A stretch of DNA of 64,000 nucleotides from Mesorhizobium erdmanii USDA 3471 (GTDB lineage Bacteria; Pseudomonadota; Alphaproteobacteria; Rhizobiales; Rhizobiaceae), in the NCBI RefSeq assembly GCF_000472705.1, contig NZ_AXAE01000014.1, forward strand, positions 1-64,000, given 5' to 3'. The notes beneath the pieces were generated by a model, which saw nothing but the letters and a program-made list of their open reading frames with translations, searched no databases and was not told where the DNA came from. The position numbers were made by a program, and so were the translations under genes. This document shows positions 1 through 64,000 of the stretch, one piece after another. Each line of letters opens with the position of its first letter. The first letter of the stretch is position 1.

Positions 1-1
1 C

Positions 2-376
2 ACTGCCCGCGACAACGCTCTGATGGTCTCCGTGCCCGGGGTCTCCAAGGTCACCGCGCTCTCGCTCCTGGCGCTCCTGCCCGAGCTCGGCCAGCGCTCA
101 CCCAAGTCGATCGCCGCACTCGTCGGCCTTGCCCCGTTCGACAACAAGAGCGGCAAGCTCAGGCGCAGGAGCCAAATCCAGGGTGGCCGATCGCGTGTGC
201 GCCGCGCCCTCTACATGGCAGCTCTCGGCGCCATTCGAGCCTGTGACCGGTTCAAAGCGTTCTACAGCACCATCGCTGCACGATCCGGCTCCAAGAAACT
301 CGCCATCATCGCCGTCGCCAGGAAGCTTCTCGTCGTCCTCAACGCTATCATCCGAGATCAAAAAGCTTTCGCTTGA
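2..376 (+). CDS. IS110-family transposase, C-terminal part (runs off window start)
   Basis: The frame is open to the window edge and ends in a normal stop, so only the C-terminal part of the transposase is visible. It contains the Transposase_20 (IS110/IS116/IS902) signature: a helix-hairpin-helix-like VPGVSKVTALSLLALLPELG, then ALVGLAPF and RRALYMAALGAIR. This domain cooperates with the N-terminal DEDD catalytic domain in DNA strand exchange. IS110 elements lack typical terminal inverted repeats, so I cannot mark the element end; about 200 bases without a gene follow. Whether the element is intact depends on sequence outside the window. Confidence 0.85.
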   Translation, partial: TARDNALMVSVPGVSKVTALSLLALLPELGQRSPKSIAALVGLAPFDNKSGKLRRRSQIQGGRSRVRRALYMAALGAIRACDRFKAFYSTIAARSGSKKLAIIAVARKLLVVLNAIIRDQKAFA

Positions 377-579
377 ACACAGTTGCCATTCCGTGACTTT
401 GCAGCGCTGCTACGGTGCGGAATTCTGCTCGCTGCATTCGTTGGCTAACGTCGCGGCATGGATTCGAGCGTCAAGCCCGGGGATGGCGACCTCGAGGAAC
501 GCGTCCACCAACCTCCCCTCCTGGCCAGTCCCCTCACAAATCGCTTCAAACCGGCCGCCCACTTCGCTACGCTCCACTC

Positions 580-2283
580 ATGTCTCAATCCGCCACAGCA
601 ATCTTCGGCGCTCGTCGCGACCAAGCCTTTCCCACGCTGGGCGAGGCGGACATCGAGCGCATGCGCCGGTTCGGCGAAGCCAGCGCCTACGGGGCCGGCG
701 AGCACATCATCAAGGCCGGCGATGTCGCGCCCGGCCTGATCGTCGTCCTGTCAGGCAAGGTCGATATTACCCAAGACGGGCTCGGCCGGCGCGAGACGAT
801 CGTCAGCCATGGCCCCGGCAGCTTCGTCGGCGAGCTGGCGCAGCTTTCGGCACGGCCCTCGCTGGTCAATGCCGAGGCCGCCGAGCCGGTCGAGGCCTTC
901 GTCATCCCCTCGCGGCGGGTGCGCGACCTGATGGTGCAGGAGGCCAATCTCGGCGAACGCATCATGCGGGCGCTGATCCTGCGCCGTGTCGGGCTGCTCG
1001 AAAGCGCCACCAGCGGGCCGATCGTCATCGGGCCATCCGGCAATGCCGACGTGCTGCGGCTGCAAGGCTTCCTGGCCCGCAGCGGCCAGCCGCACCGCGT
1101 GCTCGATTCCGGCAGCGACCCCTGCGCCAAAACCCTGGTCGAGCGTTTCGATGTCGACCCGCACCATCTGCCGGTCGTACTGTGCCCGAACGGCAGGCTG
1201 CTGCTCAATCCCGGCGAGAAGGACCTCGCCCGCTGCATCGGCCTGCTCAGGCCGATCGATGCCGATACGCTGTATGACGTCGCCATTGTCGGCGCCGGCC
1301 CGGCGGGGCTCGCGGCGGCGGTCTATGCGGCGTCCGAAGGGCTGTCGACCATCGTGCTCGATTGCCGGGCCTTCGGCGGCCAGGCCGGCGCCTCCTCGCG
1401 CATCGAGAACTATCTCGGTTTCCCCACCGGCATCACCGGCATGGCGCTGATGGCGCGCGCCTACAACCAGGCGCAGAAATTCGGCGTCGAAATGGTGATC
1501 CCGGACGAGGCGAAGCTTTTGAGCGCGGCGACCGACAATTCAGGCGCGCGCTATCTGCTCGATGTCGGCGATGGCGAGACGGTGCGCACGCGCAGCGTGG
1601 TGATCGCCAGCGGCGCGCGCTACCGACGCCTCGACGTCGCCAACCTGTCGCGGTTCGAGGGAACCTCGGTGCATTATTGGGCCTCGCCCATCGAAGGGCG
1701 GCTTTGCGCCGGGCAGGAGGTGGCGCTGGTCGGTGCCGGCAATTCGGCGGGGCAGGCGGCGGTCTATCTCGCCAGCCAGGCGCGCAAGGTTGCGCTGCTG
1801 GCGCGGGGCGGCAGCCTCGATGCCTCGATGTCACGCTATCTGGTCGAACGCATCAAGGCGCAGCCGAACATCGAGGTGCTGACCGAGACCGAAATCGAGG
1901 CGCTGGACGGCGAAGAGGGCAATCTCGCCACTGTCCGCTGGCGCAACCGCGTCAGCGGTGAACAAACGACGCGGCCGATCCGCCATCTCTTCCTGTTCAT
2001 CGGCGCCGATCCGAACACCGACTGGCTGGCGCACTGCAACGTGGCGCTGGATGCCAAGGGGTTCGTCCGCACCGGATCGGAGCTGGGCCCGGACCGCGGT
2101 TTCATGGAGACCAGCCGCAGCGGCGTGTTCGCCATCGGCGACGTGCGTTGCGGCTCGGTCAAACGCGTCGCGGCGGCGGTCGGCGAGGGCGCCCAGGTGG
2201 TCGCGGCCTTGCATGCTTATCTGGCGCAAGACGGCGGCCAGACCGCCGCGCTTCAACAGAGAGATAGTTTCAGGAGAGTGTGA
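580..2283 (+). CDS. cNMP-binding domain / thioredoxin reductase-like FAD-dependent oxidoreductase
   Basis: A 567-residue fusion. Residues about 20-135 form a cyclic-nucleotide-binding (CAP effector) domain, with FVGELAQLSARPSL matching the cyclic nucleotide cassette. Residues about 150-225 look like a small thioredoxin/glutaredoxin-fold linker. From about 230 there is a thioredoxin reductase-like core with an FAD GxGxxG (VGAGPAGLAAA), an NADPH site (VGAGNSAGQAA) and a C-terminal GVFAIGDVR. The CxxC that should lie before the NADPH site is replaced by WASPIEG, so it cannot work as a classical thioredoxin reductase. The ATG at 580 starts the first recognisable domain; 55 in-frame upstream codons lack family character. 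Its stop overlaps the start of the zinc-finger gene, suggesting an operon. Confidence 0.9.
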   Translation: MSQSATAIFGARRDQAFPTLGEADIERMRRFGEASAYGAGEHIIKAGDVAPGLIVVLSGKVDITQDGLGRRETIVSHGPGSFVGELAQLSARPSLVNAEAAEPVEAFVIPSRRVRDLMVQEANLGERIMRALILRRVGLLESATSGPIVIGPSGNADVLRLQGFLARSGQPHRVLDSGSDPCAKTLVERFDVDPHHLPVVLCPNGRLLLNPGEKDLARCIGLLRPIDADTLYDVAIVGAGPAGLAAAVYAASEGLSTIVLDCRAFGGQAGASSRIENYLGFPTGITGMALMARAYNQAQKFGVEMVIPDEAKLLSAATDNSGARYLLDVGDGETVRTRSVVIASGARYRRLDVANLSRFEGTSVHYWASPIEGRLCAGQEVALVGAGNSAGQAAVYLASQARKVALLARGGSLDASMSRYLVERIKAQPNIEVLTETEIEALDGEEGNLATVRWRNRVSGEQTTRPIRHLFLFIGADPNTDWLAHCNVALDAKGFVRTGSELGPDRGFMETSRSGVFAIGDVRCGSVKRVAAAVGEGAQVVAALHAYLAQDGGQTAALQQRDSFRRV

Positions 2284-2591
2284 TGGCGGACGAATGCGAG
2301 CATGCGGCTGGGATCAAGGACGTCACGCCGAGCGCGCTCGGCTGCGAGGAGTGTCTGAAGAGCGGCTCGTGGTGGGTGCATCTGCGGCTCTGCCGCACCT
2401 GCGGCCATGTCGGCTGCTGCGACGACTCGCCCAACCGCCACGCCACCAAGCACTTTCATGCCACCAGCCATCCCGTCATCGAGGGCTATGACCCGCCGGA
2501 AGGCTGGGGCTGGTGTTATGTCGACGAGGTCTTTCTCGACCTCGGCGACCGCACGACACCGCAGAACGGTCCGATCCCAAGGTTTGTTTGA
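2283..2591 (+). CDS. UBP-type zinc finger protein
   Basis: A 102-residue protein that is almost entirely a ZnF-UBP domain. Zinc ligands are visible in CEH, CEEC, CRTCGHVGCCD and the HATKHFHATSHP segment. In eukaryotes this fold binds the free C-terminus of ubiquitin; the bacterial role is not established. The ATG at 2283 overlaps the TGA of the upstream oxidoreductase and follows an AGGAGAG ribosome-binding site, so the two are probably translationally coupled. An alternative GTG start lies one codon upstream. I infer that it partners the oxidoreductase, from coupling alone. Confidence 0.88.
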   Translation: MADECEHAAGIKDVTPSALGCEECLKSGSWWVHLRLCRTCGHVGCCDDSPNRHATKHFHATSHPVIEGYDPPEGWGWCYVDEVFLDLGDRTTPQNGPIPRFV

Positions 2592-2619
2592 GACGACGCG
2601 AACTCCAGTCGGAAACACG

Positions 2620-2849
2620 CTTCGTCATCCTCTAGGGTGGAGCAGTCGCGAAGCGACGTCGCGGAGACCCTGGGATCCATGCCGTGACCTGACGGCCCTA
2701 CTCCAACGGTTGAGAATGACCACTGCTCGCGAGAGCGCATCGATCAGCGTAACATATTGATGTGCGGCACGTTTTGACCGGCGTCACGGAATGGATCCCA
2801 GGGTCTCCGCGACGTCGCTTCGCGACTGCTCCGCCCTAGGATGACGAAG
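2620..2849. repeat. long inverted repeat, rhizobial palindromic intergenic element
   Basis: Arms of about 67-69 bases at 2620-2688 and 2783-2849 are near-perfect reverse complements, separated by about 94 bases. Both contain GCAGTCGCGAAGCGACGTCG and GGGTCTCCGCGACGTC or its complement. This fills the gene-free stretch between the zinc-finger gene and the convergent small gene. It looks like a REP/MITE-type chromosomal repeat and could fold into a very stable hairpin. Confidence 0.8.
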
Positions 2850-2886
2850 TTGGGTAGCTTCGGTCAATCGCGAACCGCATCCTCAA

Positions 2887-3060
2887 TCAGTCCCGCTTTG
2901 GCGTGGGCGCGGGGGTCGGATTATCCACGCTGTTCTCGTTCACCTGGAAGGCCTTTCCCTCAACCTTCTTTTTCCTGAGGTTGTCACCGGTCTCAGGCCG
3001 CGGCGGGCGCTTGGGGTCTTCTTCGGTGTTCTCGTTGATGTCGAAAGCTCTGGTCATCAT
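2887..3060 (-). CDS. small hydrophilic protein of unknown function
   Basis: About 57 residues, highly charged and Pro-rich, with two related segments (RAFDINENTEEDP and KAFQVNENSVDNP) that look like an internal duplication. No signal peptide or membrane segment. The tandem ATGATG at 3060/3057 is preceded by a strong GGAGGAG; the longer frame, to a TTG at 3120, has no better site. It is probably cytoplasmic. I recognise no family. Confidence 0.55.
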   Translation of the reverse strand: MMTRAFDINENTEEDPKRPPRPETGDNLRKKKVEGKAFQVNENSVDNPTPAPTPKRD

Positions 3061-3189
3061 CTCCTCCGGGAGGCTGTCCTGGAACACAATCTCCGACGGT
3101 GCGTGGGGTTCCGCCGGCAAGGCGGGACGATCATTGCAGTTGTGACGGCGTCCGGGAAAGCGGGGGGCAAGGCCGGCAACTCAACCATC

Positions 3190-3219
3190 GCCGGCCATCA
3201 TGCCGGCCATCATGCCGGC
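3190..3219. repeat. short tandem repeat, 12-bp unit
   Basis: Two and a half copies of GCCGGCCATCAT, overlapping the stop codon of the DUF2127 gene on the opposite strand. Slippage here would alter only the extreme C-terminus of that protein. Confidence 0.7.
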
Positions 3220-3692
3220 TTGTGCTGTCGCACGATCCTCCATTCATGCCAGATCAACACCATGACGATCGCATCGAAGACGGTCAGGACCAGCAGGCCG
3301 AATGATTGGGTGTAAGAGTAACGATAGACTTGATAGATCATGAACAAGCCCAAAGCCGCGAGCGAGGCAGGGTAAGACCAGAGCTTGCCTCTCAAAAGCC
3401 CAACCACCAAGGCAAGCTTTATCAAGCCGTGGCTAAGCAGGTAGAAGGCATAGAACTCCTTGCTGGCGATCGAAAAATGGCTTGCCATCTGCGACAGATG
3501 GCCAGCTATGAAATCGTTTGGATCTTCTATCAATTCGTCCGCGGTGAGGGCATTGACCCAGGAGGCAATGGTATCGGTGGTGACGACATAGAGCAGAATC
3601 CCGCCGATGCATTCGATCAGGGCATGCGCGCCCTTCAGCCATAGGCTGACTTCGAAGATCTGGTGGATGCGGCGTTCATCGACAAACTTCAA
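3210..3692 (-). CDS. DUF2127 family membrane protein
   Basis: A 160-residue inner membrane protein with about four hydrophobic segments: ALIECIGGILLYVV, AFYLLSHGLIKLALVVGLL, SLAALGLFMIYQVYRY and LLVLTVFDAIVMVLIWHEW. The FEVSLWLKGAHALIE opening and LSHGLIKLALVVGLLR block are typical of DUF2127, whose function is unknown. It is divergent from the PAP2 phosphatase gene, whose ATG lies 31 bases away, so the two probably share a promoter region. Confidence 0.85.
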   Translation of the reverse strand: MKFVDERRIHQIFEVSLWLKGAHALIECIGGILLYVVTTDTIASWVNALTADELIEDPNDFIAGHLSQMASHFSIASKEFYAFYLLSHGLIKLALVVGLLRGKLWSYPASLAALGLFMIYQVYRYSYTQSFGLLVLTVFDAIVMVLIWHEWRIVRQHKPA

Positions 3693-3723
3693 GAATCCAC
3701 CTCACAACCAACAACGGAATCCG

Positions 3724-4272
3724 ATGCCAATGGATGTAGCTTTAACACACTGGATAAATGGCGCGGCCGGTATCAGCGCCTTTCTCGATAAGACGATGAT
3801 AGGAGTCTCACAAATCGGCGTTCCTCTCATGGTTCTGGCCGTGGCCCTGCAATGGTGGGCGAAGGTTGACCGCTACCACGTTCGCCACGCGGTCGTGTCG
3901 GCCGGTCTGGCGTTCTTGCTCGGTCTGGCGGTCAACCAGTTCATTCTTCTATTCGTGCATCGGATACGCCCCTACGATGCCGGCGTGACGCACCTGTTGA
4001 TTGCGCCGAGTGCCGACTGGTCGTTTCCATCCGATCACGCGACAGCGAGCATTGCGATTGTTGCGGCTTTTGCGATGCAAGGCCTCCCGCGCCGGACGAT
4101 TGCGCTCTTCATCATGGCATTCCTGATCTGCGGGTCGAGAATCTTCATCGGTACGCACTACCTGACCGACGTTGTCGGCGGGGCCATCACCGGCATCCTG
4201 GGTGCTATCGTGGTGCGACTGGCTTACCGCGAGAACTCCCGTCTGGACAAGCTGGTGACCAAGATCCTTTAG
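3724..4272 (+). CDS. PAP2 superfamily phosphatase (undecaprenyl-diphosphatase-like)
   Basis: A 182-residue integral membrane protein with the three PAP2 signature blocks: HRIRPYD (K/R-x6-R-P-like), FPSDHATAS (PSGH-like with catalytic His) and SRIFIGTHYLTDVVGG (SR-x5-H-x3-D). These predict dephosphorylation of a lipid pyrophosphate such as undecaprenyl-PP, recycling the carrier for peptidoglycan or polysaccharide synthesis. Length and topology fit YbjG/BcrC-like enzymes. ATG 3724 was chosen because the family's N-terminus starts here; ATG 3730 is possible. Confidence 0.9.
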   Translation: MPMDVALTHWINGAAGISAFLDKTMIGVSQIGVPLMVLAVALQWWAKVDRYHVRHAVVSAGLAFLLGLAVNQFILLFVHRIRPYDAGVTHLLIAPSADWSFPSDHATASIAIVAAFAMQGLPRRTIALFIMAFLICGSRIFIGTHYLTDVVGGAITGILGAIVVRLAYRENSRLDKLVTKIL

Positions 4273-4301
4273 CCAGGCGCTGATCACCGCCGCGCTGCGG
4301 C

Positions 4302-4577
4302 TCACGGGCTTGTCAACGGCAGGGAGGCGGCCTTCCTTTGTTCGGCCATAGCCTCGGGCGGTATCATCTTGACCACGGCTAGAATTCCCAGGGGAATCAG
4401 GATCGCGTCATCGAGGTGACCAAGGGGATGAAATCGGGAAATCAGGTCGATTCAAGATAAGGCGTAGCCCGCGACACACACGGCAAGCGCCTTGGCGTAC
4501 TATGGCGTTCGGGGATCGCCCGCCACGGTAGAGCGCATGCACGTCGCGCTTGATCGCTCGCTCAGTGTTGTAGTCAT
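4302..4577 (-). pseudogene. DUF1232 (YkvA-like) membrane protein, degraded
   Basis: Reading the minus strand gives recognisable DUF1232 pieces in different frames: KRDVHALY, then after a frameshift PRTP-stop-YAKALAV, CVAGYALS-stop-IDLI, and HLDDAILIPLGI followed by MIPPEAMAE. The conserved Trp after PRTP is a TAG stop and the Pro after ALS is a TGA stop. Near the PDFIP motif a +1 and a -1 shift appear to compensate. The gene is clearly inactivated and occupies much of the 650-base interval between the PAP2 gene and the regulator. Confidence 0.7.
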
Positions 4578-4649
4578 TGGATGATTGTAACGCCAAGGGA
4601 TGGCGCCCAAATAGCGCACACCGGCAGGCGTTCGCGGCTGTTGTGCCGT

Positions 4650-4826
4650 CTATCGCACCGACCCGGTTACGGTGCGGTCGACATCGGGAACGGATTTGCG
4701 TCCGTTGCCGGCAAGAGCGGCGATGATCAGCAGGCTGGCCACCACCGGAACGAACAGGACGGCGACGCGGGCCTGTACATGAAGAATGGCGCGCCATTCG
4801 TTGCGCTTGTCAGGTCTGTCGCTCAT
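4650..4826 (-). CDS. small single-pass membrane protein, hypothetical
   Basis: About 58 residues with one clear hydrophobic segment (ARVAVLFVPVVASLLIIAAL), a charged N-terminus and a basic tail. ATG at 4826; a GTG at 4835 is an in-frame alternative. No recognised family. It lies between a pseudogene and a regulator, so its reality rests only on the membrane segment and open frame. Confidence 0.4.
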   Translation of the reverse strand: MSDRPDKRNEWRAILHVQARVAVLFVPVVASLLIIAALAGNGRKSVPDVDRTVTGSVR

Positions 4827-4926
4827 CACACTCACTTTGCCATGGAGCCCCCCGCGAGGTCACATAGAGGTGAACCGTTAAGCAACTCCTTCCGACTTCG
4901 TTAACGGGTAGAGTTCAGGCGCGAAA

Positions 4927-6972
4927 TCAGCTGAGCCCTATCCGCCTTGAGCCTTGCCGGAACAGCGCCTCGGCATCGGGCTCGAAGCGGAAGGTGCCGA
5001 TGAAATCGTCGGCGCGGTAATCAGGCAATGTCTTGCGGATGGCGGCGGCGAAGCCGCGCGCCTCGTCGAGCCGGCCGGCCAGCGCCAGGCAGTGCGCGGC
5101 GATCGCCAGGATGATGGTATGGGCATTGGGCCGCGCCGCCGCCTTCAGCGCCCAGTTGGCCGCCTCCTCGAACTGGCCAAGCCGCACATGCGACATGGCG
5201 CGCGACCCCAGCATGCCGAACAGCAGCGGGTCGAAGGGGCTCAAATGACGCGAATGGTCCGACGAGTCTATCGCCGCGCGCGGGTCGCCCGACTGCGAGT
5301 GGACGAAGGACAGCGCGTAGTGGCCGAGCGCGAAATTCGGGCTGAGATCGACCGCTCGTTCCAATTCGCGGAGCGATCCGTCCTGCTCGCCGCGTAGCCA
5401 CAGCGCCCGGCCCATCGCCCAGTGCGCGGCCGGATTGTGGTCGTCGACCAGCAGGCTGTGGCCGGCGCTCTCATAGGCCAGCGCGCTTTCGCGGTCGCGG
5501 TCGCCCCAGCGCTGGAAGGCATTCTGCCAGTGGGTGAAGGACAGGCCGGCATAGGCGCGGGCAAAGGTCGGGTCGAGCTGCAAGGCCTTGTCGAAAAAAT
5601 GCCGCGCCTGCTCGTTCTCGGCCCGGGTGAAGCGATACATGTGCCAGAGACCGCGATGGTAGGCCTCCCAGGCATTGAGCGAGTTGGGTGCCTTCAGCAT
5701 GGCGCGGTTGCGCTCGACCGTTTCGATCTCCGCCGATATCGATGAGACGATACTGTCGCCGATATCGTCGAGCACGGCAAACAGGTCGTCGGGCCTGCGC
5801 TCGAAGGTCTCGGCCCAGACGATCCTGGCCGTGCGCACCTCGATGAGCTCGACGCTGACGATCAGACGGCCGGTCTGGTTGCGCACCGTGCCCGTGGCGA
5901 CATAGTCGACGCCAAGTTTTCTGCCGGCTTCCTCCGGCGCTGTGGTCGTTTCCGCCAGCGCGAACACCGATCCGCGCGCGATGACGAAGAAGTCCCGAAG
6001 CTTGGCGAGACGGGTGATGATGTCGTGGGTGAAGCCGTCGGCAAGTCCGCCGCGCCCGCCACTTTCCTCGACGAACGGCATTACCGCCAGCGAGGCCTGG
6101 CTTGGCTCGATCGCGCCGGCATCATCCGGCGTGGCGACCAGCTGCGGTCGTGTGGACAGGCTGGCCGGCTGCGCCTTGAGCGGGCTGCCCGACTGTCGGT
6201 CGCGGATTGCCTGCCAGGCGACGCGCAGCGGGGCGAAATCCAGCTCTTCCGACTGAAACAGGCGGGCCGCGGAGGCCAGATGCGCCTCTGCCGCGCCGAT
6301 GGCGCCGCGCTCCGCCAGATTGGACAGCAACGCCAGATGCGCGCGGGTGTCGAAGGGCGCCAGCTCGACCCATTTGTCGAGATGGCCGGACATTTCGGGC
6401 GAGCCCGCCGGATGGTTTGCGGCAAGCCGTTCCAGCACGGCGGCGTGGCAAGCGTGAAAACGCCGGCGCTGGGCGACCAGCCAGCTGTCGAAGAGCGGGC
6501 TGCGCTCCAGCTCCAGTCCGTCGAGCAGATCGCCGGCGAACAGGTTTGCCAGCGCCTGCAACCGCGCAGTGTCGAGCGTGCCGATCCCGAGGCCGGCGGC
6601 GTGGGCGATCTCCAGCGCATCGACAAGGCAGCCGTCGAGATCGAGCGCGACCGCATCGCCTTGTGTGATGACCCGGCGCCGATCCGGCGTGTCGAGCGCG
6701 CCGCGCAGCTTGCTCAGGCACCAGCGCAACTCGCCGCGGGGATCGTTGGGCACATCCCACAGCAGTTCGCACAGGCGACCGCGGCCCACGGCATGCGGCG
6801 CCAGCGCCAGATAAGCGAACAGCGCGCGCAGCTTGCGCGACGCCGGCAGCGCAACGGGCACGCCGTCACGCGCGATTTCCAGCGGTCCGAGCAGGCGCAC
6901 GGACAGGCTGGGGATGCCGCCGTCCTGCCTTGCTTGTGCGGATTCCACGTCCGTTTCCACGCCTGCTCCCAC
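4927..6972 (-). CDS. SARP/BTAD-type transcriptional regulator with TolB-like and TPR domains
   Basis: 681 residues. Residues about 22-110 resemble an OmpR/SARP-type winged helix (LSVRLLGPLEIARDG, LWCLSKLR-like block); about 115-260 is a bacterial transcriptional activator domain; about 290-410 is a TolB-like/adenylate-cyclase-associated module (SLAVMPFVEE, ADGFTHDIITRLAKL, YVATGTVRNQ); the C-terminus holds TPR repeats (ALQLDPTFARAYAGLSFTHW). The architecture fits a cytoplasmic DNA-binding regulator with protein-interaction repeats. It is divergent from the cysteine-synthase-like gene at 7170 and probably controls it. A shorter paralogue of the TolB-TPR part lies at 10222-11736. Confidence 0.85.
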   Translation of the reverse strand: MGAGVETDVESAQARQDGGIPSLSVRLLGPLEIARDGVPVALPASRKLRALFAYLALAPHAVGRGRLCELLWDVPNDPRGELRWCLSKLRGALDTPDRRRVITQGDAVALDLDGCLVDALEIAHAAGLGIGTLDTARLQALANLFAGDLLDGLELERSPLFDSWLVAQRRRFHACHAAVLERLAANHPAGSPEMSGHLDKWVELAPFDTRAHLALLSNLAERGAIGAAEAHLASAARLFQSEELDFAPLRVAWQAIRDRQSGSPLKAQPASLSTRPQLVATPDDAGAIEPSQASLAVMPFVEESGGRGGLADGFTHDIITRLAKLRDFFVIARGSVFALAETTTAPEEAGRKLGVDYVATGTVRNQTGRLIVSVELIEVRTARIVWAETFERRPDDLFAVLDDIGDSIVSSISAEIETVERNRAMLKAPNSLNAWEAYHRGLWHMYRFTRAENEQARHFFDKALQLDPTFARAYAGLSFTHWQNAFQRWGDRDRESALAYESAGHSLLVDDHNPAAHWAMGRALWLRGEQDGSLRELERAVDLSPNFALGHYALSFVHSQSGDPRAAIDSSDHSRHLSPFDPLLFGMLGSRAMSHVRLGQFEEAANWALKAAARPNAHTIILAIAAHCLALAGRLDEARGFAAAIRKTLPDYRADDFIGTFRFEPDAEALFRQGSRRIGLS

Positions 6973-7169
6973 GCTGGCCTGTCGGCCCTTGCTGTATCAC
7001 CAAACACGAAATGGCGCATCCGGCCGCGAATTTCGCGCCGGGCATCGCCATTGCCGCATCGTCGGCATGTCAGTCCTAGCGCGGCAAGGTCTCGAAACCT
7101 CGCCGCCCGATCCGCCGGTTTGTAACCGGCCCTGTGAAGTGAAGACGAACACGATCAAGGAGATCAACG

Positions 7170-8258
7170 ATGTTGAACAAACAAAAAATCCGGACCACGA
7201 ACGGGCGCGGCCGCCTGTTCGACAGCATTCTGGACACGGTCGGCGATACGCCGGTGATCCGCATCAACAATCTCGGGCCGGCCCATGCGACGATCTATGT
7301 CAAGGCCGAGTTCTTCAACCCCGCCGCCTCGGTGAAGGACCGGCTGGCGCTCAACATCATCGAGGAAGGCGAGCGCAGCGGTGCGCTGAAGCCCGGCCAG
7401 ACAGTGATCGAGGCGACCAGCGGCAACACCGGCATCGGCTTGGCCATGGTCTGCGCGCAAAAAGGCTATCCGCTGGTCGTCACCATGGCCGACAGTTTTT
7501 CGGTCGAGCGCCGCAAGCTGATGCGCATGCTGGGCGCCAGGGTGGTGCTGACGCCGCGCGCCGAAAAAGGCTTTGGCATGTACAAGAAGGCGGTTGAGTT
7601 GGCCGAAGCCAATGGCTGGTTCCTCGCCCGCCAGTTCGAGACGTCAGCCAACGCCGCCATCCACGAGGCGACGACGGCACGTGAGATCGTCAATGATTTC
7701 AGGGGGGCGCGGCTCGATTGCTTCGTCACCGGCTATGGCACCGGCGGCACCGTCGTGGGCGTGGCGCGCGTGCTGCGCCGCGAACGGCCGGACACCCGCA
7801 TAGTGCTGTGCGAACCGGCCAATGCGCAACTGGTCGGCAGCGGCAAGGCGCAGCAGCGCGGTGCCCATGGCGCCCCTGCCGCCAGCCACCCGGCCTTCGA
7901 GCCGCACCCGGTCCAGGGCTGGACACCGGACTTCATCCCCAACGTGCTGCAGGAGGCGATCGACGCCAGCCTCTATGACGAGGTGATGCCGATCGCCGGA
8001 CCCGAAGGCATCAAATGGGCCAAGGCCTTGGCGCAGAAGGAAGGCATCTTCACCGGCATTTCCGGCGGAGCCACCTTCGCCGTGGCGCGCCAGGTGGCGG
8101 AGAAGTCGGCGGCCGGATCGGTGATCCTGTGCATGCTGCCCGACACCGGCGAGCGCTACATGTCGACGCCGCTGTTCGACGGCATCGAGGCCGAGATGGA
8201 TGCCGACGAGATGGCGCTGTCGCGCTCGACGCCCGGCTGCCAGTTCCCGACGGCTTGA
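7170..8258 (+). CDS. cysteine synthase-like PLP-dependent enzyme
   Basis: 362 residues of the fold-type II PLP family. SVKDR carries the Schiff-base Lys, TSGNTG is the substrate loop, GYGTGGTVVG binds the PLP phosphate, and GISGGA is the C-terminal loop. These support a beta-replacement enzyme acting on O-acetylserine or a similar substrate. The loop around GSGKAQQRGAHGAPAASHP is longer than in standard CysK, so the nucleophile may not be sulfide. ATG 7170 follows AAGGAG. The gene is 13 bases upstream of a PLP decarboxylase, which suggests a two-step pathway in the cytoplasm. Confidence 0.85.
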   Translation: MLNKQKIRTTNGRGRLFDSILDTVGDTPVIRINNLGPAHATIYVKAEFFNPAASVKDRLALNIIEEGERSGALKPGQTVIEATSGNTGIGLAMVCAQKGYPLVVTMADSFSVERRKLMRMLGARVVLTPRAEKGFGMYKKAVELAEANGWFLARQFETSANAAIHEATTAREIVNDFRGARLDCFVTGYGTGGTVVGVARVLRRERPDTRIVLCEPANAQLVGSGKAQQRGAHGAPAASHPAFEPHPVQGWTPDFIPNVLQEAIDASLYDEVMPIAGPEGIKWAKALAQKEGIFTGISGGATFAVARQVAEKSAAGSVILCMLPDTGERYMSTPLFDGIEAEMDADEMALSRSTPGCQFPTA

Positions 8259-8271
8259 CGGGAGACCGGTG

Positions 8272-9753
8272 ATGGACATCGCGCAGGAAACCCTTGGGCT
8301 TTTGGCCGAGGAGACGCTCGACCCCGCGGACTGGGCCACGGTCCAAGCCCTGTCGCACCAGGTCATCGACGATGCCGTCGATTACCTCAGCGACGTCAGG
8401 GACCGTCCGGTGTGGCGGGAGATGCCGGCGGATGTGCGGGAAGCCTTCGCCGCACCCCTGCCGCGATCGCCGGCGCCGCTGGCCGATGTCTACAGCGAGG
8501 TCTCGCGCACGGTGATGTCCTATCCGATGGGCAACATCCATCCGCGCTTCTGGGCCTGGTATATGGGGTCGAGCAACTTCACCGGCGCGCTCGGCGACTT
8601 CCTCGCGGCAATCCAGGGCTCCAATCTCGGCGGCGGCAACCACGCCGCCGGGCTGATGGACAACCAGGTGGTGAACTGGTGCAAGGAGATGTTGGGCTTT
8701 CCTGCCTCCGCCTCCGGCACGCTGGTCAGCGGCGGCTCGATGGCCAACATCATCGGCCTGACCGTGGCGCGCAACACCAAGGCCGGCATCGACGTGCGTG
8801 AGCACGGCGTTGCCGCGATCGACAAGCCGCTGCGCTTCTATGGCTCGGACCAGCTCCATTCCTGCCACCGCAAGGCGATGGAGGCGCTCGGCCTCGGCAA
8901 CCGGGCGCTGCGCCGCATCCCGACCGATGCCGGCCTGCGCATCGACATAACGGCCTTGCGCGCCGCGATAGCCGAGGATCGGGCGGCGGGTTGCAAGCCG
9001 GCCTGCGTCATCGGCAATGCCGGCACGGTCAACACCGGCGCGATCGACGATCTCAAGGCGCTTGCCAAGCTCGCGCATGAGGAAGGCCTGTGGTTCCATG
9101 TCGATGGCTGCATCGGCGCCCTGATCGCGATTGCACCCGACAATGCGCATCGCGTCGCCGGCATAGAATCGGCGGATTCGGTCGCGCTCGATCCGCACAA
9201 ATGGCTGCACGCGCCGTTCGAGGTCGGTTGTGCCCTGGTCAGGGATGCCGTAGCGCATCGCCGCACCTTCGCCGTGACGCCCGAATATCTGGAATCGACG
9301 TCGCGCGGCCTTGCCTCCGGCGACTGGCTGCACGATTACGGCCTGCAGACCTCGCGCGGCTTTCGCGCGCTCAAGGTCTGGATGGCGCTGAAGGAACATG
9401 GCGTCGACAAATTCGGCCGCCTGATCGACCAGAATATCGCGCAGGCCGCCTATCTCGCCGGGCTGGTCGAAGCCGAGCCATCGCTCGAGTTGGCGACGCC
9501 GCCGACCATCAACATCGTCTGCTTCCGCTACCAGCCGGGGCTTGCCGGCGAGGCGCTGAAGGCACTCAACACCGAAATCATGCTGCGGCTGCAGGAACGC
9601 GGCATTGCCGTCCTCTCCGACACCACCGTGCATAGCCAACACTGGCTGCGCGTGGCGATCGCCAACCATCGCACAAGGCGCGAGGATCTCGATCTTCTGG
9701 TCGCCGAGACGCTGCGGCTGGGGCGGGAGATCGCTGGCGCCGCGTCTTCCTAG
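8272..9753 (+). CDS. PLP-dependent group II decarboxylase
   Basis: 493 residues of the aspartate aminotransferase fold. The DPHKW motif carries the PLP Lys; VSGGSMANIIGL and FHVDGCIGA match the group II decarboxylase core. The substrate cannot be read from sequence: glutamate, aspartate, aromatic amino acids, cysteine sulfinate and diaminobutyrate are all used by this group. ATG 8272 follows GGGAG. Its position after the cysteine-synthase-like gene suggests it decarboxylates that enzyme's product, which is an inference. Confidence 0.87.
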   Translation: MDIAQETLGLLAEETLDPADWATVQALSHQVIDDAVDYLSDVRDRPVWREMPADVREAFAAPLPRSPAPLADVYSEVSRTVMSYPMGNIHPRFWAWYMGSSNFTGALGDFLAAIQGSNLGGGNHAAGLMDNQVVNWCKEMLGFPASASGTLVSGGSMANIIGLTVARNTKAGIDVREHGVAAIDKPLRFYGSDQLHSCHRKAMEALGLGNRALRRIPTDAGLRIDITALRAAIAEDRAAGCKPACVIGNAGTVNTGAIDDLKALAKLAHEEGLWFHVDGCIGALIAIAPDNAHRVAGIESADSVALDPHKWLHAPFEVGCALVRDAVAHRRTFAVTPEYLESTSRGLASGDWLHDYGLQTSRGFRALKVWMALKEHGVDKFGRLIDQNIAQAAYLAGLVEAEPSLELATPPTINIVCFRYQPGLAGEALKALNTEIMLRLQERGIAVLSDTTVHSQHWLRVAIANHRTRREDLDLLVAETLRLGREIAGAASS

Positions 9754-9802
9754 TTCCCGGCAGGCATGCGATTCTGCCGGGATGATTCGGGAGGGTCCGG
9801 CG

Positions 9803-10159
9803 GTGACGTTGTTTCGCATGGTTGCGCTGGCAGCATTGGTCTTCGCCACCTCGGCCGAGGCCGCCGACATGGCCCTGTTCGTCAAGAACATGCGCAGGGA
9901 AGGCGTCGCGGTAGAGCTGTTCAGCCGTGACCGCGAAACGGTCTGGCCGGGCAACGACAAGGTATTCCTGATCGATCCGAACTCGCAGAAATCGGTGCCG
10001 ATCTCGTGCAATCAGGGCGAACGTATCTGCTACGGCGCCTGGGTCAACGGCAATGACCAGATTTCCGCCGGCGTCGGGCCTGACAACGACCAGCCTTGCG
10101 ACACCTGCTGCTTCATCTGCGTGGAGCACTCGACCGAGACAATCGACCTGGTGCCGTGA
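9803..10159 (+). CDS. exported Cys-rich small protein (paralogue of 12327-12698)
   Basis: About 118 residues. GTG 9803 follows GGGAGGG at a good distance and opens a clean signal peptide (LFRMVALAALVFATSAEAA). The mature part contains VELFSRDRETVWPGN, VPISCNQGERICYGAWV and CDTCCFICVE, ending IDLVP. The Cys pattern (one, one, then CxxCCxxC) is shared with the 12327 gene and suggests disulfides or a metal site in the periplasm. An ATG at 9782 is in frame. Function is unknown. Confidence 0.75.
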   Translation: MTLFRMVALAALVFATSAEAADMALFVKNMRREGVAVELFSRDRETVWPGNDKVFLIDPNSQKSVPISCNQGERICYGAWVNGNDQISAGVGPDNDQPCDTCCFICVEHSTETIDLVP

Positions 10160-10181
10160 TCGGCCGGCGTGTCGCGAGAGC

Positions 10182-10218
10182 AATTCCAGGAGAACCGTTT
10201 CACACTTTTCCTGGAATT
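10182..10218. terminator. palindrome between convergent genes, terminator-like
   Basis: AATTCCAGG and CCTGGAATT form a 9-bp perfect inverted repeat flanking AGAACCGTTTCACACTTTT. It lies between the convergent exported-protein and regulator genes and could end transcription from either side. A related half-copy (GAGGAAAAGTGTGAGGCGGT) lies at about 11751-11770, so this also appears to be a dispersed rhizobial repeat. Confidence 0.55.
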
Positions 10219-10221
10219 TGC

Positions 10222-11736
10222 TTAGGGCAGACCGGCCTTGCGGAAGCCATCGACGAAATGCTCCATCATCGCGGTGTCGCGGAAAGGCTCCGTCCAGACC
10301 CAGTGGCGGGTCGTGAAATGCGGGTTGCCGACGAGGAACAATTCGACCTCGGCGCGCGCCTCGTCGAGCCTGCCAAGTTGCGCCAGGCTTGCCGCCAGGA
10401 AACGGCGTGAGCTCGTCCGGTAGGTCTCGTCGCGGCGCAGCGTCTCGACGGCGGCCTCGTAGTCGCGCGCCGCATATTGCGCCTGGCCGAGTGTCAGATA
10501 GTACCAGCTTGCCGGAAACGGGTTGAGCCGAAACGCCTTGCGGATCTGCTCGAGGGCCTCTTCGACGCGCCCGGCCAAGGTCGTGATGTCGGACAATGTC
10601 GCCCAGGCGTCGGCCTCGTTCGGGTCGAGCTCGAACGCCCTGGCGAATTCGGCATCCGCCTCTTCGAAGTCTCGTTCATAGGCGAGTAGGTTGCCGAGCA
10701 CCCAACGGCAGCCGGCGTCGTTGGCATCGATCGCCACGGCCCTGCGCGCCAGCTCCAGGGCGATGCGGCGGTTCGGTTCGACCGGCTCGCCCCAATGCAC
10801 CCATCCCATCCAGTGGTTCATGGCAAGCCAGCGATAGGCCTCGGCGTAGTCCGGATCGAGAGCGACAGCGCGCGTCAGCATCAGATGCGCTTCCCGTGCG
10901 GACTGCGGCGAGTCGTCGATCAGCTTGCGCGCCCGTACGCACAGATCGTAGGCCTCGAGATTTGTCGGCCGATTGCGCGGCGTTGGCGCCCGCAGCCGGC
11001 CGAGCAGCGCCTCCACGATCTTGGCAGTCACCTCGTCCTGAACGGCGAAGATATCGTCAAGGCCGCGATCGAAGCGCTCCGCCCACAGATGTTCGCCGCT
11101 CACCGCGTCGACCAGCTGCGCATTGATCCGCACCCGCCCGGCGGCGCGTCTGGCGCTGCCTTCCAGGAGGTAGCGTACGCCCAACTCCTCGGCGATCTCG
11201 CGCACGTCCATCGCCTTGCCCTTGTAGGCAAATGTCGAGTTGCGGGCGATGACGAACAGGCCCGGTGCCCTGGACAGGTCGGTGATCAGGTCTTCGGTCA
11301 GGCCGTCGGCGAACGCCTCCTGTTCGGGGTCGTTGGCGAGATTGACGAAAGGCAGCACCGCGATCGACGGCTTGTCGGGCAGCGGCAAATGTCTGCGCTT
11401 GGCGTGGTCGAGCTGCGCGATCGCGCCGGTGAAGCGATAGCCGACGCGAGGGACCGTCGATATCCATTCGCCGCCATTGGCGGGTGGACCAAGCAGCTTG
11501 CGCAACTGCGCGATCTGCACGGTGAGATTGCCTTCCTCCACCGCCGTGCCCGGCCACGCCGCTTCCATCAACTCCGCCTTGTCAAGGATTTCTCCGGGCC
11601 GTCCGACGAGCGCCGCAAGCAGCTTCAGCCCGCGGTAGCCGACGGCAACGGGATCGTCGTTCCGGAGCAGCGTTCCCGCACCCGGATCAAGCACGAACGG
11701 ACCAAAGGCAAAGCGCGATCCCTGCATAGGGCGCAT
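10222..11736 (-). CDS. winged-helix regulator with TolB-like and TPR domains (CadC-like)
   Basis: 504 residues. Residues about 8-105 are an OmpR/CadC-type winged helix (LRKLLG, ISTVPRVGYRF). About 120-255 is a TolB-like domain (SIAVLPFVNLAND, FADGLTEDLITDLSR, YLLEGSARRAAGRVRI). The rest is TPR (ALDPDYAEAYRWLAMNHW, FELDPNEADAWATLSD). Unlike CadC there is no obvious membrane segment. It shares the TolB-TPR layout with the 4927-6972 regulator but has a different N-terminus. It lies between the two Cys-rich paralogues, which may be its targets. Confidence 0.85.
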   Translation of the reverse strand: MRPMQGSRFAFGPFVLDPGAGTLLRNDDPVAVGYRGLKLLAALVGRPGEILDKAELMEAAWPGTAVEEGNLTVQIAQLRKLLGPPANGGEWISTVPRVGYRFTGAIAQLDHAKRRHLPLPDKPSIAVLPFVNLANDPEQEAFADGLTEDLITDLSRAPGLFVIARNSTFAYKGKAMDVREIAEELGVRYLLEGSARRAAGRVRINAQLVDAVSGEHLWAERFDRGLDDIFAVQDEVTAKIVEALLGRLRAPTPRNRPTNLEAYDLCVRARKLIDDSPQSAREAHLMLTRAVALDPDYAEAYRWLAMNHWMGWVHWGEPVEPNRRIALELARRAVAIDANDAGCRWVLGNLLAYERDFEEADAEFARAFELDPNEADAWATLSDITTLAGRVEEALEQIRKAFRLNPFPASWYYLTLGQAQYAARDYEAAVETLRRDETYRTSSRRFLAASLAQLGRLDEARAEVELFLVGNPHFTTRHWVWTEPFRDTAMMEHFVDGFRKAGLP

Positions 11737-11961
11737 CTATAGATCAATTCGAGGAAAAGTGTGAGGCGGTCACGTCAGCGGAAGCGCCTGGATTTTTCCA
11801 CGGGGAATTGCGCCAAAACAAGGAGTTAGAGCCTGTTTGGAACTTTTGAGAACTATTTGGCAGGGCTTAATTACGCCGCTGTCCGTATCCGGCAGAATTC
11901 AACCTCAATCAGGTCGAGGCCCCTCGAATCGTGGGGGCTTCGGAACACCATGGAGGTTGCC

Positions 11962-12210
11962 ATGACCAACATTTTTGCATCAGCCCCGCATCAGGCGGTG
12001 CGGCGGGGAGTGCCAGTCGGGCAGGTGCCCAACAGGCGCTATAGCCTTGCCAGCCTGCGAAACACCATCGCCGCCTGGCGCCAGCGGACCCGCTTTCGCT
12101 GGGACCTAAAGCGAATCTCGGAGGTCAATCCGCATCTGATCGACGATATCGGCCTGACCAGAACGCAGGTCGATGAAGAGATCGCCAAACTGCCCTTCTG
12201 GCAGCGATAG
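11962..12210 (+). CDS. DUF1127 domain small protein
   Basis: 82 residues ending in a DUF1127 domain: LRNTIAAWRQRTRFRWDLKR, then IDDIGLTRTQVDEEIAKLPFW. Short DUF1127 proteins are common in alphaproteobacteria, where some take part in phosphate or carbon metabolism and RNA turnover. ATG 11962 was chosen because GGAGG sits five bases upstream; ATG 11950 is in frame but has no site. Confidence 0.85.
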   Translation: MTNIFASAPHQAVRRGVPVGQVPNRRYSLASLRNTIAAWRQRTRFRWDLKRISEVNPHLIDDIGLTRTQVDEEIAKLPFWQR

Positions 12211-12326
12211 GCGAGACGCGGCAATGATTATGTCAGGGATTGCCGACATCATCCCTTTAGCCCCGGCCCGCCGCATGGCATGATCACTCCATCGGCCGTG
12301 GGGGCCGATTCTTCATCGGGGGTTCC

Positions 12327-12698
12327 ATGTCTTTCATATCAGCGCGCCGCCTTGCCGCGGCGGTTTCGCTTGCCGTCCTGTTCGCATCCGCCGCCCATGC
12401 CGGCGACGTCACCTTCGCCATCAAGAACGGCCATCCCAACGCCATGCGCGTTGAGCTCTACAGCCAGGACCGCGACTATGTCTGGCCAGGCGACGGCAAG
12501 GACTTCTACCTCGACGATGGCGAGACCAAGTCGTTGCCGATCTCCTGCAACGAAGGCGAATCGATCTGCTACGGCGCCTGGGTCGATGGCGACGAGGGCA
12601 CCTATTGGGGCGTCGGCCCCGGCAACAAGGAAAAATGCGAGGATTGCTGCTACACCTGCAGCGGCGGCGAGACCGAGGAGATCAATCTCGTCCCCTGA
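12327..12698 (+). CDS. exported Cys-rich small protein (paralogue of 9803-10159)
   Basis: 123 residues with a signal peptide (RRLAAAVSLAVLFASAAHAG). The mature domain repeats the 9803 gene closely: VELYSQDRDYVWPGD, LPISCNEGESICYGAWV, CEDCCYTCSGG, ending INLVP. The shared six-Cys pattern implies disulfides or metal binding outside the cytoplasm. No named function known to me. ATG 12327 follows a GGGGG-containing stretch. Confidence 0.8.
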   Translation: MSFISARRLAAAVSLAVLFASAAHAGDVTFAIKNGHPNAMRVELYSQDRDYVWPGDGKDFYLDDGETKSLPISCNEGESICYGAWVDGDEGTYWGVGPGNKEKCEDCCYTCSGGETEEINLVP

Positions 12699-12806
12699 CC
12701 GGTTTGCCAGCTTGACGGTTTTGCAACTGACGCCATAGCCTGTGCACCTACCCAGAGCGCGCCGCGTCGATTGACGCGGCGCGCTTCAGGCAAAAGGAGT
12801 ACCGCG

Positions 12807-13433
12807 ATGGCCGGCATGGTCGAAAGCGACAAGATCGACGTCGGGTTTTCCGGCAAACGCTGCATCCATTCGCGCAACTGCGTGCTCGGCAATCCGCACG
12901 TCTTCGTGCCCAATGCGCCTGGACAGTGGATCCATCCCGAAGCGGCCACGACAGAGCAAGTGGTGGCGCTGGCGGAAAACTGCCCGTCGGGCGCCATCAC
13001 CTATGTCAGGAAGGATGGCGGGCCGCAGGAACAGCCGCCGGTGGTCAACACCGTTCGCCTGCGCGAAAACGGCCCGCTCGCCGTGCACGCCGAGATCGTG
13101 CTTGGCGACGAGAGGTTCTTCCGCGCCACGCTCTGCCGCTGCGGCGCCTCCCAGAACAAACCCTTCTGCGACAACAGCCATATCAAGGCTGGCTTCACAG
13201 CCACCGGCGAACCGACGCTGAAGGACACGCCGGCGCTCGAAGCACGCAATGGCCCGCTGAAAGTGACGCCGACCACCAACGGCCCGCTCAAGCTCGAAGG
13301 CAATGTCGAGATCGTCACCGGCACCGGCCACACGGTGGACCGTACCACCAAGACCTTCCTCTGCCGCTGTGGCCACTCGGCCAACAAGCCGTTCTGCGAT
13401 GGGACGCATAAAAAAGTCGGCTTCGTGGCATGA
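12807..13433 (+). CDS. Fe-S protein with mono-cluster and two CDGSH domains
   Basis: 208 residues. The N-terminal 70 residues form a DUF1271/Fer4_19-like domain (CIHSRNC and ENCPSGAI; Cys 19, 25 and 59). Two CDGSH-type [2Fe-2S] motifs follow, each C-x-C-x8-C-x3-H: Cys110/112/121 with His125, and Cys186/188/197 with His201. The triple arrangement is common in bacteria and is expected to be a cytoplasmic redox or Fe-S protein. ATG 12807 follows AAAGGAG. Confidence 0.9.
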   Translation: MAGMVESDKIDVGFSGKRCIHSRNCVLGNPHVFVPNAPGQWIHPEAATTEQVVALAENCPSGAITYVRKDGGPQEQPPVVNTVRLRENGPLAVHAEIVLGDERFFRATLCRCGASQNKPFCDNSHIKAGFTATGEPTLKDTPALEARNGPLKVTPTTNGPLKLEGNVEIVTGTGHTVDRTTKTFLCRCGHSANKPFCDGTHKKVGFVA

Positions 13434-13492
13434 AAGGCGGTTCGCCAGCGTTAGTTTAGGATGACGTCTCGCGCTCAGGGAGGAAGTCCATC

Positions 13493-13795
13493 ATGCGCAC
13501 CATGCTCGTTCTTGCTCTGCTTGCCTTTGCCATGCCCGCCTACGCCGCCAATCATGCGGTCCAGATCAAGGGCATGAAATTCAATCCGTCGAAGATCTCG
13601 GTCGCCGTCGGCGATACCATCACCTTCACCAATGCCGACCCGATGACGCACACCGCCACCGCGCTTGACGGCTCCTTCGACACCGGCCATCTCGCCACGG
13701 GCAAGAGCGCCAAGGTCAAGATATCCGCGGCCGGCGCGCACCCGTTCCATTGTGCGATCCACAGCTCGATGAAGGGCACCGTCACGGCGAAATAG
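13493..13795 (+). CDS. cupredoxin-domain periplasmic protein (plastocyanin/amicyanin-like)
   Basis: 100 residues: a signal peptide (TMLVLALLAFAMPAYAA) and a type 1 copper domain. Ligands are visible as His53 (in DPMTHT) and Cys87, His90 and Met93 (in FHCAIHSSM). It should bind one copper ion and shuttle electrons in the periplasm; the redox partner is unknown. AGGGAGGAAG precedes the ATG. Confidence 0.9.
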   Translation: MRTMLVLALLAFAMPAYAANHAVQIKGMKFNPSKISVAVGDTITFTNADPMTHTATALDGSFDTGHLATGKSAKVKISAAGAHPFHCAIHSSMKGTVTAK

Positions 13796-14018
13796 CCACA
13801 TCTCGCCGAACTTTCTTTCGCCATGGCGAGAAGACTTTCCTGCGTCGGCAGGAGAGATGGTCACCGGCGTTGCGGCCATAGCTGCGATCTCCGCCAATTT
13901 GGGGCAGATCGAGTCCCCATCACGGTCATCGCGTGTTGGCCCAGCGCTCGCTGCTTTATCGGCCGGCCGCTATGGGTTAAGGGCGGCAAAGCAATTCCCC
14001 ACTTGCCCGGACCGCCAA

Positions 14019-16061
14019 ATGACCACCAAGACCAAGCCAAAGCCACTTTTCCTCGGGATCGATACCGGCGGCACCTATACCGATGCCGTGCTGTGGTCCG
14101 AGACGGAAGGCCCACAACAGGGGCCGAACAAGGGCAAGGTTCTGGCCAAGGCCAAGGCGCTGACCACGCGCCATGATCTCGCCGTCGGCATTTCCGGCGC
14201 TGTCGATGCGGTGCTGCAAAAATCCGGCACCAACCCTGGCGCGATCAAGCTCGTTTCGATGTCGACGACGCTTGCCACCAATGCGCTCGTTGAAGGCCAG
14301 GGCGGCCGCGTGGCGCTCGTCATGATCGGCTTTTCCGAAGCCGACCTCGCCCGCGATGGGCTGAAGACGGCGCTCGGCACCGATTCGGTGGTGTTTTGCC
14401 CAGGCGGCCATGACGTCCACGGCAATGCCGCCAGGCTCGATCTGTCGGGGTTGGAGGCGATGCTGCCGGAACTCGGCGCCTCGGTGTCCGGCTTTGCCGT
14501 CTGCGCCTATTTCGCCACCCGAAACCCGGCGCATGAAGTCGCCGCCCGCGAACTGATCCGCGACAAGACCGGCCTGCCGGTCACCGCGAGCCACGAGCTG
14601 TCGGCCAAGCTCGGCGGCCCGCGCCGGGCGCTGACCACGCTGCTCAACGCCAGGCTGATCTCGATGATCGACCGGCTGGTGGCGGCGACCGAAGGATTTT
14701 TGGAAGCCCGCGACATCGCCGCCCCCTTGATGGTGGTGCGCGGCGACGGCGCGCTGGTTTCGGCGGCCTTCGCCCGCCAGCGGCCGATCGAGACGATCCT
14801 CTCCGGCCCGGCCGCCAGCCTGGTCGGCGCCCGCCACATGACCGGGCTCGACAATGCCGTGGTGTCCGACATTGGCGGCACCACGACCGACGTCGCCGTG
14901 CTCGACCAGGGCCGTCCGCGGCTTGATCCGGAAGGCGCCACCGTCGGTGGCTTCCGCACAATGGCCGAAGCCGTCGCCATGCGCACCTTCGGCCTCGGCG
15001 GCGATTCCGAGGTGACGCTGGAGGATGGTGCGCTCAACCCGAAAATCCTGCTCGGGCCGCGCCGCCTTGTGCCGCTGGCGCTGGCCGGCATGGCGCATGG
15101 CGATGCCGTCAAATCGGAACTCGAACGCCAGTTGCGCGCGCCCAACCCCGGCCGCATGGACGGCCGTTTCGCGGTGCGCACCGGCGTGCCCGACAGGCTT
15201 GCAGCGGGCCTCACGGCTCCGGAAGCGCGCCTTTACGAGGCGATCGGCGCCACCCCGCTGGCCCTGGACAGGCTGCTGACCTCGAATGCCCAGAACGCCA
15301 CGTTGAACCGGCTGGTCGCGCGCGGCCTGGTGCATATCTCAGGCTTCACCCCGTCGGACGCGGCCCATGTGGTTGGCAAGCAGGCCAACTGGGATGCCGC
15401 CACCGCCCGCCTCGGCGCCGAATTGTTCTCCCGCAAACGCGATGGCCGCGGCCAACCTATCGCCGCCTCACCGGAGCTGCTCTCGGAGCGCGTGCTGGTG
15501 ACGCTGACGCGCTGGTCGGCGGAATACATCCTCGAAACCGCCTTCGCCGAGGACGGTCTCGATGGCGCCGCGACCGTGGCGCACGCATTGGTGCAGCGCG
15601 CTGTCGACGCCCATCCCGGCATCGCCCGCCTCAGCGTCGCGCTCGACCGCCCTGTCATCGGCCTCGGCGCCTCGGCGCCGCTGCATTATGCCGGCCTGGC
15701 GCCGCTGGTCGGCAATGAGTGCGTGGTGCCTGAAGACACCGATGTCGCCAACGCTCTCGGCGCCGTTGTCGGCCAGGTGCGAGTTTCCGCCGAGGCGCGT
15801 GTCAGCCAGCCCAAGGAAGGGCTGTTCCGCCTCGCCTCGGGAGAGACGGTTCGCGATTTCCTCGACGAGGCGACGGCGATCGCCGCCGCCGAGGCCGACG
15901 TGCGGGCGATTGTCGCCGAGCGCGCCCGGGACGCCGGCACCGACAGCGCCGAGATCGACGTCGCGACCGAGTTCAAGGTTTCCACGGTGGAGGCCCAGCG
16001 CATGTTCATCGAGGCGCATGTCGTGGCGGTGGCCTCGGGCAGGCCGAGGATCGCTGTCTAG
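14019..16061 (+). CDS. hydantoinase/oxoprolinase family protein (HyuA-like)
   Basis: 680 residues. The N-terminal Hydant_A_N domain starts GIDTGGTYTDAVLW and the central Hydantoinase_A domain has SDIGGTTTDVAVLD, both ASKHA-type phosphate-binding motifs. Family members hydrolyse 5-oxoproline or N-methylhydantoin with ATP, or are acetone carboxylase subunits. No HyuB-like partner lies next to it, so the substrate is open. ATG 14019 was chosen because the family begins immediately after; the 54 upstream codons are not conserved-looking. Confidence 0.85.
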   Translation: MTTKTKPKPLFLGIDTGGTYTDAVLWSETEGPQQGPNKGKVLAKAKALTTRHDLAVGISGAVDAVLQKSGTNPGAIKLVSMSTTLATNALVEGQGGRVALVMIGFSEADLARDGLKTALGTDSVVFCPGGHDVHGNAARLDLSGLEAMLPELGASVSGFAVCAYFATRNPAHEVAARELIRDKTGLPVTASHELSAKLGGPRRALTTLLNARLISMIDRLVAATEGFLEARDIAAPLMVVRGDGALVSAAFARQRPIETILSGPAASLVGARHMTGLDNAVVSDIGGTTTDVAVLDQGRPRLDPEGATVGGFRTMAEAVAMRTFGLGGDSEVTLEDGALNPKILLGPRRLVPLALAGMAHGDAVKSELERQLRAPNPGRMDGRFAVRTGVPDRLAAGLTAPEARLYEAIGATPLALDRLLTSNAQNATLNRLVARGLVHISGFTPSDAAHVVGKQANWDAATARLGAELFSRKRDGRGQPIAASPELLSERVLVTLTRWSAEYILETAFAEDGLDGAATVAHALVQRAVDAHPGIARLSVALDRPVIGLGASAPLHYAGLAPLVGNECVVPEDTDVANALGAVVGQVRVSAEARVSQPKEGLFRLASGETVRDFLDEATAIAAAEADVRAIVAERARDAGTDSAEIDVATEFKVSTVEAQRMFIEAHVVAVASGRPRIAV

Positions 16062-16068
16062 GCATCTT

Positions 16069-16217
16069 CCTTCGCCCCGTTCACGGGGAGAAGGTGGCCG
16101 AAGGGCGGATGAGGGGCAGCGCGGGCGGGCGCGATTTAGCCGTGCCGCCATTTCACGCAACTCAGCACCGCCCCTCATCGGGCTGCCGCCATCTTCTCCC
16201 GTAGAACGGGGAGAAGG
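16069..16217. repeat. rhizobial palindromic repeat between oxoprolinase-like gene and glcB
   Basis: Arms at 16069-16117 and 16170-16217 are imperfect reverse complements carrying GATGAGGGGC / GCCCCTCATC and versions of CGTTCACGGGGAGAAGG. This dispersed-type repeat makes up most of the intergenic region and could act as a terminator for the upstream gene. Confidence 0.75.
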
Positions 16218-16336
16218 ACGCTGTTGCCGCCGACTTCGCCAGTTCGTCAAAATGCCCGCCTTCAACCTAAGCTGAATTGACCCTGCAACCCCGACATGCC
16301 AAACGCCCCGCAAAGCCTTTCATCTGGAGTAGCCTG

Positions 16337-18508
16337 ATGACCGATCGCGTCGAAATCGCCGGACTGCGGATTGCCCGCGAGCTTCACGACTTTGTCGCCG
16401 CCGAAGCGCTGCCCGGCACCGGCATCGATGCGGACAAATTCTGGAACGGGTTTTCGGCCATCGTCCACGACCTCGCCCCGAAGAACCGGGCGCTGCTCGC
16501 CAAACGCGACGCCATGCAGGAGAAGCTCGACGGCTGGTATCGCGACAATGGCGCACCGATCGACATGGAGGCTTACAAGGGTTTCCTCAAAGAGATCGGC
16601 TACATCGTCCCCGAGGGGCCGGCCTTTTCGGTGTCGACGGACGATGTCGACCCCGAGATCGCCATCGTTGCCGGCCCGCAGCTGGTCGTGCCGGTGATGA
16701 ACGCGCGCTATGCGCTCAACGCCGCCAATGCGCGCTGGGGCTCGCTCTACGACGCGCTCTATGGCACCGATGCCATCCCCGAAACGGGCGGTGCGGAAAA
16801 AGGCAAGGGCTTCAACCCGGCGCGCGGTGCCAAGGTCATCGCCTGGGCCAAGGATTTTCTCGACCAGTCGGTGCCGCTCACTTCGGGCAAATGGGCGGGG
16901 GTGAACGGGCTGTCGGTGGCGCATGGCGCCCTGAAGCTCGGCGCCGGCGCCGGCGGCACCACGCTTGCCAACCCCAGGCAATTCGTCGGCTATCGCGGCG
17001 ATGCGGCCAACCCTGATGCCGTGCTGCTGGAAAAAAATGGACTGCATGTCGAGATCGTCATCGATCGAAACAACCAGATCGGGCGCACCGATCCGGCCGG
17101 CATTGCCGACGTCATCCTGGAATCGGCGCTGACCACTATCCAGGACTGCGAGGATTCGGTCGCGGCGGTGGATGCGCAGGACAAGGTCGTCGTCTACCGC
17201 AACTGGCTCGGCCTGATGAAGGGCGACCTGACGGAAGAGATCAGCAAGGGTGGAAAGAGCTTCGTGCGCAAGCTCAATCCCGACCGCGCCTACACCGCGC
17301 CCGCCGGCGGCACGCTGACAGTGCCCGGCCGCTCGCTGATGCTGGTCAGGAATGTCGGCCACCTGATGACCAATCCGGCGATCCTGGACCGCGACGGCAA
17401 CGAAGTGCCGGAAGGCATCATGGATGCGGCGCTGACGGCGCTGATCGCGCTGCACGATGTCGGACCGAAAGGCCGCCGCGCCAATTCCCGTGCCGGCTCG
17501 ATGTATGTGGTGAAACCCAAGATGCACGGCCCGGAGGAAGTCGCCTTCGCCGTCGAGATCTTCGACCGCGTCGAGGCACTGCTCGGCATGGCCAGGAACA
17601 CCATCAAGATGGGCATCATGGACGAGGAGCGGCGCACCACCGTCAACCTCAAGGAAGCGATCCGCGCCGCGAAAGAGCGGGTGGTGTTCATCAACACCGG
17701 CTTCCTCGATCGCACCGGTGACGAGATTCACACCTCGATGGAAGCCGGCCCGATGATCCGCAAGGGCGACATGAAGCAGGCCGCCTGGATTTCCGCCTAC
17801 GAGGCGTGGAATGTCGACACCGGCTTGGAATGCGGGCTCGCCGGCCACGCCCAGATCGGCAAGGGCATGTGGGCGATGCCGGACCTGATGGCGGCGATGC
17901 TGGAACAGAAGATCGCCCACCCCAAGGCCGGCGCCAACACCGCCTGGGTTCCGTCGCCGACAGCGGCGACGCTGCATGCCACGCACTATCACAAGGTCGA
18001 TGTCCACGCCGTGCAGGCGGCGCTGAAAAGCCGGCCGAAGGCGAAGCTCGACGACATCTTGTCGGTGCCGGTGGCCGTGCGGCCGAACTGGACGCCCGAC
18101 GAGATCCAGCGCGAGCTCGACAACAATGCGCAAGGCATCCTGGGCTATGTCGTGCGCTGGATCGACCAGGGCGTCGGCTGCTCGAAAGTGCCCGACATCA
18201 ACGATGTCGGCCTGATGGAGGACCGCGCCACGCTGCGCATCTCCTCGCAGCACATCGCCAACTGGCTGCGCCACAAAGTGTGTTCGCAAATCCAGGTGCG
18301 GGATTCCCTGCAGCGCATGGCGGCCATCGTCGACCGCCAGAATGTCGGTGATCCGCTCTACCGGCCGATGGCGCCGGATTTCGAAAAATCGATCGCCTTC
18401 CAAGCCGCCTGCGACCTGGTGTTCAAGGGAACCAGCCAGCCGAACGGCTACACCGAACCGGTGCTGCACGCGCGGCGACTGGAGCTGAAGGCGAAAGCAA
18501 CGGCCTGA
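16337..18508 (+). CDS. glcB: malate synthase G
   Basis: 723 residues, the usual length for monomeric malate synthase G. It condenses glyoxylate with acetyl-CoA to malate in the glyoxylate bypass. Diagnostic stretches include [41 protein letters not shown] and the C-terminal [17 protein letters not shown], which contains the catalytic-base Asp region. ATG 16337 follows CTGGAG. It stands alone, flanked by a palindromic repeat and a separately promoted outer membrane protein gene. Confidence 0.97.
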
Positions 18509-18582
18509 TCCGAAGGTCCGGAAGTACCGCGGAGATGCCATGGGCCAACGTCGCTGATTATTTATTCAACAAAGTGACTGTT

Positions 18583-18611
18583 TTGACACAGGCTTTTCTA
18601 ACCGTTAGGAT
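18583..18611 (+). promoter_or_regulatory. sigma-70-type promoter for the outer membrane protein gene
   Basis: TTGACA at 18583-18588, a 17-base spacer and TAGGAT at 18606-18611, about 45 bases before the ATG at 18656. This is one of the clearest vegetative promoters in the window and sits in a locally AT-rich stretch. Confidence 0.65.
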
Positions 18612-18655
18612 ATATTAGTTTCGACGCAATAGCGGTTCGGATCGAGGGGGCAAAT

Positions 18656-19312
18656 ATGCGTCTTGTTTCAGGGATATTTTTGGCTACGGCCATGAGCGTG
18701 ACCGGCGCCTATGCCGCAGACATGGTTGAGCCAGTGGCCGCCATGGATCTTCCCTATTCCTGGACAGGTTTTTATGTCGGCGCAAGCGCTGGCGGCGCAT
18801 TCGGCAAGATCGACGGTGACTTTATCGGTATTCCCGGATCTGCTGACATCGGGAATTTCACCGGCGGCGCTTTGGTTGGTGCCAACTATCAATACGGTCA
18901 GTGGGTTCTTGGTGTTGAAGGCGATATCAATTATCTAGGCTTCAAGAAAGAATTCTCGCCTGGCGTCGGCGGCGGCGGCCTCGGTGCCGAAGCGAGGTTG
19001 GATGCTTTCGGAACCATCCGTGGCCGTGTGGGCTACGCTTTTGATCGTTGGCTTCCATATGTCACAGCCGGCGTTGCAATGGGTGACGTAAAGATTGATG
19101 AGCATGTCTTCAGCGCTGCCACGAGCAAGTTCCAGACAGGATATGCGGTCGGCGGCGGCATTGAGTATGCCTTCAATAGCAATTGGACCGCACGCGCTGA
19201 ATATCTCTACGTTGACCTTGGAAAGAAAGATTTTGGGTTTGCGCCGGGCACGCCTTATGACGTGAAGACGAACTTCAGCGTCGTTCGCGCGGCCGTTGCC
19301 TATAAGTTCTGA
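18656..19312 (+). CDS. outer membrane beta-barrel protein (Omp25/RopB-like)
   Basis: 218 residues. A signal peptide (VSGIFLATAMSVTGAYAAD) precedes SWTGFYVGASAGGAFG, the hallmark start of rhizobial eight-stranded OMPs, and alternating barrel strands end in AAVAYKF with a C-terminal Phe. These are abundant structural envelope proteins. The gene has its own consensus-like promoter and no operon partner. Confidence 0.92.
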   Translation: MRLVSGIFLATAMSVTGAYAADMVEPVAAMDLPYSWTGFYVGASAGGAFGKIDGDFIGIPGSADIGNFTGGALVGANYQYGQWVLGVEGDINYLGFKKEFSPGVGGGGLGAEARLDAFGTIRGRVGYAFDRWLPYVTAGVAMGDVKIDEHVFSAATSKFQTGYAVGGGIEYAFNSNWTARAEYLYVDLGKKDFGFAPGTPYDVKTNFSVVRAAVAYKF

Positions 19313-19401
19313 CCCTCCGCAAAGCTACGCCAGCCCCTTGATATCGGCGAGGCCAGGCAGCCCCAGGCAGGCGGCGCGCCGAGGCATGCAGTGAAACGCC
19401 A

Positions 19402-20838
19402 TCAAGCCGCCTGCGCCGCACGCTCCGAACTCATGCGATAGGAAATCGCTTCGGCCAGATGGATGCGGCCGACGGTCTCGCTGGCGTCGAGATCGGCGAG
19501 CGTTCTCGCCACCTTCAGCACGCGGTGATAGGCGCGCGCCGAAAAGGCGAGTTTTTCGCTGGCGTCCTTGAGCAGCGACAGGCCGGCGGCGTCGGGCATG
19601 GCGATCTCTTCGATCACCGCCGGCGCGCAATGCGCGTTGGTGGTGGCGCGGGCGCCGAGCCGCTCGAAACGCTCGCGCTGGAGGGTGCGGGCGCGGCCGA
19701 CGCGCAGCGCTACTGCCGCACTCTTCTCCGCCCGGTCGGGCCGAATCAGGTCGCTGGCCGAGACGGCGGGCACTTCGATCCTCAGATCGATGCGGTCGAG
19801 CAGCGGGCCGGAAATGCGCGCCTGATAGTCGGTGCGGCAGCGGTCGCCGCGCAGGCAGCGATAGCCCGGCTCGCCGGCCATGCCACAGCGGCACGGATTC
19901 ATGGCCGCGACCAGCTGGATGCGGGCCGGATACGTCACGCGATGGTTGGCGCGCGCGATCATGCAGTCGCCGGTCTCCAGCGGCTGGCGCAGCGCGTCGA
20001 GCGTCTGCGGCGTGAATTCGGGGAACTCGTCCAGGAACAGCACGCCGTGATGGGCGAGCGACACTTCGCCCGGCCGCGCGCGTATGCCACCGCCGACCAT
20101 TGCCGCCATCGAGGCCGAATGGTGCGGGGCGCGGAACGGCCGCCGGTCGGTCAGCTTGCCCTCGCCGAGCTCGCCCGCCACCGAGGCGATCATCGAGACT
20201 TCCAGCAATTCCTTTGGCGCCAGCGGCGGCAGGATCGATGGCAGCCGCTGCGCCAGCATCGATTTTCCCGAACCGGGCGGGCCGACCATCAAGAGATTGT
20301 GGCCGCCGGCCGCCGCCACTTCCAGCGCCCGCTTGGCGGTCTCCTGGCCCTTGATGTCGGCAAGGTCGGGCAGGTCGCGCGCCGCGGCGTGGATGCCGGC
20401 TTCCGGCCGCGACAGCACCTGCGTGCCACGGAAATGGTTGGCGATGGCGATCAGGCTGCGCGGCGCCAGAATGTCGAACTCCCGCCCTGCCCAGGCCGCT
20501 TCCGGGCCACAGGCGAACGGGCAGATCAGCCCTTTGCCCTCGGCATTGGCGCCGATCGCCGCCGGCAAGGCGCCGGCGACGGCGGCGATCGTGCCGTCGA
20601 GCGACAACTCGCCGAGCACGACATAGCCGGCCAGCATGTCGCCAGGAATGGCGCCAAGCGCCGCCATCAGGCCCAGCGCGATCGGCAGATCGTAATGGCT
20701 GCCTTCCTTCGGCAGGTCGGCCGGCGCCAGATTGACCGTCACCTTCTTCGACGGCATCGACAGGCCGGACGCATGCAACGCCGCCTGCACCCGCTCGCGG
20801 CTCTCGGCCACCGCCTTGTCGGGCAGTCCGACGATCTG
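19402..20838 (-). pseudogene. comM: comM (YifB), 3' portion, separated by island
   Basis: Encodes about residues 33-509 of ComM, a hexameric AAA+ helicase for branch migration during natural transformation. Visible parts are the Lon-protease-like N-domain from IVGLPDKAVAESRERV, Walker A GPPGSGKSMLAQ, Walker B LFLDEFPEF, and Cys ligands in NPCRCG / RCLRGDRC. The true start (MVARVRTVAFQ) lies 32 kb away at 52990. Joining 52990-52897 to 20837-19402 gives exactly 510 codons with no stop. In the integrated state the frame extends into the island to a TTG at 20979, which would give a chimaeric N-terminus. Confidence 0.92.
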
Positions 20839-20859
20839 GATCGTGAGGCGGATTAATTT
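20834..20859. other. attL: left island-chromosome junction
   Basis: The core ATCTG (CAGAT on the coding strand of comM) is at 20834-20838; to its left is comM. To its right are nine bases, then GCGGATTAATTT at 20848-20859, the inverted copy of the arm found at the right end. Confidence 0.85.
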
Positions 20860-20942
20860 CAGAGTCGCTCGGGAAAGCAATCGAGTGGTTGGAATATCAA
20901 GAACCGAGCTTCGAACCGCCAGGCCAAATCGAGGGCGCGGAA

Positions 20943-22442
20943 TTAAGGTCTGCCGAGCGTAGCGATGTTTGTTGGCCAAAAAGCGATGACCGATCGTTCA
21001 ACGACTATTTGCCAAGGCACTATTTCGTCCGCGAATAGGTCTACAAGTGCGCGCTTGTCGTACAAGCGCAGACTGCCACCCGAGAACGGATCGAGGGCTG
21101 CCATAAGCGCCTCACGTCCTGGGTTCTGAGAAAAACCTAATAGGTCTCGGCCGGCTTCTGTTAGCGTTTCCCAGAGCGTCTGCGAGGCGACATAGGCACG
21201 AGTTGACCCTCCTCCGGCTATCGCCATCTCTACCTCGACAGCGTCGTTGATCAACGCTTCAGCTAATTCGTCTAGGCCGAAGCCTTTCCCTAGGTCGAAC
21301 TTCTGAAATGCCGGATATAGGCACGCGAGATTGGAAACCGCTCGGGTAATTTGATCGCTGTTGTAGGGGTGAGGGCGCATTCCGCTCCAGAGGTGATTGA
21401 TTGCGGCCTGGAAGGACTCGCTGTCGGGCCGTGTAAGATCGGGCTCAACTGTCACTAAGTCCGCGCTAGAACGCCGCATGCTAACGACTTCCTGGAGTAC
21501 CTTGCCTCCAGTTCTGAGCTCGCGTGGTGATAAGATAGGAGGAGTGCTATCAACGTCCATGAGGGGCCATCGCTCATCCGGGGCCCGCGAGAAGACTTCA
21601 GGTAGTTGTGACACCACAAGATCCTTCGGAGTTAGGTCTGGAGCATCCTGGATATCGACATAAATTGCTCCGTGCCTGACGCCGTAGTCTACGACGTCTC
21701 TGAAATTTTTCTGCCGCTTAGCAAGCAGGCGATACTGGTCGATCATTTGTTCCAAGTGGCTCTGACGATCGGGATAGATCTTTCGCCTCTCAATGGAAGC
21801 AATGGCGCTGGTTTGATCGAATACGATCCGGTCAAATGGCCAAATCCCATCGACATCCGTTTGAGTGTGAAGGAATAGGCCGTGCTGCGCTTGCAACCGC
21901 CACAGGTTCGCAATGTCGGGTTGAACGAAACGCATCACGGTTCCACTCTTAGTCATTGCTTTAAAAACGTCGAACACGTCGTCCGGATTGACCATAAAAA
22001 TTGCGCCAAACTCACCTATTACCGCCTGGTCAGTAGCGAACCATGCTGCGACGGTAGGTTCCGTGCTAAAATCAATGAAAATGGTAGCCGCAATTTCATG
22101 GTGTTGCGCTGTGGCAACAATACTATCATCATCATTTAGGTAGGGGAGTAACTCTGGCGAGCTGCGTACCCAACTGTAAAAGTCGTCGATTTTCTTGATT
22201 TCTTCCCCTTTTTCTTCCTCCGTTCGGCGAGAGAAAGTCGATTGCATACGCCACTCAGCATTACGTTGACCTCGGAAATAGAGATATCGACCTGCGGCCC
22301 TGAACCGTTCGGCTAGGGTGATCGCCTCAGCTACGTTGGCAACTTCAAACTGAAAAAAATTTCCCGGCATTTCTTTCCCGGCCGGTAGCTCAATGTAATT
22401 GCCATCGCCCTCGACGTCGTCCCGCCATTCTCCTCCGATCAC
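20943..22442 (-). CDS. FRG domain-containing protein
   Basis: 499 residues. The FRG domain is at about residues 35-165: YLYFRGQRNAEWRMQSTF near its start and ATAQHHEIAATIFIDFST, then AAWFATD, matching the usual AQHHGLPT-like block. FRG proteins are recurrent in phage-defence and genomic islands, but the biochemical role is not settled. The remaining 330 residues are unfamiliar. It is the left-most island gene and points toward attL, so transcription would run into the comM 3' part, or across attP into the recombinase gene in a circular form. Confidence 0.8.
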   Translation of the reverse strand: MIGGEWRDDVEGDGNYIELPAGKEMPGNFFQFEVANVAEAITLAERFRAAGRYLYFRGQRNAEWRMQSTFSRRTEEEKGEEIKKIDDFYSWVRSSPELLPYLNDDDSIVATAQHHEIAATIFIDFSTEPTVAAWFATDQAVIGEFGAIFMVNPDDVFDVFKAMTKSGTVMRFVQPDIANLWRLQAQHGLFLHTQTDVDGIWPFDRIVFDQTSAIASIERRKIYPDRQSHLEQMIDQYRLLAKRQKNFRDVVDYGVRHGAIYVDIQDAPDLTPKDLVVSQLPEVFSRAPDERWPLMDVDSTPPILSPRELRTGGKVLQEVVSMRRSSADLVTVEPDLTRPDSESFQAAINHLWSGMRPHPYNSDQITRAVSNLACLYPAFQKFDLGKGFGLDELAEALINDAVEVEMAIAGGGSTRAYVASQTLWETLTEAGRDLLGFSQNPGREALMAALDPFSGGSLRLYDKRALVDLFADEIVPWQIVVERSVIAFWPTNIATLGRP

Positions 22443-22802
22443 CTTATCCCTCCCATCTGTCCATCATTAGGTCTTAGTAACGATACAATCCCCTCCACGA
22501 CAGGCACAATGTCCGTGACGTGCTGCTTTCCAAGCGAGCTACGCCATCCAGGACACTCCCGATATACAGCCAAACACTATGGGAAGCCGTATACCTGGCG
22601 GGTAACCATTGCTGACGTTGTGCTGCATTAATTCACGCATTTCGGACGTAGATTCTACAGTCCACTGAACTGCCCCACGAGGATCGAGGCCGGATGAATG
22701 AGCCGAGATCCGGCGGAACGACAAATATCCTAGTGTTTTACGCGTCCGCTAGGCGCCGACCGTCCATCCTTGAGGCTGGACGTGAACGACAACACCTTGT
22801 TG
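22443..22802. other. gene-free interval
   Basis: No convincing gene. A 61-codon minus-strand frame at 22539-22724 has no ribosome-binding site or family character. It holds TGTGCTGCATTAATTC at 22619-22634, repeated exactly at 24675-24690 on the other side of the nuclease-like gene. Confidence 0.5.
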
Positions 22803-24329
22803 CTAGACGGGTGGATATTTCATGAAGTGCTTGCGGAACGAGGTCACGAGACCGTCGTTCCCGGTGTCTTTGCAGAGCTGGTGTATTTGCTTTCCGAGGC
22901 GCAGTTCGATCGTGTAACGCGACGCTTTGATCGTCTTCTTGGCAGTATCGAACATCGCGGACGCGTCATCTGACAGCGACGCAGTGGACCAGAACTCAAA
23001 TTGGACCTTGAGGTTCTTCCACTCGGGGTGCGCCTTTACGGCAGCGTAGATGACTGGGACATTATGTTGGACCCAGTGCGTGAATTCCTTGTCCGGCACG
23101 TTTGCGTAGGGATTGTAGCCCTTGCACTCGATGAATGTGACTGACTTATCATCCACGAGGGCAACCACGTCGGCTTCTGCTTTTTTCCCTTCTGGCGATT
23201 TGAAGATCCGGTTCATTTTGACCTGGTGCGAGATCGTCTTCCTGGCGATTTCAGCAGCTAGATATTCGAACAGGGTTCCCCGGAGCTGGACGGACGCGCC
23301 TTCTATTTTGCCCAGCCTTTTGAAAAGCAGGTCGAGACCCTCAGGGTCCAGGGCCGTGAACGCCGCCTTGGTCAACACCGAGGAAAGTTGGGCAAGCCCT
23401 TCGGCAATCTCATCCCCAAACAGATTTCCGGGCGTGGCGGGAACGATGCCGTTCTGCTTGAGCAGAGCAAACGCCTCTTCGGAGTATTTGCCTGCAACGA
23501 ATATCTGCATGCACGGCCCGACGTTCCGAAGGCGCCGAAGCGTCAGGCATTTGTTGATGAACGGGCGAATGCCCTGAACGTCAACCTCCCCGCCGAGATA
23601 GACGTCGCAGGCTATAAATCCGGGCTTCATGTTCCCATCCTTGCCCGGTTTCATCATGAAGCTCAGATAAGACGGCGCAGTGAGGTCCCATGCGAATGTG
23701 CCAACAGTTGGCGCACTGTCCGGCCCGCGTATGGCAACCTTGTCGTAGCTGACGAAGCCTAGTTTCCGCACCCAATCGCGAACAGCGTATAGCAGAAACT
23801 CTTCGGTTATCAGGCGGGCGCGCATTTCAGCGGCCATAAAGTCGAAATGGTGTTCTGACTGTACCAGGGATATGCAGGCCCCGAGGCCGGGAACATCCCG
23901 CCGTTCCAATAGTCCTGCCTGAATGAGGCGTTGGAGCACCGTTTCCGGCGACAGGTGCTTCGCCTGCCTAAGCGGCGACCCACTGGCAATTGGAAACTGG
24001 TACTCGGGAATGACGCCGCCCCTAAGCCTGATCGCCGCAATGGCGTAGCCATAGGCCGAATTCGTGTCCTGCAGCGCATCGACCAGATTGCTCCAGTATT
24101 CAGGCGAGCCGAATTGCTTCTCTAGGTAAACGTATCGCGCTTTGCGGGGAAAGGTGATGTAGGCCAGCCGCTTCACTTCGCCAGAAGCGCGAGAGACACG
24201 TTTGCGGGCCGCCGCCGGGGTCAGGCCGAGGTTCTGCACCAGATGGTCGGAGACGGCACTGGTGAGACAGGGACCCTGATATCTCATGAAGTCTTCGACC
24301 GGATCGACCACGACGTTTCTCCTTGTCAC
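22803..24329 (-). CDS. PD-(D/E)XK nuclease-like protein with N-terminal winged helix
   Basis: 508 residues. The N-terminus (SAVSDHLVQNLGLTPAAARK) looks like a helix-turn-helix. Around residues 380-403 the pattern E-A-D-V-V-A-L then FIECKGYNPY fits a restriction-endonuclease-like active site (Asp, Glu-x-Lys). The middle is unfamiliar. Such proteins typically cleave DNA in restriction or abortive-infection systems, but no methyltransferase is nearby. ATG 24329 follows AAGGAGAAA. It may pair with the FRG gene downstream on the same strand, 360 bases away. Confidence 0.7.
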   Translation of the reverse strand: MTRRNVVVDPVEDFMRYQGPCLTSAVSDHLVQNLGLTPAAARKRVSRASGEVKRLAYITFPRKARYVYLEKQFGSPEYWSNLVDALQDTNSAYGYAIAAIRLRGGVIPEYQFPIASGSPLRQAKHLSPETVLQRLIQAGLLERRDVPGLGACISLVQSEHHFDFMAAEMRARLITEEFLLYAVRDWVRKLGFVSYDKVAIRGPDSAPTVGTFAWDLTAPSYLSFMMKPGKDGNMKPGFIACDVYLGGEVDVQGIRPFINKCLTLRRLRNVGPCMQIFVAGKYSEEAFALLKQNGIVPATPGNLFGDEIAEGLAQLSSVLTKAAFTALDPEGLDLLFKRLGKIEGASVQLRGTLFEYLAAEIARKTISHQVKMNRIFKSPEGKKAEADVVALVDDKSVTFIECKGYNPYANVPDKEFTHWVQHNVPVIYAAVKAHPEWKNLKVQFEFWSTASLSDDASAMFDTAKKTIKASRYTIELRLGKQIHQLCKDTGNDGLVTSFRKHFMKYPPV

Positions 24330-24826
24330 ACAGCGCTATTAATAACTTAAGTACATGGGCCCGTCGTCCTTTTTTTGAATACGAACTTATCCAATTGATT
24401 CCGTGGAATAAATTCAAACTTCTTTATCGACGTTCGGAGGCGCGTGTCACAGTGGAGTGTCGCATAGGCGGGATTTCCGGACGAATTCCGTCGTTTGAAC
24501 ACCTATCTCAATGCTGCGTTGGCTGTGAGATGGGCTAGTCCGTGGCATGGAAAAATCGGGATCTTCATCGAATGATGACATCGGTGACGAAGTCGGCGCG
24601 GGAACGCTGTGAGGGAGCGGGAGCGTCCGCTAGTTCAGGTAATAGCATGTTTGGCGGATCCTTTAGGCTGGCACTGTGCTGCATTAATTCGCACTCCCGA
24701 AGTCCTTTATCCCCAAGCTTTGCTGGCTACTGACAGAAGGCGTGTTTTAGGACTCGGTGAACAACCGCGAATCTTTTATGTTCGCTTCAAGACTCACATG
24801 AGTCGCAACCTGCCAGGGAGGAGACG
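24330..24826. other. gene-free interval
   Basis: Divergent interval between the nuclease-like gene and the next plus-strand cluster; it should hold promoters for both. Contains the second TGTGCTGCATTAATTC copy (24675-24690). I see no supported gene. Confidence 0.45.
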
Positions 24827-24880
24827 ATGGCAACAACAGGGACGAGAACCCCACCATGGAAGCAACCGCTCGCAATGTAA
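24827..24880 (+). CDS. possible 17-codon leader peptide
   Basis: ATG 24827 follows an unusually strong AGGGAGGAG and opens MATTGTRTPPWKQPLAM, then TAA. It overlaps the start of the next gene (ATG 24856) in another frame. The strong site thus serves the short frame, and the long gene has only GGGACGAG upstream. It may be a translational control element or simply chance. Confidence 0.35.
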   Translation: MATTGTRTPPWKQPLAM

Positions 24881-25965
24881 TAAAGTCCACGTTTCCTGAA
24901 CAGTACACGGGCTACGCAACGTATCGCGAAGCTCCTTATCATCTGCGGGACCAGTTCATAGAACATGTCAAGCAGACCTATCAGCCCGAAACCTTTCCCG
25001 GACTCTACTGGGGCCGCCTGAACAAGAATGAGCCGTTCGAAATCATCCACATGTTCGCCGTGGATCGAAAGAAACGGCCCGAGGGCGACTACATTCCCTG
25101 TCCGATGTGCCAGCGGCGGGAGAAATTCCTCGAAGGCTCCTTCGTTTTCATCTTCAGCCGTCAGTGCATCGCGGTGATCGGCCACGACTGCGCCTCGGCA
25201 GAAGTCAAGCATGCCGCGTTCTCGAAAAAGAAGCAGGACGACGAGCGGAGGCAGCAAGAAGATTTCCTGATGGCCCGGCTGATGCACGTTCCAAGCATGC
25301 TGCGGGAACTAGAGGCCCTGAAACCGATCGCGACCGAGATCGAGAGCGTTTTCCACGACTTCCGGAGGCAGGCGCCGACGATCCAGAGGGTGCTGCGGCA
25401 GGTCAGGAAGACCGGGGGCGAATACATTCTCACGGAGATGATCGACAACGAGGCAGCTCGATACGATGACCGACTGCCGAAGAAGGTCGCGCGGGACAGC
25501 CACTTCGGCAGCCTGCGCGGCGATGCCCTCGTGCGGACAAGCTGCAAGTTCCTCGTCGAGCTTCGGAAGTATGAACAATGGCTATTGTCCTTCGCAGGCT
25601 GCGAGGACGAAACGGCGGCGATGGACATGACCATCGGGCTGCTGGAGCGCAAGGAAGCCGCTAAGGCCGTCCAGTACATCGGTACGGCCGGAAGGAAGCT
25701 CGGGTGGCTCCGGTACGAAATGTCGGCAGCATGCTTCTTCTTCGCCGAGGGGCACGTCGAGGACCTGCGCGAGTGGAGCCGGGATCGGCTCCAGCCGAAT
25801 CCTTTCGAAGTCGACAGGCAGGTCCGGAACGACGGCACTGCCGTCATTCTGTCGAGGCGATTGACGAAAGACCAGGAACGCGAATATGCGCGGCTGTTCC
25901 TGAGTACCGGACTTGCTGAATGGGCGGAGGCGAACAGATGCATGCCGGACCTGGGGACCCTGTAG
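24856..25965 (+). CDS. hypothetical protein with zinc-knuckle
   Basis: 369 residues, hydrophilic, no signal or membrane segment. A Cys pair CPMC at about residues 83-86 and a later C-x8-C (CIAVIGHDC) suggest one zinc site. Long helical stretches follow (KKKQDDERRQQEDFLMARLM; LERKEAAKAVQYIGTAGRKL). I recognise no family. First gene of a three-gene same-strand group with the membrane and HEPN-like proteins, in an island rich in defence-type genes. Confidence 0.7.
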   Translation: MEATARNVIKSTFPEQYTGYATYREAPYHLRDQFIEHVKQTYQPETFPGLYWGRLNKNEPFEIIHMFAVDRKKRPEGDYIPCPMCQRREKFLEGSFVFIFSRQCIAVIGHDCASAEVKHAAFSKKKQDDERRQQEDFLMARLMHVPSMLRELEALKPIATEIESVFHDFRRQAPTIQRVLRQVRKTGGEYILTEMIDNEAARYDDRLPKKVARDSHFGSLRGDALVRTSCKFLVELRKYEQWLLSFAGCEDETAAMDMTIGLLERKEAAKAVQYIGTAGRKLGWLRYEMSAACFFFAEGHVEDLREWSRDRLQPNPFEVDRQVRNDGTAVILSRRLTKDQEREYARLFLSTGLAEWAEANRCMPDLGTL

Positions 25966-26009
25966 TTGGCACCGGGTGGTCGTATCGTCAGGAGAGGTTT
26001 GGATCCTTC

Positions 26010-26726
26010 ATGTTGAAGCGAGTGCGACGGCTGGATGGGGTGTTAGTCGCACTATTTATCGTGAGCGCCATGTTTATGTTGCTCGGACACGAGGACCCTT
26101 TTGCCCGTGATGCGTTGTGCGGACTGACTGGCTTCTGCCCCCCTTCTAACCATGCCGCTTTCTGGAACAAGCTCGCCTATGACATAGGGACTGGCTCCCT
26201 GGTCAGCCTTGTCTTCTACGGCCTACTGATCCGAATGCCAGAGGGGCAGAAACGGCGCGGAATAAAACGAAGCCTGGAACTGCACTACCGGATGTTCAAG
26301 AAGGACTCCATCGCGATATTCCTTGGCGCTGCCGACGGATCCTACAGTCCCGATCAGGTCGACAAGCTGCTCGATCAGGCCGTTTTCCGAGACTATTTCA
26401 AAAGAGATCCGCTGACACGGCTGAGCAAGTGGGACGATGTGCTGAACAACATGACAGCGGACAACCTGCGGGAACTGCTGACCGCGATGGAAGTCTTTCG
26501 TGACGAGATTTCCTTTGTCCTCAGTAACACCGACATCCGGAGCGATGACGCGTTTGCCTTTTTCAAGAGGCTGTCCAGCGCGATCTATTTCGCGAAGGAC
26601 GCGCACTTGGGATATGACTCCATCAAATCGCTTGCCGGATTTTACTGGGCGATATTTACGGGATGGGATTGGGCGACCGGATATCCAAAGAAGGATATCG
26701 TAAAGGAGATGGTTCAGGCCATCTGA
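26010..26726 (+). CDS. membrane-anchored protein of unknown function
   Basis: 238 residues. Two hydrophobic N-terminal segments (GVLVALFIVSAMFMLLG and GTGSLVSLVFYGLLI) separated by a Cys-containing loop, then a soluble helical domain of about 160 residues. The topology resembles membrane-anchored effectors or sensors but no family is evident. ATG 26010 lies after AGGAGAGG; the frame is open to 25920 and would overlap the upstream gene. It follows the zinc-knuckle gene closely, suggesting cotranscription. Confidence 0.68.
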   Translation: MLKRVRRLDGVLVALFIVSAMFMLLGHEDPFARDALCGLTGFCPPSNHAAFWNKLAYDIGTGSLVSLVFYGLLIRMPEGQKRRGIKRSLELHYRMFKKDSIAIFLGAADGSYSPDQVDKLLDQAVFRDYFKRDPLTRLSKWDDVLNNMTADNLRELLTAMEVFRDEISFVLSNTDIRSDDAFAFFKRLSSAIYFAKDAHLGYDSIKSLAGFYWAIFTGWDWATGYPKKDIVKEMVQAI

Positions 26727-26798
26727 CGGTCGCTCCTAAACGGTGTAGTGAGGAGGCGCAGCGCGATGCCTGCCCGTTTTACAGTCTAGTCCGTCGCC

Positions 26799-27590
26799 GT
26801 GGCCTATCCGGAGAGCCAAATCAGCCAGTTTTCGGACGAACTAGCCAAATGGTTGGATCGGGAGGACAACCTCGCGACCGCCCTCCTTATCCGCGAATGC
26901 AGAAAGCCCGAAACGTCCGAACTCGTGCGCCATGGCCTTATGCGCCGACTCGCTACCCTCAAGCATGCGATCCAGCGCACTTTCGAGATTCTGCCCCCGC
27001 AGGAGACGGAACCCACACGCGACATGCTCATGGACGCGACGAGCCATTTGCAGACCTTCGTCATCAACGTCTTCGGCGCCATCGATAACCTGGCTCGTAT
27101 CTGGTGCATGGAGGCAGACGTCCGGAAGCCGAACGGCACCCCTCTGAAGTCGATGGCTATAGGCCTCACGCCCGGCCACGTCCCCGTCCGCGCGTCGCTG
27201 TCGCAGCCTTTCCAAGACTATCTGGCGAGTGCCGACCCATGGTTCGCCTATCTCGAAGACTATAGGCATGCTCTTGCGCACCGTATTCCGCTCTATATAC
27301 CGCCGCGTCAGCTCAACGACGAGGAGAGCGCTGAATTCGAGCGCCTGGAGCAGGAGATCGCGCAGGCGATACGCGACGATGAGCGCTACGTCGTGCTTCG
27401 GGGCCGTCAACAACGCCTCGGCATCTTCAATCCGCTGATGATGCACTCCTACAGCGAACAGGCTCGCCCTGTTTACCTGCATCCGCAGATGATCTGCGAT
27501 CTGGCCACTGTAGTCGAGATCGGCGAGCACATGCTGCGCGAGGTCGAAGCGCTGCCGTCCCAGGTGAGCGTCGGTTCTACTGTCGAATGA
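26799..27590 (+). CDS. HEPN-like protein
   Basis: 263 residues, all helical. TSHLQTFVINVFGAIDNLAR followed by EDYRHALAHRIPLY gives an R-x4-H motif (Arg156-His161), the active-site signature of HEPN ribonucleases. HEPN domains act as RNases in toxin-antitoxin and abortive-infection systems. The GTG start at 26799 lacks a clear ribosome-binding site. It ends the 24.8-27.6 kb group; no MNT-type antitoxin was seen, so it may not be a standard toxin pair. Confidence 0.6.
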   Translation: MAYPESQISQFSDELAKWLDREDNLATALLIRECRKPETSELVRHGLMRRLATLKHAIQRTFEILPPQETEPTRDMLMDATSHLQTFVINVFGAIDNLARIWCMEADVRKPNGTPLKSMAIGLTPGHVPVRASLSQPFQDYLASADPWFAYLEDYRHALAHRIPLYIPPRQLNDEESAEFERLEQEIAQAIRDDERYVVLRGRQQRLGIFNPLMMHSYSEQARPVYLHPQMICDLATVVEIGEHMLREVEALPSQVSVGSTVE

Positions 27591-27862
27591 CAGCTTCTAC
27601 TGGTGAAGCCACCTAACAATCACTAACGTCTGGTTTTTTGGGCTGATAGTGTGGCCAATTAAACGGCGCGCGACGGCGGTTCTGTTGATCAGGCTTTGGC
27701 AATCCAGATTAAGAGCTTTCAACGGCCCGCCTTCGGTCGGGCGATCAATTGGATCTCCTGACCGTAAGGTGACAGGAGGGTCTCAATACCACCAGTTGCC
27801 ACGATGCCGTCTTTGCTGCCATCAGGGTGCGGCAGTTGCTCGATTTCGCAAGGGAGGACATT

Positions 27863-28693
27863 GTGGATACCTATATGGCCGAGGCCGACAGCGCCGAGTT
27901 TCCAGCACACACGTGGGACAAAATCGGGTTCTACGTTTATCGGCTGGTCGATCCGCGCGACGGAGCGACCTTCTACGTGGGGAAAGGATACGGAAACCGC
28001 GTTTTCCAGCACGCCAGGGGCGTTTCCCTGGATGACGACAACCTGTCCGAAGCAAGCCAGAAACTTGAGCGGATACACGCGATAATGACCGACGGTCAGA
28101 AGGTCCGTTACGTCGTGCATCGGCATGGCCTTGCCGAAGGCGAGGCGTTCCATGTCGAGGCGGCACTGATTGACGCGTATGAGGGGCTGACCAACCTTCA
28201 GCTCGGCCACGGCACCGACGAGCACGGCCCGATGTCAGTGGCTGAGATCGTCCGATTGCATGGGTTGCCGGACTTTCCTAATCCGCCACAGCACAGACTG
28301 GTCCTGATAAAGATCCCGAAACTGCCCCGTGGAAACCGATACGACGATATTTTCCGGCTGGTTCGCTACTGTTGGCGCATCAGCAAGGCCCGCGCCGAAG
28401 CTGCAGACTACGTGATTGCGGTTCATCTGGGGCGGACTGTCGGTGCGTTCATTGCCGAACAGTGGCTGCCGGCGACGGCGGAAAACTTCAAAGAAGACAT
28501 CGAGGGCACCGACAACAAGGGTATACCCTATGCTGATGGTTCCGAAGCCTATCGACTTGGCTTTCATGGTCGGAGGGCGCCTGCTGAGATTTGGGACCTG
28601 TATGTCGGCGCTCATGGCAAGCGGATCGGCTATGAAAAGTTCCTGAAGGCGCAAAATGCGATCGGCTATGTCTCCCCCGAGATAAACTGGTAG
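27863..28693 (+). CDS. GIY-YIG domain protein (LEM-3-like)
   Basis: 276 residues from GTG 27863, chosen because AAGGGAGG ends five bases upstream; the frame is open to a GTG at 27827. The N-terminus has the GIY-YIG core (GFYVYRLVDPRDGATFYVGKG) then NRVFQHARG, resembling the LEM-3/ANKLE1-type subclass. These are structure- or sequence-specific nucleases. The C-terminal 150 residues (WRISKARAEAADYVIAVHLG) resemble a small nucleic-acid-binding domain. Likely a defence or DNA-processing nuclease. Confidence 0.75.
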   Translation: MDTYMAEADSAEFPAHTWDKIGFYVYRLVDPRDGATFYVGKGYGNRVFQHARGVSLDDDNLSEASQKLERIHAIMTDGQKVRYVVHRHGLAEGEAFHVEAALIDAYEGLTNLQLGHGTDEHGPMSVAEIVRLHGLPDFPNPPQHRLVLIKIPKLPRGNRYDDIFRLVRYCWRISKARAEAADYVIAVHLGRTVGAFIAEQWLPATAENFKEDIEGTDNKGIPYADGSEAYRLGFHGRRAPAEIWDLYVGAHGKRIGYEKFLKAQNAIGYVSPEINW

Positions 28694-29196
28694 GGCACCG
28701 TTAGGCCTGGCGAGCCGAAGCGGCCTCAGCCCTGTCTTTCCGAAAATCACCAGCCGGCGGCCATCAAGTCGCCGGTTCCGACGCAAGCGGTACATTTAGG
28801 GTCGCAGCCCAGCTTTCTCCCGATATCGGTGAGCTTCTCCAGGAACCTTAGGTGCCGTTGTCCCAAGCCGCATTTAGGGAGGAGACCTTAAAACATAAAC
28901 CAGCGTTTATGTTTTACGAGAGCCGTGGACTCACAGCGATCGACTCGCTGCCGAGTGAAGCTCGTGGGCCGGTGTTTGGAAGACTACATCGGGCGTAGGC
29001 GCCCGGACGGATAGCCGTTTGCATCACGTCTGCCGGCAACTGCAACCGCTGGGTTTGCCATGCGTTTGCTGCCAAAGGAGCGAGGGCCTTGGGTCGCTGT
29101 AGCCGATTAGTAACAGTGGTTAACTGGGCTTTCTGTCGTGAGAGTTTGCCTGGCCGCATCAGCAAGTATGGAGTACGCCCGTCGCGACCTTGCTAT
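28694..29196. other. gene-free interval with one perfect hairpin
   Basis: Lies between convergent genes. An 83-codon minus-strand frame at 28914-29165 is unconvincing. Apart from the hairpin at 28889-28916 I see nothing to name. Confidence 0.45.
28889..28916. repeat. perfect 11-bp inverted repeat
   Basis: TAAAACATAAA and TTTATGTTTTA flank the six-base loop CCAGCG. The stem is AT-rich, so it is more like an operator or protein-binding dyad than a strong intrinsic terminator. It sits between convergent transcription units. Confidence 0.6.
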
Positions 29197-30408
29197 TTAT
29201 TGCAGACCTCCTGCTGCAGAATTTACACTATCGCCGTGTATTGGCGTGGCAGGTAGAACTCGAACAACATATCCCACCAGGTTTATACCATCCGGGTAAG
29301 CGAACGACGCCAACGGATGCTGTGATGCAGCGGCTGTGACCCCGCTGGGCTTGATATCGCGAACAATGATGAGCTCCTCGATAAACGCAGGTATTCTCCC
29401 CGAGGGAAAGCTCACATCGGAAGGTCCCTTACCGTCACTGATTTGCTGAACGTTCGCCGTTCGAGCTTTTAAATCGCCCGAAATCAAATCGTCGATATCA
29501 AGCCAGGGCCTGGCGATCTTTATTCGAGCAAGCTGATAGTGATACACTTGACCACCATCGCTTTGGCTGGTTGCACGGATCCACGACGACACGGTCGACC
29601 ATGCGGCCGGAGGGGGAAATAGATAGGTCTCTGGCGAAAGGGTGTGACCGTCAATAGGCACCAAATGACTATTATAGTCCTCGTTTGCGGACATCCATCT
29701 TTGCCACTCGGGACCTGTTGATGATGCCTCGAACGTCCAAGTGGCCGATTCCACCTCAGCCTTAAAGCCTGACTTCGCCCAATCCTTAAGCAGCGTTTCG
29801 CGAGCCTGGTCGAAAGTTCGATACTTCTTCAATCGCGGGTCAAGCTTCCACAACTCACTGGCCTTGCCCAGCACCAAGGTTTTGTATTGCGATTGGAATT
29901 CCTTGTATCGTGCAAGGTATTTCGATGGCTCCCTCGTGTAGCCAACAATTTTTCCGCGCTTGTAGATTGGCTTGAACAACCATTTCATGGTTGCGGAACT
30001 AAGTACACGATCTCGTGGTAGGGGATTGTGAGGGCGGGTTTCTTCGAGCACATCCTTCCAGATCGCGCTGAGAGGCCGCTGCCCCAATTCGGCGAACCCT
30101 TCAATGACGGATACTGGGCGATCGAATATGGCGGAATTAGCTAAATACTGCTGCAACGACCCGGGCAGACCATTATAGGCCTCCGTGAGCGGGGCGATTG
30201 AACTGCCCGGAGAAGCAAGAACGACACCACGCCAGCCCACTCCGTCTCCCAGGTCGACAAAAGTCGATTGGCTGTTTAGGAGGACAGCTGATAGCTCCTT
30301 ATTGAATGAACGTCTTAAAGTATCGGCATCTGCCCTCGCAGTTGGAACGCCATTGGCGCAACATGCTGCGGCAAGAAGCGCGACTGTAACAAGTTTGGAG
30401 AGCTTCAT
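29197..30408 (-). CDS. exported protein, paralogue 3 of a tandem trio
   Basis: 403 residues with signal peptide KLVTVALLAAACCANGVPTARA. Shared with the two upstream genes are a W-x3-G-F-x-x-E-V motif (DWAKSGFKAEVESA), a Trp-rich middle (AAWSTVSSWIRA), an IxRPWLD motif (KIARPWLDIDDL) and a terminal EELIIVRDI strand. ATG 30408 overlaps the preceding stop as ATGA, so it is translationally coupled. Expected periplasmic or lipid-anchored. No family known to me. Confidence 0.72.
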   Translation of the reverse strand: MKLSKLVTVALLAAACCANGVPTARADADTLRRSFNKELSAVLLNSQSTFVDLGDGVGWRGVVLASPGSSIAPLTEAYNGLPGSLQQYLANSAIFDRPVSVIEGFAELGQRPLSAIWKDVLEETRPHNPLPRDRVLSSATMKWLFKPIYKRGKIVGYTREPSKYLARYKEFQSQYKTLVLGKASELWKLDPRLKKYRTFDQARETLLKDWAKSGFKAEVESATWTFEASSTGPEWQRWMSANEDYNSHLVPIDGHTLSPETYLFPPPAAWSTVSSWIRATSQSDGGQVYHYQLARIKIARPWLDIDDLISGDLKARTANVQQISDGKGPSDVSFPSGRIPAFIEELIIVRDIKPSGVTAAASQHPLASFAYPDGINLVGYVVRVLPATPIHGDSVNSAAGGLQ

Positions 30409-31826
30409 GGCTTGCCCTCTATCCAAGCATCTTTTGTCCACTGATCGGTTGAGCTTGGTACGGGAGCGGTTGGCACGACGGCGGATATATACCCGATAAC
30501 CGCAATCGATGGATCTTCGACCTTGAAAGTGACGTCGTCCCCTGACTGGCTGATCTCAGTTGTGGACCACTTCCTCGATCCTCCTCCCCCAAAAATTCCA
30601 AAAAGCGAGCCGCCGCCGCCATTCGATCCCCCGGTGGTGACCTCGGTATAATCTGATTTGGATACAGTCGCGACCAGTGACCTCTTACGAGCAATGATTA
30701 GTTCGAGTGGAAGCAGCGGGCACGCAATTCCAGAATGGTCATATGTTGACACCTGTGGTTCTTTTGGTGCCCCGGCAGCGTCAGTTCCAACTGAGACATA
30801 AGGAAACTCCGTCGTTCCAGCCTTCTTTCGCCACGTCCACCCGCTTGGCTCGAAGAACACGTCCGTGTCTAGCCATGGCCGTCTTATCTCTACACGCTTT
30901 AGGTCGAAAGAGTATTGGAATGTCTTGACCCTATCTACCTTTGTGACATTGCCGTTTCCCCCACCGCCTGTTGCAATCAAATTGACAAATCCGAGGCTAA
31001 TACCGCCGAACCCTTGATTACTACGGGACGCTTCCTTGTAGTAATGGCTAAATTCCTTATCTGAATAGCTCACCGACAGCCACGCCGTTTCCGTCTTCCA
31101 TTCTGAGACTGGCGGGCTAAACTCTGTAAGGGGTGATTTCTGCGCCCCGCCGCCTAAGAAATCCCCTTGCTTTAGCCCTTTTATTTTGTACCAGCTTAGA
31201 TCGTCGAGTCTTAACGCTGTTTTGGTTGGGCCATACTTCGTTTCGTCTCTAATAAGGGCATTTTGGGCAGAGTCAACCTCCGTGCGAAAGCCTGTTATGC
31301 TCCAATCTTTCTGTATATCTAAGGCATCACCTAATAGCAACGAGCGCTTATTCTCGTCCGTTTCTGTCATGTAGGCGGCCAATTTCTGGCGATAAGCGTT
31401 TTTGAATTTTTTATACACAGTGTATGGTGGGGAATCGTCCCCGCTCGGCGAAGTCAGGAATTTCCGCGCTTCTTTTGCCTCGTCTGATTCAGGCCGATAC
31501 GGGCCAATCATGCCCTTCACGATGCCCGTATAGATATTGTCCAAGTGCCGTAGTGCAACGAAGTCGGCGTCGCCTGGTAGCACCTTTGGACAAAAGTTGG
31601 CTAAGTCATTGACTGCTGCTGGGTCGTCCTCCTCTGCGGCCGCGCCCACTAAACTCAGAGATAGCCATTTGTCCGATGGCATACTCGTAGGATACAACGT
31701 CGTACTCATGGCCTCGTAGAGGGCTGAGAAAACCTGCCGCGGCGTGAACTCGTCTTGGGCGTTAGCCAGAGAACATCCCGCGAAAGTCCAACCGCCAAGC
31801 GCTACCACCACTACCGCCTTACGCAT
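30405..31826 (-). CDS. exported protein, paralogue 2 of a tandem trio
   Basis: 473 residues. Signal sequence KAVVVVALGGWTFAGCSLANA may be a lipoprotein signal (FAGC). Paralogue motifs: DWSITGFRTEVDSA, VEIRRPWLDTDVFF, LPLELIIARKRS. It uniquely has a Gly-rich loop around a hydrophobic centre (GGGGSLFGIFGGGGS) and a second Gly-rich loop in ATGGGGNGNV. Start: ATG 31826 behind AGGAAAG; a GTG at 31838 would overlap the upstream stop. Function unknown. The Gly/hydrophobic loop is the sort of segment that could contact membrane, which is speculation. Confidence 0.72.
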   Translation of the reverse strand: MRKAVVVVALGGWTFAGCSLANAQDEFTPRQVFSALYEAMSTTLYPTSMPSDKWLSLSLVGAAAEEDDPAAVNDLANFCPKVLPGDADFVALRHLDNIYTGIVKGMIGPYRPESDEAKEARKFLTSPSGDDSPPYTVYKKFKNAYRQKLAAYMTETDENKRSLLLGDALDIQKDWSITGFRTEVDSAQNALIRDETKYGPTKTALRLDDLSWYKIKGLKQGDFLGGGAQKSPLTEFSPPVSEWKTETAWLSVSYSDKEFSHYYKEASRSNQGFGGISLGFVNLIATGGGGNGNVTKVDRVKTFQYSFDLKRVEIRRPWLDTDVFFEPSGWTWRKKAGTTEFPYVSVGTDAAGAPKEPQVSTYDHSGIACPLLPLELIIARKRSLVATVSKSDYTEVTTGGSNGGGGSLFGIFGGGGSRKWSTTEISQSGDDVTFKVEDPSIAVIGYISAVVPTAPVPSSTDQWTKDAWIEGKP

Positions 31827-31834
31827 CTCTTTCC

Positions 31835-33082
31835 TCACTTTGTTAGCCAGGTTCGATTGGGGTTTGGGTTTGGGATCTTCGCTAGGTCACTGGCCAATAT
31901 GGCAATAGCTATCGGAGTCGACGCCGCAATCGTTCGCAACTGATAGCTCGGCCCCCCGCATCCCTGACACTTAATAGGAATTTGGTCGATCGTTACGTCT
32001 TGGGATTTACCGATGGCGGAGAGTACATCCGGATCGGCATCATCTTTAAACGAAACGACGATGTTGCGCACAATCACTAGTGCGACCGGTACTCGGGGCA
32101 AAATCTCGAGAGCATCATCTACTGCCGAATTGCCATCGGATAGAACTCGCCCAGACTTCGTTCGCCACGTCCTGTCTAAGAGAAACGAGTCGTCTAGACG
32201 CGGATCATGAACATCTACCAAGGCGAAATCGAATGATAGCCGGGCAAGTGGCGGCAGGGGGTAGTGCTTCCCCGCAACAAGCGATGGAGTGAAGCCTTGC
32301 TGATCAGAGGTGCTTACTTTAAGCCAATTGCCGGCGGCCAACGACGAGAGTATTCTCGACTCAACGGTATCATCCTCTTTCGTGAGCGTTTCAGTCCAGG
32401 ATATGTAGTCCTTCTCAGCGCTGCCTTCTTTAAGGCGGGATATGGTCTCAAGCGCTTGGTCGATCTCACCTCGTCGGCCGAGCAACGACCAATCAGAATT
32501 TATCTGCTGAAGATCAGTTTGAAGCGATACCTTGGCCGCTTCATTCGTTTCAGTAGCCAGGGATGCTACAACGTTGTCATATTGCTCCTTATAGCGAAGA
32601 TATCGCTTGTAATCAGGCGAGGGCGTCTTGCCGTCGCCAGCGAATAGCAAGTTTTGTGCGCTCGCGAGTTCTGAATTTTGTTCGTCGTTAAGCTTCAGCG
32701 TGCTGAATTCTACGTCTCCAACCAGTAGCGAAAGCCCTTGTCTGACGCTATCAACCGCTGGAGCGCGTCCGGCCTCCGGAATGGGGATCCGATCTGCCAG
32801 TACTCGGACCGCTTTAGAGAGCGCCCCTTTTCTCGTCAAATTCAGGATGGGAACGCCAGTTGCAAGTAATACAAATCCGTTCGATTGTGCGTATTGCGGG
32901 TTCAGTGCAGACAAGTTCCCTGTCGAGTCCCGGATTATAGACAGCATTCGTGCGCTCAGCGAGTTGGCGGGATCAACTTCATCAGCCTGAACGATATTTA
33001 TCGACGCCAATATTAGCGCCGTAGCGCATGCGAATAAAGGAAAGAAATGAGGTACGATAGGACGGGACAAGTTTATATTCAT
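31835..33082 (-). CDS. exported protein, paralogue 1 of a tandem trio
   Basis: 415 residues. Signal peptide with a long hydrophobic core (FFPLFACATALILASINIVQA). Shared motifs: DWSLLGRRGEIDQA, LVDVHDPRLDDSFLL (a weaker form of the RPWLD block) and VPVALVIVRNIVVSF. A CQGCGG near the C-terminus precedes a hydrophobic tail (IAASTPIAIAILASDLAKI). First gene of a tightly overlapping three-gene operon. The ATG at 33082 begins the signal peptide; ATG 33097 is possible. Confidence 0.72.
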   Translation of the reverse strand: MNINLSRPIVPHFFPLFACATALILASINIVQADEVDPANSLSARMLSIIRDSTGNLSALNPQYAQSNGFVLLATGVPILNLTRKGALSKAVRVLADRIPIPEAGRAPAVDSVRQGLSLLVGDVEFSTLKLNDEQNSELASAQNLLFAGDGKTPSPDYKRYLRYKEQYDNVVASLATETNEAAKVSLQTDLQQINSDWSLLGRRGEIDQALETISRLKEGSAEKDYISWTETLTKEDDTVESRILSSLAAGNWLKVSTSDQQGFTPSLVAGKHYPLPPLARLSFDFALVDVHDPRLDDSFLLDRTWRTKSGRVLSDGNSAVDDALEILPRVPVALVIVRNIVVSFKDDADPDVLSAIGKSQDVTIDQIPIKCQGCGGPSYQLRTIAASTPIAIAILASDLAKIPNPNPNRTWLTK

Positions 33083-33400
33083 GACAAGGGCCCCCATTGT
33101 CACTGTAAACAATCCGCGAAGAGTTGGATCATACAAATATTTTTTATTTAGCGCAAGTGAATATGAGTCTGACTGAAATACTCGGACGCCAACTCGAAGC
33201 AGAGCATCGGCGGGCGGCTTGAGGCCCGGGTGATGCCACACGGTGCCGCTTTTGGGTGGACGCGACCCCGGCTGACATACCGCGTCTTGGCCGGATGCGA
33301 CGGAGTGCCCCGTCGGCGACTCCAACCTTTTACGGGAGATGTCGGATCTCATACATCAGGGCCGTTGATCGAAACGTACGTATGGGAGACCCCCTCGCCC

Positions 33401-34048
33401 ATGAAGTACGTCGGCTACTACCGCGTTTCGACCAAAAAACAGGCGCGTTCCGGGCTGGGATTAGAGGCTCAGCAACAGATGGTCCGGCAATTTGCACAGG
33501 CCAACGGGTCGCTGGTCGCAGAATTCGTTGAGGTGGAATCAGGCAGGAACGATCAACGATCGGAACTGGCAAAAGCGATGAACGGCGCGAAGAAGGCGGG
33601 AGCTTCGCTTCTAATCGCCCGGCTGGATCGCTTCTCGCGCCGTGTCAGCTTCATTGCGAGCATGATGGAGAAGGGCGTTCAGCTTGTAGTCGTGGAAATG
33701 CCTCACGCCACCGATTTTCAGCTGCATATCTTCGCCGCGTTGGCACAGGAGGAGCGGCGGCTGATTTCCGAGAGAACCAAGGCAGCGTTGGCCCAAGCCA
33801 AGCGTAGAGGAACCGAGCTCGGAAAGAATGGCAGCGTCTTAGCCGCCACAAACAAAGCCAGGGCGGTGAATTTTGCCGGCAAAGTTCGCGAATCGCTACC
33901 CAAACGCTGGGAAACGATGTCCTATTCTGAGCTTGCGCGTAGTCTCAACGAGGCTGGCCTGGTCACCGGTAATGGCAATCGCTTTTATCCACAGACAGCC
34001 AAGAACTTGGTTACCGTGCTCTCCCAAACTCGTGACGATCCGGCCTGA
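33401..34048 (+). CDS. small serine recombinase (resolvase/invertase-like)
   Basis: 215 residues. The N-terminal resolvase domain has the catalytic Ser10 in YYRVSTKKQ, with LIARLDRFSRR and AALAQEERRLISERTKAAL. The C-terminal 65 residues (YSELARSLNEAGLVTGNGNRF) look like a helix-turn-helix recognition region. It is one-third the size of the island's integrase and may be a resolvase or invertase, or a remnant of a nested element. ATG 33401 is the first recognisable start. It is divergent from the exported trio. Confidence 0.85.
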   Translation: MKYVGYYRVSTKKQARSGLGLEAQQQMVRQFAQANGSLVAEFVEVESGRNDQRSELAKAMNGAKKAGASLLIARLDRFSRRVSFIASMMEKGVQLVVVEMPHATDFQLHIFAALAQEERRLISERTKAALAQAKRRGTELGKNGSVLAATNKARAVNFAGKVRESLPKRWETMSYSELARSLNEAGLVTGNGNRFYPQTAKNLVTVLSQTRDDPA

Positions 34049-34225
34049 ACGTTCTGAAGGGTATCCACCGAAGTCTAGATCACAAGTTCGAACCTTGTCG
34101 GTGTGCCTCGCTGTATGAAATTCTGGCACCGTTGGTCCTGCAACCCTCAAATGCCGATTCTGACGTTGAAGTTGCCCTCCTGCGGCGATAGTCGAGGAGC
34201 ACGGCTGGGATAAATTGGGGCGGAA

Positions 34226-36763
34226 ATGTTTGAGTTGTTTCTTTTGGTCATGGCGATTGCGATTGGGCATTCAGTCTTGACCAATTTGGGACTGATCAAG
34301 GACAGCGCTAAAACCCCTCCTGCGACCAACGAGCCGACAGTTCCCCAGCGTCTCAGCAGGGACGACTATCATCAGCGCATTCGCGACTGGCGTGCAAAAT
34401 GGGAGCCGCTCATCGATCGCACGAAGTGGATACCATCAGGAACGGCCGAGGCAATTATTGAGAAATTTCCAGCCCCGGTGAAATCAACCTTTTCGCTGGA
34501 CAGATTGTCGAACGGAGATCCGGCACTCGAGGAGTTGAAATCGGATTTCAATAAGCACAACGACGTGTTTCGGGCCATGCAGAAGAAACTGCTGAAACGC
34601 CTATTCGATTCCGTTGAAAATAATCCGCTGACCGAAGAGCAGATCAACGCTTGCATCTGCATGGACCGCAACGTGGAGATCGTGGCGGCTGCCGGGTCAG
34701 GGAAGACATCGACAATGGTCGCAAAAGCGGGCTACGCCCTGCATCAGAAAATGGTCAAGGGAAATCAGATACTCCTTCTCGCGTTCAATAGAGATGCAGC
34801 GCAAGAACTGCGAGATAGGGTCAAAGCCCGCCTCACTGACTTCGACGGCGCCGACCAAATCAAAGTAGAGACCTTCAGCGCCTTTGGCCTGCATGTGATC
34901 GCAACAGCGAGCGGTGAGAAGCCCTCGCTGGCTCCCTGGCTCGAACAGTCGGGTCAAGATGTCGAGATGATGGGCGCGATCATCAAAGACTTGTCCGACC
35001 GAGACCCAAAGTTTCAAATGGACTGGAACATTTTCCGTCTCGTTTATGGTCGAGATATCGGTCAGCGGGGTGCCCCATCGGAGCCTGACGCCTATGAGAA
35101 TGGGCGGCGCGGCCACCGAACCGCCAATGGCGACGTCGTAAAAAGCAAGGAAGAGCGGCTGATAGCCGATTGGCTATTTTACCACCATGTCCCCTACGAG
35201 TACGAACGCGTTTACGAGCACAAAACGGCAACCGAGACGCACCGACAATATCAACCGGACTTCTATTACCCCGACATCCAACTTTACCACGAGCATTTCG
35301 CTCTCGGGGCGGACGGGAGAGCTCCGGATCACTTCGACGGCGATTATGTCGAAGGCGCGAAATGGAAGCGGTCAATGCATGCGGAAATGGACACCGCGCT
35401 CTTCGAGACCACCTCGCACGAGATTTCGACGGGAGCTGCGCTATCAAATCTGGAAGCCGAGCTACGGAAGCGGGAACAAACAATTCGCTTCGATCCGGAC
35501 CGCGAAGCGGTGGGTCTCCAGCCGATCAGCAACAAGGAGCTGGCAAATACGGTTCGGATTTTTCAGCAGCACGTGAAGAGCAACGGTCTTACGCCGTCAC
35601 AAATGAAAGAGGCGGTCACCAGTCAGTTAAAGGACGGCCATGCTGCGCGCATCCTGCTGTTCATAAAGCTGTACTATCAGATATCGGCAGAGTGGGAGCG
35701 GAGGCTGACGGAGGGGGACTGGATCGATTTCGAGGATATGCTCATTCAGGCCGGGCAGTATATTGAGTCTGGAGCATATCAGAGCCCCTTCACAATGGTT
35801 CTCGCTGACGAGTTCCAGGATTCTTCCCGCGCCCGAATCCGTCTTTTGAAGGCATTGTCCGCCGAAAAGGATGGCCAGGTTCACCTCTGCGTCGTTGGCG
35901 ATGACTGGCAGGGCATCAACAGGTTCGCTGGTGCGGACATTTCTGTGATGACCGAATTCGAGAAAATCTTCCCCTATGCATCACAGCTGACATTAGGAAC
36001 GACATTTCGATGTCCACAATCGCTCTGCGACATCTCCAGCCAGTTTATCCAGGCGAACCCTATCCAGATCAGAAAGACAGTCAAAACCACGAGCACCTAT
36101 TCGAATGCGTCCGTCCTGGCATTCGGGTTCAAAGACATGACCAGGGCTCAGGGGCATTTGAGGGAACAGTTCGATCTCATGCGCCGCTACATCGAGGACG
36201 AGAGGCTCAAGCCCAGCAGCGGGAATCGTATCACAATCCTGCTTCTTGGACGCTATCGAAGCGACGTCCCGAGCCAGCTGAAGTCGTGGCAACGCAGGTT
36301 CGGCGATGTGCTCGATATTTCATTCAAGACGATCCATTCATCTAAGGGATTGGAGGCTGACTACGTGATGCTGCTGAACGTGGTCGAAGGCTTCCGCGGC
36401 TTTCCAAGCCAGATTGAAGACGACCCGATACTGCAGATTCCGATGCCTGCGCCGGACCCGTATCCCATGGCTGAAGAACGACGTCTATTCTATGTGGGAT
36501 TGACCCGCGCAAAACGACAGGTTCGAATTTATACGAGTTTGGCCACCCCGTCGCGTTTCGTCACCGAACTCGTCACGAAGAGTCGCTTGAAGATCGAAGC
36601 CGTCGACGGCGAGTTGCAGGAGCCGTGTCCGAAATGCGGGATCGGGATCCTCAAACTTCGCACCGGAAAGTATGGCGAATTCGAGAGCTGCAGCACTTGG
36701 CCACGTTGCGACTTCAAACGGAATGTCGCCAATACTGACAAGGCCACTTCAGCACGTCACTGA
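34226..36763 (+). CDS. UvrD/Rep-type helicase with inserted nuclease-like segment and topoisomerase zinc ribbon
   Basis: 845 residues. An N-terminal hydrophobic helix (LFLLVMAIAIGHSVL); Walker A AAAGSGKT at about 154-161; a PD-(D/E)XK-like insertion at about 307-358 (SKEERLIADWLFYHHVPYEY, QPDFYYPD, YHEHF); Walker B ADEFQDS near 526; motifs VGDDWQGINRF, TTFRCP and TIHSSKGLEAD; LFYVGLTRAK; and a final topoisomerase-I-type zinc ribbon (CPKCG ... CSTWPRCDF). It resembles helicase-IV-like SF1 enzymes with nuclease insertions, and could process DNA ends or attack foreign DNA. Confidence 0.88.
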   Translation: MFELFLLVMAIAIGHSVLTNLGLIKDSAKTPPATNEPTVPQRLSRDDYHQRIRDWRAKWEPLIDRTKWIPSGTAEAIIEKFPAPVKSTFSLDRLSNGDPALEELKSDFNKHNDVFRAMQKKLLKRLFDSVENNPLTEEQINACICMDRNVEIVAAAGSGKTSTMVAKAGYALHQKMVKGNQILLLAFNRDAAQELRDRVKARLTDFDGADQIKVETFSAFGLHVIATASGEKPSLAPWLEQSGQDVEMMGAIIKDLSDRDPKFQMDWNIFRLVYGRDIGQRGAPSEPDAYENGRRGHRTANGDVVKSKEERLIADWLFYHHVPYEYERVYEHKTATETHRQYQPDFYYPDIQLYHEHFALGADGRAPDHFDGDYVEGAKWKRSMHAEMDTALFETTSHEISTGAALSNLEAELRKREQTIRFDPDREAVGLQPISNKELANTVRIFQQHVKSNGLTPSQMKEAVTSQLKDGHAARILLFIKLYYQISAEWERRLTEGDWIDFEDMLIQAGQYIESGAYQSPFTMVLADEFQDSSRARIRLLKALSAEKDGQVHLCVVGDDWQGINRFAGADISVMTEFEKIFPYASQLTLGTTFRCPQSLCDISSQFIQANPIQIRKTVKTTSTYSNASVLAFGFKDMTRAQGHLREQFDLMRRYIEDERLKPSSGNRITILLLGRYRSDVPSQLKSWQRRFGDVLDISFKTIHSSKGLEADYVMLLNVVEGFRGFPSQIEDDPILQIPMPAPDPYPMAEERRLFYVGLTRAKRQVRIYTSLATPSRFVTELVTKSRLKIEAVDGELQEPCPKCGIGILKLRTGKYGEFESCSTWPRCDFKRNVANTDKATSARH

Positions 36764-36986
36764 AAACCGATCGATTTTGTAGGTCTCAGCGGGTCGGTTT
36801 CCCGATCCGATGTCAAACGCTCGGACGCAGATATCGTCATCGCCAAAGCTGGTGTCCACCCGCAAGGAGCGTCTGGCTTACAGCGCCGGCTGAAGAAATG
36901 CCCGGGTAGCCAAGGGACCCGTAGCATGCTTGCCGCCATACCCCCTGCCGTTGCACCGGCACCGCGCTCCCGAGCCGCAGGCTATG

Positions 36987-37400
36987 TCATCTGGGTTTGC
37001 GGGGAAACAAACGCGCGTACCTCTCGCAGCCACCAATATTCCCGTCGTACTTAGTGTGCTCGATAAGGCCCGATTGGCCTACGATCACGTCGATCCTGCA
37101 GTGATAATCATAGGTCTCGGTCGCGGTGCCTTGAGACTGGACATAAATAGGCTGTCCGTTCACGTAGGCCGTACTCGAATTGAATGTTGGCACAGTATAA
37201 GAACCGGTATTTCGGCTGCCCCAGGTGAACACGCGCTTATTGTCGATCGTGTTCTCGGCATCAGGGAAGCCAAGAACGTCGAACGCGGCTTGATAAGGTC
37301 GTCCGCGCAGTGAGCTAAGGCCTGCGTCGATATTCTCGAACGTCTGGCACCCGGCCGCAATTGTTACCGCGACCAACGCACAAATACTCCGAAATTTCAT
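36987..37400 (-). CDS. small lipoprotein, hypothetical
   Basis: 137 residues with a lipobox at AVTIAAGC, predicting a lipid-anchored envelope protein. The mature part includes RGRPYQAAFDVLGFPDAENT and a Cys pair (YDYHCRIDVIV, GGCERYA). The early block resembles SmpA/BamE-like small lipoproteins in spirit, but I cannot assign it. It stands alone between the helicase and the MucR group. Confidence 0.7.
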   Translation of the reverse strand: MKFRSICALVAVTIAAGCQTFENIDAGLSSLRGRPYQAAFDVLGFPDAENTIDNKRVFTWGSRNTGSYTVPTFNSSTAYVNGQPIYVQSQGTATETYDYHCRIDVIVGQSGLIEHTKYDGNIGGCERYARLFPRKPR

Positions 37401-37582
37401 TTAGCACCCCTGATTTGCCCACCGCCGCAGCTCGCCAATGCGCTGTTGCGGGCCTACCTGTCATATGAATAGCTGTGGCAGCCTGAGCCGAAGTTACCAC
37501 GGTCAACGCCGCATGAAGAATCATGCCGGTCCATTCTAGGCATAATGGACCGGCAACCTGCAATCGTTCGGAGGCCCCAATT

Positions 37583-37915
37583 CTATTTTTTACGTCTCTG
37601 TTTTTGTGCCTTCAGACAATTCAACTGTACCATATCCCGGAAATCGGCCACCGCACGCTGGCGCTGTATCTCTGTTTCATAGCGGGGTTCCTCCCAAGCC
37701 ATCATGACCTGCGTCTCTCGCAATTCGACCATCTTCTGACGTTGGTGGACGAACCTCATCATTTCGCCGAGTGACATGCCTCGCTGTCGAGCTGTCATGA
37801 TAGAGCCGGCAATAATGGCTTCGTCTTCACAAAACTTATACATTCTGTCGTCCGCCCATGCCGGCGCGGATATAACTAATGCCGCCAAAATGAAAATCGC
37901 GGAGAGTGCCTTCAT
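37583..37915 (-). CDS. secreted small protein coupled to MucR-type gene
   Basis: 110 residues with a signal peptide ([20 protein letters not shown]) and a charged helical mature region ending in KAQKQRRKK. Two Cys (KFCEDE, LNCLKA) may pair. Its ATG at 37915 overlaps the stop of the upstream MucR-type gene as ATGA, so they are cotranslated. Function unknown. Confidence 0.7.
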
Positions 37916-38349
37916 TTCGCTCCACGCTTAGCCGGAATTTTCTTTGTCGGCCTCAAAGTCTTCCGGCCGAGCCCACTGGATTTTGCCAGCGCCGACCGTT
38001 GAGCCGCGTAGTTCGGCGCCACCATAGGGTAATCGCGCGCCAGACCCCACTTCTCACGGTACGCTTCCGGCGTGAGGTTGTAGTGAGTCATCAGATGCCG
38101 CTTCAACGATTTGAACTGCTTCCCGTCCTCCAGGCAGATGATGTAGTCAGGGAAAACCGACTTCTTCGGATTAACCGCAGGCGTGAGAACAGGCTTTTCG
38201 GGCTCTGCGGGTTGTCCGACCTTCGATAAAGACAGGTTTACGCTGTGGATCAGGTCCGGCAGTGACGCAACCGGCACAGGATTATTGCTAACGTAGGCGG
38301 AAACGATATCTGCGGTTAATTCGATCAGGTTGATGGTCTCGTCGGCCAA
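37912..38349 (-). CDS. MucR/Ros family transcriptional regulator
   Basis: 145 residues. The conserved C-terminal DNA-binding domain reads [46 protein letters not shown], with the C-x2-D / H-x4-H-type zinc site of the MucR subgroup. MucR/Ros proteins are H-NS-like silencers and regulators of exopolysaccharide and virulence in rhizobia and Brucella. The N-terminus ([12 protein letters not shown]) is the usual oligomerisation region. An island-borne copy could silence the less GC-rich cargo or interact with the host's regulators. Confidence 0.92.
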
Positions 38350-38415
38350 GGGCTTTCTCCTTTAATTAATTTAGCCTTCCTAGCTTTTGGCGACAGTCTA
38401 ATCAACGATCGAACT

Positions 38416-39408
38416 TTACCTCGCACAAATCCACTCCAACATTCCCGCGCCTCGTTTTCCGACGAACACGTTGGGAATCCTGTTCAGCGCTTCACCAATC
38501 TGGTCCATTGTGGCTTCCGGGACGCGGCAATTTGCTGGACCAGAACGCTCAGCCAAAACCCACCCCATTGGACCACACCTACAAAATGCGAGGAGCGTCG
38601 GATGATTGCCATCCCATCGATAGAAGTATCTCTGACCTGATTGGATTGATGCGATAGCGTACGCGAGTTCTTCTCCGCCCCTCAGGCAGTTGTCAAATTC
38701 GTTCCCTGCTTTTCGAAGCTGTTCGGCTGTCGTGATCGGGACGAGATCACCAACTTGGTCAAACGGCGGGTTAGGGAACGGCATGAGGCCGAATAGGTTT
38801 GCCAGAATTGCCGCCTGCTGATGCCCCTGAGCTATGGCTCGAAATAGGTGCTGATCATCGTGCATCGGTGCCAACCGTGCAATCACCCACAGCAGTTCAA
38901 CCAGCGCCGGGGCGGGTATCTTGCACTTCAGCAGTGCGCGGCAAACTCGGTTCGACACTGGCATCATTGAGGCTGAGGCCAGTGAGACGATGTCGTCGTC
39001 GCGGAGTTCCGTCGCCTGATAGATGTGATTTGCCAACTGTCCAGCGGCCGCGAGCGCTCGATGAAGTGCCACATAAACGTGTGTCGGCCTGGCATATGGT
39101 CCCAATTTGCCGAGTGCTGAGATCATGCCGGCAGGGCAGGAGTCGAACGCATCAGTGAGAATCTGACGGGACTTAGCGAAGGCCAAAAACCGGTACGTTT
39201 CGGCTGCATCGCGGATAGCCGTACCGCGCTTAGCAAGCCATGCATGCCAGATGTGCCGCCGGCTATCCGATGCGAGCAGGTACTCGCAGATGCGATCATT
39301 CGGCCATATCGACAGGACTTGAGCGCTGTCTTGCCGCGCAAGCACGGCAATAATTGACTTCTCCGACCCATTTCGGCCGAGCGGCGGGCTATTTCGATTG
39401 TGATGCAT
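38416..39408 (-). CDS. PcfJ-like-domain protein, hypothetical
   Basis: 330 residues, soluble, all-helical N-terminal two thirds. The C-terminal third (LRKAGNEFDNCLRGGEELAY, SGQRYFYRWDGNHPTLL, GWVLAERSGPANCRVPE) resembles the PcfJ-like pattern of a conserved NC after a helix, then short strands. PcfJ-like proteins occur in plasmids and islands; the role is unclear. ATG 39408 is divergent from the AIPR gene. Confidence 0.6.
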   Translation of the reverse strand: MHHNRNSPPLGRNGSEKSIIAVLARQDSAQVLSIWPNDRICEYLLASDSRRHIWHAWLAKRGTAIRDAAETYRFLAFAKSRQILTDAFDSCPAGMISALGKLGPYARPTHVYVALHRALAAAGQLANHIYQATELRDDDIVSLASASMMPVSNRVCRALLKCKIPAPALVELLWVIARLAPMHDDQHLFRAIAQGHQQAAILANLFGLMPFPNPPFDQVGDLVPITTAEQLRKAGNEFDNCLRGGEELAYAIASIQSGQRYFYRWDGNHPTLLAFCRCGPMGWVLAERSGPANCRVPEATMDQIGEALNRIPNVFVGKRGAGMLEWICAR

Positions 39409-39603
39409 GGTGGCTATCTCCTGATAGCCCGCCTTCCTCTCGACAGCTCACATAGGCAACCGTTCTGGCGATTGGGGAGATACTTCTTTGAAACAGACCT
39501 CATCCGCTTCCAATTTGAAAAGGTGGTGAAAAAGTCTGGAGATCGGCTGTCTACGGCTACCATAACGCGTAAATCTAGAGCGATTCGTATGAGGTACAAA
39601 GAA

Positions 39604-41268
39604 ATGCCCGCCGTTTCACCTGTAGAATGGGACATCGTGGAAGCACGCGTCCAAACGGCAACCGTCAAATACGGTTTGGAGAAACCATCCCTTGGCTTTT
39701 TGTACGTTGCGCTAGAGCAGCATTTTCCTGACCGGGCAATCGACTATCCCGAGATGATCGTCGATGGTGGAAATGACCTCGGCGTGGACGCCATCGAAAT
39801 CCTAGAGCGCGAAGACAGAGCTGAAGTCCTTATTTTTCAGTCGAAACATCGAACGTCTCTGAAATCGACCGATCGAACGATAAATGACGGCGAAGTTCTG
39901 AAAATTGGGTCGTTTCTGCACGCGCTCTTCGAAAAGGAAGCGCGCCTCCTAACAACCGGCAACCTTCAGCTCACCGAGGCTGTAGGACGCATTTGGGAGC
40001 TTCACAAGCGCGGTGTGATTTGCCGCTATCGCGTCATCTTCTGCAGCAATGGAAAAGGCCTTTCGAGGTCGGCTCAACAGATTTTGGACAGCACGCTGCA
40101 GCCTCTGGGTAACGTCGACTACGAGGTCTATGGACCGTCGGAAATTATGCGCGACATTGGTTCTGCTGAACGAGAACGGGAGATCGGAAATCTTCAGGTC
40201 GTAGGCAAGGAAGCATTCGAAAGAAGTGATGGGGACATACGTGGCGTTATCGCCTCAGTAGATGCCCGCTCGTTCGTAGAACTTATCCAAACGGCAGACG
40301 GAAAATCTATTAAGCGGCACCTCTTCGACGAGAATCTCCGAATCTTCTTGGGCGCAAATGGCGGATACAACAGCAATATCATCCAAACTGCGGTTTCGGA
40401 AGACAGCCACCTATTTTGGTACCTCAACAATGGTATCACGATAACCTGCAAGGACTACGCTTATAACAAAGGCCATTCCAATCCGATTATCAGGATCGAC
40501 GACTTTCAAATTGTCAACGGAGCCCAAACATCGCACTCGCTGTTAGAAGCATACCGTCGCTCGCCGGAGGCGTTCGACAACGTGGTACTGATGGTCAGGA
40601 TTTACGCCACTAGTCGAAACGACATTGCCGAAAAGGTGGCCGTAGCGACCAATAGCCAGGCTCGCATCCAAGCGCGAGATTTACGTGCAAATCATCCTGT
40701 TATGAAAAAACTCGAAATCGCCTTTCAGGATCAGGGTTATTTCTTCGAGCGAAAGAGGAATATGCACGCGGATCGCGAACCCCGCAAAAGGATCGACGCA
40801 TTGAAGCTGGGTCAAATCCTGCTTTCATATCAAATGGGGGAACCAGATCGCGCGAAGGCTGACTCGGACACGATCTTCGGGGATCGCTTCCATTTGATCT
40901 TCCATGAGCATTATAGCGTTGATGAGCTGTGCCGGCTTGTGGAGCTATATAGATTGATCGAAGAGATGCGCGACAACCACGTTGCTCAGCAGCGGGACGC
41001 GATAGAGCCGACAGGCGAGCGGCAGTATCTCGTTTATGGCCATTGGTTCGTGCTCTATGCCGCCCGATTGATCGTCTCAAGCAAGGGCAAACAGATACCC
41101 CACGGCAACGACGCCAGCACTCTAGTCTTGGAGGCCTTAGCCCTGGTCGCGAGGGCGTGTGCAAGGGTGAAGAGCACCGCGCAGTATCAGCTTTTCCGAA
41201 GTTCCAAGACGAAAGATCGCATTATCGCCGAACTCGAAGGAAGGCAGATGAGCCTTTTTGACCTGTAG
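39604..41268 (+). CDS. AIPR family abortive-infection protein with Mrr-like N-domain
   Basis: 554 residues from ATG 39604, chosen because GAGG lies nine bases upstream; ATG 39589 is possible. The N-terminal 200 residues look restriction-endonuclease-like (GGNDLGVDAIEI at about 54 and EVLIFQSKHR at about 75: Asp ... Gln-x-Lys). The AIPR domain follows with FWYLNNGITITC (about 270) and QIVNGAQTSHSL (about 302). AIPR proteins are linked to abortive infection against phage; the mechanism is not settled. The gene stands alone with its own upstream region. Confidence 0.85.
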   Translation: MPAVSPVEWDIVEARVQTATVKYGLEKPSLGFLYVALEQHFPDRAIDYPEMIVDGGNDLGVDAIEILEREDRAEVLIFQSKHRTSLKSTDRTINDGEVLKIGSFLHALFEKEARLLTTGNLQLTEAVGRIWELHKRGVICRYRVIFCSNGKGLSRSAQQILDSTLQPLGNVDYEVYGPSEIMRDIGSAEREREIGNLQVVGKEAFERSDGDIRGVIASVDARSFVELIQTADGKSIKRHLFDENLRIFLGANGGYNSNIIQTAVSEDSHLFWYLNNGITITCKDYAYNKGHSNPIIRIDDFQIVNGAQTSHSLLEAYRRSPEAFDNVVLMVRIYATSRNDIAEKVAVATNSQARIQARDLRANHPVMKKLEIAFQDQGYFFERKRNMHADREPRKRIDALKLGQILLSYQMGEPDRAKADSDTIFGDRFHLIFHEHYSVDELCRLVELYRLIEEMRDNHVAQQRDAIEPTGERQYLVYGHWFVLYAARLIVSSKGKQIPHGNDASTLVLEALALVARACARVKSTAQYQLFRSSKTKDRIIAELEGRQMSLFDL

Positions 41269-41417
41269 CCAGGGACGCCCTTGGAGATACGATCGTTGGC
41301 ATCCTTGCGCGAGTTCATTTTCAGCTGGCAGCCGTCCGATGGCCGGTGCAACAAACACCGTTGTCGATAGTCGCTTGCTTGAGGATAGCGCCATCCATTA
41401 ACAGATGGAGAACGGCG

Positions 41418-41738
41418 ATGGACGCTCGCATCATCAAGGCGCTGGCCTGCGAAAGCAGGCTCAAGATTCTGGACTTTCTCAACTGGCCAGAGCTGTATTT
41501 CCCCGAGATTCCTGATGCGCGACAGACCGGTCTGACCAACAAGCTGATCTGTGGCAGGCTCGCCATCACACAAGAGTCGGTCAGCCTCCATATGCGTTGG
41601 CTGACGGAGGCCAGGTTGGTGACAGGGACGAAGATTGGCACGCGGGTCTTCTATAAGCGAGATGAGCCGGGGATTGAAGAGGCGATCACCAGCCTGTGCG
41701 AGCTTCTGCAAAAGCCAGCATCGGCAGATAATGGCTAG
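41418..41738 (+). CDS. ArsR-type helix-turn-helix regulator
   Basis: 106 residues from ATG 41418 (GGAG upstream). The winged-helix core reads MDARIIKALACESRLKIL, TNKLICGRLAITQESVSLHM, RWLTEARLVTGTKIGTRVFY, the ArsR/SmtB pattern. The single Cys in each of LACESR and KLICGR is not a standard metal site, so the ligand is unclear. It converges with the exported protease gene. Confidence 0.8.
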   Translation: MDARIIKALACESRLKILDFLNWPELYFPEIPDARQTGLTNKLICGRLAITQESVSLHMRWLTEARLVTGTKIGTRVFYKRDEPGIEEAITSLCELLQKPASADNG

Positions 41739-41753
41739 TCATGCTCGTCACGG

Positions 41754-42923
41754 CTATTGGCAGCACACCTTGCGAACGTAAGTGTTGCCGAAGGTGGAAT
41801 AGGCGTCGTCGGGGATCGCTCCTTTCGCCTTCATCTCACTGACCAAACTCTTGGCCATCTGCTCATCGAACGTGTTCTCCAAGGTGATCGCGTACCAGCC
41901 ATTCGTGGCAAGATAGGCAGAAAGCGGGATGGATGACGAGCGGACATAGGACTCAGCCTCGGCATAGTTGTCGAAGCTCTTGACCTGGACGTGACGCCGA
42001 CCAAATGGGCCACTGTCGTACTGGTCAACGTAGACCCAGGTGTCATGCATGTAGCCAACCTTGCCTCCTACCTGCACCCGATACCAGCGGCCTGTATTCC
42101 CAAGGATCGCGACTGCTACTCCGTTTCTTAGCACGGCAACGTTGGTTGACTTTCCCTCGGGTAGTGCCTTGAGGGGCGCAGAACCTTTGGGATGCACGAC
42201 ACGGCCCGAATGGGCATCTGGAATAGATATCGATGGACCCGCAGATGGTGCAGGTTGCGCAGTGACTGGCGGCGGAGTCGGCTGGGGTGGCGGCGTGTAC
42301 GATGGCTCTTGATTTGCCATGGCCGTCTGACCACCGTCAGGTGTGAACGTCACGACCTTGTATTTTGTCATCTCGCTCATTGAGAGATAGCGAATGTCGT
42401 TGCTGTCATACTGCAGCGAAAGCTGAAGCAGGGCGGGGTCCACACCCATTTCGATCATGTAGGTGATAACATCAGCGGTGATCTGCTGGACGGCGGAAAC
42501 CGCATCTTGGGTGCTTAGTGGAATGTCGCCCTGGAACGATGATCTGTGAACGCCGATGGAACCTGGCTCGGCATAGCGCAGAACGCCACCGAGGAAGGTA
42601 AGGGAGCAAGCCGAAGCACACTCGGCCGCCCTGAACTGCGCCGTGTTGATGCCCAGTCTCCGGATCAGCCGACCCAGCTCCATCGCCTTCTGGATGTTGC
42701 CGCCAGGAGACCGAAACGTGACGGCAGTCGCTGTACTGGATCGCACCAGATTCTCGAAGCCCGACAGATCGTCTTGGTAAGCGAAATCACCTGAGACCAC
42801 TACATAGTGCAGTCCGCCGTCGGTTTGTCCGGCCTCGAATTGCAGACCAGCGTGAGCCGCTGGTGTGCCCACCAAAGCCCAACCGACAAACAACAGGACA
42901 CAGATGGAAAAAACGCGAAACAT
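41754..42923 (-). CDS. periplasmic ClpP-fold serine protease-like protein with SH3 domain
   Basis: 389 residues. A signal peptide (FSICVLLFVGWALVGTPAAHA) is followed by a ClpP/crotonase-fold domain: RSPGGNIQKAMELGRLIRRL, then ECASACSLTFLGG with a candidate Ser nucleophile near 104, and His126 in IGVHRS. A Pro-rich linker (PPPQPTPPPVTAQPAPS) leads to an SH3-like domain (NVAVLRNGVAVAILGNTGRW) and a SPOR-like C-terminus. This domain set suggests an envelope protein that contacts peptidoglycan. Confidence 0.75.
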   Translation of the reverse strand: MFRVFSICVLLFVGWALVGTPAAHAGLQFEAGQTDGGLHYVVVSGDFAYQDDLSGFENLVRSSTATAVTFRSPGGNIQKAMELGRLIRRLGINTAQFRAAECASACSLTFLGGVLRYAEPGSIGVHRSSFQGDIPLSTQDAVSAVQQITADVITYMIEMGVDPALLQLSLQYDSNDIRYLSMSEMTKYKVVTFTPDGGQTAMANQEPSYTPPPQPTPPPVTAQPAPSAGPSISIPDAHSGRVVHPKGSAPLKALPEGKSTNVAVLRNGVAVAILGNTGRWYRVQVGGKVGYMHDTWVYVDQYDSGPFGRRHVQVKSFDNYAEAESYVRSSSIPLSAYLATNGWYAITLENTFDEQMAKSLVSEMKAKGAIPDDAYSTFGNTYVRKVCCQ

Positions 42924-43108
42924 GGCCCCAGAACAACCCCGACCGCAAGTTTAGTGGCAGTCAGGCAAGGCTGTCGACTCATTGTTTCGAATTTGGTGAA
43001 CTTCAGGCTGAAGTACGGCGCCGTCGGAAGCTGGACGTCAGCAGTGTTGTCCGCTGTCGGACCTCTCTACACAGCGGCCTGTCCGAGTGCCGGAACTCGA
43101 TCGCAACT

Positions 43109-43813
43109 CTAGAAGTGGATCGAGCCCTTACCGCAGCGGTGCCACTTGTACTGGTAACCGGATTGGCCGTCCTTGCCATAGCACCATTTGGCGGCTTCAA
43201 GCTGTCGGGCCAGCACGTCTCTCGCTCCGCAGGCCTTTTCAGTCTGCGGATCATCTCCTGAACCGCCACGACAATTTTCGTTGGCCACCTGCCACTGACG
43301 AATCAGCTTTGTCGGCGGTGCTGCCTTCGTTGCCTCGACCTTCGAACCATCAGCGGGGGCGCGAGTGGTAAAGCGCGGAAGAGGAACTTCGAGCGAGGTT
43401 GCCTTGTCGGTTGGAGCTTGCGCGTCGCAGGAAGTCAGCTCTTCACCGTCAATTCGTATCGTCTGCGGGCCTTCGACATCCAAAATGAACGTCCGCTGGA
43501 AAGGGTTGCCCGTCTCCAGGCAATCGGCGTCGACCACATAGCGATTAGCCCGCAGCTGTCGCACAGCAGCCACCACACATCCGACTTCGGGAACATCGTA
43601 AGCATGTCCATCCTTCGAGACCGAAAACTCGATGGAACCCAGCTGGCCTTTGCTAAACTGTTCGCAGTACTCGGCCGATCTCATATAGGCACCGTCAGCA
43701 ACGGGGAGTGCATCCGTCGCGTTGGCTGTGGGGGTGCCCACGACCAATAACAGGAACGGAAGCACGGTCTTGAATGAAGACCGTGTTAGGAAAACACCGG
43801 AGAGAGCCCCCAC
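43109..43813 (-). CDS. exported protein with C-terminal Cys motif, hypothetical
   Basis: 234 residues. N-terminal hydrophobic signal (TVLPFLLLVVGTPTANA). The C-terminus holds ENCRGGSGDDPQTEKACGAR and RQLEAAKWCYGKDGQ, a Cys-containing motif I have seen in many short alphaproteobacterial exported proteins. The GTG at 43813 is the only start giving a positively charged n-region. An inverted repeat (43763-43785) overlaps the signal-peptide codons. Confidence 0.65.
   Translation of the reverse strand: MGALSGVFLTRSSFKTVLPFLLLVVGTPTANATDALPVADGAYMRSAEYCEQFSKGQLGSIEFSVSKDGHAYDVPEVGCVVAAVRQLRANRYVVDADCLETGNPFQRTFILDVEGPQTIRIDGEELTSCDAQAPTDKATSLEVPLPRFTTRAPADGSKVEATKAAPPTKLIRQWQVANENCRGGSGDDPQTEKACGARDVLARQLEAAKWCYGKDGQSGYQYKWHRCGKGSIHF
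43763..43785. repeat. perfect 9-bp inverted repeat in a signal-peptide region
   Basis: CACGGTCTT and AAGACCGTG around GAATG. On the minus-strand mRNA this would fold a hairpin within the first codons of the 43109-43813 gene, possibly limiting its translation, or it may be an operator. Confidence 0.5.
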
Positions 43814-43826
43814 CGCCGCCCCTTTT

Positions 43827-44159
43827 CTAGTAGTAGTAGCGCTTGTTCCGGAACCAATACATCAGCAGGTAGACCGGAAGCCAGAGTCCCCCGCTGACAA
43901 TCGTCAGAAGGATATGAAACCAGTGCGGAAACCGCTTCACTGGGCCCCCAACACCGGTCGCAACTGCGGCAGCCGCAGCACCGCCGCCGGCATTCATAAA
44001 CACCTGAGGGCTGTTCCGCTGGCTTTTCAGCAGCTCGATCTCCCTCATTTGAGGATCGAGGATTTCCCCACAATGTTTGCATTTCTTGGACTTCGGATTG
44101 ATCGGCTCCGCGCAATACGGGCAGTCGATCGTAGCGGCCGGCGATGCAATCTCGTCCAT
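43827..44159 (-). CDS. zinc-ribbon membrane protein
   Basis: 110 residues. N-terminal zinc ribbon CPYCAEPINPKSKKCKHCG (two CxxC pairs), a Gly/Ala linker (MNAGGGAAAAAVATG) and a C-terminal membrane segment (FHILLTIVSGGLWLPVYLLMYW) with a Tyr/basic tail. The layout is common in bacterial inner-membrane proteins of unknown role. It probably shares transcription with the exported gene 13 bases downstream. Confidence 0.75.
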   Translation of the reverse strand: MDEIASPAATIDCPYCAEPINPKSKKCKHCGEILDPQMREIELLKSQRNSPQVFMNAGGGAAAAAVATGVGGPVKRFPHWFHILLTIVSGGLWLPVYLLMYWFRNKRYYY

Positions 44160-44267
44160 TATTCCCCCAAACAGGTCTGATACCCCCGAGAGGACAAGCC
44201 TCTCAGCATTAAATCATGGTCTTATATTACGTGGTTTCGGGCAAGGGCAACTGATTGCTTCCTGAAA

Positions 44268-44531
44268 ATGGGAGTGCAATCACTGGTCGCTTGGAATCTT
44301 CGACGCTTGAGGGTCGAACGAGGCATCTCACAGGATGACTTGGCCCTCATGGCGGGCGTTGAGCGTGCCTACGTGGGATACTTGGAGCGAGCAGCCCGCA
44401 ATCCGACGATTGTCACGCTCGAAAAACTTGCCGATGCATTGGGGGTTCAGATGGCCCAGTTGTTTCGCGAGCCCGAACAAGGGGAATCCGCTCCAAAAAC
44501 GCTGCGTGCGGGCCGTAAAAAGGGCGGCTGA
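44268..44531 (+). CDS. XRE-family helix-turn-helix regulator
   Basis: 87 residues: LRRLRVERGISQDDLALMAG then RAYVGYLERAARNPTIVTLE, a textbook lambda-Cro/XRE DNA-binding domain, with a short basic tail. Small XRE proteins of this size often repress mobile-element genes. A short dyad GAGAGG-ACAAG-CCTCTC at 44188-44204, between this gene and the divergent zinc-ribbon gene, is a possible operator. Confidence 0.88.
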   Translation: MGVQSLVAWNLRRLRVERGISQDDLALMAGVERAYVGYLERAARNPTIVTLEKLADALGVQMAQLFREPEQGESAPKTLRAGRKKGG

Positions 44532-44586
44532 GCTGCAACCGAGGTTTGCCCACCCCGCCGAAACGGGGTGAGCTATTCGAGGAAGG

Positions 44587-44958
44587 TTATTCGCCCTTCT
44601 TGAAACGTGCCCTGACTTGGCCCGAAATCATCGTCAATTGCGCATCGAACGTGCCGTCGACGGCAATTGCCTTCGCCTTCTTCAGCGCTTCGACCAGGTC
44701 ATCCATGTCGTTGCATGCGATCGCATGCTTGCCCTTGGCCAGTTCCAGCGGGACCTTGCCGTACTTGATCGACAGCATCAGCTTGCCTTCAGCGTCAGTC
44801 GTCCACCAACGGCCACGGAACTTCCGCTGCCTGTTTTCGGGCTCCGCCATATAGAGCTGGTGGTCGATCTGCATCAGCAGCCTCTGCCTGCGCTTTGATG
44901 CAGGGTCCGATGCCTCGCGCTTCGGAGCTGCAACCAGTTTGAATCCTTCGAATGCCAT
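44587..44958 (-). CDS. hypothetical protein (DUF6641-like)
   Basis: 123 residues, basic, no membrane segment. It opens with FEGFKLVAAPKREASDPASK, contains RGRWWTTDAEGKLMLSIKYG and ends QVRARFKKGE. The LVxAPKR start and later Lys-rich helix remind me of DUF6641 proteins found in mobile elements; this is from memory and uncertain. GGGAGATCGC precedes ATG 44958. Confidence 0.6.
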   Translation of the reverse strand: MAFEGFKLVAAPKREASDPASKRRQRLLMQIDHQLYMAEPENRQRKFRGRWWTTDAEGKLMLSIKYGKVPLELAKGKHAIACNDMDDLVEALKKAKAIAVDGTFDAQLTMISGQVRARFKKGE

Positions 44959-45083
44959 TGCGATCTCCCTTGTTTGTCAGCACGACGAAGGGCCTCACTG
45001 AACTTCGAATTGAGGTCAACGGCTGCGGCGGGCGCCTCTCCGACAACTTGCTTCGTGATCGGAAAGGCGTCCCATCTACAGGC

Positions 45084-45980
45084 CTAGGCGGCTCGACGGT
45101 TCTCAGTCAATTCATCCTCGCCAGTGATGTTTTCTGCATCAGTATGCGCGGCTTCAGGATCGACGGGACACCAGCCGTAGTCAGCCAAGTCCATGTCCAG
45201 AACGTGGCTCTTTCCATACAACGTCAACAACTCAGACGGCTTCGACACATCCCCGAACAGTTCGGCGACCTCGGTAAAGTCGATTGCAAAATTGTGGCTT
45301 GGATAGCCCGTGACCAGGCGATGAACCGTTTCCTCGGAAGCGTTGCCGGAAGCACGGACCAGCCGGTTGCCGTATTCAATCGCAGTCTCGATTGCGAGGT
45401 GTCGGTTGCCAAAGATGGTCGGGTCGAGCTTTGCCACCAAAGGCGACAGCAAGCTTGCAGCGAGATCAGCGCCAACCTGGCTTCCAAGCTTAAAACTAAC
45501 GGTCCCCTCGCTCTCCACGGCAAGGTTGCACACGGTCTTTTCGATAACATTGAACGCGGCTTCACCGAGTGCACGCACAGCCGCTTGAGGTGCCAAAGCG
45601 GACTCGTTGATACAGACCTCGTCGTGCTTACGAAATTGAGGGTCGATTGGACCCATCACGGCGTTGGAATCGATGATCAGGTTGTGTGCTCCGAGCGCCA
45701 CGAAGGTTCCCGCACTCCAGCAATGGTGGGGGATGTAAACAGTCAGCTCCCCATAATGGCGATGGAAATGCCGAGCGATCCGATATGCGGTCGCCCCATC
45801 ACCGCCTTCAGTGCTCAAAACAAGAATGGCACGGGAATGGGTGGGCGACGCAGAAGCCACCTCCAACTGGCGAAGGCAATCTCCGATGATCGGGCCACGC
45901 AAACTATAGATATCCGCCTCTTCTTCCTCGCTGAGCCGACGAGCGAGGTTGGAGAGGATGCTGTTATTCAGTTCTTCCAT
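45084..45980 (-). CDS. SDH-type Clp-fold serine proteinase
   Basis: 298 residues from ATG 45980, chosen because GGAGG lies six bases upstream; ATG 45992 is in frame. The ClpP-like fold shows STEGGDGATAYRIAR (oxyanion loop), CWSAGTFVALGA with candidate nucleophile Ser89, and SNAVMGPIDPQF. This matches the serine dehydrogenase-proteinase group of cytoplasmic Clp-fold proteins. It is the second Clp-fold protein within 4 kb. Substrate unknown. Confidence 0.8.
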   Translation of the reverse strand: MEELNNSILSNLARRLSEEEEADIYSLRGPIIGDCLRQLEVASASPTHSRAILVLSTEGGDGATAYRIARHFHRHYGELTVYIPHHCWSAGTFVALGAHNLIIDSNAVMGPIDPQFRKHDEVCINESALAPQAAVRALGEAAFNVIEKTVCNLAVESEGTVSFKLGSQVGADLAASLLSPLVAKLDPTIFGNRHLAIETAIEYGNRLVRASGNASEETVHRLVTGYPSHNFAIDFTEVAELFGDVSKPSELLTLYGKSHVLDMDLADYGWCPVDPEAAHTDAENITGEDELTENRRAA

Positions 45981-46683
45981 ACGTACCTCCATAATATCGA
46001 CAGATGCCGATCATCTGCACACACTGGAGATAGGATCAATATTCGAATGTTCAAGCAGGGTAGAGGTCTTTTTACGCCAGTAGTTTTGACCTATTTGTCC
46101 GTCTTTGTTGCAACCACGACACAGTTTAGCCAGAAACTGTAAATCAGTCAATTACCGAAAGAACAATACCATCTAACTTTTACGGAAAAAGTCGAAGCAT
46201 ACATGGAATGTACACCTCGCGAAACACGTAAAAGATGGATATGGGTGTGGGAGGAGGAACAACTACGGAAAAGGTTGGTCCACTCGAAGGGATGTAATTA
46301 TCAATATTGTCGGAACATCCATGATTCAACGGGATGTGTTAGATTTATCAAAACCTTTCCCTTTTTCGGAAAAAGAACGTCGACCCTATGAGGAAAACCA
46401 TAAGACGTGTTGCAAATCAGGACGGTCCTGCAAGGAAGAAAAAACCGTAAGAGATGTATATGGGCGTGGGAAAAGGGACAATTACGGGCGGTAATTGCAT
46501 CTCGAAGGGATGTCCGTGTTATTATGTTTATGCATTTAAAGAGAATCCAATTCCGTTATATTGCACCTTTTTAAGATCATTTTTCTAAACCCCTTTTCAC
46601 ATCGCCAGGTGAAGGCCGAGCTAAATTTAGAAGGCCTTCCGCTGAGGTTGTAAGGTTTGATGAGACGATGATGGCCAAGAAAT
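45981..46683. other. AT-rich gene-free interval beside the polymerase
   Basis: About 700 bases of clearly lower GC without a supported gene, between the protease start and the 3' end of the polymerase gene. It holds a degenerate duplicated segment (46178-46520) and a weak hairpin (GAAGGCC ... GGCCTTC near 46611-46640). Candidate replication or regulatory region, or remnants of a small duplicated gene. Confidence 0.5.
46178..46520 (+). repeat. two degenerate direct repeats, about 69 bp core
   Basis: Cores at about 46227-46295 and 46445-46512 share CGTAA-AGATG, ATATGGG-GTGGGA, ACAA-TACGG and an exact TCGAAGGGATGT. A related CGGAAAAAG-GTCGA word precedes each. The second copy lies in a 43-codon frame containing SKGCPCYYVYAF and the first encodes SKGCNYQYC in a frame shifted relative to its start, so they may be decayed copies of one short Cys-rich gene. 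Confidence 0.55.
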
Positions 46684-49446
46684 TTAGTTCGGGCTTCGCC
46701 TGGCCAGGAACATATCAACGTCCAATTCATAAAAATATTTTTCCTTCAAGGTGATCAGCGCCGTGATCGACCTTTCGGTCTGGATCCAGGTGTGTGGCTC
46801 GAAAGTATTGCGTTTGGCATTGTCCAGATCTGACACCTGACAGGGAATTCCCACGTCATTCAGAATGTCACAGAACTCATCGTGCTTGATCTTCCCCATA
46901 CGCTTAAGCACAAGGTCGAACCCGGCCTGATAGTGCTTGAACGCGCGCGTCAGATCCCGTTTGGCGCGCTTAAGGTCACCGTCGGTTTTGCCGGCATATC
47001 GCATGACCGATTCACTGGTCTTGCGTTTGGTCTCTAGATAGTGCTGGAAAGCTCTCAAGTCCGTTCCGGACTTGAGAGTCCTGAAAGGATTGGTCGCCCA
47101 TTTGCTCCAAGCTTCGCGGACCCGCTGAAATTCGTCGAAGTCCTCGAGCGGCTCCGAAGAAAACGACAAATGGGTGTAGGTTTGGCCGTGGAATTCGACC
47201 GTCCTGTCTTGGAGGTCGATCGGCCGTCGTTTCCAGTCAAACTCCATCGACACCCGTTTGGTTACCGTTCTCATCACGAAATCAGCGCCAAATCGGATCA
47301 TGTCCTTAAGGCCGACGCCTGAATCATATGTCAGCTGCTGGCCAGCCGTTCGATTGAAAAAAAGTTCGACAATCTGCGCGTTTTCTTCATCCGGTTTAAG
47401 GTCTCGCTGGTCCAGCTTGATACCGCCTTTCTGAAGGACGATGTTTTTATCGACCTTGTCAGCCAGTCCCAGCTGCAACGTTGCTGATCCCCTTGTCCTC
47501 CAGCCGAGAGGCTGGCGAATCGTGTGCTTGACCTCTATGGGCGGGTCATTGCTACCCAGTTGAAGCTTAGCCTGCCTAAATGAATCGAAAATTGGTCCTG
47601 CCGTGGCGAGGACCAGGTCCGAGTCAATGGCGTTGGAAAGGAACCCGTCTGTAGTCACGCTAAAAACTTGGGCGGTATCCGGAAATTTGTTGAGCACTTC
47701 ACCCAACACCGCCCGCGTGTATGACGTGATAAACGCCGCAAAAAACGGTTGCGTCAGCTCACTTTCCGGCAATTCGACCATGTCATCGGCGCGAAGATCG
47801 TAAACTCGCTTCTTCCGAAGCCCCTGTGCCGTCTTACCGTAGGTGCTGTTGCCGACCTCCTTCCAGAAAAGGTTGCCGAACGTGCCCTTGTCGAACTCAT
47901 TCCTGCGGGTAATGCAATCGTTGATGAAATCGGAGAAAATCCTGACGCCCTGTTCGACCGGCGCCCGGACCGACCGCCTCAATTTTAGCTCTGCTCCGAG
48001 CTGCCTTGCCAGCACCAGTTCGGGAGCTGCGCAACACGCCCGTCCTTTTCGAGGGAAGATGATCCCGTTTGCCGTTCGAACCGGTAGCGTTGGAAAACGA
48101 ACGGACCGTGGAAATTCGAAATCGACCGATGCGAAAGCGAGGTCGAGCAACTCGATTTCATCGATTGCAACGTCACGCTCAATCCGCTCCCAGTCCGGTT
48201 TGCACAGCAGCGTCATGGCCGTTGGGTAGGCGGAACTCAGGTCATGATCTCGCCAAATACCCTCGTCGCAGATTCCGTACAGAAACTGCTCATTGCGACC
48301 GCCGTGATACGCTTCCGACACAAAGTCCAACTCGTAGTGGACAAGATCCTGATGTGGATGAATGGTCTTGGATACGGGCCGCCCCAGCCGTTTGTTGAAT
48401 TGCTGCACCTTCTTCTCTTCGCGGCCCAACACGTCGTCCGGCTTCCATCCGCTCTGTTCCCATTGTGCGATTGCCAATTTTGAACCGAAGGACGTCAGCG
48501 TAAGTGGCATGGCGAACTTGCCGAATAGCTCGTCATACTGGCGGATCAGCTGCTCGGCATATTGCGTGCAGATTTCGGCATCGCGGATCGCGTATTCACG
48601 AAATTTCGGCCAGTTTTCCGACCGAAACTGCTTCATATGCCCCTTGATTTCCCTCTCTTCGGCAAGAGTGTCTGCCAGTTCGATCTTGTTGAACCCGAGC
48701 ATTTTGCCGACATCAGCAAGCTGTTTTGCATTCGCGGGAGCAAGAAGGATCGTGTCCCTCAACCTGATGCTGAACTCGGCAACCTCTTGGCCTCGTCCGT
48801 CCACAATCCGCATCGGGATAGCGCGGTCGATCGAGACGAACGTGCTTCGCACGTTGCTCATCGTAGCCTTTGCTTCGTCGGCAAACTCGTCGAACATCGG
48901 CAGGTCGGCGCGGGTGAAGTGCCCGACCAGGTAGATATCCGTCGGCACCTTCCGAGCGGGATGATCACTGATGAACTTGCCGATCGCGATCGCGATGAAA
49001 TCACGCAGGAGCAATCGGCGCTGGTCCTTAGGGACGATGATCCCGCTCGACTGAACCGGCGTTTCGTTGCGGTGACCCTGGGAGATCAGCCTAGTACAGA
49101 ACTGGTATGAGAGGATTTCGTTCTCTGCACCCTGTGCCTCGGCCTTGGTTGGACCGATGGCATCACGTGACTGATATTCCGTGTCGAACCCGATAATCAG
49201 GTGCGCGGTCGTAAGCGCCTTCTTCTGACCACCTTTGCGCTTGGGGGGAAATTCGATGTTTTCCGGTCGAATAACGACCGTAGTCGGCGCGAGGCTGTGA
49301 TCAGTCGTGTCAAAATACGACTGACCGTTTGCCGTCGCCGACCTGAACTTCTGCTGATTGCTTGCGGAACGCTGTGACCGCCCGTGGGCGTCAGGCGAGA
49401 AGTCGTGCTCGACCTCGCCCGGCGCGACCGAGATCAGATTGTCCAT
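46684..49446 (-). CDS. family B DNA polymerase, piPolB-like
   Basis: 920 residues. Proofreading motifs: Exo I GFDTEY (Asp88, Glu90), Exo II GHFTRADL (Asp181), Exo III YAIRD (Tyr285, Asp289). Polymerase motifs: A DLSSAYPTAM (402), B NSTYGKTAQG (533), C VTTDGF (597). After motif C, GWRTRG (RTRG at 650-653) stands where protein-primed enzymes have KxY and piPolBs have KTRG. Primer-independent PolBs start DNA synthesis de novo and define pipolins. No terminal protein gene lies nearby, which fits piPolB better than a protein-primed enzyme. Start: ATG 49446 after GGAGAC. The activity is inferred. Confidence 0.82.
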   Translation of the reverse strand: MDNLISVAPGEVEHDFSPDAHGRSQRSASNQQKFRSATANGQSYFDTTDHSLAPTTVVIRPENIEFPPKRKGGQKKALTTAHLIIGFDTEYQSRDAIGPTKAEAQGAENEILSYQFCTRLISQGHRNETPVQSSGIIVPKDQRRLLLRDFIAIAIGKFISDHPARKVPTDIYLVGHFTRADLPMFDEFADEAKATMSNVRSTFVSIDRAIPMRIVDGRGQEVAEFSIRLRDTILLAPANAKQLADVGKMLGFNKIELADTLAEEREIKGHMKQFRSENWPKFREYAIRDAEICTQYAEQLIRQYDELFGKFAMPLTLTSFGSKLAIAQWEQSGWKPDDVLGREEKKVQQFNKRLGRPVSKTIHPHQDLVHYELDFVSEAYHGGRNEQFLYGICDEGIWRDHDLSSAYPTAMTLLCKPDWERIERDVAIDEIELLDLAFASVDFEFPRSVRFPTLPVRTANGIIFPRKGRACCAAPELVLARQLGAELKLRRSVRAPVEQGVRIFSDFINDCITRRNEFDKGTFGNLFWKEVGNSTYGKTAQGLRKKRVYDLRADDMVELPESELTQPFFAAFITSYTRAVLGEVLNKFPDTAQVFSVTTDGFLSNAIDSDLVLATAGPIFDSFRQAKLQLGSNDPPIEVKHTIRQPLGWRTRGSATLQLGLADKVDKNIVLQKGGIKLDQRDLKPDEENAQIVELFFNRTAGQQLTYDSGVGLKDMIRFGADFVMRTVTKRVSMEFDWKRRPIDLQDRTVEFHGQTYTHLSFSSEPLEDFDEFQRVREAWSKWATNPFRTLKSGTDLRAFQHYLETKRKTSESVMRYAGKTDGDLKRAKRDLTRAFKHYQAGFDLVLKRMGKIKHDEFCDILNDVGIPCQVSDLDNAKRNTFEPHTWIQTERSITALITLKEKYFYELDVDMFLARRSPN

Positions 49447-50112
49447 GATGTCTCCAATTCGATCGACATAAGGAGCCGCTGAATAGACAGCGCCTTATGA
49501 TTTCGATCGAATTGCGAGTCATGAAACGGTGCGGCTTGGGGCCGCGTTGGCTAAGGGAAAGGTTTCGCCTGGCGTGGCTGCTTTCAAGCTTCTCTGCCTG
49601 AACTTGGAGTTCCAGCTGATTTCCTTGTCTGCATGCTGCCATGTGCCAATATCCCCACCGCTGAAACGTCGCCAGAATTTCCGTCGCTGTGTCGTTCAGG
49701 TGGGAATCCTGAGTTCGCGTTGCAAGTCCTTGTTGTGCGAAAATCAACAATCGCAAAGCGACAGCCATTGGTATGGGCTTAGGAGAAGCTTGGTAACTCC
49801 AGTCTCCTCGGTCCGGTCCGGTCCGAATGGACAACCTCCTGAAGGCTCACAGGTAGAGGAGCAGCCCCGACGGTGATGATGACGATGACGATTGACCACT
49901 GCACAGGTTCAGGCGGCTCGTATGTGTGCTGATTGTTCGTCGGGAAGGACCACCAAGCCACACACGCTGGGTTTGCGGGCATCTCCAGAAAGCCAGGAAA
50001 TCCAGCCAGGGTGGCGGCGAGGCCATTCGAATGTACGATGTTGCCCGAACACCCAACTCCTAAATGCGTTTTCAGGTCAGAAACACCCAGGCAACCCTGC
50101 CTAAATCCCGTT
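49447..50112. other. gene-free interval between polymerase and HUH genes
   Basis: No supported gene; frames here lack ribosome-binding sites and family features. It contains the nested stem-loop at 50070-50139. Because it separates the two replication-type genes it is a natural place for an origin or nick site. Confidence 0.45.
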
Positions 50113-50139
50113 TCAATTCAGCGTTTTCTTGACCTGAAA
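50070..50139 (-). terminator. nested stem-loop at the 3' end of the HUH-type gene
   Basis: TTTCAGGTCA (50070-50079) pairs with TGACCTGAAA (50130-50139); inside is AGGCA-ACCC-TGCCT (50089-50102). The right arm overlaps the last codons of the HUH-type gene. It may end transcription or be a nick site; there is no U-tract for a standard intrinsic terminator. Confidence 0.45.
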
Positions 50140-50868
50140 TGGCAGCACCCTGAAATCGTCAGCGACCTTCAGCTCGTGATTATTGTGCACCATGAATTTG
50201 GCCATGTACGATGATGCACGGCTGTCACCCGTCGAATTTCGATGGTCATGATCGAGCTGCTGGACATCTAATTCTCGAATCGAAAACCGTGCTTTGATGG
50301 ATATGAGCCGTTCTTTGTCGGCTAATAAATTTTGAAATCCATCTCTAGTTTGTTCGGCGAAAATCCAAATCGAATGTATATGAGGGTTTTCCAGTGCTCC
50401 CATCCATCTCCAATATCTCGATCCGTTCATGTCCAGACAACCGATCGCAAGAGGTTTCAGAGCATGGAATGACGGTCGATGGTAGTTCCGTCCGATCAAT
50501 TGCCGGCATAGGTAGTTATATATGCCGGTGAACCTATCCATCTCCGTTTTGGCACCTGGGCCGTCGATCAGGTCGGAACTTTCTAGCCGCTGTTTGCGAC
50601 TGCTGTGATCGAATGAGATCGTGATGAAGAACCCATTCCGTTTCTTGAATGTTGAGACGGAATCGAACCTGCCTTTGTGCTCATTGATGAACTGATCGAT
50701 CCTGCCGTCAAACCACGATGCGTATTGGGATGTGATTGACGTCGGAGAGGTATTTGAGACGGTCTGGAACATGTGGTTGGCTTCTTTCAAAGGGATATAG
50801 ACCCATCGAAAATCGATGGGAGAAATGGTTTTGGGTGGTTGAAATCGTGCGAGGATCGCCGTCGGCAC
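50113..50868 (-). CDS. HUH-type endonuclease-like protein (rolling-circle Rep candidate)
   Basis: 251 residues. Three features in order match single-Tyr HUH Rep proteins: a beta strand FFITISFDHSS (about 80-90), HIH at 163-165 in NPHIHSIWIF (metal site), and Tyr221-x-x-Lys224 in SSYMAKF (nicking Tyr). Such enzymes nick one strand and stay bound to the 5' end. The GTG at 50868 gives the full frame but lacks a ribosome-binding site; ATG 50772 is an alternative that keeps all motifs. It sits between the polymerase and the integrase, all on one strand. The family could also be a transposase or relaxase, but size and YxxK favour Rep. Confidence 0.65.
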   Translation of the reverse strand: MPTAILARFQPPKTISPIDFRWVYIPLKEANHMFQTVSNTSPTSITSQYASWFDGRIDQFINEHKGRFDSVSTFKKRNGFFITISFDHSSRKQRLESSDLIDGPGAKTEMDRFTGIYNYLCRQLIGRNYHRPSFHALKPLAIGCLDMNGSRYWRWMGALENPHIHSIWIFAEQTRDGFQNLLADKERLISIKARFSIRELDVQQLDHDHRNSTGDSRASSYMAKFMVHNNHELKVADDFRVLPFQVKKTLN

Positions 50869-51002
50869 GGCTCAAAAACCGATGTCGGGTGAAAAAATGA
50901 AAAACTGTGAAAAGCGGTTCTGGAGGTTCTGTGAAGAAAACGGTCTAGCTATTTATGGCGATGGGATCGCGGCGATTGTCAGCTTGGGTGGAAAATGTTC
51001 GA

Positions 51003-52811
51003 CTACTGAGCCGAGGCGGGCTCGTCGAAAACGTCGTCCAACCCGTCAGACCAACCAATTGGCATCCCGCGATCGCTGCCGGAGATTGCGCCGTCTTTGC
51101 CGACAAGAACCTCTGCGATGAAGTCGGTTGGATCGTCTGATTTAACGACAACATGGCGTGAAATTCCATCGGCAAGCACAACCGAAAATGTGCGCTGAAA
51201 CCGCTGGGCATGTTCGTTAGACCATTGAATTTGATCTAGCAGGCGCCGCCGCTCCTCTGGATCGACGCCAGTAGACGAAAGAAAATGCTCAATCCGCTTC
51301 GCCTTAGGCTGACTGCCATCCGAAGCGACCCTCAGAGAGCGGATCATCGATCGCAGGCGATTAGCCACTACTGCGCGACGGTCGAAAATGTCCGACGCTG
51401 TCATGTCCTGGATCGCGTCGATCAGCGATTTCAGTTCGAGAGCTGTGATCGACGGCATCGGTTGACTGGCAAGAAGTTGCCCTTGGAGCTGTTCAATCTG
51501 TTGCTGCTCTTTCGAGATTTCACTCTCGCATTCCTCAAGCTTGCCTTTGATGAACGTGGTCGAGGAGCCTGGATCGTCCAACATTTCGAAAATTCGCTCA
51601 CGCTTCACTTGAAGCTGGTGAACCTTCTCTTCTAGCGCTGCCATTCTCTGCTGGAGCATCGCTTGGCCGGAGTCTTGCGCGGCTGCCTGCAAGATGGCGG
51701 TAAGGTCGACTTCCTTCACGAAATACAGGAACGAGGTTTCGAAATCCGAGTACTTCCAGCTGACGCTCTCGCACCCCAGATTTCGCACCGCATTCGTGCA
51801 CTTGAGCGCCTGCGTGCCCTTCGGCGGACGGCCCTTGTGAACGAACCTCATTGGTGCCCCGCAGTAGTCGCATTTCGCGATCTTAGAAAACAGATTGCGG
51901 TATTCCGGCCCTTTGCGACCAGCGCCCTCGACCAACCTTCGCCGGCGAGCAGCTTGAACGCGTAGAAACTGGTCCTCGTCGACGATTCGAGGGAAGTAAC
52001 TTCTGATCGGATCGCCGGATGCGATTCTTTCCCCAAGCTCATCGTATCTGTGAGGCTGAAATTCACCGAGAACGGCACGGTTATTGAGAATTTTGGTCAC
52101 ATAGGATTCGTGCCAACCGTCCGATTTCGTGAACGTCGGTACGTCAGATTGATTAAGCCTGCGTGTGATCACGAACGACCCATGGCCGGCATCCGCAAAG
52201 TCGAAAATTTGTTGCACGACATCAGCGCGTTCCTTGATGATATCGAACACAGAGCGATCTTCTCGCAGGGTGAGCCATGCTGGCGCGACCTTCGTTAGCT
52301 TCTTCTCGCTAGCTTTGTTCCGCTTGTTTCTCCAAGCCTCTCCTACCCGCATGCTCTTAGTTTTTGATTCCTCGTAGGCTCGACCGAGGATCATCACAGA
52401 GTACATGATATCGGCGAAATTCGTTTCCCCAGCCCGATAGAGGTGCGCATCGGCGAGGGTCACGACGTTGATCCCGCTCTTGATTATATCGAAAAAAACC
52501 GGAATCGAGTCGAGAACCTGCTGACGGCTGATCCTGTCCAGTGACTCCACAAGCAGGTATGAACCGCGAGCGATCTCACCACCCTTCACGAGGGCGAGGA
52601 ATTTTCCCAAGGCGCCGGATGAAACGTTGGCTCCCTTGAACGCCGAAACTCCGATATCCTCAAGCTTGAAGTCTTCGACGAGCTCGAGACCGTTTTGGTC
52701 GGCGTAGGCTTTTGACGACTGTTGCTGTCTCCGAAGACTGTCGCCCTTAAGCTGAATGTCGGTCGACATTCGAATGTACGAATAGGCGAGTGGGTTGGGT
52801 GCAGAGTTCAT
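51003..52811 (-). CDS. large serine recombinase (integrase)
   Basis: 602 residues from ATG 52811 (GGGCGGG upstream). Resolvase domain with catalytic Ser16 in YSYIRMSTD and LVESLDRISRQQVLD; Recombinase domain (VQQIFDFADAGHGSFVITRR, ILNNRAVLGEFQPH); zinc ribbon (CDYCGAPMRF ... CTNAVRNLGC); then a coiled coil (MAALEEKVHQLQVKRERIFE). This is the layout of phiC31-type integrases. It lies about 80 bp from attR, as usual, and should catalyse insertion into comM, with excision needing a directionality factor I could not identify. Confidence 0.92.
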   Translation of the reverse strand: MNSAPNPLAYSYIRMSTDIQLKGDSLRRQQQSSKAYADQNGLELVEDFKLEDIGVSAFKGANVSSGALGKFLALVKGGEIARGSYLLVESLDRISRQQVLDSIPVFFDIIKSGINVVTLADAHLYRAGETNFADIMYSVMILGRAYEESKTKSMRVGEAWRNKRNKASEKKLTKVAPAWLTLREDRSVFDIIKERADVVQQIFDFADAGHGSFVITRRLNQSDVPTFTKSDGWHESYVTKILNNRAVLGEFQPHRYDELGERIASGDPIRSYFPRIVDEDQFLRVQAARRRRLVEGAGRKGPEYRNLFSKIAKCDYCGAPMRFVHKGRPPKGTQALKCTNAVRNLGCESVSWKYSDFETSFLYFVKEVDLTAILQAAAQDSGQAMLQQRMAALEEKVHQLQVKRERIFEMLDDPGSSTTFIKGKLEECESEISKEQQQIEQLQGQLLASQPMPSITALELKSLIDAIQDMTASDIFDRRAVVANRLRSMIRSLRVASDGSQPKAKRIEHFLSSTGVDPEERRRLLDQIQWSNEHAQRFQRTFSVVLADGISRHVVVKSDDPTDFIAEVLVGKDGAISGSDRGMPIGWSDGLDDVFDEPASAQ

Positions 52812-52874
52812 CCCGCCCAATGTAGGCGGTCCCAAGATCCGGCTCAACGCCTTTGGAACGAGGCGTACGACATA

Positions 52875-52897
52875 AAATTAATCCGCTTCAGCATCTG
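52875..52897. other. attR: right island-chromosome junction
   Basis: AAATTAATCCGC at 52875-52886, nine bases, then core ATCTG at 52893-52897, beyond which the comM 5' end begins. It mirrors attL. Confidence 0.85.
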
Positions 52898-52990
52898 AAT
52901 GCCGACCTTGCCGGGCGCGATCATCACCTGCACGTCGACCGGCACGGCCTCGATGCCCTGGAAAGCCACCGTGCGAACCCGCGCCACCAT
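52893..52990 (-). pseudogene. comM: comM (YifB), 5' portion, cut off by island
   Basis: Starts ATG 52990 after GGGGGCGGC and encodes MVARVRTVAFQGIEAVPVDV, then QVMIAPGKVGIQ, the ComM N-terminus. Past the core the frame runs 17 codons into the island and stops at 52844, 33 bases before the integrase start on the same strand. Upstream in-frame codons to 53080 are not part of the family. The 324 bases from 52991 to 53314 hold no other supported gene and should contain the comM promoter. Confidence 0.92.
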
Positions 52991-53314
52991 TTTGCCGCCC
53001 CCGATCTGGGGCTCGCCCCAGTCCTTTGCAATCAGGCCGCGAAGGGCCTGTCTCGGAGACAACCATAATTCCCCGAGCAAATCAAGAACATTACAGGAAC
53101 ATGTGGCCGGCTAAGTTGCAGCGCGGTTGCGTTGCAGGCCAGCTTGATCAAAGCAGGAACGTCACGGGAACACGCGCAGCCGGGGATCGCGATCAGGTTG
53201 TACGCGGTTGAAAAAGCGGAACATGGTTAATACGAAATGAAAACGGGCTCCCGCTTGCTCTCAAGCGCGTTGAGAGGGCGACCAGTTCCTCCGGCAATCT
53301 GAGGCTGTTGCCGT

Positions 53315-54511
53315 CTAGCTGGTGACGAAGGCATCGACCGCACCGGAAAGGGATCGATCGATTGCGATCTGCGGTGGAAGCCACTCCATGACAGGGTATC
53401 GGAAAGGCCAAGGCATGGCGATCCGGTGCAAGGAGCCGCTTTCCAGAAAAATCTCATTTACAAGGTCTATGAACCGCTCGCGGTCTCGTTCAACTCGTTT
53501 CAAAGTTTGCGAACGAATATACGCCCGGGGAATTCGCCGCTCTTTCAGCGCCAAGACAGCCTCCGCGACGGATCGAGGATCGGGTGGAACTGTAAGCGAA
53601 TACTCGTCATCCAGATAAAGGTCTCGGCCGCCAAGGTTCGGCGTGGTGACCACAGGAAGCCCCGCGAGAAGATATTCCGTGCTGGCGAACATTGGTCCCT
53701 CCACTTCAGAGAGACAAATTCCCACGGCTGCACGATTTAGATGTGTGTTCACGTGAACTGATGACAATCGGACAGGCTTGCCGGTGCCGTCAAACTCGTT
53801 GATAAAGACGTGATGCGGCGCGAGTTCCCTGTGCCGATCTATTCGTGCTCTCTCCGACTCCTTCGTAGAGGACTCGTTTGAATCTCGATAGAATACAAAT
53901 GCACAACGCGGTATGCCAAGAGACAAGTCATGGCGCTTCCACGGAGCCAGTTGCGCATTGTAGATTGCATCAAATTCTACAGGGACATCATCGAGAGGCC
54001 TGAATATGTATTCGGAGGTTGTTGAAGTCTTGTTGTGCTGGACGGCGGCCTCGCCGGACTGATTCAACAGACCAGCCTCGGCTTGTGTATTGGAGAGGAA
54101 TATTAGCGAGTGACGGGGATTCCTAAGCCTATGCAGAACGGCATAGGTCCGGATGGCTTTGACGCTAGAACTGTTTTCGATGGACCAGGTCGGCGAGATG
54201 AGAAACCAGGCGCGGTGGCTGCGTGGAAGAAGAGGCATATGACTTGCTAATCCGAGGGGCGTACCGGACATTCCGGAATAGGATATGAACGGATCGTCCG
54301 ACAGCAAACTTGCCTGAAGAGCAGGTTGCGATTTCGCAGGAAGGTGCCCTTTTCTGAGGTTGCGGCCATGACGCAGCATGGCTCTGACAATCTCGGATCT
54401 GGTAGGAGGGCGATACCCGTGCTTTAGAGTCAACATGCGGCAATTGCGATCATAAATACGGAAGAAAACTCGCTGCGGCAGAGAGAAATTTGGCAAAGAA
54501 AGCATCGCCAT
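53315..54511 (-). CDS. GT-B glycosyltransferase (family 1/4-like)
   Basis: 398 residues. The C-terminal half has the nucleotide-sugar binding pattern of GT-B enzymes: ICLSEVEGPMFASTEYLLAG with the E-x7-E-like Glu pair, LPVVTTPNLGGRD, DPRSVAEAVLAL. The N-terminus is divergent from known subfamilies. It probably adds a sugar to a surface polysaccharide or lipid. It is divergent from the GT2 gene at 54564, sharing a 50-base promoter region. Confidence 0.78.
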   Translation of the reverse strand: MAMLSLPNFSLPQRVFFRIYDRNCRMLTLKHGYRPPTRSEIVRAMLRHGRNLRKGHLPAKSQPALQASLLSDDPFISYSGMSGTPLGLASHMPLLPRSHRAWFLISPTWSIENSSSVKAIRTYAVLHRLRNPRHSLIFLSNTQAEAGLLNQSGEAAVQHNKTSTTSEYIFRPLDDVPVEFDAIYNAQLAPWKRHDLSLGIPRCAFVFYRDSNESSTKESERARIDRHRELAPHHVFINEFDGTGKPVRLSSVHVNTHLNRAAVGICLSEVEGPMFASTEYLLAGLPVVTTPNLGGRDLYLDDEYSLTVPPDPRSVAEAVLALKERRIPRAYIRSQTLKRVERDRERFIDLVNEIFLESGSLHRIAMPWPFRYPVMEWLPPQIAIDRSLSGAVDAFVTS

Positions 54512-54563
54512 CTGATCGACTGAATATCTCAGTGATCAAATTTGGTGTGCGAAGGAGCGCCTC

Positions 54564-55637
54564 GTGCAAGAAAGCATCCTCCCAAGCGGGGCTGGTTCTC
54601 ACATCGCACTACCAACCGTATCCGTTTGCGTAGGCTGTTTCAATCAAGAGGCATTCATCGACACTGCGATCCGATCCGTAGCGGCGCAGACGTACACTGC
54701 GTTCGAGTGCGTGGTGGTCGATGATCTTTCGACCGACGGTTCCCGCCGAAGGATTGAAGAGTGTCTGTCCCGGCTTGGCGACAGTCGTTTCCGCTTTCTG
54801 CCCCGACTGCAAAATGGCGGGCAGTTGGCAACAATAATGACCGGGCTTGACGCGACAGCCGGACCTCTGATCTCCTTTCTTGACGGTGACGATGCGTGGC
54901 ATCCTGACTTCATAGAATGCCATGCGAGAGCGCATCTCAGTCACACCCGTATCGCGGCGATGTCGACCTCCGATGAGGTGTTGATAGATGCTGCCGGCAA
55001 CCTGCTTGCTGGCGGTCATCCCGTATTCCGCCTGAATGACCCGCGATCAATACCGAAAATGAACGGCTACCTGCATGTCGATACGGAAGCCGACCCAACA
55101 TTATTATTTATCGATCGGGGTACTGTGGGTTGGTTTTGGTCAACCACATCGGGGATGATGTTTCGTCGAGCTCCGCTTGAAATCATGCGTCCATCTGATC
55201 CGGACCAAATAAGGATATGTGCCGATGATTATATGGCTCGTGCCGCCCATATGATCGGGGGAACCGTGAGGATTGAGCGGGCTCTTGGCAGTTATCGGCT
55301 TCACGGCGGCAATGGCTGGGCGGACGGACGCGTCCTGGGTGCCGGAATTGGCCTAGGCAGGATGTCGCCTGATACCGAAATGGCGATACGGCGGGCACTG
55401 GCCAATCGTTGGTGCGAGGTGGCGCCGGGACTGGAGCATTTGATTTCCCGCCACTCAATGCGCAGGACCTTGGTCGACCTGATCGGACAGTCTGCGGCTT
55501 TTGCATTGCTGGAAAAGAACTCCGATGCGGGTTTTCTGCTGAAAGACTGGGCAACACCACAGCGAAAATTGCAGACCAAACTTATCGGTCTCCTTCCTCC
55601 GAAGCTGAGGCCGCGGCGCTTCCGGGACAGAGTCTGA
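54564..55637 (+). CDS. GT2 family glycosyltransferase
   Basis: 357 residues. GT-A fold: VSVCVGCFNQEAFIDTAIRS, VVVDDLSTDGS, then FLDGDDAWHPDF carrying the metal-binding DxD-type motif. Acts on nucleotide-diphospho sugars, probably for surface polysaccharide. The GTG start at 54564 follows AAGGAG. It lies between the other glycosyltransferase and gshB, on the opposite strand to both. Confidence 0.85.
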   Translation: MQESILPSGAGSHIALPTVSVCVGCFNQEAFIDTAIRSVAAQTYTAFECVVVDDLSTDGSRRRIEECLSRLGDSRFRFLPRLQNGGQLATIMTGLDATAGPLISFLDGDDAWHPDFIECHARAHLSHTRIAAMSTSDEVLIDAAGNLLAGGHPVFRLNDPRSIPKMNGYLHVDTEADPTLLFIDRGTVGWFWSTTSGMMFRRAPLEIMRPSDPDQIRICADDYMARAAHMIGGTVRIERALGSYRLHGGNGWADGRVLGAGIGLGRMSPDTEMAIRRALANRWCEVAPGLEHLISRHSMRRTLVDLIGQSAAFALLEKNSDAGFLLKDWATPQRKLQTKLIGLLPPKLRPRRFRDRV

Positions 55638-55726
55638 TGTGATGAGCCGCTTGCTCAGCGGTCTTATTCGATAAAAACATCATTCGATGCTTCCCTGGAC
55701 CCCAAAGTCCTGCGTAACAACGCACA

Positions 55727-56680
55727 TTACGCGGCCGACTTCCGCCGCTTTTCCTCCACGCAATCCCAGAAGAGGCTGGCGATGTCGGCGCCGCCGAAGC
55801 GCTGAACCTCGCGCACGCCGGTCGGCGAGGTCACGTTGATCTCGGTCATGTAGTCGCCGATGACGTCGATGCCGACAAGGATGAAGCCGCGTTCCCTGAG
55901 CGACGGCCCGATGCGGGCGCAGATTTCGCGCTCGCGTTTCGTCAGCTCGGTCTTCTCGGCGCGGCCGCCGACATGCATGTTGGAGCGGGAATCGTGTTCG
56001 GCCGGCACCCGGTTGATGGCGCCGACCGGCTCGCCGTCGATCAGGATGATGCGCTTGTCGCCCTTGCGGACATCCTTCAGGTAACGCTGCACGATATAGG
56101 GTTCGCGCGAAAGCTGCCCGAACATTTCGAGCAGCGAGGCGAGATTGCGGTCGTCTTCCCTGAGGTGGAAAATGCCGGCGCCGCCATTGCCGTAGAGCGG
56201 CTTGATGATGATGTCGCCGAAATCCTTGCGGAAGGCGGCAACTTCCAGTGGATCCTTGGTGATCAGCGTGTCCGGCATCAGGTCGGCGAATTCGGTGACG
56301 AAGATCTTTTCCGGGCTGTTGCGCACCCAGGCGGGGTCGTTGACCACCAATGTCTTCGGGTGGATGCGCTCGAGGATGTGCGTCGTGGTGATGTAATTCA
56401 TGTCGAAGGGCGGATCCTGGCGCAGCAGGACGACATCCATTTCGGAGAGGTCGGTGCGCACCTTATCGCCCAGCGAATAGTGGTTGCCCTTCTCGTCGCG
56501 TACCTGCATTTCCTCGACGCGGGCAAACACCTTGCCGTCGCGCAGCGACAGGCGGTCGGGCGTGTAGTGGAACAATTGATGGCCGCGCCGCTGTGCTTCC
56601 AGCGACAGCGCGAACGAGGTGTCGCCGGCGATCGACACGGTGGAGATGTGGTCCATCTGGACGGCGATTTTCAGCTTCAT
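55727..56680 (-). CDS. gshB: glutathione synthetase
   Basis: 317 residues of the bacterial ATP-grasp GshB family: [54 protein letters not shown] (ATP-binding loop), [35 protein letters not shown]. It joins gamma-glutamylcysteine and glycine using ATP. ATG 56680 was chosen by family N-terminus. Its nearness to comM is, to my knowledge, a common gene order in this order of bacteria. Confidence 0.96.
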
Positions 56681-56700
56681 GGCAGGTCCCCAGCGCGATT

Positions 56701-56740
56701 GGAGCGACGTGCGTCCCCTTGGATGCACAAAGGACGCTCC
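56701..56740. repeat. rhizobial palindrome upstream of gshB
   Basis: GGAGCG ... CGCTCC with inner GTGCGTCC ... GGATGCAC. Same family as the element at 61761-61804. It lies between the GtrA stop and the gshB start, so it may influence gshB expression. Confidence 0.65.
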
Positions 56741-56802
56741 AACACTTTAAGTCGAAAAGCGATATAAGGGTCGCGGTGCCTTCTGCCAATCGGGCCACGC
56801 CG

Positions 56803-57177
56803 TTAACGGTCGAAGACCAGTCGCGAATAACCGAGAAAGGACAGCGCCATTGCCGCCAGCGAGGCGATTGCGAGGGCGGCGAGCGGCGGTGCCGCCGGCA
56901 GCGCCAGTAGAGTGACGCAATAGACGAGATAGTTGACGATGCTGGTGGCAATGCCGACGCCGCCATAGCGGGCGCTTTCCTGTACGACGCCGCGACGCGA
57001 CGGCGAGAATGTCAAATGCCGGTTGAGCTGCCAGGTGACGCAGAGCGCGAAGCCGATCGACAGCACGCGGGCGCTGAAAGGCCCGAGCGGCGTGATGGCG
57101 AGCAGCAGCCAGAGTGCGGCCGCATCAGTGACGAAGCCGATGCCTCCGGCAAAGGCGAACCGGACGAGGCGTTGCAT
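56803..57177 (-). CDS. GtrA family membrane protein
   Basis: 124 residues with four membrane segments typical of GtrA (FAFAGGIGFVTDAAALWLLL, NRHLTFSPS after the second helix, VGIATSIVNYLVYCV, ASLAAMALSFLGYSRLVF). GtrA proteins are thought to flip polyprenyl-linked sugars. Its start is three bases past the stop of the DPM1-like glycosyltransferase gene, so the pair is an operon supplying lipid-linked sugars. Confidence 0.9.
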   Translation of the reverse strand: MQRLVRFAFAGGIGFVTDAAALWLLLAITPLGPFSARVLSIGFALCVTWQLNRHLTFSPSRRGVVQESARYGGVGIATSIVNYLVYCVTLLALPAAPPLAALAIASLAAMALSFLGYSRLVFDR

Positions 57178-57180
57178 CGT

Positions 57181-58176
57181 TCAGGCCGCGCGCGGGGTCT
57201 TGTCCGGCTGCGGCTTTTGCACCACCGCGCCGGCGCGCCGCTCGACGCGCCCGGAAGGCATGGAAAGGTAGAAAATACGCTTCTGTTCGGCCCGCCCGCG
57301 CGAGACGGAATCGAGGATAAGCCCGGTCACCATCGCCAGCATGGACAACAGCAGCAGGCCGACCGACAGCACCCAGGTCGGCATACGCGGCACGAGACCG
57401 GTTTCGGCGAACTCGACCAGCACCGGCGCCATCAGCAACAGGCTCGAGGCGAGGAAGAACAGTGAAAAGGCGCCGAAGAAGCGCAGCGGTTGCGTCTCCT
57501 TCATCAGCATGGCGAACATCCAGAGAATTTTCGCGCCGTCGCGGAACGTCGACAGCTTCGACGACGAGCCCTCTGGCCGCCTGCCGTAGTCGAGCGCGAT
57601 TTCGCTGACCGGCAATTTGAGCTGCGAGGCGTGCACCGACATTTCCGTCTCGATCTCAAAGCCGCCGGAGACGGCCGGAAAGCTCTTGACGAAGCGCCTG
57701 GTGAAGACGCGGTAGCCGGAGAAGATGTCGGTGAAATCGCTGCCGAACAGCCACTTGTAGAGGCTGTTGAAAATCTGGTTGCCGAAAGCGTGGCCGGTCC
57801 GGCCGGCGTCGTCGGTAACGCCGCGCCTGGTGCCCACCACCATGTCGGAGCGCTCGGTCAAAAGCGTGTTGATCAGCTGCGGCGCGTCCTCGGGCGCGTA
57901 GGTGCCGTCGCCATCGGCCATCAGATAGATGTCGGCGTCGATGTCGGCGAACATGCGGCGCACCACATTGCCCTTGCCCTGCCGCGGCTCGCGAATGACG
58001 ATGGCGCCGGCCGCGCGGGCACGCAGCGCCGTCAGGTCCTTCGAATTGTTGTCGTAGACATAGACGGTGGCGGCCGGCAGCGTCTCGCGGAACCGCAGAA
58101 CCACCTCGGCGATGGTCAGCTCTTCATTGTAGCAAGGCAGGAGCACGGCGATGGCAGGTTCGTGGTCTTGCGGCAT
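57181..58176 (-). CDS. polyprenyl-phosphate glycosyltransferase (DPM1/GtrB-like)
   Basis: 331 residues. GT2 domain: IAVLLPCYNEELTIAEVVLR, YVYDNNSKD, LMADGDGTYAPEDA (DxD type), VVGTRRG, FSGYRVFTRRFVKSFPAVSG. The C-terminus adds two membrane helices (FFGAFSLFFLASSLLLMAPV; LSVGLLLLSMLAMVTGLI). It should load a sugar on to a polyprenyl phosphate at the inner membrane, working with the adjacent GtrA protein. Confidence 0.9.
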   Translation of the reverse strand: MPQDHEPAIAVLLPCYNEELTIAEVVLRFRETLPAATVYVYDNNSKDLTALRARAAGAIVIREPRQGKGNVVRRMFADIDADIYLMADGDGTYAPEDAPQLINTLLTERSDMVVGTRRGVTDDAGRTGHAFGNQIFNSLYKWLFGSDFTDIFSGYRVFTRRFVKSFPAVSGGFEIETEMSVHASQLKLPVSEIALDYGRRPEGSSSKLSTFRDGAKILWMFAMLMKETQPLRFFGAFSLFFLASSLLLMAPVLVEFAETGLVPRMPTWVLSVGLLLLSMLAMVTGLILDSVSRGRAEQKRIFYLSMPSGRVERRAGAVVQKPQPDKTPRAA

Positions 58177-58342
58177 TTTTCGTCTCCGAATGCCTTGTCG
58201 ACCCCTAGGGTCGCGCGCCGGAAACCGGCCTTGTCCAGGCGGTTTTACTATTTATTGAAGCCGTTAAGGCTAGGTTTAAGACCGACTTCATGAGTGCCGA
58301 TTGCCTGGAAGGGCCCGGCATTCCCGCCAAGGGCGTTCGCGG

Positions 58343-60139
58343 ATGAGCACAGCAAGGGACGGAACTTCCACTTGGAAGTCCGATATCGCGTTCGCGCTGC
58401 TTGCCGCCTTGCTGCTGCTCGCCCTCAATGCCCATGCCGGTTTCCCGCAACTGGCCAATCCGGCGGGCGACAATGACAGCCTGCTGCAACTGGTCGAAGT
58501 GCGCGATCTCATGGGCGGCCAAGGCTGGTACGACATGCACCAGTACAGGATGGGACCGGAGGGCGGCTTCGTCATGCATTGGTCGCGGCTGCTCGATGCG
58601 CCGCTGGCGCTTGCCATGCTTGCCGCATCGGCGCTGACAGGCAGCACCGCCTTGGCCGAAAAAACGGTGCAGATACTGTGGCCCGCGCTGCAATTCTGGC
58701 TTGCGGTCCTCTTCATCATCCGTGCCGCGCGCGCTTTCGCCGGCGCGCACGCGGTGCTGCCCGCGGCCGTCGTCGGTGGCGCGGCCCTCTACTACATCGG
58801 GATTTTTTCGCCAGGCGCGCTCGATCATCACAATATCCAGCTGGTGCTGACGCTGGCGAGCCTCGCTCTGCTGCTCGAGGCGCCCAGGCACCGGCCAGCT
58901 GCGCTTGTCGCCGGCATCGGCGCCACGCTGACCCTGGCCATCGGCATGGAAAGCGCCCCCTATGCCGGAACCCTCGGCGCCGTCGTCGCCTTGCTGTTTC
59001 TCGCTAGGGGTGACGGCGAAAGGCTGATCGCCAGGGATTTCGGCCTCGGCGTCGCCGGTGTTTCGGCGCTCGTCTTCGTCACGACGATTCCCCTGTCATC
59101 CTGGGGCCAGGCCCAGTGCGACACGTTCTCGATCGTGCAATTCGCCGTCACCGGGCTTGCCGGTGGCGGGCTTGCTGCCATTGCCTCGCTGAAGTTCGCC
59201 AACGCGACGGGCGCCCGGCGCCTGATGTCGCTTGGCCTGCTTACCGTCGGCATCGCTGTCTTCGCGGCGTTGCTGTTCCCGCAATGCCTTGCAGCGCCTT
59301 ATGCCAATCTCGACCCGCGCCTGCAGCAAATGTGGCTCGGCTATATCGAGGAGGCGCAATCGATCGTCCAGCTCGTCGCGGATGATCCGGCACGGGCGGT
59401 GGCGCGGTTTGCAACGCCTTTGGTGGCGATCGTGCTGATGGCGCTTCACCTCGGCCATGGCGGCTGGCGGCGGCAGGACAGCCTCGTCGGCGCGCTGCTG
59501 GTGGTGGCGGTCGTGGTCAGCGCCTGGGAAGTGCGCGGCTCGACCTTCTCCATTGCGTTTGCGGTGATCCCGCTTTCGGCGTGGATCGCCAAATGGCGGC
59601 AGCGGGCCGCGGCCAGCCCGTCCAGCGGCTCGGTGCTCAGGATGGCCGCGGCCTGGCTGATCTCGGTGAATGCAATCTGGTCGGGTGCCGCCGAGGCCGC
59701 GTCCAGCGCCTTCGACACCGACGCACCTGCCATCGACGCCAGCATCGATGCGCCCTGCAACAGCAAGGCTTCGTTCGCCACGCTTGGCACGATGGCGCCC
59801 ACCACGGTCCTTGCCATCTCCAATCTTGGCTCGCCGATCCTCGCCTTCACCGGTCATCGCGTGCTTGCCGGACCCTACCATCGCAACGTCGCCGGAAACC
59901 TGCTCGTTTTCGACGCCTTGCTGGGGTCGGACGCCGCCGCGAAAGCCATCGTCGAGAGCCACCATGTCGGCCTTGTCGCGCTCTGCCGCGGCAACACGGA
60001 AAGCCGGCTGTTCGCGGCCAAGGCGCCGGATGGCTTCCTGGCCGGGTTGATGCATGGCCAGGTCCCGGATTGGCTGGAGCCGGTCGCCGGGACCGCCGGC
60101 AGCCCTCTGGAACTCTATCGCGTCAAGTCCAGCAGCTGA
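58343..60139 (+). CDS. multi-pass membrane glycosyltransferase (GT-C-like)
   Basis: 598 residues from ATG 58343. About ten hydrophobic segments and a periplasmic C-terminal domain. N-terminal DNDSLLQLVEVRDL and FVMHWSRLLDAPLALAM resemble the acidic first loop of GT-C (STT3/PMT-like) enzymes, which use polyprenyl-phosphate sugars. It is divergent from the DPM1-like/GtrA pair and is a likely acceptor-side transferase for their product. Confidence 0.75.
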   Translation: MSTARDGTSTWKSDIAFALLAALLLLALNAHAGFPQLANPAGDNDSLLQLVEVRDLMGGQGWYDMHQYRMGPEGGFVMHWSRLLDAPLALAMLAASALTGSTALAEKTVQILWPALQFWLAVLFIIRAARAFAGAHAVLPAAVVGGAALYYIGIFSPGALDHHNIQLVLTLASLALLLEAPRHRPAALVAGIGATLTLAIGMESAPYAGTLGAVVALLFLARGDGERLIARDFGLGVAGVSALVFVTTIPLSSWGQAQCDTFSIVQFAVTGLAGGGLAAIASLKFANATGARRLMSLGLLTVGIAVFAALLFPQCLAAPYANLDPRLQQMWLGYIEEAQSIVQLVADDPARAVARFATPLVAIVLMALHLGHGGWRRQDSLVGALLVVAVVVSAWEVRGSTFSIAFAVIPLSAWIAKWRQRAAASPSSGSVLRMAAAWLISVNAIWSGAAEAASSAFDTDAPAIDASIDAPCNSKASFATLGTMAPTTVLAISNLGSPILAFTGHRVLAGPYHRNVAGNLLVFDALLGSDAAAKAIVESHHVGLVALCRGNTESRLFAAKAPDGFLAGLMHGQVPDWLEPVAGTAGSPLELYRVKSSS

Positions 60140-60270
60140 AGCTTTCGCAGCGTAGAGCCTTGGAAAGGTAATGTATTTTACCCTCGAAAAATCGACTTGG
60201 GGATACGTTTCCTAAAGGGTTTGCTGCCAGTCTCGAAACTAAATTCCGACGTCAAAAAACAGGGACACCG

Positions 60271-61620
60271 ATGCAAACTCCGTTTGGCACCGGTCAGGCA
60301 AACAGGGAAAGCACGGATCTGGCCTTCACCGATCCGTTGACCGGGCTTGGCAACCATCGCCGCTTCTTCGACAAGGTCGATCGCCTGATCAGCGATCGTG
60401 CCGACGATCCAGCGCCTTTCACCGTCGGTATTCTCGACCTCGACGGCTTCAAGCCGATTAACGACCTGTTCGGCCACAAGGCCGGGGACGACATCCTGAT
60501 CCAGGTCGCCATGCGGCTGCGCGCCTCGATGGACGGCTATTCGACGGTCTGCCGCATCGGCGCCGACGAATTCGCCTTCCTCTATCCGCTGGTGTTCTCC
60601 GAGGAGGCTGCGGCGGAAAAATCCCGCATGCTGATCGAGATCCTGTCGGCGCCCTACGATGTCGGCGAACGCACCGCCAGGCTGTCGGCCTCGGTCGGCT
60701 GCTCGCTGTTCTATTCCGGCGACGAGACCACCGAGATCCTCATCAACAAGGCCGAAACGGCGCTCTACCACGCCAAGCGTTCCGGTCGTGGCCGGGTGGT
60801 CGTCTACACCCGTGAGATGGAAGAGGCGGCCAAGCGCGTCACCCGCATCGAGCAGGCGCTGCGCCGCGCCGTCTCCGCCGGCGAGGTGGAGCCGCATTTC
60901 CAGCCGATCGTCGACCTCAACACCCGCCGCACCATCGGCTTCGAGACGCTGGCGCGCTGGACCGACCGTGATCTCGGCGCGGTGCCGCCGACGGTCTTCA
61001 TTCCGATCGCCGAGGAACGCGGCATCATCGGCCCGCTGTCGCAGCTGGTGCTGCGCAAGGCGACCGAGGCGGCCAGGAGCTGGCCGAGCGACCTGTTCTT
61101 GTCCTTCAACCTGTCGCCCTCGCAGCTCGTCGACCAGAACACCGGCCTGCACATATTGGCGATCCTCGACCGCACCGGCTTCGACCCGCGCCGGCTGGAG
61201 ATCGAGATCACCGAGACCGGCCTGATGAACGATCCCGCCTCGGCGGCACAGATCGTCGAGGATCTGCGCCGTGTCGGCATCCGCGTCTCGCTCGACGATT
61301 TCGGCACCGGCCAGTCCTCGCTCGGCCGCCTGCGCGAATTCCATTTCGACAAGCTCAAGATCGACCGTGCCTTCGTCGCCTCCATTCTCGACGACCGGCC
61401 GTCCGAACACATCATCCGCGCCATTCTGGCAATGTGCGAAGGGCTCGGCATGGATGTGGTCGCCGAGGGCATCGAGCAGGAAGCGCAAGCCGATCGCCTG
61501 GTCCAGTTCGGCTGCGCCGGCGGACAGGGTTATCTGTTCGGCAAGCCGGTCGATGCCGACGCCACGCTCGGCTATCTCCGCGATTCCTTCCGGGGTGCCT
61601 TGCGCGCCAAGGCTATCTGA
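60271..61620 (+). CDS. GGDEF-EAL domain protein (c-di-GMP turnover)
   Basis: 449 residues without signal, membrane segment or sensor domain. The GGDEF half has DPLTGLGNHRRFF and a variant active site RIGADEFAFL (GADEF). The EAL half keeps the metal/catalytic set: FETLARW (Glu of EAL), NLSP, EITE, DDFGTG, KIDR, AEGIE and QGYLFGKP. I expect phosphodiesterase activity with a GGDEF half that is weak or regulatory. Confidence 0.9.
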   Translation: MQTPFGTGQANRESTDLAFTDPLTGLGNHRRFFDKVDRLISDRADDPAPFTVGILDLDGFKPINDLFGHKAGDDILIQVAMRLRASMDGYSTVCRIGADEFAFLYPLVFSEEAAAEKSRMLIEILSAPYDVGERTARLSASVGCSLFYSGDETTEILINKAETALYHAKRSGRGRVVVYTREMEEAAKRVTRIEQALRRAVSAGEVEPHFQPIVDLNTRRTIGFETLARWTDRDLGAVPPTVFIPIAEERGIIGPLSQLVLRKATEAARSWPSDLFLSFNLSPSQLVDQNTGLHILAILDRTGFDPRRLEIEITETGLMNDPASAAQIVEDLRRVGIRVSLDDFGTGQSSLGRLREFHFDKLKIDRAFVASILDDRPSEHIIRAILAMCEGLGMDVVAEGIEQEAQADRLVQFGCAGGQGYLFGKPVDADATLGYLRDSFRGALRAKAI

Positions 61621-61760
61621 CCGGCGATCTCGACCCTGTCTCCCATCACGACTTTGCGTCCAGTGCGGCGCATTGTCGTTTTGTCCGACATATGCCGCAA
61701 ATCGACCTTTTTCGCCCTTGCTCGCGCGACGTCTCTGGCTAGGATGCGCGCCGGTTAGGA

Positions 61761-61865
61761 CTACAGCGCCGCGCGTCCTCTCGGACGCGTAAAGGACGCT
61801 GTAGCACTTCACATTTTGCGCATTATCCCTTTCCGAAAATCGATCGGATTTTCGGGGTCATGCGC
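61761..61865. repeat. pair of rhizobial palindromes upstream of galactose operon
   Basis: CTACAGCG (61761-61768) pairs with CGCTGTAG (61797-61804), enclosing CGCGTCC/GGACGCG. A second dyad follows: GCGCAT (61818) with ATGCGC (61860), and inside it CCGAAAATC/GATTTTCGG. Both are dispersed-type elements. They lie just before the SDR gene and may hold its control signals. Confidence 0.7.
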
Positions 61866-61879
61866 CGGAGAGAAAAGAC

Positions 61880-62647
61880 ATGATGCCATCGGCGGATTTT
61901 GCCGACCTCAAGGGAGCCTCGGTGCTGATCACCGGCGGCGGCTCCGGGATCGGCGCGGCCCTGACCGAGGGTTTCGTGCGCCAGGGCGCCAATGTCGCCT
62001 TCATCGATGTCGCCGATGGCCCAAGCATGCTGCTTGCCGACCGCATCGAGAAGGAATTCGGTCGCCGGCCGCTATACCTCAAGACCGATCTGCGCGATAT
62101 CGAGGCGTTGCGCGCCTCGGCGGCCAAAGCGGCGGAAGTGCATGGCGATGTCACGGTGCTCGTCAACAATGCCGCGTGGGACGAACGCCACGCCATCGAG
62201 GACGTGACGGTGGAGTTCTGGGACAACAACCAGGCGATCAACCTGCGGCCGCATTTCTTCACCGCGCAGGCGGTGGCGCCGGGCATGAAGCGGGCCGGCG
62301 GCGGCTCGATCATCAACTTCACCTCGACATCGTATCTGATCAACCACCCGGACATGCCGGCCTACACCGCCGCCAAGGCCGGCATTCTCGGCCTCAGCAA
62401 GGGGCTCGCCGGCAAGCTCGGACCCGACCGCATCCGCGTCAACGCCGTCGCGCCCGGCTGGGTGATCACCGAACGGCAGCAGGAACGTTGGGTAACCGAA
62501 GGGGCGCTTGCCGCCCATGTCGCCAAGCAGTGCATCAAGGAGGTCATGCGTCCTGACGATATGGTCGGCACGGTGCTGTTCCTCGCCTCGGATGCCTCGC
62601 GCATGCTGACGGCGCAGATGTTGATCGTCGACGGAGGCTTCCTGTGA
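61880..62647 (+). CDS. SDR dehydrogenase, probable galactose 1-dehydrogenase
   Basis: 255 residues. Rossmann motif ITGGGSGIG (TGxxxGxG), NNAAW (NNAG-like), catalytic Ser near 149-151 and Tyr162-x3-Lys166. SDR function is hard to read from sequence alone; the next two genes encode the kinase and aldolase of the De Ley-Doudoroff galactose pathway, which makes D-galactose (or related aldose) dehydrogenase likely. The stop overlaps the dgoK GTG. Confidence 0.8.
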   Translation: MMPSADFADLKGASVLITGGGSGIGAALTEGFVRQGANVAFIDVADGPSMLLADRIEKEFGRRPLYLKTDLRDIEALRASAAKAAEVHGDVTVLVNNAAWDERHAIEDVTVEFWDNNQAINLRPHFFTAQAVAPGMKRAGGGSIINFTSTSYLINHPDMPAYTAAKAGILGLSKGLAGKLGPDRIRVNAVAPGWVITERQQERWVTEGALAAHVAKQCIKEVMRPDDMVGTVLFLASDASRMLTAQMLIVDGGFL

Positions 62648-63594
62648 GCCCGGGGTTTGCCGGCAACGCGCCGGCGGTCGCGGCGCTCGATTGGGGTACG
62701 ACCCGGCTTCGGGCATGGCTGATCGACGGCGGCGGCAAGGTGCTTGCCGAGCGTCGTGGTGACGACGGCCTGATCACCGCGCGTGAAAAGGGGTTTGCGA
62801 CCGTGCTGGAAGGTCATCTGGCCGCCATGGGCGCGCCCGAAACGCTGCCCGTCATCATCTGCGGCATGGCCGGTTCCCGCCAGGGCTGGATCGAGGCGCC
62901 CTATGTCGGCGTTCCGGCGCCGATCGGCGCCATCCTGCGCGGCGCGGCGCGCATCGAAGGCGAGCGCCGCGACATCCGTATCGTGCCGGGCCTTGCCCAG
63001 CGCCTGGCCGATGCGCCGGACGTGATGCGCGGCGAAGAGACACAGCTTGCCGGCGCCGGTTTGCCCGCAAAGGGCCGGCATCTCGCCTGCATGCCCGGCA
63101 CGCATTCAAAATGGGTCGTGGTCGAGGATGGCGCGGTTGTCGGCTTCGGCACATGGCCGACCGGCGAATTGTTTTCGGTGCTGGCAGCGCATTCGATCCT
63201 CAAGCATTCGCTGGGCGAGCATCCGGCTCCGGTGACAGCGGACAGTCCGTTCTTCCGGCAATGGTGCGAGCGGGCGCTTGGCGAGGGCGGCGACGTCACC
63301 TCGAAGCTGTTTGCCATCCGCGCTGCCGGGCTCCTGCAGGACCTGAAGTCGCAGGATGCGGCGGCCTGCCTGTCCGGGCTTCTGATCGGCGGCGAGATCG
63401 CCTCGGCGAAGCGCCGCTATGGCGCCGGCGATGCGCCGGTCGTGCTCATCGCTTCCGGCGCTCTGGCCTCGCTCTATCGCGCCGCGCTCGACCTGGCAGG
63501 GCTTGCCTACCGCACCGTCGACGCCGATGAAGCGGTGCGCGCCGGGCTCATCGAGGCCGCGCGCGAGAACGGCATGATTGGAGCCGCCAAATGA
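62644..63594 (+). CDS. dgoK: 2-dehydro-3-deoxygalactonokinase
   Basis: 316 residues. Family signature ALDWGTTRLRAWLID (phosphate 1), ICGMAGSRQGWIEAPY, CMPGTHSKWVVVEDG, and FSVLAAHSIL. It phosphorylates 2-dehydro-3-deoxygalactonate. GTG 62644 overlaps the preceding stop (GTGA) and its own stop overlaps the next ATG, so three genes are translationally coupled. Confidence 0.94.
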   Translation: MSPGFAGNAPAVAALDWGTTRLRAWLIDGGGKVLAERRGDDGLITAREKGFATVLEGHLAAMGAPETLPVIICGMAGSRQGWIEAPYVGVPAPIGAILRGAARIEGERRDIRIVPGLAQRLADAPDVMRGEETQLAGAGLPAKGRHLACMPGTHSKWVVVEDGAVVGFGTWPTGELFSVLAAHSILKHSLGEHPAPVTADSPFFRQWCERALGEGGDVTSKLFAIRAAGLLQDLKSQDAAACLSGLLIGGEIASAKRRYGAGDAPVVLIASGALASLYRAALDLAGLAYRTVDADEAVRAGLIEAARENGMIGAAK

Positions 63595-64000
63595 CCCAGA
63601 CCGCAGCCTTTCCAAAGCTCAAGCGCGGCCTGGTCGCCATCCTGCGCGGGCTGAAACCCAGTGAGGCGATCGCCATGGGCCAGGCGCTGTTCGACGCCGG
63701 CATCGAGGCGATCGAAGTACCGCTCAACTCGCCACAGCCCTTCTCGTCGATCGGCAGGATTGCCCAAGTGCTGCCCAAGTCGGCGCTGGTCGGTGCCGGC
63801 ACGGTGCTGACGCCGGCCGATGTCGACGGTCTGCATCAAGCTGGCGGGCGGCTCCTGGTCAGCCCCAACATCGATGCGGAAGTGATGGCGCGCGCCATGC
63901 ATTACGGCATGGTCACCATGCCCGGCGTGTTCACGCCCACCGAAGCGTTCCAGGCGATCCGCCTGGGTGCCTCGGCCCTGAAATTCTTTCCGGCGAGCGC
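63591..64000 (+). CDS. dgoA: 2-dehydro-3-deoxy-6-phosphogalactonate aldolase (runs off window end)
   Basis: The first 136 residues are visible. LKRGLVAILRGLKPSEAIAM, EVPLNSPQP (catalytic Glu region), VGAGTVLTPADVDGL, LLVSPNID, MPGVFTPTEAF and LKFFPAS with the Schiff-base Lys match KDPGal aldolase. It splits KDPGal into pyruvate and glyceraldehyde 3-phosphate. The ATG overlaps the dgoK stop as ATGA. Later genes of the operon lie outside the window. Confidence 0.94.
   Translation, partial: MTQTAAFPKLKRGLVAILRGLKPSEAIAMGQALFDAGIEAIEVPLNSPQPFSSIGRIAQVLPKSALVGAGTVLTPADVDGLHQAGGRLLVSPNIDAEVMARAMHYGMVTMPGVFTPTEAFQAIRLGASALKFFPAS

Follow-up and report, generated by a model that had tools for sequence, protein, structure and literature searches.

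A candidate pipolin-like integrative element with a large serine recombinase in comM of Mesorhizobium erdmanii

Introduction

Primer-independent family B DNA polymerases (piPolBs) are reported to carry a KTRG motif that replaces the KxY of their protein-primed relatives. A motif C without its first Asp is described as another piPolB trait in PMC7544198, while the phi29/tectivirus-like protein-primed PolBs have DTDS at motif C, and a terminal-protein gene adjoins the polymerase gene in phi29 and PRDcerulean. According to the accounts in PMC7385651 and PMC9710591, the integrated pipolins, exemplified by those of E. coli, have piPolB inside an att-bounded element with variable cargo and a patchy distribution, in E. 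coli at a tRNA gene with att direct repeats. The former account describes integrated pipolins as encoding tyrosine recombinases; the latter describes plasmid pipolins as often being without an integrase, lists S. epidermidis and L. fermentum as hosts of plasmid pipolins, and notes that att-mediated excision and integration were still awaiting in vivo confirmation as of 2022. Mobile elements in comM are known from other bacteria, and the breaking of competence genes has been argued to protect such elements from transformation; as PMC4774983 presents them, these elements have in common an integrase resembling one from A. actinomycetemcomitans, and the portion of that source devoted to them does not mention piPolB. 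The literature searched contained no report linking pipolins with a serine recombinase (the words co-occur only in unrelated places), nothing on pipolins with comM, and no paper in which KTRG appears together with DNA polymerase.

The stretch of DNA analysed here (the window) comprises 64,000 nucleotides of Mesorhizobium erdmanii USDA 3471 (contig NZ_AXAE01000014.1, positions 1 to 64,000). Judging from its sequence, it probably holds a pipolin-type integrative element of 32 kb, inserted at about codon 31 of the host comM, which a serine recombinase would move and a piPolB would copy. The position of the polymerase gene inside an att-bounded integrated element, the variable cargo and the patchy distribution are shared with the integrated pipolins of PMC7385651 and PMC9710591, from which the element differs in its mobility module: its large serine recombinase stands in place of their tyrosine recombinase, and comM with a 5-bp core in place of the tRNA gene and direct repeats of the E. 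coli pipolins. With the comM-targeting elements, as PMC4774983 describes them, it shares the target gene and the likely effect on transformation. As far as the literature searched goes, the serine recombinase and comM are new parts of an otherwise known kind of element.

The integrated element and its recombinases

Two fragments of comM flank a 32,059-bp element that carries the polymerase gene (46684–49446, within 20834–52897). The 3' part of the host gene, from about codon 31 to the end, occupies 19402–20838 and the 5' part, codons 1–34, occupies 52889–52990, both on the minus strand. The left att core, CAGAT at 20834–20838, adjoins comM codon ~31, and the right core, CAGAT at 52893–52897, lies one element period (32,059 bp) away; these 5 bp are the only direct repeat at the element ends. 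The uninterrupted site reads GGCAT(G/C)CAGATCGTCGG in comM of 4 of 11 same-genus loci, namely those with the exact string searched. The G+C content is ~0.65 outside the element versus ~0.55 inside.

When attP was rebuilt by joining the ends, its arms, centred on the core dinucleotide CA, paired at 18 of 22 positions, and such a near-palindromic attP around a core dinucleotide is the expected form for a large serine recombinase. None of 2000 shuffles reached a pairing of 18 (the best gave 15), and the attL and attR of the window paired at best at 10 and 12 positions. The same computation for the related locus L011, with an element of 14,232 bp, gave 18 of 22 around TC, again with 0 of 2000 shuffles reaching this value. 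Immediately within the right end is a large serine recombinase of 614 aa (51003–52847, minus strand), with Resolvase, Recombinase and zinc-ribbon matches in Pfam, a PHROG integrase match (1.4e-70) and the motif YSYIRMST. The original prediction of a comM-integrated, serine-recombinase element is borne out by the split comM and by this recombinase at one end.

A small serine recombinase/resolvase of 272 aa is also encoded (33230–34048, plus strand; Pfam 2.3e-27). No tyrosine recombinase was found in the window with two tyrosine recombinase query sequences and an iterated profile; the iterated profile found tyrosine recombinases in 16 of the 34 loci scanned (weakly in L023, patchily in L028–L030), near piPolB in L002, L011, L012, L016 and L031 among others, and L011, L012 and L016 have both the serine and the tyrosine kind. 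The set of serine recombinase and comM is perhaps a variant gained by a swap of integration modules. There is no tRNA gene in the window; a tyrosine recombinase and a tRNA gene being customary in E. coli pipolins, their lack speaks against the pipolin reading. Rfam at gathering scores matched nothing over 20800–53000. In the regions beside the polymerase gene (45990–46690 and 49440–50120), no replication origin was recognised; according to a repeat finder, no family of direct repeats there exceeds two copies, and there is one 27-nt inverted repeat (81%).

Cargo and neighbouring genes

PADLOC matched four of the ten ORFs scanned. At the left end, an FRG-domain protein (20943–22442, minus strand; Pfam 9.4e-15, PADLOC 1.4e-22) is a candidate defence protein of the PDC-S15 type. 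A GIY-YIG protein resembling PD-T4-3 (27827–28693, plus strand; PADLOC 3.0e-66) and an AbiU-like AIPR protein (39400–41268, plus strand; Pfam 2.4e-40, PADLOC AbiU 6.3e-63) are both likely anti-phage cargo. The fourth is a UvrD/Rep-type helicase with a topoisomerase zinc ribbon (34226–36763, plus strand; Pfam), whose match to the PADLOC GajB-type helicase models is generic, and which may be either defence cargo or a replication helper. A ClpP/SDH-type serine protease-like protein is encoded at 45084–45992 (minus strand; Pfam 6.1e-16). Beside the small serine recombinase, three neighbouring minus-strand ORFs of 414–505 aa (29197–33352) have no Pfam match and look alike by eye.

Outside the element, two genes of lower G+C that are glycosyltransferase-like by eye (53315–55637) separate codon 1 of comM from a glutathione-synthase-like gene; comM and the glutathione-synthase-like gene are adjacent in L011, and 53315–55637 is possibly a second small insertion in the window. 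The left window edge (23–376) bears what appears by eye to be an IS110-like transposase fragment.

comM as a target in other genomes

Of the 17 genomes in which piPolB was matched, 11 have a nearly full-length comM, five have an interrupted or partial one and one yielded none, which with the window makes 6 of 18 with an interrupted gene. In each of these five a piPolB-type gene lies within or next to the broken comM and a serine recombinase at a junction; with the window included, a large serine recombinase adjoins a comM junction in all six. The breaks fall near codon 31 in the window, L011 and L012 (the L012 genome has an additional break at codon 77) and near codons 200–222 in L016, L021 and L027. 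The two comM junctions of L021 are 46 kb apart and those of L027 lie on different contigs; in the L016 genome, comM codons 1–35 are on another contig and codons 36–211 were not found, which leaves its insertion site unsure; these irregular junctions count against the pipolin reading. The serine recombinases of L011 and L016, which adjoin comM codons 30 and 212 respectively, are 87% identical.

comM is a general hotspot for insertion. In a control search, comM was matched in 189 of 199 genomes of the order, and, the window genome aside, two comM matches with a poor best score were seen in 20 of the remaining 198, a split-gene pattern read here from match number and score rather than from fragment coordinates; none of these 20 is among the polymerase matches of the order search. 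In two of 41 same-genus genomes (G423 and G426), comM is broken near codon ~77 (a converted position) by inserts without piPolB, and a search of eight genomes including these two gave no piPolB match. Since comM is such a hotspot, a live rival is that the window holds a comM-targeting serine-recombinase island in which piPolB is a passenger, a captured replication, repair or defence gene that does not replicate the element. The frequent hits on comM without piPolB in the genomes just described favour this rival, as does a distinct insertion of 7.7 kb in L027 (13215–20961), which has a serine recombinase and no piPolB and lies at comM codons 29–36, in a genome that also has a piPolB gene beside comM codon ~220. 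The occurrence of piPolB near a tyrosine recombinase in L002, L011, L012, L016 and L031, as if this were the older unit, points in the same direction, and so does the finding that, of 25 element ORFs compared besides the polymerase, 9 were matched by tblastn (1e-4) in at least one of 30 other loci, many of these loci offering short flanks only. However, piPolB and the serine recombinase occur together in all six comM-interrupted genomes, the polymerase frame is intact in five of these (it is broken in L027), and a Pfam scan of 21 element ORFs leaves just two further candidates for a replication role, the UvrD-type helicase and, on its motif, an HUH ORF. We regard a passenger polymerase as unlikely, and a pipolin-like element that its own polymerase copies as the better account of the locus.

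The polymerase and its relatives

The gene at 46684–49446 (minus strand) has an ATG start, encodes 920 aa and has zero internal stops. Its product matches Pfam DNA_pol_B_2 (6.6e-8, 32.3 bits against a cut-off of 25.8) and two PHROG DNA polymerase families (6.4e-15 and 1.1e-10); NCBIfam and a sequence search of solved structures gave no match. The motifs GFDTEY at 86, LVGHFTRAD at 173 and YAIRDAEI at 285 are followed by DLSSAYPT at 402, NSTYGKTAQG at 533, SVTTDGF at 596–602 and RTRG at 650–653, and the exonuclease acidic residues D88, E90, D181 and D289 are all there. A stand-alone 920-residue family B polymerase with intact exonuclease motifs and RTRG after a TTDG-type motif C, as first read from the translation, is thereby confirmed. 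The gene is single-copy, with one match (itself) in the 7.0-Mb genome.

Motif C is TDG without the first Asp in all 27 piPolB-type rows of the motif table, the SVTTDGF of the window included, whereas DTDS stands in 19 of 20 outgroup rows. The twentieth, L062, was labelled as outgroup beforehand and looks piPolB-like, with ATDG and KSRG; it joins the piPolB side of the tree (100/97) on a very long branch and was probably mislabelled. At the RTRG position, the 27 rows read RTRG in 15, KTRG in 3, TTRG, RTRL and KTRV in 2 each, and RTRV, KTRM and RARG in 1 each. Of the 14 alphaproteobacterial rows, 12 have RTRG; the other two are L046 (KTRM) and L078 (KTRG). The Lys-to-Arg change, which the original prediction had singled out, is ordinary, and RTRG as a special feature of the window polymerase is ruled out by these 15 rows.

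The tree (46 rows, 753 columns) has a branch with support 99/98 that sets 26 piPolB-type rows, including the window, apart from 20 outgroup rows; piPolB membership in it rests on plasmid relatives, the biochemically studied E. coli enzyme P0DPS1 standing outside the row set. This tree, of the kind that had been proposed as a check, places the polymerase away from the protein-primed rows. The window falls in a six-row set (96/98) with the order relative L002, Devosia, Brucella grignonensis, Paenochrobactrum and the viral-collection contig L031; several branches of the tree are long, and the order among distant rows is unsure. The viral outgroup rows are 16 of the 27 weaker loci from the viral-collection alignment search. 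L012, a near-copy of L011, is in the motif table and outside the tree; L006, L015, L023, L025, L027, L028 and L029 (split, partial, broken or near-copies) and the weak matches L047 and L079 are outside both.

A tblastn search of 72,556 plasmids gave 48 records matching the polymerase, every one below 60% identity, from Pseudosulfitobacter (30), Staphylococcus (10), Fusobacterium (3), Bacillus (3), Limosilactobacillus (1) and Helicobacter (1). S. epidermidis pSE-12228-03 and L. fermentum pLME300, which we take to be pipolin plasmids, are within the top nine rows of the 48. Their polymerases are homologous to that of the window, with 25.5% identity across 60% of the query for pSE-12228-03 and 22.8% across 63% for pLME300, and share its TDG motif C; the window RTRG aligns onto KTRG of pSE-12228-03, and pLME300 has RTRV at this position. 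Unlike the window element, both are circular plasmids with a relaxase, and pSE-12228-03 has a recombinase-family protein. On a Pseudosulfitobacter plasmid (L006, 11214–16071), IS66-type genes separate the two parts of a piPolB-like gene, and a MobC/relaxase pair is close by.

Polymerase matches were found in 2 of 397 genomes of the order (the window genome and G202), in 3 of 385 of the class (one weak, 1.6e-5 over 216 bp) and in 4 of 398 of the phylum (one weak, 9.9e-8), the window genome being counted in the latter two as well. Twenty loci came from scanning a collection of species genomes, described as covering 84,980 species, and a search of 50,697 phages gave three weak partial matches, to polymerases of the protein-primed type. 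In a viral contig collection, a single-protein scan found no relative and alignment searches found 1 and 30 loci, with L031 in both. L031 (IMGVR_UViG_3300048586_000622), which has a tyrosine recombinase, a piPolB and an HUH ORF, is possibly not a virus. Another contig filed as viral, of 34 kb (IMGVR_UViG_3300006674_000090), bears two closely similar piPolB-like genes with TTRG (L048 and L049). The prediction of a piPolB in Rhizobiales fits the relatives found.

Structure prediction for the polymerase (pLDDT 82.8) gave phi29 polymerase as the best match (Z 19.9; 512 residues aligned at 3.9 A within model residues 82–733, the remainder unaligned). This check, also proposed beforehand, places the protein in the group that comprises protein-primed polymerases and piPolBs, but the fold does not tell those two apart. 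A protein-primed PolB with an unrecognised terminal protein would agree with this fold and with an upstream ORF of 251 aa of about the size and place of a terminal protein. No terminal-protein gene was recognised among the window ORFs scanned with Pfam and PHROG, such proteins being poorly conserved and hard to spot by sequence. Against such a polymerase, the window protein has neither DTDS nor KxY, the hallmarks of protein priming, the tree sets it apart, the element ends resemble recombinase att sites of a circularising element, and the 251-aa ORF has HUH and YxxK motifs; protein priming is therefore very improbable. The motifs and the tree support a piPolB-type polymerase, and the product of 46684–49446 would on these grounds be a true piPolB; such a polymerase inside a bounded integrated element is what the pipolin-like designation had predicted.

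Just as improbable is a decayed, immobile remnant whose ends are intact and whose ability to leave or replicate is lost, for which a directionality factor that was not recognised, the missing tyrosine recombinase of the relatives and the lack of a second polymerase copy in the genome might speak, but against which stand the open frames of both polymerase and recombinase and the well-formed att sites.

A putative HUH endonuclease

The 251-aa ORF (50113–50868, minus strand), between the recombinase and the polymerase, encodes a putative HUH endonuclease with NPHIHSIW and YMAKF. It has no Pfam match, and its structural model (pLDDT 49.7) gave weak Foldseek matches, none at E<=0.001 and several of them ferredoxin-like. 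Homologues occur in L011, L012 and L031 (26% identity), and HIHS.W and Y..KF are invariant in all four aligned sequences. A search for the HUH and YxxK pattern in open frames of at least 130 codons, with polymerase frames excluded, hit the element, L011, L012, L021 (again as L104), L026, L031 and a plasmid recombination protein in L005, and gave no hits in reversed sequences (530,794 bases) or in the window host flanks (30,400 bases); the pattern was written after viewing the proteins of the window, L011, L012, L031 and L104/L021, so that only L026 is fresh among the piPolB neighbours. A putative HUH ORF is thus near piPolB in the window and five related loci, at a distance from the polymerase gene of ~0.1 kb (L021) to 7.6 kb (L012). 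The ORFs of L021 and L026 are alike (8e-6) and weakly resemble REP_ORF2-G2P (0.018 and 6.7e-6, both under the Pfam cut-off); a PHROG search with them gave nothing clear, and profile comparison did not link the window ORF to them. The literature searched contained no paper on pipolins with HUH beyond the one that shares the words pipolin and serine recombinase.

Tentatively, and less likely than not, an HUH nickase may open the excised circle and give the first 3' end, which piPolB would extend with strand displacement, starting the complementary strand without a primase. If the pairing of HUH and piPolB is true, it would be a mode of replication without host primase, on serine-recombinase elements that switch off transformation at comM.

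Proposed mechanism and implications

In the pipolin-like element proposed here, the serine recombinase would join attP and attB at the CA dinucleotide core to integrate the element and, with a directionality factor, would release it as an excised circle. We infer that the element is replicated by its polymerase, which would copy the excised DNA by self-starting strands, without a terminal protein or primase, while displacing the other strand. Integration would inactivate comM and may shield the element from removal by transformation. A comM-aimed serine recombinase may have taken over from the tyrosine recombinase of the published integrated pipolins, and some related loci have both.

The ends, the att sites, the recombinase and a few candidate genes are located with single-base precision in a host other than an enteric bacterium, which makes excision, integration and polymerase dependence directly testable. 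The repeated capture of comM by piPolB elements ties this kind of polymerase to a possible block of host transformation.
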